This document shows positions 1-43,986 of a stretch of 43,986 nt of DNA, piece after piece. The stretch lies in the IMG/VR virus record IMGVR_UViG_3300025818_000034, positions 1 through 43,986 of that record; one strand, written 5' to 3'. The position numbers and the translations under genes were made by a program. This DNA is from a virus. The notes beneath the pieces were generated by a model. It was not told where the DNA came from. It saw nothing but the letters and a program-made list of their open reading frames with translations, and made no database searches. Position 1 is the stretch's first letter. Each line of letters opens with the position of its first letter.

Positions 1-252
1 GGATGCCTTGTCTAATTCTTTTCGATAATCATCAAATGCGTCTTGAGTCTCGGCCAGCGTTCTGTTGACTTTTTGAAATTTCTCAGTGCCGGATGCTGTG
101 TTCTTCTGTAGAGTCCTAAGGCTCTGGATCTGTTTGTCATAGAGTTGCTGTAACTCACGCTGTCTCACGGAGCCAGGTGTGACCTTCTTCAATGCTTCTA
201 TGGTGATTTTGACCTGCTCGGCCAACCGTTCTAGATTAATTTCTTCAGCCAT
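1..252 (-). CDS. N-terminal part of a coiled-coil tail protein, possible tape measure protein (cut by window edge)
   Basis: The reading frame is open from an ATG at 252 leftwards to the window edge, giving 84 residues that start MAEEINLERLAEQ. The peptide is rich in Glu, Lys, Gln and Leu with heptad-like spacing and no predicted membrane segment, so it is probably a long alpha-helical coiled coil. It is divergent from the gp26-like hub gene, and an exact late box on the minus strand at 321-328 would transcribe it, which suits a virion or tail assembly protein. Tape measure proteins often lie next to the tail chaperone gene, and the neighbour here looks like a frameshifted chaperone-type gene. 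That makes tape measure the first guess, but only the N-terminus is visible and the identity is inferred from context. Confidence 0.6.
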   Translation of the reverse strand, partial: MAEEINLERLAEQVKITIEALKKVTPGSVRQRELQQLYDKQIQSLRTLQKNTASGTEKFQKVNRTLAETQDAFDDYRKELDKAS

Positions 253-284
253 TTGCTACTTTAAAATACCCCATTATATGCCCA

Positions 285-292
285 TATAAATA
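285..292 (+). promoter_or_regulatory. T4-type late promoter for the gp26-like gene
   Basis: Exact TATAAATA, the consensus box bound by T4 gp55 on host core polymerase. It lies 44 bases upstream of the ATG at 336, leaving room for a normal leader. A gp55 homologue is encoded in this window (6800-7768). Confidence 0.7.
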
Positions 293-320
293 CACTAGAC
301 ATTGCAGTTAATATACTGTA

Positions 321-328
321 TATTTATA
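321..328 (-). promoter_or_regulatory. T4-type late promoter for the leftward coiled-coil gene
   Basis: The plus strand reads TATTTATA, which is TATAAATA on the minus strand. It points towards the ATG at 252. It sits to the right of the rightward box at 285-292, so the two promoters fire through each other. Confidence 0.6.
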
Positions 329-335
329 GATAAAA

Positions 336-1190
336 ATGAACCAGATAAATCCACTAGAAAAATACTATAGACAAGCGTCGATCTATGTGACTCTGCCATC
401 AAAAGGCAAGTATTACAGTGAAGACGTGTTTACACCCACTGCCACAGGCGAAATACCCATCCTGCCCATGACAGCCAAAGATGAGCTAGCATTCAAAACA
501 CCGGACGCAATGATGAATGGACAGTCCACAGTGGATGTGATTCGTAGCTGTGTGCCCAATCTACACGATCCATGGCAAATGGTGAATTACGATATGGACA
601 CAATCCTACTGGCCATTAGAGTGGCATCCTATGGTGAAACCATGGATGTTAATGCCATAGTGCCTGTGATCAATGAGCAGGTGGCACAGACTGTGAATCT
701 GCCTCAACTGTTAGACACTGTTAAAAATGTCAACATCAGAGATGAAGCAAAAACCACCAACGGATTCACTGTTAAATTTAAACCACTCACGTACAAACAG
801 ATCACTGCCAGTCAATTGGCCGCATATGAACAGCAGAGAACCTACGCCGCAATAGATAGTAGCAACCTATCAGAAGAAGAAAAGAATCGTAGATTCTCAG
901 AAGGATTAAAAAAGTTAACTGATCTCAATTATGGTATGCTGATAGACAGCATAGCATCTATCACCACGCCAGATGGCACTGTGGTAACAGACGTTAAGCA
1001 GTTGTCGGAGTTTGTGAACAATGCTCCGTCCAAACTGATGACAGAAATACAGAACGAGCTAGTGAAAGTTAGAACTCAAGCGGCATTCAAACCTCTGAAA
1101 ATTGCCAGTACCGAAGATCAAATCAAACGCGGTGCGCCGGTAAATTTCGAAGTGCCCATCACTTTTGATAACTCAAATTTTTTCGTATAA
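336..1190 (+). CDS. 26: T4-like baseplate hub protein, gp26 family
   Basis: The 284-residue product starts MNQINPLEKYYRQASIYVTL and carries the features I associate with the T4-like baseplate hub family of marine myoviruses: an N-terminal LPSKGKYY segment, the stretch MTAKDELAFKTPDAMMNG at about residues 45-62, and SCVPN..DPW shortly after. The family is a small hub assembly component in T4 (gp26). The gene has its own late promoter at 285-292. It ends in a run of A and T that forms tandem slippery sites, and the -1 frame stays open for another 230 bases, so this 284-residue product is probably the short form of a pair. The exact role of gp26 here (hub component or tail chaperone) is inferred. 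Confidence 0.75.
   Translation: MNQINPLEKYYRQASIYVTLPSKGKYYSEDVFTPTATGEIPILPMTAKDELAFKTPDAMMNGQSTVDVIRSCVPNLHDPWQMVNYDMDTILLAIRVASYGETMDVNAIVPVINEQVAQTVNLPQLLDTVKNVNIRDEAKTTNGFTVKFKPLTYKQITASQLAAYEQQRTYAAIDSSNLSEEEKNRRFSEGLKKLTDLNYGMLIDSIASITTPDGTVVTDVKQLSEFVNNAPSKLMTEIQNELVKVRTQAAFKPLKIASTEDQIKRGAPVNFEVPITFDNSNFFV
1175..1184 (+). other. Putative -1 ribosomal frameshift site
   Basis: The last codons of the gp26-like gene are TCA AAT TTT TTC GTA TAA. This holds two overlapping X_XXY_YYZ heptamers in the correct phase: A_AAT_TTT at 1175-1181 and T_TTT_TTC at 1178-1184. Slippage by -1 avoids the stop at 1188-1190 and enters a 76-codon open frame. Confidence 0.6.
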
Positions 1191-1414
1191 AGTTAGTCTC
1201 ACTCCAGGACTCTGACATCATAAAATATCTTAAAGATCTAGAAAATGAAGGTAAAAATATCAAACACGATCTGCTGAAGATCTGTTGGTATATGCGTGGT
1301 GGAGTAACCTATCAAGAAGCTCTCAATATGACCTATGAAGAGAGAAGCATTGTGAGTGACATTGTTAAAGACAATCTAGAAACCACTAAGAAAACTGGTC
1401 AGCCATTCTTTTAA
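1175..1414 (+). CDS. -1 frame extension of the gp26-like protein (gp51-like or tail-chaperone-like C-terminal part)
   Basis: Read in the -1 frame from 1175, the sequence continues without a stop to TAA at 1412-1414. It encodes a plausible folded tail including DIIKYLKDLENEGKNIKHD, then CWYMRGGVTYQEALNM, then a charged helix and a C-terminus TGQPFF. The coding character (acidic/basic helices, few rare residues) is that of a real protein. There is no good start codon at its beginning; the first ATG is mid-domain. The expected fusion, 336-1414, would be 359 residues. In T4, genes 26 and 51 are neighbours, and in many phages the gene pair before the tape measure is expressed by a -1 shift (lambda G/GT type). 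That this is the same arrangement is an inference. Confidence 0.6.
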   Translation, partial: KFFRIKLVSLQDSDIIKYLKDLENEGKNIKHDLLKICWYMRGGVTYQEALNMTYEERSIVSDIVKDNLETTKKTGQPFF

Positions 1415-1867
1415 TCCTTAAGGCCTTAAAGAGATGTGCTACGCACATCTGAACTTCGCTATCGCTCGTTCCTTGTTGTCTATCTTTTGCGTTTGCTGTA
1501 CTAGATGAGCAGTCACAATTCGGCTATTTCTAGCCGAACTGACTTCAACTCTGTTCGTGTACTGAGTTCGCAGTCACCGTATATCGCTACTGTCGTTGGG
1601 CGGTCAGGCTGTACCCATTCGCTAATTCATTCTGACGCAAATTTTGATAACCCTTATACGATAGTTTTACCAAAACACGGAGTTGTATCTGTTTCACAGA
1701 GCTCCATCATTTTTGCCTGTTGCATCTTCGGATTCACCTGTCGCTTATTCAGCCGCATTTCCGAGCTCACTACAGCGATGCTATATGTCTTGCCTATAAG
1801 AAATTGTGTTATTTGTGCCTGGTGGATGGATACGGTTGCCCATCGTGTGTATATAACATCGCAGATT
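1415..1867. ncRNA. Gene-poor stretch with strong stem-loops, possible structured RNA
   Basis: No convincing protein is seen on either strand. The base composition is visibly less AT-rich than the flanks. Strong pairings are: a perfect 12-base palindrome at 1418-1429; an 8-bp hairpin with a 3-base loop at 1432-1450; an 8-bp hairpin at 1519-1538 whose minus-strand loop is a GAAA (GNRA) tetraloop; and a two-step stem, TGACT 1540-1544 with AGTCA 1572-1576 enclosing AACTC 1547-1551 with GAGTT 1564-1568. TGACT 1540-1544 can instead pair with a second AGTCA at 1511-1515, so the two folds exclude each other. The GNRA loop favours a minus-strand transcript. The class of RNA is not recognised; a mobile-element remnant is also possible. 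Confidence 0.3.
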
Positions 1868-1896
1868 TTGTCACCCCAATATCTTGAGTTTAAATA
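1868..1896 (+). promoter_or_regulatory. Possible promoter for the glycosyltransferase-like gene
   Basis: TTGTCA at 1868-1873, a 17-base spacer and TAAATA at 1891-1896 resemble a sigma70 promoter. The same region reads TTTAAATA at 1889-1896, a 7-of-8 match to the late box. Either way transcription would begin almost at the ATG at 1902. Confidence 0.35.
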
Positions 1897-1901
1897 CCAC
1901 T

Positions 1902-3002
1902 ATGCCAATAAACGACAGTAATACACCACAGATTTACAGTATTAATTTACCAAATTGGTTCAATGATTTTCTCAATACGTGGGGTGGTATTCAACCACAA
2001 GCAATTGCACATCATGAACTGCTGAATCTGTGTGAACATGGGTCAGTGCCATGGATGATTGTGGAAGAAACCTATTTGAAAGATCATTTTCAAACACTGA
2101 GCAAACTGTTGCAACAGAATAAAATAGATTGTTTGATGATATACATTCATCATCCTTTTTTCTTTGACACAGGCATACTGGATCAATTGGATGTTCTAGC
2201 ACAACAGTCAAATATTCATATGATGGTCAATGGCTATTATTCTCAAGAGTATCAGCATCTGCCTGTGTACAACATCGATACGTGGGAACACTCAATATCT
2301 CATTACTTTAATTTATTGTTGTCCAACACTCTGCAGAAACATAGGAATCCATCTCATTTATTTTTGATGCAGACAGTGTTTAAAGATACTTTTAGAAACA
2401 CAGTGGGAGATTTTTTAAAAAACTCATCAATATACTCAGAGTTCTTGCCGTTCACACAAGCAAACAGTGTTGATCTGTATCGAACAGTGGAAAATTTTAT
2501 GAGCCAGTTGAAACAGACACACGGGCAAGGGCCACATATAGACGCATTAGGCTCGTACGGAAATGGCTTGCCAAATTTTAAAATGTATGAAAAAGCATTT
2601 TGTGAACTAGTTTTAGAAACACGCAACAGTGGTGCTTGGCATTTTACAGAAAAAACATTTCGTCCTATAGCCCTAGGAATACCTATAATTCATTTGGGCA
2701 ATCAAACGATACACAATAGATTGTTACAGTATGGATATCAATTGTACGATCATCAATTTTATTCTGTGTGGCACAGTGACGTTGATCAATCACAAAAATT
2801 ACAGTGTTTGTTGCAGTTCCTACAGCATATAAACAACAATAGCACAGCACAAGAACAGATGATACAGACCGCACAGCACAATCATCATCATTTTTATAAT
2901 CAGCGTAAGAATAACTATTATAAAACTATTCAACATATGTTTGAAACTGTGTTTGGACAAGAAAACTTAACATATAAAATTTATAAACAACTGGATTTTT
3001 AA
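1902..3002 (+). CDS. Putative glycosyltransferase-like protein
   Basis: This 366-residue protein has no signal peptide or membrane segment. In its C-terminal third it has WHFTEKTFRPIALGIPIIHL, a pattern shared with phage and cellular glycosyltransferase-like proteins of the form [TS]EK[TL]x.PxAxGxPxI, where the conserved Glu/Lys bind the sugar nucleotide. It is followed by a GYQLYD-like segment typical of the same phage family. The N-terminal two thirds are not recognised. The ATG at 1902 is preferred over an in-frame TTG at 1884 because the TTG lies inside the promoter-like sequence. It leads a tight three-gene plus-strand group with the GIY-YIG and small protein genes. The substrate is unknown; glycan or DNA-base glycosylation are both possible. 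Confidence 0.55.
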   Translation: MPINDSNTPQIYSINLPNWFNDFLNTWGGIQPQAIAHHELLNLCEHGSVPWMIVEETYLKDHFQTLSKLLQQNKIDCLMIYIHHPFFFDTGILDQLDVLAQQSNIHMMVNGYYSQEYQHLPVYNIDTWEHSISHYFNLLLSNTLQKHRNPSHLFLMQTVFKDTFRNTVGDFLKNSSIYSEFLPFTQANSVDLYRTVENFMSQLKQTHGQGPHIDALGSYGNGLPNFKMYEKAFCELVLETRNSGAWHFTEKTFRPIALGIPIIHLGNQTIHNRLLQYGYQLYDHQFYSVWHSDVDQSQKLQCLLQFLQHINNNSTAQEQMIQTAQHNHHHFYNQRKNNYYKTIQHMFETVFGQENLTYKIYKQLDF

Positions 3003-3007
3003 ACACA

Positions 3008-3442
3008 ATGTGGACCTATCAAAATAATGTTGTAGAAGAACTGCCAGAAGACTGCGCCGGCTTCGTGTATCTCATTACCAACACAGATTCGGGCAGGATG
3101 TATGTGGGTAAGAAACTGGCTCGATTCAAGACCACGCGATATCGAATGCATACGCAGAAAAATGGAAAAAAAGTACGCAAAAAAATTCGCGGTGCTGTCG
3201 CAAGTGACTGGCGAGAATATTATGGGTCGAGCGATGCTCTACAAAAAGACATAGAACGCCTAGGTAAAGAAAAATTTAAAAGAGAAATACTTTATTATTG
3301 TCGGAGCAAAGCAGAATGCAATTATATAGAAGCACGTGAGCAGTTTGCTAGACGAGTATTAGAGTCAGATCAGTACTACAACGGACACATAAGAGTGAGA
3401 GTACACGGCTCTCTTATTATTAACGAAGATATACAGCAATGA
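3008..3442 (+). CDS. GIY-YIG family endonuclease-like protein
   Basis: The 144-residue protein has a GIY-YIG-type core: FVYLITNTDSGRMYVGKKL at about residues 19-37 (Tyr of the first motif as VYL, second motif as YVG), followed by a Lys/Arg-rich segment, YYGSSDALQKDI, and a helix with NYIEAREQF whose Glu is the likely metal ligand. It covers the whole domain and has no added DNA-binding module, unlike many homing endonucleases. A protein of this layout is widespread in marine T4-like phages, where it is usually annotated as a hypothetical or Seg-like nuclease. It starts 5 bases after the preceding stop and overlaps the next gene by ATGA, so the three genes are probably translated from one message. 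Biological role (recombination, host DNA cleavage, homing) is not known. Confidence 0.7.
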   Translation: MWTYQNNVVEELPEDCAGFVYLITNTDSGRMYVGKKLARFKTTRYRMHTQKNGKKVRKKIRGAVASDWREYYGSSDALQKDIERLGKEKFKREILYYCRSKAECNYIEAREQFARRVLESDQYYNGHIRVRVHGSLIINEDIQQ

Positions 3443-3690
3443 AAAAAAGACTGTTGGCTAAATTTCCAGTGTATTCTAGACTAGATGAACTGGATCTACA
3501 AATACGTTTTGAATGGTGGATTAAACAGTATCCTCATATAGGCGAGCTGTATGAAAAGAACAGATTGCTGATAGAAGTGGATGAGCACTCTAATTTTGTG
3601 ATTGAAGTAAAAATGTCCAACAAAGAATATCTGTTGTGGTTAATAGCACATCCAGAAACTCCTCTAATAACCGAGATATACAACATATAA
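3439..3690 (+). CDS. Small conserved-type phage protein of unknown function
   Basis: The 83-residue protein starts in an ATGA overlap with the GIY-YIG gene, which argues for translational coupling and for its being real. It is hydrophilic with several aromatic residues (FEWWIKQYPHIGELYEKN, then a beta-like VDEHSNFVIEVKM) and no recognised motif. It ends directly at the bidirectional terminator. Its position suggests it accompanies the nuclease, but there is no direct evidence. Confidence 0.6.
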   Translation: MKKRLLAKFPVYSRLDELDLQIRFEWWIKQYPHIGELYEKNRLLIEVDEHSNFVIEVKMSNKEYLLWLIAHPETPLITEIYNI

Positions 3691-3731
3691 AAAAAGCCCA
3701 TACGTTGCAACATACGGGCTTTTCTTTTTTT
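3689..3731. terminator. Bidirectional rho-independent terminator
   Basis: A stem made of AAAAGCCC and GGGCTTTT closes an inner, imperfect TACGTTGCAACATA hairpin. It is flanked by an A run on the left and a T run on the right, so it gives a stem followed by U residues on both strands. It separates the convergent genes ending at 3690 (+) and 3750 (-). Confidence 0.85.
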
Positions 3732-3749
3732 GATCAAAAAATAAAGAAA

Positions 3750-3941
3750 TTATGACGCGGCTTTTTCTGCGTTTTTACTTTCTTGAATTTCTTTTCTTCT
3801 TGCTTTGATTAATTTGCCAAGTTCTGCTAGGGCTTTTCTTGCTCTAGTTCCAGCGGCTTTTACACCTTTGTCTGCGAACTTTGCGTTTTCTTCAGAGTAT
3901 GTCTGAATTGTTGACATAATCGAATCGTGTGTTTGTGACAT
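3750..3941 (-). CDS. Histone H1-like (Hc1-type) DNA-binding protein
   Basis: The 63-residue basic protein contains KGVKAAGTRARKALAELGKL followed by a Lys/Arg-rich helix with RRKEIQE. This matches the hallmark of bacterial histone H1-like proteins of the Hc1 family, in which KAAGTRARKAL and a following KxxRKEIQ helix are conserved. Such proteins bind and compact DNA. The phage version is short, missing the long lysine/alanine tail of some relatives. The gene has a good Shine-Dalgarno (AGGAG on the minus strand, about 8 bases before ATG), its own sigma70-type promoter at 3984-4013 and a terminator behind it, so it is an independent early unit. A role in condensing host or phage DNA, or silencing host genes, is inferred. 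Confidence 0.8.
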   Translation of the reverse strand: MSQTHDSIMSTIQTYSEENAKFADKGVKAAGTRARKALAELGKLIKARRKEIQESKNAEKAAS

Positions 3942-3983
3942 TTTGTGTCTCCTTGTTTACGTTAATTAATTAACTATATCCTA

Positions 3984-4013
3984 ATTGTAGCGTTTAATTA
4001 GTGGTTTAGTCAA
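3984..4013 (-). promoter_or_regulatory. Sigma70-type early promoter for the histone-like gene
   Basis: On the minus strand TTGACT (4013-4008), an 18-base spacer and TACAAT (3989-3984). It overlaps nothing but the last bases after the gp46 stop and gives a leader of about 35 bases. Confidence 0.7.
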
Positions 4014-4014
4014 C

Positions 4015-5790
4015 CTATATTATTATTTCCACATCATTGGCATAATTGGTAAAACCATTTTCTTTTACCACTTTCAGTACAGAATTAACTCTACTAACCA
4101 ATTCATCCTTGTGAGATATCAAGAATATGTTTTTATTCTGTGTTCTTGACATATCTTTCAGCACTGCCATGGATGATTCTACTCCTGACGCATCCATACC
4201 AGCATCTATCAATTCATCAATAAACAGTAGATTGATCTGTTGATACAAGCCTTCCCATACATCTCGGAATGCCCAACTCAAACTCAATATCAAACGATTT
4301 CTTTCACCTCGACTTAGGTTATCAAAGTCTAGTTCTCTGCCTAATTCTTCTATCTGCACAGTGAGATCTGGTAAGAATGTCACAGTGTGTGGCAGTTTCA
4401 CTTGATTCAAATACCAAGCCAGTCTCTGATTGAGATAGGTTAAGTTTTGTTCAATGATTCTTGTTCGTATAAATGAATCTTTAGCAGTCAACAGTTTATA
4501 CAAGAAGTCTTGGTGTCGATACAGATCTTCTAACTCATTTAAACGATTATAATCTATTTTTTGTATGGCTGTTTCTGTTAATTCTTCAATCTGTTCTTGA
4601 TATGGATTTTCTTTTTTCTCAGTTTGTTCCAGTTGTCTTTTTAGATCCTGTAAAGAGTTTTGATGATTGTATGCTTCTTCAATGGAATCATAGAATGTGC
4701 CAGGAAGAACACCAACATCACCAATCTTTTGAATACTTTCGTTGATGGTTTTAAGTTTGCCAACCAGTGTGGACTCGTCTTCTCGTAATTCTTTAAGTCC
4801 TTCATTTATCTTTTCCAACAACTGCTGATGTTTGTTGTCGTGTAACGGCTGTTCACAGGTAGGACATTTGGCATCTTTTGCGTATTCTAAATCTTTTTCT
4901 TTTAGAGTTATCTGTTTGGTAGTCTTGGTAACTGTGTCCTCGTGATAGGCACGCTCTTTTTCAAGACTTCTCAGAGTTTTTAAATCATCCTGCTGTTTCT
5001 GTATCTGTTTGTGCAGTTCTAATTCTTCTTTAATGTCCACACGCTCTAGTTCTTCAATGGCTGTTTTAAGTTTTTTAACATCTTCTTTCTGCTGTGTTTG
5101 CCAAGCAGAGTTTCTCAATTTTAAATTGTTTATAGACTCTTCTATTTTTTGATTGGAAGCAACTGCGGAATCAATCTTAAATCGTTCTGCCAAACTCTCT
5201 TCTTTGGCTCCTTTCATCTGCTCTTTAAGCATATCTGCTTTCTGAGACAGTATGGTAATACCCAACAACTGCTCTATAATTTCTCTCTGTTCAGACTGTT
5301 TGGTAGCAAGGAATGGCTGAGAATATGTGTTCAATGCCACAATATTTTTAAACATTGCGTGACTCATGCCCAACAGTTTGTCTATTTCGTGCTGTGTTTC
5401 TCTGTTTTCTCCCTGTGCTTCGTTGGAGTCAGAGTCTTGTTCCACATCATCTCGATAGAATCTCAGAACCTGTGGCTTTCTGCCCCGTTCAATCTTGTAG
5501 CGTATGCCGTTCTTTTCAAATTCAATAGCAACCAACATATCTTTTGAGTTGGTTTTGTTGACTAGATTGTCTTTACGTATGTTGGTGAGTGCGTCGCCGT
5601 AGAAAGCATAACTGATTGCGTTTATTATGGTGGTTTTACCTGTGCCGTTTCTTGCTCCAGCGTCATCACCACCTAGATCCATGTTCTCTCCTATAACCAA
5701 CACAAGGTTTTTGCCTTGGAAATTGATACTCTGTGCTTGATTGCCCACAGATAGGAAATTTTTTACAGTTAAAGTCTTAATTGTTAACAT
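4015..5790 (-). CDS. 46: Recombination endonuclease subunit gp46 (Rad50/SbcC-like ATPase)
   Basis: This 591-residue SMC-type ATPase has Walker A GARNGTGKTT at residues 45-54 and a long central coiled coil interrupted by the zinc hook CPTCEQPL near residue 308. The ABC signature LSRGERNR is near 490, and Walker B LLFIDELIDAG lies shortly after. T4 gp46 is of similar size (about 560). With gp47 it forms the Rad50/Mre11-type complex that resects DNA ends for recombination-dependent replication and host DNA breakdown. The start ATG overlaps the gp47 stop by 14 bases, so the two subunits are translationally coupled. All catalytic motifs are present, so it should be active. Confidence 0.95.
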   Translation of the reverse strand: MLTIKTLTVKNFLSVGNQAQSINFQGKNLVLVIGENMDLGGDDAGARNGTGKTTIINAISYAFYGDALTNIRKDNLVNKTNSKDMLVAIEFEKNGIRYKIERGRKPQVLRFYRDDVEQDSDSNEAQGENRETQHEIDKLLGMSHAMFKNIVALNTYSQPFLATKQSEQREIIEQLLGITILSQKADMLKEQMKGAKEESLAERFKIDSAVASNQKIEESINNLKLRNSAWQTQQKEDVKKLKTAIEELERVDIKEELELHKQIQKQQDDLKTLRSLEKERAYHEDTVTKTTKQITLKEKDLEYAKDAKCPTCEQPLHDNKHQQLLEKINEGLKELREDESTLVGKLKTINESIQKIGDVGVLPGTFYDSIEEAYNHQNSLQDLKRQLEQTEKKENPYQEQIEELTETAIQKIDYNRLNELEDLYRHQDFLYKLLTAKDSFIRTRIIEQNLTYLNQRLAWYLNQVKLPHTVTFLPDLTVQIEELGRELDFDNLSRGERNRLILSLSWAFRDVWEGLYQQINLLFIDELIDAGMDASGVESSMAVLKDMSRTQNKNIFLISHKDELVSRVNSVLKVVKENGFTNYANDVEIII

Positions 5791-6796
5791 CTAGATTATT
5801 GTAAATTGCCATTAATATTTGTTTGTCGTAGGTTTTGGAGTCCACACCTTCCAGCTGTTTGATCACAATCTGATCCACAGAGTCAAATTTTTCTATAGTG
5901 ATTGGTTTGGCTTCTGCTTGATCCAGCTGTTCTGGTATGAGTTGAAACTCTCTAAGTTTGTACTGATTCATAAATGTTTCTCTGATATGATTGGCATCTT
6001 CATAACTCATTTTAAAATCTAAACCCACTCTCACATACATTTTTTCTTTTAAAAGCAAATCAGTGTTTTCTAACAGTTCACTGATTTTGTAGTGTCGATA
6101 CATCGGCATCGCAGGATAATCAATATACTGCGGTTTACCACCGTGTTCCAATATCATCATACCACGAGCATCGTCACCAGCATCTGCGTAGTTGTGTGGA
6201 AATGCATTGCCAATATAGTGTATGTTGCCTCGCTGTTGTCTCTTATGGAAGTGTCCAGTGAACACATATTCTTGATTAACAAAGTGTTCTGCTTTGATAC
6301 CACCCACATCAGGCATTTCTACCATTGCGTTCATCATGAAGTAGGGCAATTCAAAGTGTCCAAAAATATATCTCTGTTTAAGATCTGGTATCTTGAGATG
6401 TTCTTCTGGTTCTAACCAAGGAATCAGTGCCACATCATCGTCCAATATCCATTCGTTCACAATATGCACATTGGGAATGTATCTCACAAACTCCATGGAG
6501 TTGATTTCTCGCTTCTCTCTGTAGAATAGATCGTGATTGCCCATCAGTACATACACGTTGTCAAATGCTTGACCCAGTCTTTCCATATTGGAAACTGTGT
6601 AGTTCATTGTGGAAACGTTGGTTGAGGATCTGTGATGATGCCAATCGCCTAAGAATATACAGGTTTCACAGCCCTGTGCTTTGGCTTGTTCTATGAACCA
6701 ATACACAAATGCTTCAGCATCGTCGTTGTGTACTCTGGAATTACCTTTTAATCCAAAGTGAATATCTGTAAAACACGCCGCTTTTTTAAAAAGCAT
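5777..6796 (-). CDS. 47: Recombination endonuclease subunit gp47 (Mre11/SbcD-like nuclease)
   Basis: The 339-residue product is a calcineurin-like metallophosphoesterase with the five-part motif set: DIH at residues 11-13, GDWHHH near 50, GNHD near 86, and a C-terminal GHFHKR. These residues bind two Mn ions in Mre11/SbcD nucleases. The length matches T4 gp47. It lies between gp55 (3-base gap) and gp46 (overlap) on the minus strand. It supplies the nuclease activity of the gp46/47 complex. Confidence 0.95.
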   Translation of the reverse strand: MLFKKAACFTDIHFGLKGNSRVHNDDAEAFVYWFIEQAKAQGCETCIFLGDWHHHRSSTNVSTMNYTVSNMERLGQAFDNVYVLMGNHDLFYREKREINSMEFVRYIPNVHIVNEWILDDDVALIPWLEPEEHLKIPDLKQRYIFGHFELPYFMMNAMVEMPDVGGIKAEHFVNQEYVFTGHFHKRQQRGNIHYIGNAFPHNYADAGDDARGMMILEHGGKPQYIDYPAMPMYRHYKISELLENTDLLLKEKMYVRVGLDFKMSYEDANHIRETFMNQYKLREFQLIPEQLDQAEAKPITIEKFDSVDQIVIKQLEGVDSKTYDKQILMAIYNNLDVNN

Positions 6797-6799
6797 AAT

Positions 6800-7768
6800 T
6801 TATTTTACCTCTTCAAAATCCTTAGAAGAAACTTTTCCTTCTTGTTTTAATTTACGGTTCAATTCTTTTATGGCCTTTTTAGTATATACTTTTACTGGTG
6901 CAGGTTCAATTTTTTTAGCAATTGTTTTATCTTTTTTTGCCAATTTTCTCAAACGTTCTTCCTGTTCTTCTTTTTGTTCTGCTTCGCTTTTAGCCTGTCG
7001 TGTATAACTTGGCATCATATCGTTTAATTCTAATAGATCGTCTCGAATATTTTGATTTTTCTTTTCAATGTTTAAGATACGAGTGAACGAGTTTGTAATA
7101 GCCGCTGTATAATATGCAAAAGGATTTTCTGATTTGCTTTCATCAAACTGTAGACCAATTTGACTCAATTGCACCAACGCTTGTGAACGCATCTCGTCCA
7201 CGTAGGTATATCCTCGCCAGTTGCTTCTACTGCTGTATCGTTCTGCCAGTTTCATAAACATCATAGCCAGTTTGTTGGTGATACGACCATGCTCATGACT
7301 GAAATAGCCGTTCTCCATACCACCAATCCAATGACTTTTGCCCACACATACCAATTTGTCGTTGTCATCGAACTTGTAGTGTTGGAATGGAGGAAAATTA
7401 ACTTTCACGTGATGATCTGCTCGTGATTTAGGATTCTTTTTTCTATCAGCATCTGTGGTGATGTGATCGAATGTCATCACTCTAAACACAAGATCTGTTT
7501 TTTTAATCTTTCTAGGACTCACTGTAAAGTCGCTCATTTTAAGTCGTTTGCTTCCACTCTGTTTGGCAATAGCCCAAGCTTCATCGGTTAGACGTTTGGC
7601 CTGTACTTTTCTGGCTTTAGCCACATTGGCATCGTTGATTTTTTTAATATCAGTCACAATTAAATCGTATTGATCATACTCAGGCGCTACGTATGAACAA
7701 TAGGAGTTTTTACTTCTGTGTATTTCTAACAACAGATCTCTGTTGTTCAAGTAATTTACTCGTTTCAT
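6800..7768 (-). CDS. 55: Late-transcription sigma factor, gp55-like
   Basis: The 322-residue protein has a sigma region-2-like core at about residues 165-240: NKLAMMFMKLAERYS, then YVDEMRSQALVQL, then NPFAYYTAAITNSFTRIL and IEKKNQNIRDD. The NPFAYxT..I...F.R....EKK pattern is the signature of T4 gp55, which replaces host sigma70 on late promoters. It is clearly longer than T4 gp55 (185 residues): about 160 extra N-terminal residues and a Lys/Glu-rich C-terminal tail. Matching TATAAATA boxes in the window are its expected targets. It heads the gp55-gp47-gp46 operon with an AAGGA Shine-Dalgarno upstream of ATG. Confidence 0.85.
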   Translation of the reverse strand: MKRVNYLNNRDLLLEIHRSKNSYCSYVAPEYDQYDLIVTDIKKINDANVAKARKVQAKRLTDEAWAIAKQSGSKRLKMSDFTVSPRKIKKTDLVFRVMTFDHITTDADRKKNPKSRADHHVKVNFPPFQHYKFDDNDKLVCVGKSHWIGGMENGYFSHEHGRITNKLAMMFMKLAERYSSRSNWRGYTYVDEMRSQALVQLSQIGLQFDESKSENPFAYYTAAITNSFTRILNIEKKNQNIRDDLLELNDMMPSYTRQAKSEAEQKEEQEERLRKLAKKDKTIAKKIEPAPVKVYTKKAIKELNRKLKQEGKVSSKDFEEVK

Positions 7769-7794
7769 AATTTTCCTTAATCCTTTGTTTTTAA

Positions 7795-7822
7795 ACTATA
7801 TTGGGTGTTTTTTGCTAGTAAA
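7795..7822 (-). promoter_or_regulatory. Weak sigma70-like promoter for the gp55-gp47-gp46 operon
   Basis: Minus-strand TTTACT (7822-7817), 16-base spacer, TATAGT (7800-7795). It is a moderate match, placed 27 bases before the gp55 start. It lies back to back with the late box at 7842-7849. Confidence 0.35.
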
Positions 7823-7841
7823 ATGCGCCTAAAATTTTGCC

Positions 7842-7849
7842 TATAAATA
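7842..7849 (+). promoter_or_regulatory. T4-type late promoter for the baseplate operon
   Basis: Exact TATAAATA followed by C, 40 bases upstream of the ATG at 7889. It is the only exact late box before the run of baseplate genes. Confidence 0.8.
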
Positions 7850-7888
7850 CAATATAAAGTAATGTAAATGTAACAGAATTTTAATGCT

Positions 7889-8800
7889 ATGTCAATGATT
7901 GATAACAACAAAAAAGGTACATTTGGAGATGCACTATCTAAAACAGGTGGTGCTATTTTTAATAAAACACTAGGCAGACTGTTTGGGGCAGGATTACCAA
8001 TTGGCGGTGAAAGCACCCAAGATAGAATGATGGCTAGAGCAAGATGGACCAGATCTGAAGCTTCAGATTTTAGAGTCAAAGTAGTATTACCTTCTAATAG
8101 TCCATTAATGATCGAATTCTTTGGTGGAACAAAAGATTCTGTGAAGTCACAACTATTAACTGATTGGGACACGCAAACAACATCTGGATCAAATAATCCT
8201 ATACTATCTCCTTTGGCTGATTCAGGAGGGGTGATATTTCCTATAACTCCAGGTATAATTATAAATCATACGGCATCATACTCTCCATTGAATATGCCAC
8301 ATAGTAACTATCCTCATTATGCATATAATCATAGCGAAGTACCGAGTTTCACAATTACAGCAGAATTTCCTGTACAAAACTCCGATGATGCACGATATTG
8401 GGTAGCTATGTTACATTTCTTTAGATCTGTAACCAAAATGTTTTTTGGAGGAGAAGACGCATTTAAAGGTAACCCTCCACCGATATTACATCTGTCAGGA
8501 TACGGAGATCACGTGTTTAATAATGTACCAGTAGTAGTAACAGGATTCAGTATTGATATGAGAAGCGATGTTGATTATATTTGTACGCAACAACAAACTA
8601 CTCCAAGAATAAATGTTGATAAAAAATTTATAGTTGATCCAGGATTAAATAAATCTTGGGCACCAACATTAAGTACATCAACAGTTCAATTACAACCTAT
8701 CTATTCTAGAGATAGTGTTAAAAAATTTAGTTTACAAAAATTTGCATATGGCAGTATTGATGATAACAGTAATAACGGTAATAAAATAGGATTTATTTAA
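7889..8800 (+). CDS. Baseplate tail tube cap/initiator protein, gp48/gp54-like
   Basis: This 303-residue protein matches the shared pattern of the T4-like tail-tube junction proteins in marine phages. It has GVIFPITPGIIINHTASYSPLNM in the middle (the IFP.TP....H...Y motif), FTITAEFPVQNSDDARYW, a helix FFRSVTKMFFGG, then PPPILHLSGYGDHVFNNVPV and a final VDYI. In T4, gp48 and gp54 sit on top of the hub and start tail tube polymerisation. The two are related and I cannot say from this sequence alone which one it represents. It is the first gene behind the exact late promoter and overlaps gp53 by one base (TAATG). Confidence 0.75.
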   Translation: MSMIDNNKKGTFGDALSKTGGAIFNKTLGRLFGAGLPIGGESTQDRMMARARWTRSEASDFRVKVVLPSNSPLMIEFFGGTKDSVKSQLLTDWDTQTTSGSNNPILSPLADSGGVIFPITPGIIINHTASYSPLNMPHSNYPHYAYNHSEVPSFTITAEFPVQNSDDARYWVAMLHFFRSVTKMFFGGEDAFKGNPPPILHLSGYGDHVFNNVPVVVTGFSIDMRSDVDYICTQQQTTPRINVDKKFIVDPGLNKSWAPTLSTSTVQLQPIYSRDSVKKFSLQKFAYGSIDDNSNNGNKIGFI

Positions 8801-9099
8801 TGGCAACATACAATAATACCAGTCCATATTTTAGTACTGGTCAAAATAATTTAAGTTTAGATATGTTTGTTCCTAGAGCTATATCTGCAGACCAAGACGA
8901 TATATCCTACACTATAGATAAAATTTACGCATACAGACCGGATCTTCTTGCATACGATTTATATGGCACTCCGAGATTATGGTGGGTGTTTGCTCAAAGA
9001 AATCCAGATGTCATTGAAGATCCTATTTACGATTTTGCTCCAGGAAAAATTATTCGAATACCTAAAAAGAGCAATCTAAAAAAAAATTTAGGATTATAA
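8800..9099 (+). CDS. 53: Baseplate wedge subunit gp53
   Basis: The 99-residue protein carries YRPDLLAYDLYGTPRLWWVF, then QRNPDVIEDPIYDFAPG and IRIP. This is the signature of the gp53 family, a LysM-like fold that fixes wedges to the baseplate centre. It is only about half the length of T4 gp53 (196) and is essentially the conserved core. The start codon overlaps the stop of the preceding gene. Confidence 0.85.
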   Translation: MATYNNTSPYFSTGQNNLSLDMFVPRAISADQDDISYTIDKIYAYRPDLLAYDLYGTPRLWWVFAQRNPDVIEDPIYDFAPGKIIRIPKKSNLKKNLGL

Positions 9100-9100
9100 A

Positions 9101-11497
9101 ATGGCAATCATCGACTCGATATTATATTCTAACAGAGATTCTAACAATGTGGGATCAACAATTGATGAATCGGAACTACATAAAAATCCACTTCATCAAT
9201 ATGCTAGTTATAATTATTTGTTCACTTTAAGTGCATTAGGAGAATATGATTTAAAAAATCCATTGAATATTATTGATCGTGCTCCTACTAATGTTGTTGC
9301 CCGTTCAGCAGGTATAGGAGTAGAAGATGCGTATGTTGAGGCAAATGAAGTTGCTGACATAATATCTAATGTTGGATTAACAAAAAAACAAGAAACGTAT
9401 ATACAAAGATCAAAATCTATATTAAATCAAAACAGAGATATATATTTTGAATCAGTTAATATAGAAACTGTACATTCTTTCAATCCAGAACGTAGATCTG
9501 CCGCAGTGGGAAAAATTAAAATAATATTGAATGAACCCACAGGAGTTACTCTTTTAGAAAAATTAAAAGCCGCGGCATACAATCGTGGTTACACAGATCA
9601 CGTGGATGCACCTTATTTGTTAACGTTAGAATTTAAAGGATTTGACGAATTTGGAAACGATCGATCTATAGATAAAAACGAAGGTAAAAAATGGATTCCT
9701 ATAAAAATTGTTCGAATGAATATTAAAGTTGATAAAGCAGGAGCAACGTACGATATAGATGCTATACCATATAATGAAGCAGGCTTTTTAAACAGATACA
9801 ATTATGTAAGAACTTCTATTAAACACATGAATGCAGATTCTTTAAGAAATTTTATGTCTAATTTTGAAACAGCATTGAATACTCAAAATATTAAAGAAGG
9901 AGATGCAGGATTATTTACAAAAGGAATGGAAGACAAATATAAAATTCTTGTGCATAAAGACTTTGCTGATAAACCTTTATTTCATAAAGGTCAGCAAAAT
10001 ACTAGTAAGGTACCTGTAGGAACAACGACACAAAGAGGTTACACTACCGGAAGTGCCTCTGATATAGCCGCCGAAGCTTCTCTTGAAACCGGTGAGCAAA
10101 TTTCAGATGTAACGCAATATCGATGGATAGCAGGAGGACAATCTGCTCCGGGAACTGCTATTATAAAAGTATTAGAAGATGCAATGCTGACTTTACAACC
10201 GGTTCAAGATGTGCTTGAATCTTGGGCTCAAAAAATAATTGATAAAGCAGATAAAATAAAAGCAGATACAAAAGAGACATCTGTTAGTATTCCGGTAGGA
10301 GAAGGAGAGAGTTTCAGAAATGAGACATCTCTTACGTCTGTAAGTTATGTAACAGGCGATGCTTTTCAAAATATAAATGATAAAGATTATTACGTTGATT
10401 GGTTTATAATCAAATCTTCAATCGAAACCGATGTTGGAAGATTTGATAAAAAAACCATGCAACATCCAAAAATAATAACTTATTTTATTGAACCATATAA
10501 AATACACGTATATAGATTAGCTAGGCCCGGAGTTACTTTTGGTAGTGCTAATTATATTAAAGTAAAGAAAAAATACGATTATCTTTTTACAGGTAATAAT
10601 ACAGACGTATTAGATTTAGATATTAATTATAAAGTAGCCTACTATCAATCAAGATTACGACCAAAAAACGAAAAGAAAAATAACGAAACCGATCCTGCCC
10701 CAACACTGATTTCTACAGTGTTTGGTGATGATATCGATATTGATAATGGATTGGATTTAAGGTCTTATCCTGCAGGTGTTAAAAATTCGACATCAGGTAT
10801 ATTTGGAGATGAAAATAAAGCCGAAGCAGACTTGTTTATGGATGCCTTAGCAAATCCACAAGCCGATATGGTTAAGGTAGATTTAAAAATTATAGGTGAT
10901 CCAGCGTGGATTGGAGTAAGTCAATTTTTTAATTTAAATATAACATCTTCTGATATAAAAAGATTAAGAGACGACGACGGGGGAGAGTATGATGCTCCAT
11001 TGTTATCTGATGATATGAAATCCTTACTAGATGCGGTAGGGGGGTCATGGAACAATAAGTTTCGATGTTTTAATTTTGATACTCATGATCCTATTGTACG
11101 TTTAAATTTTGTTATGCCAGGGGATTTAAATGATGTACAAGGAACATATGAACTTGGAGGAACCAAAAGTGCTATGTTCTCCGGATTATATCAAGTATAT
11201 AAAGTAAACAGTTCTTTTAACAGTGGAGCATTTACACAAACCTTGCATATGACTAGATTTAGAAATCAATCTAACGGAGATGCAACTAAACCTATGGTAA
11301 ATTCTTGGGTAATAGATACTTCAGGAAAGGTTATAGATTTTTCTAAAATAGATGTGTCTAGTACCAACGAAGAAGTTTTAAAATCAGCTAAAAATCAAAA
11401 AGTAGCGGCAATATTAAATTCATTATTAGATCAAAGAAAATCGATTCAGGTTGGAAAATACACTTTTAACCCAACAGAAGGAGCAGACACTTTTTAA
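9101..11497 (+). CDS. Large baseplate hub-region structural protein
   Basis: This 798-residue protein starts one base after gp53. The N-terminus has HQYASYNYLFTLSALGE, followed by ARSAGIG, a form common to hub-region proteins of marine T4-like phages. The C-terminal part has VRLNFVMPGDLNDV, then SAMFSGLYQVYKVNSSFNSG and FTQTLHMTRFRNQ, a motif typical of hub or tail proteins ending in the SGxYxV..V...F..G.F.Q.L...R pattern. Its position between gp53 and gp5 is where T4-type phages need gp27, the hub ring that binds gp5. A gp27 role is therefore likely but rests on position and the C-terminal motif; it is twice the length of T4 gp27 (391). Confidence 0.6.
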   Translation: MAIIDSILYSNRDSNNVGSTIDESELHKNPLHQYASYNYLFTLSALGEYDLKNPLNIIDRAPTNVVARSAGIGVEDAYVEANEVADIISNVGLTKKQETYIQRSKSILNQNRDIYFESVNIETVHSFNPERRSAAVGKIKIILNEPTGVTLLEKLKAAAYNRGYTDHVDAPYLLTLEFKGFDEFGNDRSIDKNEGKKWIPIKIVRMNIKVDKAGATYDIDAIPYNEAGFLNRYNYVRTSIKHMNADSLRNFMSNFETALNTQNIKEGDAGLFTKGMEDKYKILVHKDFADKPLFHKGQQNTSKVPVGTTTQRGYTTGSASDIAAEASLETGEQISDVTQYRWIAGGQSAPGTAIIKVLEDAMLTLQPVQDVLESWAQKIIDKADKIKADTKETSVSIPVGEGESFRNETSLTSVSYVTGDAFQNINDKDYYVDWFIIKSSIETDVGRFDKKTMQHPKIITYFIEPYKIHVYRLARPGVTFGSANYIKVKKKYDYLFTGNNTDVLDLDINYKVAYYQSRLRPKNEKKNNETDPAPTLISTVFGDDIDIDNGLDLRSYPAGVKNSTSGIFGDENKAEADLFMDALANPQADMVKVDLKIIGDPAWIGVSQFFNLNITSSDIKRLRDDDGGEYDAPLLSDDMKSLLDAVGGSWNNKFRCFNFDTHDPIVRLNFVMPGDLNDVQGTYELGGTKSAMFSGLYQVYKVNSSFNSGAFTQTLHMTRFRNQSNGDATKPMVNSWVIDTSGKVIDFSKIDVSSTNEEVLKSAKNQKVAAILNSLLDQRKSIQVGKYTFNPTEGADTF

Positions 11498-11516
11498 TTA
11501 AAGTTAGGATATTATT

Positions 11517-13877
11517 ATGGTAGGATTAACACCGTTTTTAAGTGGAGATACAGCAACACCGCATATACCTAAACAAACCTCTGACGGAGCTAGAATAGAT
11601 CCAGGTCCGTATCTAGCTATAGTAAAATCTAACATTGATCCAACCAGAATGGGTAGATTAAGTGTATTGATTCCATCTTTAGCCAATACCTATAGACCGT
11701 CAGGAGAACAGTTAATTGTGTGTGATTATCTCTCTCCTTTTTACGGAGCAAAAACAACAAGATATTTAAATCAAGACAAACCCTATGATTATAAATCATC
11801 ACAACATTCTTATGGAATGTGGATGGTACCACCAGATATAGATACTAAAGTATTAGTTATTTTTGCAGAAGGAAAAATAGAACAAGCATATTGGATTGGG
11901 TGTGTACAAGATCCTTTAATCAATCACATGGTTCCGGGCATTGCGGCTACAGAATTAACTGGGTTATCAGAAGGTGTAGACGAAGACAGTAAAGAATCTG
12001 TGTATGGAACGTCATCGTTACCTGCAGGAGAAGTTAATAGAACAGTATTAGATAGATTGGGAGGTGCAGTATCTGAAGCAACTTTAAGAAAACCAATTCA
12101 TCCTTTTGCAGAAACATTGAGAAGACAAGGTTTAATTCAAGATACTGTTAGAGGAACAACAACGTCTTCGGCAAGACGAGAGTCTCCAAGTCAAGTATTT
12201 GGTTTTAGTACTCCAGGTAGAAGAGATCCAGACAGCCGAACAGAAGACATGGGTGTCGATGGAACAAATCATAGAGAAGTAATAAATCGATTAACCGGAC
12301 ATACTTTTGTTATGGACGACGGAGATGCTTCCGGAAGAAACCAATTAGTTAGATTAAGATCAGCATCAGGACATCAGATTCTTTTAAATGATACAGCTGG
12401 TGTAGTCTATATTGCAAATGGATCGGGTAATGCTTGGATGAATTTTCATCAAGACGGGTCAATCGATCTTTATTCTGCAAGTTCGGTAGCAGTGCGTTCT
12501 TCAGGTAATATGGATTTTCATAGTGATGCTAATATTAATATGTTTGCTAAAGAACAAATTAAATTTGCCGCAGGACAAAAATTAGTGATAGATGGCGGAC
12601 AACAAATAATGACATATGCTGATTATGATATTTTAAATCAATCTTTAAAAGGCAGTGTTACAACTAAAGCACCAGAAGGCGCAATTATTTCGTATGCTGG
12701 CGCAATGCAATTGCATATGTCAGGCGGACAACATCATTTAACTGGTTCTCAAGTACATTTTAATAGTATGGGCACAAGACCAGATTTAATTTCAACATTT
12801 TATAGAACAAGATATTATGATCAATCTGGTACAGGCACATTAAATACTCCTATTCCTGATGTAGATATTACTAAAAAACTTAAAGGTATACCTTTAAAGG
12901 TAGACCAAAATCTCAATATTAGTGTAGACGGTATGCGTGTACCCACACACGAACCTTTCTGGGCTCACAGAGATAAAATTGTATCGTTTGTTGGAGGTAA
13001 ACCTAGTACATTAGGAGCAGTTCCAGGAACACCAGAATTTATTTCACAATTAAACAGAACTCATCCAAATGCAATGGTAAGAGCGGCACAGATGCAGGCG
13101 GATATGAAAGTACATTTAGAAGGATTAGGTTTGAGTAACGGCACAGCTGATATTACTAAATTACAATCGATAGCCACTAACTATATTGACAACTATGCGA
13201 AAGATTATAATCTTCCAGCTAGTTTAAATTTATCACAAACAACAGAAGCGATTAGTTCTATAGTAAATCAAACGGTAGGATCGATAACAGGCGAATTTAA
13301 AAATTTATTACAAAATCAAATTTTTGTAAATCAAGGAGGCAATTTATTTACAGCAGGTAATTTAAATCAAGCAATATCAGGAACAGTATCAGGAGCAATT
13401 GGAGACTTAACGTCGGTGGACAGATACATAGCATCGGCTGGCAATGTACTTAAAGCAAATCTTCCAGAGTCAATATCTGGATTAGGATTAAACAATATTA
13501 CAAGTGTACCGAGTAGTATATCAAATATAACTGGTATAACACAAGGAATAAACGTAGGTAATATAACAAGTCTTACAAGCAATCTGTCTTCTAATAATCT
13601 TACTTCTGGAGTGATTAATTCGATTACCTCTCTAGGTACTCCTTATTTAAATAATACAGGAGGACAAAATCTTCCAGGTGTTATTGGTGGCGGTATTGGC
13701 GGAGGGGTTAATAACATTCCTGGAATGGGATCGGTTGTAAATACAGTAACTGAAACTTACAAAAATGTTGTAGGTAGTTCAGTAACAGCAGTGACTCAAG
13801 TTACTAGTTTAATGAGTAATGTTGGATCAAAAATTGCTACTGTAGGAAGAAGTATAGGAAAAATGTTTGGATTATAA
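11517..13877 (+). CDS. 5: Baseplate central spike, gp5-like, without a lysozyme domain
   Basis: The 786-residue protein begins with a gp5-type OB-fold: GPYLAIVKSNIDPTRMGRL at about residues 26-44, SYGMWMVPPDIDTKVLV near 100-116 and YWIGCVQDP near 125. A second block from about residue 255 (VMDDGDASGRNQLVRL, HQILLNDTAGVVYI, GSIDLYSASSV) gives the strand repeats of the triple-stranded beta-helix of T4 gp5. No lysozyme domain (no E..D/T catalytic segment) lies between them, unlike T4 gp5. The last 250 residues are Ser/Asn/Gly/Thr-rich low-complexity sequence not found in T4. A Shine-Dalgarno AGGA precedes ATG. It acts as the membrane-piercing spike at the tail tip. Confidence 0.85.
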   Translation: MVGLTPFLSGDTATPHIPKQTSDGARIDPGPYLAIVKSNIDPTRMGRLSVLIPSLANTYRPSGEQLIVCDYLSPFYGAKTTRYLNQDKPYDYKSSQHSYGMWMVPPDIDTKVLVIFAEGKIEQAYWIGCVQDPLINHMVPGIAATELTGLSEGVDEDSKESVYGTSSLPAGEVNRTVLDRLGGAVSEATLRKPIHPFAETLRRQGLIQDTVRGTTTSSARRESPSQVFGFSTPGRRDPDSRTEDMGVDGTNHREVINRLTGHTFVMDDGDASGRNQLVRLRSASGHQILLNDTAGVVYIANGSGNAWMNFHQDGSIDLYSASSVAVRSSGNMDFHSDANINMFAKEQIKFAAGQKLVIDGGQQIMTYADYDILNQSLKGSVTTKAPEGAIISYAGAMQLHMSGGQHHLTGSQVHFNSMGTRPDLISTFYRTRYYDQSGTGTLNTPIPDVDITKKLKGIPLKVDQNLNISVDGMRVPTHEPFWAHRDKIVSFVGGKPSTLGAVPGTPEFISQLNRTHPNAMVRAAQMQADMKVHLEGLGLSNGTADITKLQSIATNYIDNYAKDYNLPASLNLSQTTEAISSIVNQTVGSITGEFKNLLQNQIFVNQGGNLFTAGNLNQAISGTVSGAIGDLTSVDRYIASAGNVLKANLPESISGLGLNNITSVPSSISNITGITQGINVGNITSLTSNLSSNNLTSGVINSITSLGTPYLNNTGGQNLPGVIGGGIGGGVNNIPGMGSVVNTVTETYKNVVGSSVTAVTQVTSLMSNVGSKIATVGRSIGKMFGL

Positions 13878-13879
13878 GT

Positions 13880-14284
13880 ATGGCACAAGATAATAAAGTT
13901 ACATTTAAACAATCTCAAGTATTCAAAGGATTTAGTTCACGAGCCACTAATACCAATTATAAACTCTATGATTTTGAATTGATTAAACAAGATTTAATTA
14001 ATAGATTGAATGTACGCAAAGGAGAGCGAGTAGAAAATCCAGAATTTGGCACAATTATCTATGATGTATTGTTCGAACCGCTTACTGATGCTGTTAAACA
14101 AGCAGTGGCGGACGATATTGCTAATAATTTAAATGCTGATCCTCGCATATCTGCACAAGAAATTCTAGTATCTGAAGCAGAACATGGCATATCAGTACAA
14201 GCCACAATTACCTATATACCGTATAATATCACCGAAAAATTGCTGTTAAACTTCGACGAAAACTCTGCTAGGGGTTTGTATTAA
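13880..14284 (+). CDS. 25: Baseplate wedge subunit gp25
   Basis: At 134 residues it is nearly the same length as T4 gp25 (132). The conserved GPW/gp25 core is clear: YDFELIKQDLINRLNVRKGE, RVENPEFGTIIYDVLFEPL, and a C-terminal beta section ISVQATITYIPYN. The EF.T.I.D.LFEP pattern includes the EPR-like site by which gp25 contacts the sheath and gp6 wedges. It starts two bases after the gp5 stop. Confidence 0.9.
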   Translation: MAQDNKVTFKQSQVFKGFSSRATNTNYKLYDFELIKQDLINRLNVRKGERVENPEFGTIIYDVLFEPLTDAVKQAVADDIANNLNADPRISAQEILVSEAEHGISVQATITYIPYNITEKLLLNFDENSARGLY

Positions 14285-14304
14285 TATACGCAGATTATAA
14301 CGCC

Positions 14305-14312
14305 AATAAATA
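14305..14312 (+). promoter_or_regulatory. Late-promoter-like box before gp6
   Basis: AATAAATA followed by C, a 7-of-8 match to TATAAATA, 28 bases before the gp6 ATG. It lies in the only intergenic gap (55 bases) between gp25 and the giant gene. Confidence 0.5.
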
Positions 14313-14339
14313 CCCTTATACAAAGAGTATTAATACAAA

Positions 14340-17300
14340 ATGGCCACAACAGATAGACAAAACCGATTATTAGTCGCCGAAGATTGGCGTAAAATCTACA
14401 CCGCTTTCCAACAGGCAGATTTTAAATCCTACGATTTTGAGACACTCCGTAGAACCATGGTGGCTTATCTTCGAGAGAACTATCCAGATGATTTTAACGA
14501 CTACATTGAGTCTTCAGAATATGTGGCACTAATTGATCTTATCGCCTACGTGGCACAATCACTATCATTTAGAGTGGATCTAAATGCTCGAGAAAACTTT
14601 TTAGAAACTGCTGAAAGAAGAGATTCGATATTAAGATTAGCAAGACTGATCAATTACAATGTCAAAAGAAATAAACCTGCTACAGGACTATTAAAGATTG
14701 TTTCTCTGTCAACTACACAGTCAGTAGTAGATAGTTCTGGAGCAAATTTAGCCAATACAACTATTATATGGAATGATGGAACGAACAGCAACTACAGAGA
14801 GCAAATGATCAATATTCTTAATGCCGCAAATGTAGAAGGGCAAAAATATGGAAGACCATTACAGTCAGACTCCATCGGCGGTATAAACACAGATGTTTAT
14901 GTGTTGAATAGTTCAAATGCAAATGCTCCAATGTTTTCTTTTTCAAAAAATATAAGTGGAGTATCAAGAGATTTTGAAATTGTACCAAGTTCTATAACTA
15001 ATTCAGAATCTATTTTTGAAGCACCACCATTACCTGGTGGAGCGATGAGTTATGTGTATCGTAATGATGGCGCAGGTGATTCCAGTCCTAATACTGGATT
15101 TTTTGTAATGTTTAAACAGGGAGTATTAGGAAGTATGGATTTTGAAATAGGTCAACCCACTACAAATTATTCTAAATATATCAATGTTGCTAATATCAAC
15201 AACGACGATGTATGGTTATACGAGTTAGATGACTTTGGACAATTAGAAAAACTTTGGACTAGAATTCCTTCATTATCTGGAAATAATACAATTTATAATT
15301 CTCTATCTGCTAATATAAGAGACATTTATAATGTAATCACAAGAAATGGTGATGCTGTGGACCTTGTGTTTGGAGATGGAAACTTTTCAAACATTCCTTC
15401 TGGGGCATTTAGGTTATATTATAGAACTAGCGACAACGCAAGATATTCTATTCAACCTGCTGATATGCAGAATATTCAATTCGGAATACCGTATATAGAT
15501 GCCAATGGCGGAAGACAAATATTAACAGTGGCGGCTTCGTTACAACAATCAATATACAATGCCACACCAACAGAGTCTAATACTTCAATAAAAACCAAAG
15601 CACCACAGGTGTATTATGCACAGAACAGAATGATCACTGCGGAAGATTACAATGTGATGCCTCTGTCAGTGTCACAGGAAATTATCAAAGTTAGATCAGT
15701 GAATAGAGCGGCAAGTGGTATTTCAAGAGCTAAAGAAATCATTGATCCAAGTGGAGCATATTCAAATGTGTCTGTGTTTGCCGATGATGGTATATTATAC
15801 AGAGAAGAATCTACACCTCAATTTACATTTACGTTTGCTAACAGAAACGAAATTGCAGATGTGATTGGTCGTATGGTGGAAGGCAGATTGAAAGAAGCAT
15901 ATGCAAGACAATTTTTCTATTTAAAATATGGTTCTAAAGATTTAGAGCCATTAACTGCTAACTGGAACAGTACCACAACTGGCACGAACACTAACACAGG
16001 ATATTTTGAATCAGCTGGTCCGTTGACTCTAGGCGATTATGCTACAAATAATTTGAAGTATGCTAAAGTAGGATCATTGATAAAATTTATATCACCAGAT
16101 AGTAGACATTTTTTAAATGGCAAGTTAGTTACTGCTGGCACAACAGGAGCACAAGATCGTGCTTGGACAAAAATATCTGGAGTAGTATTAGACGGTGCTA
16201 ATTCTGGAGTAGGCAATTTAGAATCAGGATTAGGACCAGTCACATTGAATGATACTATCCCCGATAATGCAGTGGCTAGTGCTGTGTTCCCACCATTTAC
16301 TACAGTCTTTGATACAGCATTAAAAAATGATGTTATTGAAAGAATTGAAGCATATGAAGAATTTGGTTTGAGATACGACGAAGAAGATTCGGTATGGAAA
16401 GTTATCACAGCAACTAACATAGACGATACAAACATATTCAGTTTGAATAATACTGGTAATACAACACAGGCTAATTTAGATGCTAGTTGGTGGTTTAAAT
16501 TTACAAACGACGGTAGTGTTTACACAGTGACATACAGAGCATTAGACTACGTGTTTGAAAGTGTTGGAAAGAATAAGTTTTATTTTGACAAAGCAGACAG
16601 AACCTATGATTATATTTCAGGTAGCACTGTTAAAGATGTTATAAGAATTTTAAAATGTAACACAATAACTAGTACTGGATTAGGTTTAAATTACACAATC
16701 GATTGGCAGATTGTAGATACTGTGGAAGAGAATGATGGATATCAAGACAACAGAAAAGTTAAAGTAGGTTTTTATGATGGAGATGACGATGGTGTTGTAG
16801 ACAATCCAGACATATTTGATATCTTTGTTGAACCAGATACAAATGTCACAGCAAAATTTGTATTTTTTGAAAAATATATAGGCTATAACAATATTGAAAG
16901 ATGGAGACCTTATTCGGCTAGTAATTTTGTTGTTACAGAAAATGAAAGCGATATTGTGTTGCCCGGAAATTATACAGATGGACAATTATTTTATTTCTAC
17001 GGCGAATCTGAAAATATTATCAAAAAATTTGATGCTGATAATGTAGTTTTAAATACCACAACAGATTACAAAGCACACAGAGGTAGAAGCGACATAGAAT
17101 TCCTATATAGACATACAGCAAGTCAGAGTACAAGAATTGACCCAGCACAAACTAATATTATGGATATCTATCTATTAGAAAGATCTTATGATCAAAGATT
17201 TAGACTGTGGTTACAAGAGGGTGGAGAACAACCAATACCTTCTACGTCGGATCAATTGCGTATCAGTTATGCAGGAGTTTTAGAACCAATCAAAGCATTA

Positions 17301-17825
17301 TCGGATCAATTAGTATTTCATCCTGTAAAATATAAAGTGTTGTTTGGCAATCAAGCAGAAGAAAGATTTCAAGCCACATTTAAAGTAGTTAAAAATAATG
17401 CTACCAACGTAACGAATTCAGTAATCAAAACGAGAGTAATTCAGGCAATCAATGAGTTTTTTGCTCTAAATAATTTTGAGTTTGGAGATACGTTTTACTT
17501 TACTGAACTAGCGGCTTACGTACACAAACAACTAGCACCAGATCTATTAACAGTGGTTATAGTACCCAACCAAGAAGGTCAAGTGTTTGGATCACTATTC
17601 CAAATCAGCAGTGCTCCTGATGAAATTTTTGTCAGCGGAGCCACAGTTGACAACGTGGAAATTATTGATGCGGTTGGAGCAAACCAATTGTTAGCCAAAG
17701 GCACAGTGGTATCAAATACTACAGGATTGACAACAAACATCAGATCAACATCCGCAGTATCGTCTGTTACCACTTCTAGCACTGGTTCAAGATCCAGCAC
17801 AGGTAGTAGTGGAACAGGATACTAA
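14340..17825 (+). CDS. 6: Baseplate wedge subunit gp6
   Basis: The 1161-residue protein is much longer than T4 gp6 (660). The N-terminus has DFETLRRTMVAYLRENYPDDFND, then YVALIDLIAYVAQSLSFRVD and ARENFLETAERRDSILRLAR, which is the defining region of the gp6/J-type wedge family. A middle motif YYAQNRMITAEDYNVMP near residue 425 and a C-terminal INEFFALNNFEFGDTFYFTE complete it. The expansion lies between these blocks, including a polar 16000-16500 section. The C-terminus ends in a Ser/Thr/Gly-rich tail. gp6 forms the inner ring of the baseplate and contacts gp25 and gp53. A late-like box precedes it. Confidence 0.9.
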   Translation: MATTDRQNRLLVAEDWRKIYTAFQQADFKSYDFETLRRTMVAYLRENYPDDFNDYIESSEYVALIDLIAYVAQSLSFRVDLNARENFLETAERRDSILRLARLINYNVKRNKPATGLLKIVSLSTTQSVVDSSGANLANTTIIWNDGTNSNYREQMINILNAANVEGQKYGRPLQSDSIGGINTDVYVLNSSNANAPMFSFSKNISGVSRDFEIVPSSITNSESIFEAPPLPGGAMSYVYRNDGAGDSSPNTGFFVMFKQGVLGSMDFEIGQPTTNYSKYINVANINNDDVWLYELDDFGQLEKLWTRIPSLSGNNTIYNSLSANIRDIYNVITRNGDAVDLVFGDGNFSNIPSGAFRLYYRTSDNARYSIQPADMQNIQFGIPYIDANGGRQILTVAASLQQSIYNATPTESNTSIKTKAPQVYYAQNRMITAEDYNVMPLSVSQEIIKVRSVNRAASGISRAKEIIDPSGAYSNVSVFADDGILYREESTPQFTFTFANRNEIADVIGRMVEGRLKEAYARQFFYLKYGSKDLEPLTANWNSTTTGTNTNTGYFESAGPLTLGDYATNNLKYAKVGSLIKFISPDSRHFLNGKLVTAGTTGAQDRAWTKISGVVLDGANSGVGNLESGLGPVTLNDTIPDNAVASAVFPPFTTVFDTALKNDVIERIEAYEEFGLRYDEEDSVWKVITATNIDDTNIFSLNNTGNTTQANLDASWWFKFTNDGSVYTVTYRALDYVFESVGKNKFYFDKADRTYDYISGSTVKDVIRILKCNTITSTGLGLNYTIDWQIVDTVEENDGYQDNRKVKVGFYDGDDDGVVDNPDIFDIFVEPDTNVTAKFVFFEKYIGYNNIERWRPYSASNFVVTENESDIVLPGNYTDGQLFYFYGESENIIKKFDADNVVLNTTTDYKAHRGRSDIEFLYRHTASQSTRIDPAQTNIMDIYLLERSYDQRFRLWLQEGGEQPIPSTSDQLRISYAGVLEPIKALSDQLVFHPVKYKVLFGNQAEERFQATFKVVKNNATNVTNSVIKTRVIQAINEFFALNNFEFGDTFYFTELAAYVHKQLAPDLLTVVIVPNQEGQVFGSLFQISSAPDEIFVSGATVDNVEIIDAVGANQLLAKGTVVSNTTGLTTNIRSTSAVSSVTTSSTGSRSSTGSSGTGY

Positions 17826-17827
17826 TC

Positions 17828-20800
17828 ATGGCGGATACTATAATAGATAGTCAAAGTAACGAAGTAGAAGTAACACAAAACGGAGTTACTCTTAGAAGAA
17901 CTATTGCTCATCTTCCTGCATTCTATAGAACAGACGTTAACGAAAGATTTTTAAACAGTACATTAGATCAACTCATCCAGCCAGGAAAACTGGATCGATT
18001 AGACGGATTTGTGGGAAGAAAAGATGCATATACCAATGTGTCCACAGACAAATACATTGAGTCTGGATTAAAAGACCGAGATGATTATCAATTAGAACCC
18101 ACAGTAACTTATATACAAAAAGATTCTTCATCGATTAATCCTGAAGATCAAGTTAAGTTCACAGCAACCTATGACGATTACATTAATCAAATCAAATATT
18201 TTGGCGGTAATGTTGACAATCACGACAGACTAAACAAAGAAAAAATTTATTCTTGGAACCCTTCGATTGATTTTGACAAATTAATTAACTATCGAGAGTA
18301 CTACTGGCTACCAGAAGGACCAAATCCAATATTGATCACTAACAGTGGTCCTAACACAGTGACTGAAATTCAGGTAACACATCGAGCTCAAGAAGCATAT
18401 TTGTTCAGCACATATCCTAAGATCGATAATCCAACAATAACTTTGTATAGAGGTAACACATATAAGTTTCTTGTTAACACATCAGGACATCCTTTCAGTA
18501 TAATGACAGAACCTTTCAAAACAGGAGTGTCGGCTGATGACAGTACCTCAATTTTATATTCTACAGGAGTATCAGGTAACGGTGTTGAACAGGGGGTGTT
18601 AACATTCACAGTGCCTACAGGAGCACCGGATGTGTTGTACTATCAGTGTGGATCTCACGCCGAAATGAATGGTGCGTTTACAATTAAAACTATCACAGAC
18701 ACAAACGAAATTGATGTGTTACACGAAATTGTAGGTACAAAAAATTACACATTGCCTTCAGGAACAAAATTGTCCAATGGAATGAAACTGCGTTTTGACA
18801 GCAATGTAACCAATACAGATTACGCCACTAAAGAATTTTATGTAGAAGGTGTAGGTAGTTCAATCACACTAACAGACACTGCTAATTTAATTGTGTCAGG
18901 GGCTTATGCTCAACAACTTACAGAACCCTATGATGGTGTACCTTATGCAGACAGACCCTATTCTGTATCTTTTTATAGACCAGTTGAAAAAGATTATATC
19001 ACAATTAAAAGAGACAGCATTGACGGTAATGCTTGGTCTGCTTATAACAGATGGTTTCACAGAGCAACAATTGAAGCCACAGCAGAAGAGATTGGCTATA
19101 CACCTAACCTATTAGAAGAAGATAGAGCCAAAAGACCAATCATAGAATTTGATTCTGGTTTAAGTTTATATAATCATGGTATAGCGGCCAAACGACCAAT
19201 CACACTAGTAGATAATGTAACTACAGACATATTTTCTAAAATGGTTAATCAAACAGGATACATTGTGGATGGTGTGCCATTAAAAGATGGTATGAGATTA
19301 CTAGTGTTAGCAGATACAGATCCATTAGTAAACAATAGAATTTATCTAGTAAATTTTGTTAGTGTTGCTGGACGAGAAGTAACCACATTAAAATTAACAG
19401 CAGATTTTGATGCTCGACCACAAGACGGTGATAGTGTTAGTGTAGAAATGGGCCTTAAGTACCAAGGTAAAACGTGGTACTATAACCAAGATCAAAATAC
19501 ATGGATAATGGGACAAAGTAAGACAAAGTTAAATCAAGCACCATTGTTTAGAATGTTTGATGAACATCATAATGCTTTTGATGATCAAGCTGTTTATGAA
19601 AATTCTACATTTACAGGATCTAAGTTATTTGAATATAAAATTAGCGATACTGCACCTGTAGATCCTGTATTAGGTTTACAAATCAAATATAACACTATTA
19701 AAAATGTTGGTGATATGGTTTTCACCAGCGACTATTCTACAGATTCTTTTGAGTATCAATTAGCAGGAGAAATAAAAACAAGAAAATTTAATACTGGACA
19801 TTATCATCAAGTGTTAGCCAGAGAAGAACACATCAGTCGAGTGGGTTGGTTACAACGAGCAGAAGAAAGTAAACAGAGAGTTGTAAGAATATTCACAGTA
19901 ACTGATGCCACTGATAGAGCATTCCCTATAGATGCTTTTTTAAACAGTAAATCACTTACTGATTTATCTGTTGTAGTAGAAGTAAATCATGTGGTTCAAA
20001 ACATAGAAGATGATTATGATTTAGTAGATGGACTTAGCAATAAGTTTGTTCAGTTTACTCACGACTTAGCACTAGGAGATTTAGTAAAAATTACGTCTTC
20101 GAGTTCTGCTCCTAAAGTTAAAGATCAAGGATTATATGAAGTACCTGAAAATTTATCAGTAAACCCGTTCAATGCTCAATTGGGAGATTTTACTTATGGA
20201 CAAATATTAAACCATTTAAATGACATTAACGAAAAGAATACAGAAATTATTGGGGTTACACCAGGCAGTAGTAATTTAAGAGATTTAGGAGATATAAGAA
20301 CCAAAGGCGGAACCATTATTAAACACGGAGCACCATTGCCTCAGGCTATGTTCTTATTGATCGATCCTAATGCTAACGCAATTAGATCATTAGAATATTC
20401 TGCTACAGAATATCAGAGATTTAAAGAAGGATTTTTAACTCAAACTACAGGCAAAACGCACGAAGGCTCTGTTACTGATAGAGTAGACGAAATTATTAAA
20501 TCTATGACAACAAGTAAAGATAAGAGTTTTCCATTCTACTATGATGATATGATTGGATACGGTGAATCGGTGCAAACAAGAACATTTACAGTACAATCAG
20601 ATGAACAAGTAGAATATGCAATTGAATCATATTTTAATCCAACACAATTAAGTAACAGAGCAGTATACGTTTATCTTAATGGCGAACAATTAATATTAGG
20701 CTCTGATTATACATTTAATATAGATTCGGATGGATTAACAATTAGTACACCTTTGACAGAAGGAGACATAGTCACAATTAAAGACTATGCTAATACCGAA

Positions 20801-23800
20801 GGAAGTTTTATTCCTTCAACTCCTACGAAATTAGGACTATATCCAAAATTTAAACCAGAACTAGTAGTTGATAACACATATAGAACTCCAACTAATATTA
20901 TTATAGGTCATGACGGTAGCAAAACTGTTGCATTTGGAGATTATCGTGATGATTTATTATTAGAATTAGAAAAAAGAATTTATAACAATTGTAAAACAAC
21001 ATATGATCCTAACTTATTAGCAATAACAGATGTTGTTCCAGGAGCCTTTAGACAAACAGAATATAAAACAAAAGAAATTAACAATATAACGAGTTTAGAT
21101 TTTTATAGTTGGGCTGGTACTAATGGTGTAGACTATCAAAAGAACGATTCGTATGATGAGCTTGATTCTTTTACATTTAATTATAGTAAAAATCGTAGTA
21201 TTCTTTCAGGAGAGCAATTACCAGGTAACTGGAGAGGTATATATAAATTTTTCTATGATACTGATAGACCACATACTCATCCATGGGAAATGTTGGGCTA
21301 TTCAGAAAAACCTACGTGGTGGGAAACTAATTATGGACCAGCACCATACACGGCAGGTAATGATCTATTGTGGAATCATTTAGAAATAGGCTATGACGTT
21401 AGTCTTAAAACTTCAGTAGAGAAATATAAAAGAACAGGATTAAGCAATTATCTACCTGTGGATGACAGCGGTAATTTACGAGCACCGATTCATATTGGAT
21501 TAATTGATCAGTACCAAACTTTTGGCACACAAAATAAATGGAGTTTTGGAGATCATGGACCAGCAGAAACTGCTTGGAGAAGAAGCAGTCATTATCCTTT
21601 TGCTGTAATGAAGATGTTGGCCTTGACTAAACCTGCCAAATTCTTTTCATACTTCTTAGATAACAGTAGAATTGGAACTAACCTAGCAGGCAACATTATT
21701 AATACAGACACAAAACTAGCACCCACTCTTGCAGATGCTACTTTCTATCTAGATACTTCTGGATTGACTACAGGATACAACAGAACTGCTGGATATCAGC
21801 CATTCATTGTAAACTATCTAATTAAAAATGGATTAGACCCTGCTGTATATTTTTACGATAAGTTAAAAGGATTAACAGTTCAACTAGCCTACAAGTTAGG
21901 TGGTTTCACTGATAAAGACAATTTAAAAGTTTTAACAGACAGTATCAGTCCAAGTTCAACAGCAGGATCACAATTTATTCCTGAAGAAAACTACAAGATT
22001 GTATTTAGATCCAGTAATCCTGTGGAAACATTTGAATACTCTGGAGTGTTGGTTGAATTAAATTCAGCAGTATCGCGTGACGGTAGTACACTAGAAGGTG
22101 GATATAAAATAATTGGATATAATATTTACAAACCATATTTTAAAGTTCGTACACCAGTTAAAAATAATAATTTATACAATATTCAAGTAGGCAACTCTCG
22201 AGCAGTAATTTATAAAGACTGGAGCGAACGAGAAACTGTAATTCCGTATGGTACGGTGTTTAAGAATATTCAAAGTGTTGTAGATTTTCTAATAGGATAT
22301 GGTAAACATTTAGAGACTCAAGGGTTTGTCTTTGATAAATTTTCAAAAGAATTAAAAGAAATTAATAATTGGGAAACTTCTGCTAAAGAATTTCTATACT
22401 GGACACGACAAGGATGGGCGGCAGGGTCTGCTATTACTTTGTCACCAGCATCTGATGGATTTGTAATACAGACAACAGAATCTATTATTAGTAAATTTAA
22501 TGATATGTTTGGACAGTATTCGATATTGAATGCTAATGGAAAACCGTTAGAAGCCAAGTATCTTTCAACCAAGCGTATTGGCAATAAATTTTCTATTGAT
22601 GTAAAAAATACAGAAGAAGGCATTTATAATATATCAATGAATGCTGTACAGAAAGAACACATTATATTATTTGACAATATCACAGTGTTCTCAGATATTA
22701 TCTATCAGCTGGTCACAGGATTCCGTCAGAAGAGATTGAAACTGATAGGGTGGAAAACAGGCGATTGGAATGGAGATTACTATTCTCCAGGATTTATATT
22801 TGATGAAGCCAAAGTGAATAGATGGACTGCTAACACAGACTACCATATTGGCGATACGGTAGAATACGGTAATTATTTTTATGTGTCCAACTCTAATCAT
22901 AATTCAGGTAATAAATTCGACCATGGGACATGGACAAGAAAATTAAACAAACCAGCGGCTCAACTTATTCCAAACTTTGATTATAAAATTTCACAATTTA
23001 ATGATTTTTATAATTTAGAAACTAATAATTTTGATGAAACCCAACAGCAATTGGCACAGCATTTAATTGGATATCAATCGAGACCTTATTTAGAAAATCT
23101 ATTTCAAAATGATATTTCACAATACAAATTTTATCAAGGATTTATTAAAGAAAAAGGCACACTTAATGCCATTCAAAAATTAGTTAAAGCTAAGTTTTAT
23201 GGGGAGAACATCAATTTAAATGTATATCCTGAGTGGATGTTTAAAGTAGGAGAATTTGGCAGTTTAGACCAAGATAAGGTTGTACAATTCCTCATGGAAG
23301 ATGACAAGTTTACCAACACAGTTCAAAGTATTGAATTATTAAATGATGAAAACTCTAGTAAAATCTACAGTAGATCTGCCGCAGTGTATCAAGACGAGAT
23401 GCACTCCACACCTTTAGAATATGTAGCATCTGAAACATTTAAAAAATATGATTATACACGAGAAGGATATGATAGAGATGTTGTTCAAACATACAAAACA
23501 GCAGGCTATCCTAGATTGTTTGATGTTCAACACACAGCACTTAACGAGCGTGATTTATTAAACTTAGATATTAATAGAATTAGAAATAGTGATTTGATTT
23601 GGATTGCTAAAAAATCTAATAATGATTGGGACGTACAACGTATTACATATAAAGGTATTTCTTTAGTATCGGTTGAGCATCAAACAAATGATAATCTGTC
23701 GGTTCTTCAATTTAACAACAACCATGGATTAGAAAAAAATCAATATATTGCTATTGGCCACAGCCAAATACCAACGTTGAATAGAGTATATCAAGTACGA

Positions 23801-26800
23801 GAAATTTTATCTCAAAATTCTATTTTAGTAGATTCTCTTTTACGAGAAGCAGTGTCTTTGAATAACATCAATGCAGACGAATCTACAGTTTCAGTATACG
23901 GATTATTATATTCGTTCATTAGTATGAGAATGTCGGCACTAAATGATAGTACATCGATATTACCTTATAATGAATATCGTTTGGAAGATACAGTGAATCA
24001 AATTCCTGGTGATAAACTTTTTGTAGATAATCCCGGAGCAAAATGGAAAATATATGAAAAAACTAATCCATATGTTTACAAAAGATTAGCATCTATTGAT
24101 CCAGAGTATAATCAAGAGTTTGGGTATCAAGCAATATCTACAGCTGACGGTAAGTTTTTAATTGTATCTGCACCAGGAGACAGAGGAGACACCAGCACCG
24201 GAATCAGTCCATATTCACAAGGTGTTGTTTATATCTTTACAAGAGACGAAACCACTGCTGGTACTCTATTCCAGTCTGTTAGATCGTTTACAATGACAGA
24301 TAGTGATACAGGTACAGGAAGATTGGGAGAAAGTTTATCACTCAGCACTGATGAAAACTTTATAACCGCAGGTGCTCCTTATGCTAATATATTGTCTTCG
24401 GATGGTAGTACACGAATCAGTAATTCTGGAATAGTTCATATGTATGCTTGGTCTAACACGATAAGATCTTACGAAGAGTTTACAAAATTTACTGCACCAG
24501 AGAGTGATATGACATCGGGGTTAAATTATGGTTGGGCTCACGTGGTAGCAGAACCAACAGAAAATAGTAATAGAGCAACAAGACAGAAATATCTATTAGT
24601 ATCTGCACCTGGTTATAATACTGATACAGGAGTGGTATATCTCTATACATACACACCGGTTGGAGATAGTACAGTATCGGCATGGACACAGGACAACACA
24701 ATAACCAGTAGTGAATCTGGAATATACAAACGTTTCGGTCATAGGATGTCAATTAATGATAATGGTGATATTCTTGCAATATCATCGATTAGTTCGAGTG
24801 ATTCAGGTATGGTTGAAATTTTTGTTAGAAGTGATACAGTTAGCGGAGATAGCACACTGCCAGGTTTCACTCACGTACAAACATTAAGGGGTGTAAATTT
24901 TGAAGATAGCACTGCAAATACTAGATTTGGTGAGAGTATTTCAATGACTAAAGACGGAAAAACTCTTGTAATTGGTGCGCCTGGAATAGATAATAGTTTA
25001 CAAGCAGATGCAGGAGCAATCCACATTTATAAATGGGACGCAAATAATGATTCTACTCAATCTTATACTCTAGACCAAACTATTTTATCACCAGATACAG
25101 CAATCAATATGCAGTTTGGATCTACAGTACATATTAATAACAATGCCACAAGAATTGTAATTGGCGCACAAGGTTATGCTAATACTAGAGATATGTTGTT
25201 TGACAATGGTATGACAACGTTTGATTTACAAGATACACAGATTGTAGATTTGAATACAGGATCGGGCGGAGTATTTACAGCAACCAAATATAATGACGAT
25301 TTTTTATTAGATGGAAAATTGGTTACAACTAATGTGTCAGGTGGGGACAAATTCGGCAATTCAGTATTTGTTATTAATGATACAGTATTTGTGGGTGCTC
25401 CAAACGATGATACAATAACTTCTGACATTTCTACAAGAGAAAATGACGGAATGGTTGGTGTGTTTGATTTAAAAAAATCAGGTCAATATTCTTGGAAAGT
25501 ATTAGAAGAAGAACCAGAATTGGTAGATAACAGATTGATTGAAAGTGCTTTTATATTTGATAAAGCAGAACAAAAAATTAAAGGCTATTTAGACTACTAC
25601 GATCCAATTAAAGGTAGAATATTAGGTCTTGCCGACAGAGAAATTAACTACAAAACAGAATGGGATCCTGCTGTATATGATGTAGGAACAAGTGGAAGTA
25701 CTGTACAAAATACAATGTCTTGGGCAGAAAATCACGTGGGAGAAGTATGGTGGGATTTATCTAAATGTCGTTGGTTATGGTACGAACAAGGAGATCAAGA
25801 ATATAAAACTAAACACTGGGGAAAACTATTTCCAGGTAGTGTCATAGATATATATGAGTGGGTTGAAAGTAAACTAACACCTGCTCAATGGGCTAATAGT
25901 GCAGATACTGCTCCAGGATTAGCAAGAAGAATATCTGGACAACCATTGTATTCAGATAATTCAACATATTCTGTAAGACAAAAATATGATTCAAAGTTAG
26001 ATGGATTTATTAATTACTATTATTACTGGGTTAAAAACTCTGTGTTCTTACCTAATCCTGCAATATCTGTAGTTACAAGAAAAAATACTACTGCATATGT
26101 TTCAAACATTATTGCTAATCCTTTAGCTAGTGGTATACGATATTTCACAGTATCGGATGTCAACAAATTAATTACATTTAATACTAAATTTGATCTAATT
26201 AATAGTAATACGGTATTGAGTGTAACATACAAAGACAACAATAGTGAGGATATGGGAGATTCTCATTATGTCTGGAAATTAATTAAAGAGGGCGATCGAG
26301 AGGATAGACCTGGAGAACAGATTGAGAAAAAATGGTGGGATAGTTTATCTGGACAAGATCAAGACGGTAACGAAGTACCTGATATTAATGTTCCTTTAGC
26401 ACAAAGATACGGAAATAAAATAAGACCAAGACAGAGCTGGTATACAGATAGATTTAGTGCCTTAAAAGAAATAATTGATTATTCAAATTCTGTGTTAATC
26501 AAATATCAGTTAGCTAATAATATTCGATATAGTAATTTAAATGCCGCTGAAGCCGAACCTAATTTTATTTCTGGAGAATGGGACGAAGCAGTAGACACAT
26601 ATGCTGATTTAACTTATATAAACACTCAAGATATCAGCGGTACTCTTAATGTATTAGTTCATAACGACGAACAATTTAATCAAGGTTATTGGTCAATATA
26701 TCACTGGGATGGTCGTGAATGGATCAGAGTTAGAGTACAAACTTACAAAACTAGTGCATATTATGAGCAAGTGGACTGGTACGCTCCGTCATATAACGAA

Positions 26801-29800
26801 AATAAAATTATTGAAAAACAAATTCAATATCAATATCAATTAGAATTAACAGAGGTATCACTGGGTGATTATGTTAAAGTATTGACAGCAGACACAGGTG
26901 GTTGGAAAATATTTGAAAAAACCAAAGACGAATTTGTTAACGTGGCCACACAAAATGGCACAATTCAATTGAAAAAATCTCTTTATAATTATAATTTAGA
27001 AAATACTGGTTATGCTGGAACAAATCCATATGATGCTACATTCTTTGATAGAGAACCTCAACTAGAGTTAAGAAATATAATGAAAGCTCTGAGAGATGAT
27101 TTATTTGTGGGAGAATTGTCGGTAGAATATAATAATATTTTCTTTATAGGTGTTAGAAAAGTATTAGAACAACAGCAGTATGTAGATTGGTTAGTACGGA
27201 CATCTTTTATAAATGTATCTAATATACTACGAGAACTAGATCAAAGAAAGAATTACAGAGTTAATACTGAAAACTACGTGGAAGAATATATCAACGAAGT
27301 TAAACCGTTCCACTCAAAAATTAGAGAATACAAGTTAGGATATACAGGTACAGAAACACAAGACGGTATCTACACAGACTTTGACTTACCTGCATTCTAT
27401 GATGGAAACACGATTAGAAATATAAATTTATCCACAGACATTCTTACTTTAAACACATATCCATATCGTTTCTGGAGAGACAATTACAAAAAATATGTGA
27501 CTGAAATAGATGTGGTTCATGGAGGTAGTGGTTATATTACTGCTCCAACAGTGACACTGGTAGGTGGAACAACAAAAACAGTAGGACCATTCACAGTGCT
27601 AGGTACTAGTACGTCTGGTAGTACCAGCGGATCATATGGTTACTTCTATCCATTGTACACAGCACAGATTGATGCCAACGTGGCAGATGGACAAGCGGGT
27701 GGTTCGAGCACCAGTGATAAGTTTACATTCTCAGAATTCCCTGGTACAGATTTTTATATGCCAACCACAGGACAGAATACAGGCAAAGTGGATAGGCCGT
27801 CTGCTTATGATGTTTACACAGCATCTGATGTGGATCAAGCCACTGCCAAAGCCACTATTAGAGAGGGTGCTGTGGTTAGAATCACACTGTTAACTAACGG
27901 ATCAAATTACACAGCCACCCCTCGAGTGGTGATTACAGGTGGAGGAGCCAACGGAGTAACACCGTCTGACACTGCTAGAGCCTATGCTGTGCTTAGAAAT
28001 GATCTTGTGAGAGATTTAAGTACAACAATCAAATTTGATAGAGTTCAATCCACAGCCACAGTGTTGACTTGGACAGCCAATACTGCGTATGCTTACAATG
28101 ATCTAATACGATATGAAAATTCTTTTTACAAAGTCACAACAGGCTACACTAGTACTGATAAGTTTGATGAAGGATTGTCAAATCTTGTTAAATTGAGAGG
28201 TGATGAACCATATATTACAGCCGCAGAGAGAACTCTAGGATTCTACACGCCTACCGCAGGTATGCCAGGCAACGAATTGTCTCAGGTAATGACAGGCGTG
28301 GACTATGGTGGAGTGATGGTTACAGGTCTAGCATTTGACAACAGTCAAGGTTGGGACGCTTCTCCTTGGTATGATTTACCTTGGGATGGTTACGGATTAA
28401 GCAGAGTCAAAGTGTTTTATGGTGACGGAACAACCACACAGTTTACTTTTGATGTGGCTCCAACATATCTAGATGTATACACAATATATTTTACAGATAT
28501 CAGTGATTCTTCTGGATTGTATCCAGCCGCGGTGGCCAATGTTAATAGAAAAAGACAAGTGTCGCAAGTGATACGAGGAGATGGATCCACTAAAACATTT
28601 ACAATTGTGGGAGATAATGGTTCTCCAGCGTCCGCGGACACATACATTGAATTAATACCTTTTGAAGAAGACGGTGTAGCAACTCCTACAGATGACAAAA
28701 CATTGGACAGTTTAGTCAGTGGTGGTTTATTTAAATCAGCATTGGGAATATCTCCAAGTGACATTATTGTTGAAGGTGATGCGTTCTTAACACCAGAAAC
28801 GTCGTACTCACCAGAAGAAAATCTTCCAGGATCAATATTTGACACATTAGATATTAAAGTTTATCAAGCACCAGAATCTGGATTACCAAATATATTAGTT
28901 AAAAGTTATTTAGGAGACGGAGCAACTGATACTTTTAGTACAGGTAGACGTCCAGGATCATTAGCATCGGTGATAGTTTCAGTAGACGGAGTAGCACAGA
29001 GATTAAACACAGATTATACAGTAGATATAGCAAACAATACAATTACATTTGCATCATCGCCAGCATCTAATTCTAAAGTATCTATTAAAACATTTGCTGT
29101 TTCGGGTACAAATTATATGATTTATCAAGAAATTGTTGGTGATGGGTCTACAAGTACATTTTTTACTCCGGCTAGAGAAACATACCAATTTGATAGTTCT
29201 TTAGCACAATTATATGTACTAATTGACGGAATACCTACAACAAATTACACCTATGTTGTACTTGATAAACAAATTGTTATTACTTTCCATAATGGGGATG
29301 GTAGCACTGCAAGTCCTCCGTCTGCAGGATCATTAATACAAATAAGTTCATACAATCAGTCAATTGGTAGTGGTAGAGCATATACAGAAATACGTTCTGA
29401 AGAAATTACATACGACAGTACTAATGACGTTTATACTTTAACATATCCAGCTGGAGCAATTGGTCCTTACTCAAGTTCTACAATTTTAGAACATCAAGGA
29501 AAAATATTACGAGGACCAGACAACACTTATTATAATGGTGATGGGTCAACAACATTGTTCTCATTCTCAGGATATGCTGGCTCCACAGAAGGAGATAGTA
29601 CATCAAGTGGATATAGAGATACGATATCAAACGAGACAAAAAATATTATCAATGCTCCAACAACAGTAGATTCATTTCTAAAAACAACATATCACAGTGC
29701 TTGGTATCTAGGAGTAACATTAGAAGAAGTAAGTGGAGAGTTAGCTACAGCCAAATATTCTTTAGTACACAATGATATAGATGCGTTTGTTTCTACAACA

Positions 29801-31828
29801 TCGTTAACACCAACAGGATCAGAAAATCATATCGCAGTAACTGGAGACATTGAATCAAATACAACAGTGCGATTATTAGGTACAGGTGCTTCCACACTAA
29901 ACTCTGCTTCTTGGTACAGAATTGGTTTAGGAGACAACACAGTTTCTAACACCATTGATCCAAATGTATCAACTATTGAAATAAATCCAGTTACTTCGTC
30001 TGGCACAACATTGGATAGTTTTAGTATTTCTACATATCGAGGCGCCAAATATTATATTTCAGTAAACGAAATAGGATCAACAAAAAGAAGCAACATTGAA
30101 ATTTCTGTAACGCACAATGGCACTGATGCATTTATATCATCTTACAATATTATTAATACTGCATCAGATTTGATGACGATAACTGCTAATATTGTAGGAA
30201 GCAATTTAGTAGTTACTGGAACAGCAGTATCAAATAATGTAGATGTAAATCTATACAGAGTTATTTTAACCGATACTGAAGTTAGTAACGGTTCGACGCT
30301 GATAGGTTCAGTCACAGTGAACAGTGGTTCAACACAGCTGGATTCATTTGTAACATCAGCATACACTGGTGCACATTATATTGTGTCAGCGTGGAATCCT
30401 ACCGAAGGAGCAAGTTCGTTGTATGAAGTAACAGTGGTTGGACAAAATGGAAATGCTTTTGTATCTGCGTATGGAGTTAACAGTAAAGATAGTACGCAAT
30501 TAGAGTTCAGTGCGGACATATCAGGTAGCATCATAACGCTTAATGCTAGTTCAACATCAGGTAGTGGCACAATAGTTAATGCATACAGGGTTGGATTGTT
30601 AGCGACACCAGGTGGTGCTGTGATTGATCCTAACAAAGTGAGAGTGTATGTTAATGGTGCTAAGAAAGATTTATACTCGGACTACACTGTAGATATTGAT
30701 GCTAAAACAGTTAATCTCACAATTCCTCCAGCATCAGACGACATAGTTGTTATATCAACAATTGTAGGAACTCATTACTATGATAAGAACGATCAAATAA
30801 TACTACAACCAGACAATATGTCTGTGGACGGAATAACTCTATCACACGGAGATACAATTAATGCAATAACATTTAATAATGTTGCAGGAATGAATCAAAG
30901 AAGAGAAGTGTTTGTTGGAAACTCTAGTGGAGAATTTACAATATTTGGTCATCCTTTAAATGCTGATCACGTGTTTGTGTGGCTAAATGGGGAAAGTTTA
31001 GTGCAAAATTATGATTGGACTATAGCTGGTTCGTTCTTAAGTATTCCTAATAGATCATTAACAAATCAGGACAGAATAGATGTAATGTATTTTGATGAAA
31101 GATTTGATGCACAATCAAAAATGGAACAAGTTAGTTGGAGAATCTTTAAAGATATGCTTAATAGAACATTCTATAAGAGAATGAACATATATGAAACAGC
31201 AAACTTGTCTATAGATTTATTAGATGATAGTACAACAATTACTGTAGACGACGGAAATAAATTAACACCAGTTGACGGTAGTACTCAACTACCAGGAGTG
31301 GTTTATATTGGTTCAGAAAGAATAGAATATTTCTATAAATCAGGCAACGTTTTATCGAATATCAGAAGAGGTACATTAGGCACAGCAATACAACCACATA
31401 GATCAGGATCACGAGTTATAGATGCTTCTGGAAGACAGACGATACCGTATGCTGATACTGTGTATACTAAAAAACACATAGCTGATGGTGATACCACAAG
31501 ATTTATTTCATCATTATCAGTATCTTCTCCATATGAGATAGATGTATTTGTGGGGGGTAGAAGATTACCATATCTCAACGAAGACAGCAGTGCTAATTAC
31601 ACTGTGGATACTTGGGATGGTAGTAGTGCTAACATAGTATTAACAGAAAAACCAGCATCTGGTGTAGAAGTTAAAATTATACAGAAAAAAGGTAAAATAT
31701 GGTACGATCAAGGGGATGGTACAGCCACAAACGGACGTGGTTTTAACAAGTCTGATACTGCTCAAGCTCAATTTATAAGAAATGGGTCGGGCATAGTATT
31801 TGGTAGAGGCCAGTACAGTATAGAGTAA
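17828..31828 (+). CDS. Giant multidomain virion protein (wedge/fibre type, 4666 residues)
   Basis: One uninterrupted frame begins two bases after gp6 (Shine-Dalgarno AGGA). In order: an N-terminal domain with TIAHLPAFYRTDVNERFLN, also seen in wedge-linked giant proteins of marine myoviruses; a cupredoxin-like domain about 200-285 with ligand set H221, C274, H277, M280; several DGST/GDxTxxF beta modules; a chitin-binding-like W-T-A-N-T module near 1665 and another near 3413; a seven-bladed FG-GAP propeller about 2095-2560; VKPFHSKIREY near 3157; GSGY-type repeats near 3232 and 3357; three tandem repeats about 3948-4260; and a C-terminal DGDTTRFIS module. It occupies the place of T4 gp7. Host-surface or baseplate adhesion is inferred. 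No catalytic site was recognised. Confidence 0.8.
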   Translation: MADTIIDSQSNEVEVTQNGVTLRRTIAHLPAFYRTDVNERFLNSTLDQLIQPGKLDRLDGFVGRKDAYTNVSTDKYIESGLKDRDDYQLEPTVTYIQKDSSSINPEDQVKFTATYDDYINQIKYFGGNVDNHDRLNKEKIYSWNPSIDFDKLINYREYYWLPEGPNPILITNSGPNTVTEIQVTHRAQEAYLFSTYPKIDNPTITLYRGNTYKFLVNTSGHPFSIMTEPFKTGVSADDSTSILYSTGVSGNGVEQGVLTFTVPTGAPDVLYYQCGSHAEMNGAFTIKTITDTNEIDVLHEIVGTKNYTLPSGTKLSNGMKLRFDSNVTNTDYATKEFYVEGVGSSITLTDTANLIVSGAYAQQLTEPYDGVPYADRPYSVSFYRPVEKDYITIKRDSIDGNAWSAYNRWFHRATIEATAEEIGYTPNLLEEDRAKRPIIEFDSGLSLYNHGIAAKRPITLVDNVTTDIFSKMVNQTGYIVDGVPLKDGMRLLVLADTDPLVNNRIYLVNFVSVAGREVTTLKLTADFDARPQDGDSVSVEMGLKYQGKTWYYNQDQNTWIMGQSKTKLNQAPLFRMFDEHHNAFDDQAVYENSTFTGSKLFEYKISDTAPVDPVLGLQIKYNTIKNVGDMVFTSDYSTDSFEYQLAGEIKTRKFNTGHYHQVLAREEHISRVGWLQRAEESKQRVVRIFTVTDATDRAFPIDAFLNSKSLTDLSVVVEVNHVVQNIEDDYDLVDGLSNKFVQFTHDLALGDLVKITSSSSAPKVKDQGLYEVPENLSVNPFNAQLGDFTYGQILNHLNDINEKNTEIIGVTPGSSNLRDLGDIRTKGGTIIKHGAPLPQAMFLLIDPNANAIRSLEYSATEYQRFKEGFLTQTTGKTHEGSVTDRVDEIIKSMTTSKDKSFPFYYDDMIGYGESVQTRTFTVQSDEQVEYAIESYFNPTQLSNRAVYVYLNGEQLILGSDYTFNIDSDGLTISTPLTEGDIVTIKDYANTEGSFIPSTPTKLGLYPKFKPELVVDNTYRTPTNIIIGHDGSKTVAFGDYRDDLLLELEKRIYNNCKTTYDPNLLAITDVVPGAFRQTEYKTKEINNITSLDFYSWAGTNGVDYQKNDSYDELDSFTFNYSKNRSILSGEQLPGNWRGIYKFFYDTDRPHTHPWEMLGYSEKPTWWETNYGPAPYTAGNDLLWNHLEIGYDVSLKTSVEKYKRTGLSNYLPVDDSGNLRAPIHIGLIDQYQTFGTQNKWSFGDHGPAETAWRRSSHYPFAVMKMLALTKPAKFFSYFLDNSRIGTNLAGNIINTDTKLAPTLADATFYLDTSGLTTGYNRTAGYQPFIVNYLIKNGLDPAVYFYDKLKGLTVQLAYKLGGFTDKDNLKVLTDSISPSSTAGSQFIPEENYKIVFRSSNPVETFEYSGVLVELNSAVSRDGSTLEGGYKIIGYNIYKPYFKVRTPVKNNNLYNIQVGNSRAVIYKDWSERETVIPYGTVFKNIQSVVDFLIGYGKHLETQGFVFDKFSKELKEINNWETSAKEFLYWTRQGWAAGSAITLSPASDGFVIQTTESIISKFNDMFGQYSILNANGKPLEAKYLSTKRIGNKFSIDVKNTEEGIYNISMNAVQKEHIILFDNITVFSDIIYQLVTGFRQKRLKLIGWKTGDWNGDYYSPGFIFDEAKVNRWTANTDYHIGDTVEYGNYFYVSNSNHNSGNKFDHGTWTRKLNKPAAQLIPNFDYKISQFNDFYNLETNNFDETQQQLAQHLIGYQSRPYLENLFQNDISQYKFYQGFIKEKGTLNAIQKLVKAKFYGENINLNVYPEWMFKVGEFGSLDQDKVVQFLMEDDKFTNTVQSIELLNDENSSKIYSRSAAVYQDEMHSTPLEYVASETFKKYDYTREGYDRDVVQTYKTAGYPRLFDVQHTALNERDLLNLDINRIRNSDLIWIAKKSNNDWDVQRITYKGISLVSVEHQTNDNLSVLQFNNNHGLEKNQYIAIGHSQIPTLNRVYQVREILSQNSILVDSLLREAVSLNNINADESTVSVYGLLYSFISMRMSALNDSTSILPYNEYRLEDTVNQIPGDKLFVDNPGAKWKIYEKTNPYVYKRLASIDPEYNQEFGYQAISTADGKFLIVSAPGDRGDTSTGISPYSQGVVYIFTRDETTAGTLFQSVRSFTMTDSDTGTGRLGESLSLSTDENFITAGAPYANILSSDGSTRISNSGIVHMYAWSNTIRSYEEFTKFTAPESDMTSGLNYGWAHVVAEPTENSNRATRQKYLLVSAPGYNTDTGVVYLYTYTPVGDSTVSAWTQDNTITSSESGIYKRFGHRMSINDNGDILAISSISSSDSGMVEIFVRSDTVSGDSTLPGFTHVQTLRGVNFEDSTANTRFGESISMTKDGKTLVIGAPGIDNSLQADAGAIHIYKWDANNDSTQSYTLDQTILSPDTAINMQFGSTVHINNNATRIVIGAQGYANTRDMLFDNGMTTFDLQDTQIVDLNTGSGGVFTATKYNDDFLLDGKLVTTNVSGGDKFGNSVFVINDTVFVGAPNDDTITSDISTRENDGMVGVFDLKKSGQYSWKVLEEEPELVDNRLIESAFIFDKAEQKIKGYLDYYDPIKGRILGLADREINYKTEWDPAVYDVGTSGSTVQNTMSWAENHVGEVWWDLSKCRWLWYEQGDQEYKTKHWGKLFPGSVIDIYEWVESKLTPAQWANSADTAPGLARRISGQPLYSDNSTYSVRQKYDSKLDGFINYYYYWVKNSVFLPNPAISVVTRKNTTAYVSNIIANPLASGIRYFTVSDVNKLITFNTKFDLINSNTVLSVTYKDNNSEDMGDSHYVWKLIKEGDREDRPGEQIEKKWWDSLSGQDQDGNEVPDINVPLAQRYGNKIRPRQSWYTDRFSALKEIIDYSNSVLIKYQLANNIRYSNLNAAEAEPNFISGEWDEAVDTYADLTYINTQDISGTLNVLVHNDEQFNQGYWSIYHWDGREWIRVRVQTYKTSAYYEQVDWYAPSYNENKIIEKQIQYQYQLELTEVSLGDYVKVLTADTGGWKIFEKTKDEFVNVATQNGTIQLKKSLYNYNLENTGYAGTNPYDATFFDREPQLELRNIMKALRDDLFVGELSVEYNNIFFIGVRKVLEQQQYVDWLVRTSFINVSNILRELDQRKNYRVNTENYVEEYINEVKPFHSKIREYKLGYTGTETQDGIYTDFDLPAFYDGNTIRNINLSTDILTLNTYPYRFWRDNYKKYVTEIDVVHGGSGYITAPTVTLVGGTTKTVGPFTVLGTSTSGSTSGSYGYFYPLYTAQIDANVADGQAGGSSTSDKFTFSEFPGTDFYMPTTGQNTGKVDRPSAYDVYTASDVDQATAKATIREGAVVRITLLTNGSNYTATPRVVITGGGANGVTPSDTARAYAVLRNDLVRDLSTTIKFDRVQSTATVLTWTANTAYAYNDLIRYENSFYKVTTGYTSTDKFDEGLSNLVKLRGDEPYITAAERTLGFYTPTAGMPGNELSQVMTGVDYGGVMVTGLAFDNSQGWDASPWYDLPWDGYGLSRVKVFYGDGTTTQFTFDVAPTYLDVYTIYFTDISDSSGLYPAAVANVNRKRQVSQVIRGDGSTKTFTIVGDNGSPASADTYIELIPFEEDGVATPTDDKTLDSLVSGGLFKSALGISPSDIIVEGDAFLTPETSYSPEENLPGSIFDTLDIKVYQAPESGLPNILVKSYLGDGATDTFSTGRRPGSLASVIVSVDGVAQRLNTDYTVDIANNTITFASSPASNSKVSIKTFAVSGTNYMIYQEIVGDGSTSTFFTPARETYQFDSSLAQLYVLIDGIPTTNYTYVVLDKQIVITFHNGDGSTASPPSAGSLIQISSYNQSIGSGRAYTEIRSEEITYDSTNDVYTLTYPAGAIGPYSSSTILEHQGKILRGPDNTYYNGDGSTTLFSFSGYAGSTEGDSTSSGYRDTISNETKNIINAPTTVDSFLKTTYHSAWYLGVTLEEVSGELATAKYSLVHNDIDAFVSTTSLTPTGSENHIAVTGDIESNTTVRLLGTGASTLNSASWYRIGLGDNTVSNTIDPNVSTIEINPVTSSGTTLDSFSISTYRGAKYYISVNEIGSTKRSNIEISVTHNGTDAFISSYNIINTASDLMTITANIVGSNLVVTGTAVSNNVDVNLYRVILTDTEVSNGSTLIGSVTVNSGSTQLDSFVTSAYTGAHYIVSAWNPTEGASSLYEVTVVGQNGNAFVSAYGVNSKDSTQLEFSADISGSIITLNASSTSGSGTIVNAYRVGLLATPGGAVIDPNKVRVYVNGAKKDLYSDYTVDIDAKTVNLTIPPASDDIVVISTIVGTHYYDKNDQIILQPDNMSVDGITLSHGDTINAITFNNVAGMNQRREVFVGNSSGEFTIFGHPLNADHVFVWLNGESLVQNYDWTIAGSFLSIPNRSLTNQDRIDVMYFDERFDAQSKMEQVSWRIFKDMLNRTFYKRMNIYETANLSIDLLDDSTTITVDDGNKLTPVDGSTQLPGVVYIGSERIEYFYKSGNVLSNIRRGTLGTAIQPHRSGSRVIDASGRQTIPYADTVYTKKHIADGDTTRFISSLSVSSPYEIDVFVGGRRLPYLNEDSSANYTVDTWDGSSANIVLTEKPASGVEVKIIQKKGKIWYDQGDGTATNGRGFNKSDTAQAQFIRNGSGIVFGRGQYSIE
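18427..18700 (+). other. Cupredoxin-like (type 1 copper) domain inside the giant protein
   Basis: Strand-rich segment TITLYRGNTYKFLV, then GHPFSI with H221, then TFTVP, then YYQCGSHAEMNGAF. C274-x2-H277-x2-M280 plus H221 is the type 1 copper ligand set with the spacing found in amicyanin. Copper binding itself is inferred. Confidence 0.65.
24119..25500 (+). other. FG-GAP beta-propeller domain inside the giant protein
   Basis: Seven successive units each carry F/YG.x.S/A..x.D/N....V/I..AP followed by G.V.I/V.., for example FGYQAIS, RLGESLS, YGWAHVV, RFGHRMS, RFGESIS, QFGSTVH and KFGNSVF. Seven is the number of blades of integrin-alpha-type propellers. Confidence 0.7.
29669..30605 (+). repeat. 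Three tandem about 90-residue beta repeats in the giant protein
   Basis: Units start at DSF (about 29669, 30011, 30338). Each runs DSFxxSxYxxAxYxxS, then a hydrophobic strand with HNG/QNG and AFVS/AFIS, then AxIxGxxVxLxxxxxS and YRVxL. They are diverged at protein level and are not DNA-level repeats. Confidence 0.6.
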
Positions 31829-31834
31829 TAAATA
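31827..31834 (+). promoter_or_regulatory. Late-promoter-like box abutting the next ATG
   Basis: AATAAATA followed by C, overlapping the stop of the giant gene, with only 6 bases between the box and ATG at 31841. Any transcript starting from it would have essentially no leader. Confidence 0.45.
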
Positions 31835-31840
31835 CAAGCG

Positions 31841-32512
31841 ATGGACAAAGAGAATAAACAAATACAACAAGAAAAAACAGAGAAGAAAATGAAACAATCA
31901 AAACCTCAGGATAAATCAGGCATCAAAGTAGAGGGACATATCAAAATTTGGGATCCTACTTCGGGTGAAGTTATTGTGGACAAAAGAAATGCTATTCATT
32001 ATGAAAACATGAGTATAGCATTGGCTTCGAGTTTAGCAGATAGGACAACAGGATTTATTCATGAAATGGCTTTTGGAAACGGTGGAACCACAGTGGATCC
32101 AACAGGGATTATCACGTACCTAACACCAAACACTACAGGAAGTAACGCAAGTCTTTATAATCAAACATATTACAAAGTGGTAGATGATAACTCTAGTGGA
32201 AATAAAGATACTTCAAGAAACAAAATGGAAGTTCGACACACAGCAGGTAACAAATATACAGATATCGTTGTGACTTGTACTCTAGATTACGGTGAACCAG
32301 CTGGACAAGCGGCTTTTGATAATACAACAGATTTCAATGACACATTTGTTTTTGATGAGCTAGGTTTAAAATCTTTTGAAGGTACAGAGAACGGAAGTAC
32401 AAATAAACTATTGACTCACGTAATTTTCCATCCTGTGCAAAAATCTTTAAACAGATTAATACAGATTGATTATACTTTGAGAATACAATCATTAACAACT
32501 TTTACGGAATAA
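31841..32512 (+). CDS. Conserved structural protein downstream of the giant gene
   Basis: The 223-residue protein has a charged N-terminus of about 30 residues (very rich in Lys, Gln and Glu), then IKIWDPTSGEVIVDKRNAIHYENMS, GFIHEMAFGNGG and ITYLTPNTTGS. The tail has a DELGLKSFEG segment. This form recurs after the giant gene in marine T4-like phages, where it is a virion or baseplate-linked protein. Its position is that of T4 gp8, but I see no diagnostic gp8 residues. An in-frame ATG at 31889 would remove the charged leader and has a weak purine-rich ribosome site, so the start is uncertain. Confidence 0.6.
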   Translation: MDKENKQIQQEKTEKKMKQSKPQDKSGIKVEGHIKIWDPTSGEVIVDKRNAIHYENMSIALASSLADRTTGFIHEMAFGNGGTTVDPTGIITYLTPNTTGSNASLYNQTYYKVVDDNSSGNKDTSRNKMEVRHTAGNKYTDIVVTCTLDYGEPAGQAAFDNTTDFNDTFVFDELGLKSFEGTENGSTNKLLTHVIFHPVQKSLNRLIQIDYTLRIQSLTTFTE

Positions 32513-32517
32513 TGTAA

Positions 32518-33735
32518 ATGCCATATACAGTAAACAAAACAGACTCAACTGAATCTCCCAATCAATACACAGTACAAGATTCGGTTGTTAACACACAAAC
32601 TGATGTATCTTTTGTAGGAAAAGGTTATGCTGGATATGGAGAAGTCATTGCTGAAAATTTTTTACATCTATTAGAGAATTTTTCTAATGCAACAGAGCCT
32701 ACAAAACCAATCAAGGGACAACTTTGGTTTGATTCTAGCACGTCGAAATTAAATGTATTTACAGGTAGTAGTTTTCAACCTGTGGGTGGGGCAAACTATA
32801 CTTCAAGTACTCCTGTAGGATTAAAGGCAGGCGATTTATGGGTAAATGCTACTACTCAACAATTATATTTTAACAACGGTGCTGAAGATGTTTTAATAGG
32901 ACCGCCTACTTCAACGGACAGTGGATTTACTTTTGAAACTATTGAGTCTTCTATAGATGAGAGCAAGAACATAACGTACTTAAACAATAACAACGTTTTA
33001 ATTGGAATAATCAGTGACGAAGAATATATTCCTAAAATAGATATTCCAGGATTTGCTACAATCAAAAAAGGAATTGTATTAAGCACAGATTCAGAGTTAG
33101 ATGCAAAGTTTCATGGTATTGCTACAGATGCAGAAAGATTAGGCGGATTAACGTCTGATGTTTTTTATAAAGTAACTGGAGGAAACCTTACAGGAAAAAT
33201 GAACATCCGTTCGGATGAAGGGTTAAACATCGGTGCTGACGACGATTTTAAAATTACAGTAGAAACAACAGGTGATGTTAATATTATCAATGATACCAAT
33301 AACGGTGATTTAAGATTTAGGATCAAAGATGGCGGAGTACCTACAACGGTAATGACTATCGATGGTGCAACATCTAGAGTGGGTATTGGCACAACAACAC
33401 CGGGTTCAGAATTACAAGTAGTAGGTACAGTAAATGCAACATCTTTCACAGGACCTCTTACAGGTGCAGTTACTTCTACAGGAATAACGATGGTATCAGA
33501 TGGCTCTATTGCTTTTGCAGGAGCTCTAGATGATAGTTATGAAACTACACTTCGAGCTTCAGAACCAACAGCAGATAACACAATCACTTTACCAAATAGA
33601 TCAGGCACAGTGATAACATCTGGAGATTCAGGCACAGTAACTGGTAATATGTTAAAAAACAGAACAACTTTTCAAATATTAGATTCTGGTGGTGCAACAC
33701 TAGTTACAATGTATGCGGCAGGATCAGCTACCTAA
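32518..33735 (+). CDS. Phage fibre protein, paralogue A
   Basis: The 405-residue protein starts MPYTVNKTDST and continues with GKGYAGYGEVIAENFLHLLENF, KGQLWFDSSTSKLNVF and GDLWVNATTQQLYF. These GQLWFD and GDLWV blocks, followed by beta-rich repeats (MTIDGATSRVGIGTTTPGS), are typical of long or short tail fibre proteins in marine T4-like phages. It is a paralogue of 39879-41366 (same start and same YGxxxxxNxxxLLEN and LWFD motifs) and of the gene beginning at 43935. It probably forms a trimeric fibre linked to the baseplate. Confidence 0.75.
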   Translation: MPYTVNKTDSTESPNQYTVQDSVVNTQTDVSFVGKGYAGYGEVIAENFLHLLENFSNATEPTKPIKGQLWFDSSTSKLNVFTGSSFQPVGGANYTSSTPVGLKAGDLWVNATTQQLYFNNGAEDVLIGPPTSTDSGFTFETIESSIDESKNITYLNNNNVLIGIISDEEYIPKIDIPGFATIKKGIVLSTDSELDAKFHGIATDAERLGGLTSDVFYKVTGGNLTGKMNIRSDEGLNIGADDDFKITVETTGDVNIINDTNNGDLRFRIKDGGVPTTVMTIDGATSRVGIGTTTPGSELQVVGTVNATSFTGPLTGAVTSTGITMVSDGSIAFAGALDDSYETTLRASEPTADNTITLPNRSGTVITSGDSGTVTGNMLKNRTTFQILDSGGATLVTMYAAGSAT

Positions 33736-33749
33736 TAGGTATGTTGATA

Positions 33750-33778
33750 TTGACAAAGTTATATTATTCAATTACAAT
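33750..33778 (+). promoter_or_regulatory. Strong sigma70-type promoter inside the structural block
   Basis: TTGACA (33750-33755), exactly 17 bases, TACAAT (33773-33778). This is a near-consensus host-type promoter, 20 bases before the ATG at 33798. Confidence 0.65.
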
Positions 33779-33797
33779 GATTAATAATTAAATTTAT

Positions 33798-34748
33798 ATG
33801 GCTATTAGAACACCACTATATTATGATAATTCCGGAGGAGCAAGTAATCCTATATTGAGAGAGATGACAGCTCTTCAGATAGATGAGATTAAAAATGCCT
33901 TTAAACAATTATATTTTCAATCACCGTCTGTGGCTTTATCAGTGGTTGGTTCTGCAGGTAATGTAGGCACAATGTATGATACTCGTTTACGAGCAGGTGA
34001 TGTAGCAGTAGGAACATCAGCATTTCCAGCAGAAGCCATAACACAAGAACCACAACTGGTTCAAGTAGGATTGAGTAGAATTCAACAGACTATTAGTACT
34101 GATGCAGAACCGTCTAATGCAGGCAATATTGATTATCCAGTTTATTATTACGAAGACGTGTCAGGAAAACATATTGTAAAATCTATGACTTTACAAGATA
34201 TGTATGATACATTTGCAAAAGATGTGGTCACTGACAATTTATCAGTAGGGGGAGCAGTATATACAGTATCAACCAGTACAACAGTTTCTGGATATACTGA
34301 AGTTAGTGGCAGTGCCACCCCAATTTATACAGATACTAGAGCAGACACATCTGCTTATAATGCAGGTGAAATTCCAGAAACAGATGAAAATACAGTGATA
34401 CAAAATTATTACTTACATAAGAAGAATTATACCACACCAGCATATACTTCTCCGGCAAGAGTAACTCGATTAGGAAATATAATAACACCAGATACAACAA
34501 CGTGGAATACTCTTTTTAAATCAATTATACGATACATAGTTGCCAATACAGAAGGATATCGTTTGCGTTATTCTATAAATGGTTCAGGAGTAATAAACGG
34601 AACCCAAATGACAGATACACGTTTAGAAGGTGGTGCAGGAACATATGCAACCTATCAAGCAGGTGCCGACGATTATAGAGCTCAAGAATTTCCAGATGGG
34701 TCACCAGTAGTAATTAATACTTACGGATTATACGTTAATCAAGAATAA
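33798..34748 (+). CDS. Conserved structural or fibre-associated protein
   Basis: The 316-residue protein starts MAIRTPLYYDNSG with LREMTALQIDEIKNAF, a start shared by fibre-associated proteins of marine T4-like phages. It then has PSVALSVVGSAGNVGTMYDTRL, a Tyr-rich mid-region with repeated Y-Thr segments, and a YRLRYSINGSG...TYGLYVN end. It has no membrane segment or enzymatic motif. It is followed without a gap by the next gene (TAATG overlap). It has its own sigma70-type promoter, which is unusual for a structural protein. Confidence 0.6.
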   Translation: MAIRTPLYYDNSGGASNPILREMTALQIDEIKNAFKQLYFQSPSVALSVVGSAGNVGTMYDTRLRAGDVAVGTSAFPAEAITQEPQLVQVGLSRIQQTISTDAEPSNAGNIDYPVYYYEDVSGKHIVKSMTLQDMYDTFAKDVVTDNLSVGGAVYTVSTSTTVSGYTEVSGSATPIYTDTRADTSAYNAGEIPETDENTVIQNYYLHKKNYTTPAYTSPARVTRLGNIITPDTTTWNTLFKSIIRYIVANTEGYRLRYSINGSGVINGTQMTDTRLEGGAGTYATYQAGADDYRAQEFPDGSPVVINTYGLYVNQE

Positions 34749-35236
34749 TGATATTAGACAAGGGACGATTTACTGAAGCAACATTTGCCAGCAGTAAACG
34801 TAATTTAATTTTGGCTATATGGTTTGATGAAGATAGCAAACAGTATCACGAAATAGCAATCAAACCAGATCTAAACGATAAAAATTATCAAAAATTATTG
34901 AATACATTTACTACAGATGAAATATCGATGATGACTGACCAAAAGAGAAAACTAAACAGTCAGAATTTTGAAACTATGGTTAAAGATGTAGCATTAAAAT
35001 ATCAATTAATTTATGATCCAGCAGTAACTAATCCTCAAGACAAATTAGTAATCGACAATATATTCAACACACCAGAAGGCAATGTAGGAACTGATATGCT
35101 GTTCAATATTAAATTAAAGATATTTGATCTACCTCAAGTAAAAGAATCTACCAATACTGAATTAAAGAAAAAACTCAGAGAAGCCAAAACCCCTTTAGAA
35201 TCTCTCTATATTGCGGGTAAATTTTTATACGAATAA
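34748..35236 (+). CDS. Conserved phage protein of unknown function
   Basis: The 162-residue protein begins in a one-base overlap with the preceding gene. It is mixed alpha/beta with no signal peptide: an N-terminal beta portion LILAIWFDEDSKQYHEIAIK, an acidic middle, and a C-terminal helix LFNIKLKIFDLPQVKES with LREAKTPLESLYIAGKFL. The last part resembles proteins that follow fibre genes in marine T4-like phages. No function is known to me; it may be a fibre assembly partner because of the coupling. Confidence 0.55.
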   Translation: MILDKGRFTEATFASSKRNLILAIWFDEDSKQYHEIAIKPDLNDKNYQKLLNTFTTDEISMMTDQKRKLNSQNFETMVKDVALKYQLIYDPAVTNPQDKLVIDNIFNTPEGNVGTDMLFNIKLKIFDLPQVKESTNTELKKKLREAKTPLESLYIAGKFLYE

Positions 35237-35255
35237 ACTGTATTTTTCCCAAATA

Positions 35256-35284
35256 TTGACTATACGATAAAAATTCATTATAAT
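35256..35284 (+). promoter_or_regulatory. Strong sigma70-type early promoter
   Basis: TTGACT (35256-35261), exactly 17 bases, TATAAT (35279-35284). This is the best sigma70 match in the window. It leads into a 135-base leader and the small-protein genes. Confidence 0.8.
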
Positions 35285-35318
35285 TATATTTGATTAACTT
35301 GATGCACAATCAAGAAAG

Positions 35319-35399
35319 ATGAACCAAATACCCGCTATGTTCATCGCTTCACTAATCCCGGGCAAATTCACTTTTAAATTTTTTTGTATAAAAAAATAA
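35319..35399 (+). CDS. Possible 26-residue leader peptide
   Basis: A short frame MNQIPAMFIASLIPG..., ending in TAA, opens after AAGAAAG with a short purine run in front of its ATG. It lies in the leader between the early promoter and the next gene, and begins just after a 6-bp stem-loop at 35298-35314 (CTTGAT, 5-base loop, ATCAAG). It could be a regulatory leader peptide, or chance. Confidence 0.3.
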   Translation: MNQIPAMFIASLIPGKFTFKFFCIKK

Positions 35400-35419
35400 A
35401 ATTTAATAGGAGAATAACG

Positions 35420-35632
35420 ATGATTTTTAACATCAATATACCCAAACCTCAAACATTTGACGAATACCTGATGTTCCTTGACAACCTCGTAGGAGCCGCT
35501 GAAAAGGATCTAGGACAAGACGCTACAGACGAACTGCTGTGCTTCGCAATAAACGACGATCGAAGATCGTTGTTTATTACCGACAACACCAATCCAAAAA
35601 TAATAAATCCACCATATCAAGGAGATGAATAA
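35420..35632 (+). CDS. Small unknown early protein
   Basis: The 70-residue protein starts at 35420 after a textbook ribosome site AGGAG (35408-35412, 7 bases from ATG), so an upstream in-frame ATG at 35384 is not needed. The sequence MIFNINIPKPQTFDEYLMF is followed by an acidic helix with LLCFAINDDRRSLFITD. It contains an exceptionally strong internal hairpin at 35549-35577. The first gene behind the sigma70-type promoter, it overlaps the next by TAATG. Function unknown. Confidence 0.7.
   Translation: MIFNINIPKPQTFDEYLMFLDNLVGAAEKDLGQDATDELLCFAINDDRRSLFITDNTNPKIINPPYQGDE
35549..35577 (+). other. Long hairpin inside the small early gene
   Basis: A 13-bp stem with one G-U pair and a 3-base loop: ATAAACGACGATC, GAA, GATCGTTGTTTAT. 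It lies entirely inside the coding region, in-frame with the residues around NDDRRSLF. Confidence 0.75.
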
Positions 35633-35982
35633 TGGCAAGACGTATAATTCAGCACCCGTTCCGAAGAAAGGTAGTACCCTCATCATCAGCCAAACGAGCA
35701 GAAGATATATTAAAATTAATCAGACAAAGACAAGCCGAAGCTGATGCTAAAAACCCTAACATTTGGAAAGTATATCCTGCGGAACCTGAACCAGCCGGCC
35801 CTACTGCGGACGACTGGCAGAAATTTAAACGTGATTTTGTAGAAGAGTACGGTGGTGAGCAGGTCAAACCCACAGGAATGACTCACTCCGAATTCTTTGA
35901 CTACTTCAAGAACGGAACTCGAGAGTGTGACAGGAAATCTAAATTAGCAAAATTACTGGAAGACATTAGGAAAAAAAATTAA
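35632..35982 (+). CDS. Small basic unknown protein
   Basis: The 116-residue protein starts in a TAATG overlap with the previous gene. It has an Arg/Lys-rich N-terminus (MARRIIQHPFRRKVV), a helix LKLIRQRQAEADAKN, a Pro-rich linker and an acidic/aromatic C-terminal part with SEFFDYFKNG. No family was recognised. The basic N-terminus could bind nucleic acid. It is the last gene of the short early unit and converges on the glycosyltransferase at 36012. Confidence 0.6.
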   Translation: MARRIIQHPFRRKVVPSSSAKRAEDILKLIRQRQAEADAKNPNIWKVYPAEPEPAGPTADDWQKFKRDFVEEYGGEQVKPTGMTHSEFFDYFKNGTRECDRKSKLAKLLEDIRKKN

Positions 35983-36011
35983 AGTTAACAGTTTATTGTA
36001 TACTAGAAGAT

Positions 36012-36710
36012 CTATACAAATAATTTGTATTTTCCCCAATGATGAGGATGATTATCCATATGGGTAAAATGTACATATTTGATATCAGAATGAAATTCAT
36101 CACCTAGAAACATATAAGGATTGCCAGTTCTCTCAGTGTAGAGTCTATTAAGAGTGGGCAGTGTGTGTCGAGCAAAACGATCATTTCTAGCATCCATTCT
36201 ACAGAACCAAGCGTCGGGTAATTTTACAAGTTCCAGTCTTTCATTCACAGAGTCTTCTATAAAGTGTTGTTCTCCATTAACAGGACCACTGGTAAATCCT
36301 TCTTCTATGTATTTCTTTTGCCAGTGTTCTGGATTGCTCATAAATTTATCATAGATATAACGACAATCACGAGGATAATATTTGTAAAATCCACCGTTGA
36401 TAGAGAAACGTTTGGCTTCATCTCCTTTTAGATCTCTCCACCATCCTGGTGCGGCAAGGAATTGCCCAGGCTTTACGGGATATTCAAATATTTTTTTATA
36501 ATCATTTACTAGTAAAATATCAATGTCCATAACACAGACGGGCTCGTCCTGATCCAGCGTCATACCCAACATTTTGTTCCACTGCAATTTAATATTGTCT
36601 GCTACTGGTTCTCGAATCCAATGGAAATCATATTCAGGTAATTTAGATTCTAAATAGGTTTCATATTCTGGACCATATCTATCACCTATTCTAACTGCTA
36701 CGATTTTCAT
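36012..36710 (-). CDS. Glycosyltransferase (GT-A type, DxD), second copy
   Basis: The 232-residue protein has an N-terminal Rossmann-like start MKIVAVRIGDRYG, and VCVMDIDILLVND about residues 60-72. The latter is the DxD metal/sugar-nucleotide site of GT-A glycosyltransferases. Later INGGFYKYYPRDC and GEQHFIEDSV resemble GT8-like acceptors. The ATG at 36710 overlaps the stop of the upstream glycosyltransferase (ATGA), so an earlier TTG at 36719 is less likely. It is the last gene of the minus-strand cassette. The acceptor may be a phage glycan or host surface sugar, which is an inference. Confidence 0.7.
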   Translation of the reverse strand: MKIVAVRIGDRYGPEYETYLESKLPEYDFHWIREPVADNIKLQWNKMLGMTLDQDEPVCVMDIDILLVNDYKKIFEYPVKPGQFLAAPGWWRDLKGDEAKRFSINGGFYKYYPRDCRYIYDKFMSNPEHWQKKYIEEGFTSGPVNGEQHFIEDSVNERLELVKLPDAWFCRMDARNDRFARHTLPTLNRLYTERTGNPYMFLGDEFHSDIKYVHFTHMDNHPHHWGKYKLFV

Positions 36711-37390
36711 TGTACCCAATACTCCTTAATCCACGAATCAACTTCGTCCTGTTTAGGACCGTTGTTCAATATGCACACTTCGTAGTCTAATCGTAGTTTT
36801 TCAGGAGTGGTGTCTTTGCCATACTTTACTCCTTTCCAGTAAGAGTACGCGATACCTGTGGGCAATAGATCTATTTGTACAGGTTCGTGATAGAGATAAC
36901 GATCTATGCCTCGATATTTAAATAGGATCATATCTTTGTGCTGTTGAAAATAATCATAGATTTCATAGCCCTGTGTGCCTTCCCATTTCATAATGGATGA
37001 ATTATACTGTGTGGGATATTTTTCTTCTGGTGTTCTTGTTTTGTTAGGCAAAAGAAAACCTTCTTTCCATTGCGAATACAGTATGGACACTGTTCTTGTT
37101 TTGACAGAAAATAATCGTTCTAATGGATTTAAAATAACAACATCTAAATCAAAAAAGATATTTGTGCCTTTGTCAAACAGTTTAAACAGTTCTATTTTAG
37201 GCCAATAGCCAATGAGATCTGATTGTATAGGTACTGTTTTTATTTGCGGATACAGTCCTGTGGGATCGTCAGTATAACAATAGAAATCAAATGTTTGTCC
37301 ACAAGAATTCTTGTAAACCATAGCATACAGTTTATTCACAAAGTCTGGAGAATATTTTGTACCCCACTTAACACAAACTATATTGATCAT
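36707..37390 (-). CDS. Glycosyltransferase (GT-A type, DxD), first copy
   Basis: The 227-residue protein starts MINIVCVKWGTKY and contains TNIFFDLDVVILNPL about residue 80-95, a DxD site, plus an aromatic substrate region (YWPKIELFKLF). It is a paralogue-like partner of the next gene by layout, although the sequences differ clearly. Its ATG at 37390 overlaps the TGA of the upstream gene, so the longer frame from 37408 is not needed. It is coupled to both neighbours in the cassette. Confidence 0.7.
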   Translation of the reverse strand: MINIVCVKWGTKYSPDFVNKLYAMVYKNSCGQTFDFYCYTDDPTGLYPQIKTVPIQSDLIGYWPKIELFKLFDKGTNIFFDLDVVILNPLERLFSVKTRTVSILYSQWKEGFLLPNKTRTPEEKYPTQYNSSIMKWEGTQGYEIYDYFQQHKDMILFKYRGIDRYLYHEPVQIDLLPTGIAYSYWKGVKYGKDTTPEKLRLDYEVCILNNGPKQDEVDSWIKEYWVQ

Positions 37391-37956
37391 ACCGTGCTGT
37401 ACTCCCATTTAGGATGCTGTGCAAGTTGTTCTAAAAATTTTTCACTGTTTAAAAACCACACAGTCTGATCAGCACCTCTATAAAATACATTTTTTACTCT
37501 CTCTAATACTCCTTGTTTGGACAACAGTTTAGCCCATATGCCATTCACCTGTTTCATACTGGCTTCGTCTTTGTCTGACGAAGTAATATAACATTTACTA
37601 CCTTGTGGCAGTGTGTTTAATATTACAGGAATAAAAATTTGAGAACATACATTTTGATGATGTATAATACCATCTTTAGTTCTTATATGTTTAATTGGTA
37701 GCATATCACTTAACACACAGGTTCTTGCACAAACACGATAACTGTTTTCTCCCATGACATCATCGAAGCTATGAGCCACAGTGCTACCTACAGGCAAATG
37801 GTTGTAGAACAATATCCAAAGTTTGAAGTACGTATTGTTTTTAAATGTATCAATCAAACTCTTTTGAGAAGCATTGTTTATAAAACCTTTTTTAGAACAA
37901 GATTCATAAAACGTGGTCAGATCTATACTGTCATTATATTCTTGTATCTCATACAT
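37387..37956 (-). CDS. Acetyltransferase-like protein of the cassette
   Basis: The 189-residue protein has a GNAT-like layout: an N-terminal helix with TTFYESCSKKGFINN, then FKLWILFYNHLPVGSTVAHSF, in which the hydrophobic strand followed by a G (PVG) turn resembles the beta4-alpha3 acetyl-CoA area, and later KCYITSSDKDEASMKQVNG. No canonical Q/RxxGxG/A motif is present, so the assignment is tentative. The ATG at 37956 is used; a GTG at 37962 is in frame two codons earlier. It sits 26 bases after the PP-loop gene and overlaps the next by ATGA. It may modify the same substrate as the two glycosyltransferases. Confidence 0.4.
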   Translation of the reverse strand: MYEIQEYNDSIDLTTFYESCSKKGFINNASQKSLIDTFKNNTYFKLWILFYNHLPVGSTVAHSFDDVMGENSYRVCARTCVLSDMLPIKHIRTKDGIIHHQNVCSQIFIPVILNTLPQGSKCYITSSDKDEASMKQVNGIWAKLLSKQGVLERVKNVFYRGADQTVWFLNSEKFLEQLAQHPKWEYSTV

Positions 37957-37982
37957 AGACACTATTATATAACTTTTTGATT

Positions 37983-38780
37983 TTAATTAAAAGAATATTT
38001 TGTAAGATCAGTAACAGAACTGTTTCTAAATGCTCTTTTTCTTTTGACACACCCACTACAAATACCACAATTACCAACATCTACATCACAACTGCTAGTT
38101 TTGTATAGATAGGAAATAAAATTTGTGTCGTCATACAGATCTATAATTTCGTTGGGCATTAAATTTCTAAAAGGTCTCACGTTGGTATAAAAATCTTCAT
38201 TAATATGTTCAAATCCAATATACTTGCTCACACCAAATATTTTTCCATTATTTTCGATAACGTGTTGATATAGTTCCGGATACTTGTCTGCGTTTTTTTC
38301 TAATAATGGTTTTAATTTATCATCTGTTATTTTACCTTGAGACCAACCACACGTATTTAAAAATGTCATACTTTCTTCGTGTAATTTTGTGTGTCCAGAC
38401 AATACAAATTTAAGTTTACCTTGATATCGTTCTAATAATATTTTTTTAACTACAGCAGTCATTGATTGAGTCTTTTTGAATACTTCGTTGCCTATTTCTA
38501 ATGTATGTTTTCCTCCTAACTGCTCAACTCCTTTTTGGAATGTTGTTTTTAGAATGTTTAATTTGTCTTCATCTTTTTTGTACAATAAAAATTCGTCAAA
38601 TGCTATAAGAATAAACACCACACGATCTATACCATATAATTCTTTTGCAATAAGTGCCAATAATGTAGATTCAATACCACCTTGAAATAAGATACCTATT
38701 TTTTCATCTGCGGCGAGTTGAGGGAATTCAGCAGTTTCAAACACTGTTTTATTTTTGCCTAGCACATATTTGTTATTCAT
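37983..38780 (-). CDS. QueC/ExsB-like PP-loop ATPase
   Basis: The 265-residue protein has FQGGIESTLLALIAKELYG near residue 32, aligned with the PP-loop SGGxDS of ExsB/QueC-type ATPases, but with Gln and Glu at two usually conserved places. Near residues 237-250 it has C-x6-C-x2-C-x2-C (CDVDVGNCGICSGC), matching the QueC zinc site, followed by KRKRAF. This suggests adenylation chemistry such as 7-cyano-7-deazaguanine synthesis or a sugar/peptide amidotransferase. The altered PP-loop argues for a changed substrate. The start overlaps the radical SAM stop by 8 bases, so the two enzymes are produced together. Confidence 0.65.
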   Translation of the reverse strand: MNNKYVLGKNKTVFETAEFPQLAADEKIGILFQGGIESTLLALIAKELYGIDRVVFILIAFDEFLLYKKDEDKLNILKTTFQKGVEQLGGKHTLEIGNEVFKKTQSMTAVVKKILLERYQGKLKFVLSGHTKLHEESMTFLNTCGWSQGKITDDKLKPLLEKNADKYPELYQHVIENNGKIFGVSKYIGFEHINEDFYTNVRPFRNLMPNEIIDLYDDTNFISYLYKTSSCDVDVGNCGICSGCVKRKRAFRNSSVTDLTKYSFN

Positions 38781-39786
38781 TATCTATTTCCTCTTTATAA
38801 TGCCACAGTGTTTTCTGTGGAATTTTTACACCATTCGCTTCTATCACGTGAACTTGAGAACCTGTACAGCGTTGATGACAGATTGATTTGTCATTTTTGT
38901 ACATTGTTTCCAACCAATTTTGAAATACAGAGTCATTCAGTATTTCAAAGATATCACGTTGATGCAATGATATAGCATATTTATCGTGCGATATTAGCCA
39001 GTTGTTCTGTTTGTTAAATGATGATGCTGTCCAACAGCAGGGAAACAGTCTGCCCCAAGAATCCACATATATTTCTTTGCGTTGTTTGTGTAGGCATATC
39101 AGTTCGCCTTGATGTTGCATATGTTCAATATTGAATCTGTCTGCTGTGGGTGGATATATTTTTTTAATGTTATTGTTTTCGTCTTTGTACTGATAGGCTT
39201 TTTTAAAGTCTCTAAATCGTGCAGATATTTTTAGAACAAAATCTCTAAATCCCATCTCTTTTGCTAGAGCTTCTGCTTCTTCCACTTGATGCTCGTTGTG
39301 AAAGAATGGAATGTAGAACCATTTGGCATTGGCTCCGGTGTCTATGAAAGCACGAGCATTGTCTATTAGTTTACTCCATTTAACCCCAACTCTATAGATA
39401 TGATTGGTATCTTCCAACCCGTCGATGTGCCATTCCACAAATGAGTGTTGAGTCTTGTTGTATAATTTGCCCAGTTTGGTCCAAAACTCTGTGTTTCGTA
39501 CACCTCCATTGGTGCTCATAGTAATCTGGATGTTGGGATTGTGTTCAAGTATGTATTCGTGTACTGCTAATAGATCGTGAGCAATGGCAGGATCTCCATA
39601 GTTGCCACAGAACTTAATTTTCTTTAATTGTGCTACAAATGAAGGCGGAAAAAACTTAACAAAATTTGCGTAGGTAATTTCTGATTGATTATTGAGTATT
39701 ATTGGGTTATTTGTTCGAGAACACATTGGACATTTGGCATTACAACGGCTCGTAATTTCCACGTGTACTGAGTCTATTTGGTCCAT
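38773..39786 (-). CDS. Radical SAM enzyme with a SPASM-like C-terminal cysteine domain
   Basis: The 337-residue form starts MDQIDSVHVEITSRCNAKC, with the cluster motif C-x3-C-x2-C at residues 15-22. KFCGNYGDPAIAHDLL matches the GGEP-type strand after the motif, and STNGG is the later substrate/ligand turn. The C-terminal region has IYVDSWGRLFPCCW and CHQRC, a SPASM-like ligand set for auxiliary Fe-S clusters. This fits peptide- or metabolite-modifying radical SAM/SPASM enzymes. An earlier ATG at 39801 and the frame from 39885 fall inside the promoter, so the ATG at 39786 is chosen. First gene of the five-gene cassette. Confidence 0.8.
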   Translation of the reverse strand: MDQIDSVHVEITSRCNAKCPMCSRTNNPIILNNQSEITYANFVKFFPPSFVAQLKKIKFCGNYGDPAIAHDLLAVHEYILEHNPNIQITMSTNGGVRNTEFWTKLGKLYNKTQHSFVEWHIDGLEDTNHIYRVGVKWSKLIDNARAFIDTGANAKWFYIPFFHNEHQVEEAEALAKEMGFRDFVLKISARFRDFKKAYQYKDENNNIKKIYPPTADRFNIEHMQHQGELICLHKQRKEIYVDSWGRLFPCCWTASSFNKQNNWLISHDKYAISLHQRDIFEILNDSVFQNWLETMYKNDKSICHQRCTGSQVHVIEANGVKIPQKTLWHYKEEIDNE

Positions 39787-39792
39787 TATGTT

Positions 39793-39821
39793 ATTATACA
39801 TAGGTATTGCCCAAATATCAA
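39793..39821 (-). promoter_or_regulatory. Strong sigma70-type promoter for the enzyme cassette
   Basis: Minus-strand TTGATA (39821-39816), 17-base spacer, TATAAT (39798-39793). Transcription would begin near the A of the ATG at 39786. Confidence 0.7.
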
Positions 39822-39863
39822 GCATATATGTAAAAACGCTTGAAAACGTTATTTGTCTCGCGA

Positions 39864-39871
39864 AATAAATA
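39864..39871 (+). promoter_or_regulatory. Late-promoter-like box abutting the fibre ATG
   Basis: AATAAATA followed by C, with 7 bases between the box and the ATG at 39879. It lies back to back with the cassette promoter. Confidence 0.55.
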
Positions 39872-39878
39872 CAAGCAT

Positions 39879-41366
39879 ATGGCATACATTGTTAACAAAA
39901 CAGACGGCAGTCAACTAGTCACAATAGCAGACGGAACAGTAGATAACACCACATCGCTGTATCTATTTGGTAAGAGTTATTCAGGCTACGGTGAATATTT
40001 AAACGAAGATTTAGTAAGATTATTAGAAAATTCAGCATCCACAGCGGCGCCAACAGCACCGTTAAGAGGAGAGCTATGGTTTGACACAAACAACAATCAA
40101 TTAAAAGTATACGATGGGTCAGTGTTTAAACCTACAGGAGGTGCAAAATCACAATCTGCAGAACCAACAGGAGCCAGTGCTGGCGACCTTTGGGTGGACA
40201 GTGATGATGAGCAATTATATTTTAGAACCACATCAAACACTTGGCAATTAGTAGGACCTCAATATACAAAATATCAACAACTTTCAGGATGGAAAGTAGA
40301 AACTATCAATGATAGTTTTGGAGTTAGTAAAGTAATCAGTTCAATGTATAACGGCAACACACGAGTTGCTATTTTAAGTTCAAGCTCATTTACTCCAGCA
40401 TCACCTCCAACAGGTTTTGCCACAATCTCTGCGGGTATTACTTTGAACAGCACATTAGGAGCATACTTCGAAGGAACTACAACCACAGCGGCCAATCTAA
40501 ATATTTCTAGCACATCAAATCCTTCTGCATCAATTATTGCAGGTGGAAATATCATGAGAAAAGATATTGCTCAAACAATTGCAGGTGTATTGACAGTGTC
40601 TACAGATTCTGGAATGAGAATTGGTGCGGCAAATGATTTACAATTATCTGTATCAGGTATTGATGCTACAATCGCTAATATAACTCAAGATGGAGATTTA
40701 AGTTTACAAGTTAATCGAGGTGGTTCAACAATTACTCCAATTAAAATTGACGCTTCCAATGCTCGAGTGGGTATCTTTACAAGTTCACCTACAGTGCCTT
40801 TAGAAGTTACAGGTAATGTTAAAATTGTAGGTAATTTAGAAATTACTGGAGAATACAATGCTTCATCTACAGTTATCAGTACATTTGATGATGCATTTAT
40901 TAAATTAAACAATGGTAACTCTGAAACAGATGCAGGTATTATTGTTGAAACATCAGATACTAATGATGCAAGATTATTTTATAATGTTGCAGGAAATTAT
41001 TGGTCAGCAGGAGAAAATGCAACATATTCGCAACTTATTAGATTAACAGATGCAGTTACAGATGGTCATTTATCTCCAGAAAAAGTATTAAAAACTACAG
41101 GTGCTGGAAATGTTACTGTTACAAGTTTAACATTAGGAGCAGTTGGAACAAATATATCTACCACAGATACTTCTAATCTTAATGTTCCTACAACAGGACA
41201 AGTAGCAGAATCTATCTCAAGATGGGGAGGCAGTTACGTCACAGTGGACGGAACGACAGGATCACCATTGGGTAATAGTATTGCTGGAAAACGATACGTA
41301 GAGACTGTAGCACCAACTAGTGGACAAGGAAGCAACGGGGATCTTTGGTTTGTAAGGGAGCCGTAA
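39879..41366 (+). CDS. Phage fibre protein, paralogue B
   Basis: The 495-residue protein starts MAYIVNKTDGSQLVTIADG, exactly the form of the third paralogue (MSYIINKTDGSKLITL). Hence the start at 39879, not an in-frame ATG at 39840. It then has YGEYLNEDLVRLLEN, LRGELWFDTNNNQLKVYDGS, and AGDLWVDSDDEQLYF. A long beta-repeat shaft (SGMRIGAANDLQLSV, VGIFTSSPTVPLEV) ends in GDLWFVREP. It likely makes a trimeric fibre together with the glycine-rich tip gene that follows three bases later. Confidence 0.8.
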   Translation: MAYIVNKTDGSQLVTIADGTVDNTTSLYLFGKSYSGYGEYLNEDLVRLLENSASTAAPTAPLRGELWFDTNNNQLKVYDGSVFKPTGGAKSQSAEPTGASAGDLWVDSDDEQLYFRTTSNTWQLVGPQYTKYQQLSGWKVETINDSFGVSKVISSMYNGNTRVAILSSSSFTPASPPTGFATISAGITLNSTLGAYFEGTTTTAANLNISSTSNPSASIIAGGNIMRKDIAQTIAGVLTVSTDSGMRIGAANDLQLSVSGIDATIANITQDGDLSLQVNRGGSTITPIKIDASNARVGIFTSSPTVPLEVTGNVKIVGNLEITGEYNASSTVISTFDDAFIKLNNGNSETDAGIIVETSDTNDARLFYNVAGNYWSAGENATYSQLIRLTDAVTDGHLSPEKVLKTTGAGNVTVTSLTLGAVGTNISTTDTSNLNVPTTGQVAESISRWGGSYVTVDGTTGSPLGNSIAGKRYVETVAPTSGQGSNGDLWFVREP

Positions 41367-41369
41367 GCC

Positions 41370-42905
41370 ATGCCCTATACAATAATTACATCATCGGCTA
41401 CTAATCCGTTAGATCCTTTAGAAATCATCGGAACTAATCATACTCATACATTTACATATGATGGATTAAAATGGGATGGAATAATTCCGGCCGGCGCTCA
41501 ATCTATGGAAATTTATCTATGGGGTGGCGGTGGTGGCGGTGGCGCTCAAGAAACCACTGGTTCAAACGGATACGGAGCCGCTGGACAATATGTCACTCAT
41601 TCATCAATAGATTTAACCACGCACATAGGAGAATCTATCACAATAGGTGTTGGTGGTGGTGGAGGCGGTGGCTCTAACGGTGGGGGAGTTGCAGGTGGAA
41701 CCAACGGTAGAAGTTTATCAGGATTTTCAGGTGGAAAAGGTGGTGCTTCAGGACCCAACGGATCTTCAGGATCTGGGGGTGGAGGAGGCGGAGCCACACT
41801 TATCAAAATAGGTTCAACAGTTATCGCAGTCGCTGGTGGAGGTGCCGGAGGTGCTGGAGGTGGAGCAGACAGTCAGGGTGGTTCAGGTATAAATTTAAAT
41901 GTGTCTACAACAGGTACACCAAGTACACTGGGAGAAAACGGTCAGTACCATAACGGAAACGGTGGTGGTGGTGGAGCCGGTGGTGGTGGAGCCGCAGGAG
42001 GTGTTGGAGGAGGCAGTAACGACAACGACACAGGAGGTAGTGCTGGCTATAGTGGTACTTCATTAATACCAGCTGGTGGAACATCTCTTATTGGTAGTGG
42101 AACAATACCTGCAGGATCTTATGGATCTGCGGCAGTAGGAGGAAATCAAGCAAACTCAGGAGCAAATGGTAAAGCAATTATAATTGTTCTTATGAGATCA
42201 GAAGCAAAAGTTAAAATTGATGGTGTATGGAAATCAATTACACAAATTAAATTTAAAAGAGACGGCATATGGAAAAATATTACAGCCGCTTATACAAAAA
42301 TAAACGGAGTATGGAAAGCTATATTCAATTCAGGATTAGAATTAGTATCAACATCAGCCGGTTTTGGTGATGCTACAGGAAATCCAGCAACAGGATCAAT
42401 AGGATCAGGCCCAGCCGCGGCAAGCGGTGGTGGTGGAGGTGGATGCTGTATCATCTGTACAAAATTGTATGAGTTAGGCTATCTGTCAGAAGACATTTAT
42501 AAAGCAGACGAAAAATTTGGACACTGGTTGAGAGCCAATGACCCAGATGCTTATTACGGTTATCTAAAATGGGCACGAGTGGTTGTAGATTGGATGTCAT
42601 CAGAAGGTCCTCAATGTATGTTCTGGATCAAAGATAAAAAATTACGAGGTGAACGACAAAAAGCAATGGCCACAAGATGGGCAGTTAGAATTGCCACACC
42701 ATGGGCACAGCATATGGCTTACAAAATGGGTGTATTAAAAGAAGACAGTCGAGCAGGACGTTGGATTATGAATATTGGTTTATGTGTGAGTAAACTGATT
42801 GGTAAATGTATCAAGCACACAGATAAACCTACAAAAAATTTAACTTTAGGCTATGCAATGTGGGGAATTTTTAGTATACTATACCTAATTGCAGGAGTGA
42901 AATAA
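41370..42905 (+). CDS. Glycine-rich fibre-tip adhesin with a helical C-terminal domain
   Basis: The 511-residue protein starts with a beta domain, then long glycine tracts (GGGGGGG, about residues 52-235) of the kind that form polyglycine-II bundles in phage adhesins such as S16 gp38. Next are repeats of the GVWKSI/GIWKNI/GVWKAI type near 285-315. A GGGGGGCC junction leads to a helical region with KLYELGYLSEDIY, DPDAYYGYLKWARVVVDWM and WAQHMAYKMG. The last 20 residues, YAMWGIFSILYLIAGV, look like a membrane segment. An extracellular receptor-binding role is expected; the helical-plus-membrane tail is unexplained. It lies 3 bases after the fibre gene. Confidence 0.75.
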   Translation: MPYTIITSSATNPLDPLEIIGTNHTHTFTYDGLKWDGIIPAGAQSMEIYLWGGGGGGGAQETTGSNGYGAAGQYVTHSSIDLTTHIGESITIGVGGGGGGGSNGGGVAGGTNGRSLSGFSGGKGGASGPNGSSGSGGGGGGATLIKIGSTVIAVAGGGAGGAGGGADSQGGSGINLNVSTTGTPSTLGENGQYHNGNGGGGGAGGGGAAGGVGGGSNDNDTGGSAGYSGTSLIPAGGTSLIGSGTIPAGSYGSAAVGGNQANSGANGKAIIIVLMRSEAKVKIDGVWKSITQIKFKRDGIWKNITAAYTKINGVWKAIFNSGLELVSTSAGFGDATGNPATGSIGSGPAAASGGGGGGCCIICTKLYELGYLSEDIYKADEKFGHWLRANDPDAYYGYLKWARVVVDWMSSEGPQCMFWIKDKKLRGERQKAMATRWAVRIATPWAQHMAYKMGVLKEDSRAGRWIMNIGLCVSKLIGKCIKHTDKPTKNLTLGYAMWGIFSILYLIAGVK

Positions 42906-42906
42906 T

Positions 42907-43728
42907 ATGGGAATAACAGTTGAAGAATATCTCGCTAAAAAAGAAGCCTGTGCAGATTGTCTTGCACATGGAGATGAAGATCATTGTGCTTCTACATTAT
43001 TAAGTAGAGAACAAAATTGTCTTTTCTACAATATTATTCTTGCATATCATTTGCCAGACAGAGATAAAACTCAAGCATTCACCCCAGATGAATTAACCAG
43101 CCCAGCAGTACAAAAAGAATTTGGTCTGTTAAAGTCTTTGAGAGATAAAATTAAAGAAGAAACTGTGGTTGAATATTATATAAGATCTGAACAGATTGTG
43201 GCTATGATTAAAGGTGTACATCAAAACGATAGAACAATCTGGGCTACTTACTATGAAAGATTTGTACCACCTATTTTAAATGATATTAAAAATGGTGATG
43301 ATGAAGATGCAGTGACAAAAATCTATTTAATGATAGAAGAATTAGAACAAACTGGTGGACGAGTTATTTGTACTTGGCTAACCAAACAAGGATTAATGTC
43401 TAAAACCGATCTAGATCTAGATCGTGTGTTTACGATAAAACATATTGATGCAGTCACTAGATTAGGTTATCTATATTGGGCAGTGCCAATGGTAGACTAT
43501 TTAGATAACATTTACAAAAGAAATTCATTATTAGATAGAGCAGTTATTAGAGCAGTAAGAATACTGGCTCAGGCTAGAGCTAACGAAGTAAAACACTGTT
43601 TAGGGAACCAAAAACGTGGGGACATATTAGGAAAATGTGTAAGATTTTTTGGTGAAGGCTTCTGTTATTTGTTGGGTTCTTTGTTAGAGAACACAGTGAG
43701 AAACAGTTTAAAAACAAAATTAAGATAA
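42907..43728 (+). CDS. Unknown protein with a cysteine-rich N-terminus
   Basis: This 273-residue protein starts one base after the adhesin stop, with GGAG as ribosome site. The N-terminus holds CADCLAHGDEDHCASTLLSREQNC, a Cys/His cluster (C-x2-C-x6-C-x10-C with two His) that may bind metal. The rest is mostly helical, with EYYIRSEQIVAMIKG, RVICTWLTKQGLM and a Leu-rich C-terminal helix GFCYLLGSLLENTV. It follows a fibre-tip gene that ends in a similar helical region, so the two may work as partners. No family recognised. Confidence 0.6.
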   Translation: MGITVEEYLAKKEACADCLAHGDEDHCASTLLSREQNCLFYNIILAYHLPDRDKTQAFTPDELTSPAVQKEFGLLKSLRDKIKEETVVEYYIRSEQIVAMIKGVHQNDRTIWATYYERFVPPILNDIKNGDDEDAVTKIYLMIEELEQTGGRVICTWLTKQGLMSKTDLDLDRVFTIKHIDAVTRLGYLYWAVPMVDYLDNIYKRNSLLDRAVIRAVRILAQARANEVKHCLGNQKRGDILGKCVRFFGEGFCYLLGSLLENTVRNSLKTKLR

Positions 43729-43749
43729 TTAATAAGGAGAGAACGCAAA

Positions 43750-43929
43750 ATGGCTATAACAAAACAACAAGTTGCAGACTACATTAATGCAAACTATCAA
43801 ACAGTTTTAACTCCTGCTGATATGATGAAAGTGGATCAAGCATTGACACCTGAGTTAGCAGAGATTTTAATTAAACTAGTTGGAGATGTTAGTTTTTTAG
43901 TTCACACAAGAGATAACGGAAGCAATTAA
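43750..43929 (+). CDS. Small unknown protein between fibre-linked genes
   Basis: The 59-residue frame begins with a strong Shine-Dalgarno (AAGGAGAG at about 43734-43741). The product starts MAITKQQVADYINANYQT and is a soluble helical protein with a hydrophobic core (LAEILIKLVGDVSFLVH). It is only 5 bases before the next gene and too short for identity. A fibre-assembly helper is possible by position. Confidence 0.6.
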   Translation: MAITKQQVADYINANYQTVLTPADMMKVDQALTPELAEILIKLVGDVSFLVHTRDNGSN

Positions 43930-43934
43930 AAGAT

Positions 43935-43986
43935 ATGAGTTACATTATCAACAAAACCGACGGATCGAAACTGATTACCTTAAAAG
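43935..43986 (+). CDS. Start of a third fibre paralogue (cut by window edge)
   Basis: The first 17 codons read MSYIINKTDGSKLITLK, nearly the same start as the fibre at 39879 (MAYIVNKTDGSQLVTI). It is in frame to the end of the window. A third copy of the fibre family therefore follows the adhesin. Confidence 0.7.
   Translation, partial: MSYIINKTDGSKLITLK

Follow-up and report, generated by a model that had tools for sequence, protein, structure and literature searches.

Gene content and arrangement of the locus

The DNA analysed (hereafter, the window) is a viral record of 43,986 bases that represents a genome fragment of a T4-like myovirus. It encodes homologues of gp46, gp47, the late sigma factor gp55, and baseplate wedge and hub proteins, of which the wedge protein has ~36% identity to its homologues in large phages (e.g., Atu_ph07). 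At the locus described here, the fibre-like protein and further genes match those of the pelagimyophage Mosig.

The locus (36012–39786) contains five genes, all on the minus strand, in the order radical SAM protein (rSAM), QueC-like PP-loop protein (PP), GNAT-fold protein (GNAT), and two glycosyltransferases (GT1 and GT2; Table 1). The genes overlap at three of the four junctions, by 8 nt at rSAM/PP and by 4 nt (ATGA) at both GNAT/GT1 and GT1/GT2, with a 26-nt gap at PP/GNAT. An earlier reading made from the letters alone (the sequence-only reading) had described such a minus-strand unit set between fibre paralogues, and both descriptions were borne out; the plus-strand fibre genes on either side of the cassette were 33–40% identical in cross-matches.

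The sigma70-type promoter proposed in the same reading also held up. It scored 11/12, has its predicted +1 at the ATG of rSAM, and was kept in register in five relatives (L004, L015, L087, L088, and L089), although the number of promoter-like sites across the whole region was at chance level (23 vs. 22.5). A search for late promoters identified no T4-type late site for the cassette. All five WATAAATAM sites in the window were on the plus strand, shortly upstream of structural genes. Their total was not above chance (five observed vs. eight expected), and it is their placement, not their number, that is suggestive.

Table 1. Coordinates of the cassette, its flanking genes, and associated promoter-like sites in the window.
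Feature	Position	Strand	Basis or remark
Fibre/virion structural protein	32518..33735	+	Paralogue of 39876–41366
Fibre-like protein, 316 aa	33798..34748	+	Family-wide linkage to the GT pair; position, composition
Small conserved protein, 162 aa	34748..35236	+	Between the fibre-like gene and the GTs
GT2, glycosyltransferase, 232 aa, DID	36012..36710	-	Homology to GT1
GT1, GT-A-like glycosyltransferase, 227 aa, DLD	36707..37390	-	PHROG 1962
GNAT-fold protein, 189 aa	37387..37956	-	AlphaFold/Foldseek; family mark HSFDDVMGENSYR..ARTC
QueC-like PP-loop-fold protein, 265 aa	37983..38780	-	C-terminal QueC match, PP-loop fold model
rSAM, twitch/SPASM-like C-terminus, 337 aa	38773..39786	-	CX3CX2C, library matches
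Sigma70-type promoter TTGATA-17-TATAAT	39793..39821	-	In register in five relatives
T4-type late-promoter-like AATAAATAC of divergent fibre gene	39864..39872	+	WATAAATAM site
Fibre/virion structural protein flanking the cassette	39876..41366	+	Paralogue of 32518–33735
Glycine-rich (23% Gly) adhesin-like protein, downstream	41370..42905	+	

Purifying selection was detected on all five genes, with dN/dS of ~0.015–0.13 for rSAM, GNAT, GT1, and GT2 and 0.14–0.35 for PP. All five proteins look soluble (top 19-residue hydropathy, 1.63) and none is a flippase, a membrane glycosyltransferase, or a lipid-linked-sugar protein. Known O-antigen conversion modules include a flippase or membrane glycosyltransferase. 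A role in anti-phage defence or counter-defence was rejected, as PADLOC analysis of nine local proteins gave a weak viperin match of rSAM alone (9.7e-5) and no Qat or type IV CBASS partner genes beside the QueC-like gene.

Features of the encoded proteins

The radical SAM motif CX3CX2C of rSAM reads CNAKCPMC, and the protein has six further cysteines (C60, C231, C250, C251, C303, and C307), with all nine being retained in its closest relatives. The motif together with C231, C250, C251, C303, and C307 gives the cysteine content of a SPASM/twitch protein. Its library matches were not specific: Pfam Radical_SAM (E 2.8e-5) and SPASM (E 0.0067) were both below gathering score, an NCBIfam twitch-type model matched at 1.5e-12, and the QueE model gave no match. 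The rSAM proteins of the full-cassette relatives were 80–84% identical to that of the window. Among 50,697 GenBank phages the best match to rSAM was only 28%, in Campylobacter phages, and no relatives of PP or GNAT were found in the same set. Sequence searches of solved structures gave no match for rSAM, GT1, or GT2.

The C-terminal part only of PP matched QueC PF06508 (8.6e-5; 22.6 bits vs. a cut-off of 22). PP resembles the QueC family, including QatC and Cap9, in its C-terminal Cys4 and PP-loop fold, and differs from QatC and Cap9 in an eroded SGGxDS phosphate-binding loop, in its cysteine spacing, and in the absence of their partner genes (PMC13329287, PMC13279940). The loop reads QGGIES in the window and DGDIES, EADIES, TGDIET, or TNGIKS in relatives, with the Cys4 intact at a spacing of CX6CX2CX2C vs. 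CX8CX2CX2C in the published QueC zinc motif. The sequence-only reading had taken PP to be adenylating. We consider an ATP-adenylating role doubtful, because the loop is eroded and mutation of the SGGxDS serines of QatC, which are required for in vivo defence, abolishes function (PMC13279940). The structural model of PP was of modest confidence (pLDDT 74.8), and its fold matches included the Cap9-CdnD complex (rank 44). PP was also the fastest evolving of the five, at ~3x the rate of the others. Between L088 and L089 its dS dropped locally to 0.026, vs. 0.13–0.45 in neighbouring genes, which suggests exchange.

No credible family match was obtained for the third cassette protein. Its AlphaFold model (pLDDT 93.7) had GNATs as best PDB matches (Foldseek, E ~1e-5, TM ~0.55), and on this modelling we assign it a predicted GNAT fold. 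Its previous description as an acyltransferase is doubtful as the CoA-pyrophosphate motif [RQ]xxGx[GA] was absent from the window protein and was not conserved in the family, occurring anywhere in residues 61–150 in 10 of 62 members vs. 9 of 13 canonical GNAT controls. At least 199 viral relatives of this protein were found, and at least 294 of GT2. A cellular origin of these two families was rejected after pattern scans of the genomes of 84,980 species returned no relative, scans that reach only sequences keeping the short patterns and miss divergent relatives.

GT1 matched the PHROG 1962 glycosyltransferases (1.3e-11). Direct library searches with GT2 gave no match, while profile comparison showed it to be homologous to GT1 (probability 96.9). 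Neither matched a Pfam family. Based on this family homology and a DxD motif conserved in each, we assign the two as a putative GT-A-like pair.

The 316-residue protein upstream has 40% identity to a Mosig protein and no PHROG match, and it is termed fibre-like from its position and composition alone. The 162-aa protein also has a Mosig homologue (hmmsearch 2.6e-27).

Relatives of the locus and its modularity

The order rSAM-PP-GNAT-GT1-GT2 was found at the same site in the five uncultured lineages that share the promoter, and these five were recovered again via GT2 (as L108, L101, L103, L100, and L106). The order is therefore maintained in six lineages, the window included, which upheld the expectation that the five genes would be found travelling together. 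Its presence in five other lineages and the selection on every gene exceed chance.

Other relatives had different gene complements at the site. L002 and L003 hold PP and GNAT alone, and GT1, GT2, and rSAM had no match anywhere in L002 (72.7 kb) or L003 (49.4 kb), nor did the 162-aa protein in the L002 locus. Five loci (L096, L098, L099, L102, and L104) have the order rSAM-PP-GT1-X-GT2, in which the GNAT gene is replaced by that of a different protein, X, with a C-terminal methyltransferase domain (a GNAT-like N-terminal domain in X received no support; hhalign probability 1.7). Across 58 non-redundant GT2 loci, GT1 was present in 46, the fibre-like gene in 39, the 162-aa gene in 38, a window-like rSAM in 25, the window-type PP in 13, and GNAT in 7, all lower bounds as many contigs are incomplete. 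PP and GNAT are missing from most GT1/GT2 loci, and they also occur apart from each other. In distant islands without GT1 or GT2, a QueC-like gene directly follows GNAT (L008, L023, L024, and L028) or lies one gene from it (L035, L037, L040, and L077), and these QueC-like proteins retain SGGADS.

To test the core from a different starting point, we searched again with the fibre-like gene as the only query, which gave 39 non-redundant loci having 6 kb or more of downstream sequence. GT1 or GT2 was present in the downstream flank of 34/39 and the 162-aa gene in 37/39; the two loci without the 162-aa gene were also without glycosyltransferases. An NDP-sugar epimerase-type gene (PF01370, 4e-25) was present in 33/39, mostly inside the fibre operon, co-oriented, between the fibre-like and 162-aa genes. 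These 39 loci are mutually related and the first sequence of the query came from an epimerase-bearing clade, so they are not independent trials, and none of the locus counts here is phylogenetically independent. No epimerase gene was found in the window locus. In four loci (L124, L130, L139, and L149) the glycosyltransferases are on the same strand as, and downstream of, fibre genes preceded by a late-promoter-like site.

Together, these data indicated that the cassette is one allele of a widespread, modular, reshuffled locus and not a fixed pathway. The constant core is the glycosyltransferase pair with the neighbouring fibre-like gene and the 162-aa protein, and the swapped genes encode radical SAM, QueC-like, GNAT-fold, methyltransferase, hydroxylase, and nitroreductase proteins. 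The earlier proposal of a small pathway that builds or edits a sugar or peptide therefore survived in part. The loci with PP and GNAT alone, the replacement of GNAT by X, and the many glycosyltransferase loci without PP or GNAT speak against a dedicated five-step pathway, whereas sugar chemistry, probably on a surface, is the best general reading because the neighbours in relatives include a DegT aminotransferase, a carbamoyltransferase, a GT8, and the epimerase-type protein.

Comparison with known systems

The sequence-only reading recognised no known phage system with this gene set. The locus nevertheless corresponds to the host recognition cluster (HRC) of pelagimyophages and cyanomyophages, a hypervariable stretch among the structural genes of marine T4-like phages in which Zaragoza-Solas et al. 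2020 (PMC7029224) noted glycosyltransferases and cassettes of radical SAM genes alongside the fibre genes. In the window, a T4-like structural module with fibre genes was found at the cassette position, and across relatives the gene content was variable and non-syntenic, with glycosyltransferases. With regard to the position of the HRC between VrlC and the neck gene gp14, a 4666-aa protein occupies the VrlC place in the window, with no blastp match to Mosig VrlC (1e-4), and no gp14 was identified in the window; Mosig VrlC adjoins homologous fibre genes. The window family differs from the HRC account, as far as its available text extends (PMC7029224), in having a constant fibre-like/epimerase/162-aa/GT1-GT2 unit and GNAT-fold and QueC-like partners. 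A search of the open-access literature found no description of this unit, nor of partners such as the QueC-like protein with its eroded loop and the GNAT-fold protein that lacks the CoA motif, which is weak evidence of novelty. On these comparisons, the cassette would be a previously undescribed allele of a known kind of locus.

The cultured Pelagibacter phage Mosig EXVC030M has the same layout (Mosig_00080-00100, MT647606): a fibre-like gene, an epimerase, and a small protein are followed by convergent GT1, nitroreductase, GT2, GT8, methyltransferase, carbamoyltransferase, rSAM, and DegT aminotransferase genes. It shares with the window the fibre-like protein (40%), the 162-aa protein, GT1, GT2, and an rSAM-family homologue, and differs in a far larger cargo (sugar aminotransferase, carbamoyltransferase, GT8, nitroreductases, and epimerase) without a window-type PP or GNAT. 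We know of no radical SAM or QueC-like tailoring in the virion glycosylation of mycobacteriophages. That process is established (Freeman et al. 2023, cited in PMC12619734) and would be like the one we propose in that phage-encoded sugars are placed on virion proteins, with the difference that there the acceptors are capsid and tail-tube proteins.

Proposed function of the locus

The fold- or family-level identity of the proteins, their linkage, the modularity of the locus, and selection were observed; from these we infer an acceptor, a sugar, a reaction for each tailoring protein, and a benefit. The five genes may represent one allele of a segment for carbohydrate tailoring that is hypervariable and lies in the HRC of a pelagimyophage-related marine T4-like phage. 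The homologous GT-A-like pair would be its constant engine, moving host-derived nucleotide sugars (in relatives, perhaps phage-epimerised) onto an acceptor in the same infected cell. The most likely acceptor would be the adjacent fibre-like protein or proteins encoded next to it, and the 162-aa protein may serve as an adaptor or chaperone. The genes in the middle, which are exchangeable (here rSAM, QueC-like, and GNAT-fold), may tailor the sugar or the acceptor to give a phage-specific decoration, which plausibly tunes receptor binding or shields the fibre.

Our preferred reading, which we put at even odds, is that GT1 and GT2 attach a diversified sugar to the adjacent fibre. In favour are the recurrence of the glycosyltransferases and the 162-aa gene in the fibre-collected loci, the epimerase co-oriented within the fibre operon in most of 33 loci, the four loci with glycosyltransferases co-oriented downstream of late-type fibre genes, the sugar genes of Mosig, the soluble cassette proteins with no flippase or membrane glycosyltransferase among them, and the mycobacteriophage precedent (cited in PMC12619734). 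Against it, the sigma70-type promoter and opposite orientation in the window clade suggest expression before or apart from the late fibre genes, the window locus has no epimerase and its fibre-like protein no PHROG match, and linkage to fibre genes is also expected from a cargo hotspot or from selection of a host-range block.

A stronger form of the fibre reading is that of a dedicated fibre-glycosylation system, in which the constant fibre-like/epimerase/162-aa (acceptor or adaptor)/GT-pair unit would be combined with swapped rSAM, QueC-like, GNAT-fold, and methyl- or carbamoyltransferase genes that diversify the glycan, much as O-antigens are diversified, though here on the virus. We advance this tentatively, as somewhat short of an even chance. 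T4-like phages, among them those that infect SAR11, are highly abundant in the sea, and their host-recognition islands contain many enzymes that are usually labelled auxiliary metabolic genes. If a constant fibre-GT unit with exchangeable tailoring enzymes does glycosylate the fibre, receptor binding and shielding could be explained by phage-side glycan diversification, a mechanism open to testing in a cultured pair, Mosig and HTCC1062.

The main alternative, doubtful but still serious, is that the cassette modifies the host surface (LPS core or another glycan) during infection, which would prevent superinfection or conceal the infected cell, with the fibre linkage reflecting a shared island. 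LPS cores are built by cytoplasmic GT8-type enzymes. The glycosyltransferases here could act on LPS core sugars, near the view of the pelagimyophage authors, for whom the glycosyltransferases of the HRC modify the host O-chain/LPS (Zaragoza-Solas et al. 2020, PMC7029224). The host-type promoter and opposite strand of the window clade are consistent with this, but other clades are co-oriented downstream of late-type sites, the cassette has no membrane or lipid-linked-sugar proteins, and the glycosyltransferase pair is tied to the fibre-like and 162-aa genes, with both glycosyltransferases and the 162-aa gene gone in L002 and in two of the 39 loci. As clades differ in promoter and orientation, expression timing may also differ, and the acceptor may be the fibre, at even balance, or, with distinctly less support, the host surface.

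It is improbable that PP and the GNAT-fold protein form a separate protein-modifying unit (e.g., acting on a fibre N-terminus, by analogy with deazaguanine conjugation by Cap9) that lies beside the glycosyltransferases by chance. The pair stands alone at the site in L002 and recurs without GT1/GT2 in the distant islands, Cap9-CdnD is among the fold matches of PP, and QueC-family proteins modify a protein N-terminus in CBASS (PMC13279940). However, PP lacks the SGGxDS loop whose serines QatC needs for in vivo defence (PMC13279940), its model confidence is modest, the cassette has no Qat or CBASS partner, and PP and GNAT can occur separately. A still poorer explanation is that the genes are selfish or decaying cargo which has gathered at a recombination hotspot and yields no coherent product: high gene turnover, the eroded motif, and the rapid evolution and apparent exchange of PP fit it, but low dN/dS, an order held in six lineages, and conserved promoter and overlaps do not. 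We reject 7-deazaguanine (preQ0-type) modification of DNA or tRNA, with rSAM as QueE and PP as QueC, as scarcely credible. The superficial pairing of an rSAM with a QueC-like protein fits it, but the cassette has no QueD, FolE, or TGT, PP has the eroded loop and divergent cysteine spacing, and rSAM matched twitch/SPASM families and not QueE.

The PP-Loop Gene and the GNAT-Fold Family in Related Phages

Comparison of L088 and L089, two of the related loci that carry the full five-gene order, gave a dS of 0.026 for the PP-loop gene (7998-8786), far below the 0.13-0.45 of the neighbouring genes. This difference indicated that the PP-loop gene had likely been exchanged recently, as a single gene, between these related phages.

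A search of 50,697 GenBank phages turned up no relative of the GNAT-fold family. In uncultured phages, a member was often included in very large enzyme islands of about 10-20 genes (L008, L010, L011, L023-L028, L031, L033-L044, and others). Its partners there were radical SAM proteins of several families, one of which carries an HMPTM zinc ribbon, together with oxygenases of the TauD and Asp/Asn-hydroxylase types, QueC-like proteins of the SGGADS type, kinase-like proteins, an aminotransferase, and an amidinotransferase-like protein.

Promoter-Like Sites and Two Further Proteins

All five WATAAATAM sites, each shortly upstream of structural genes, are probably T4-type late promoters. At three promoter-like sites the predicted +1 lay at the start codon or about one base from it, so the transcripts would be leaderless.

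Promoter-like sites and two further proteins of the window
Feature	Position	Strand	Remarks
WATAAATAM sites	285, 7842, 14305, 31827, 39864	+	
Site with +1 near start codon	31827-31841		late-type
Site with +1 near start codon	39864-39876		late-type
Site with +1 near start codon	39786-39821		sigma70-type
Virion structural protein	17828-31828		4666 aa; PHROG 10938, 1248 bits
Glycine-rich protein	41370-42905		23% glycine, in long runs

The virion structural protein occupies the position that VrlC has in the Pelagibacter phage Mosig, and blastp detected no similarity between the two. The glycine-rich protein resembles glycine-rich phage adhesins, and has a distinct, cysteine-containing C-terminal domain that is kept in relatives.
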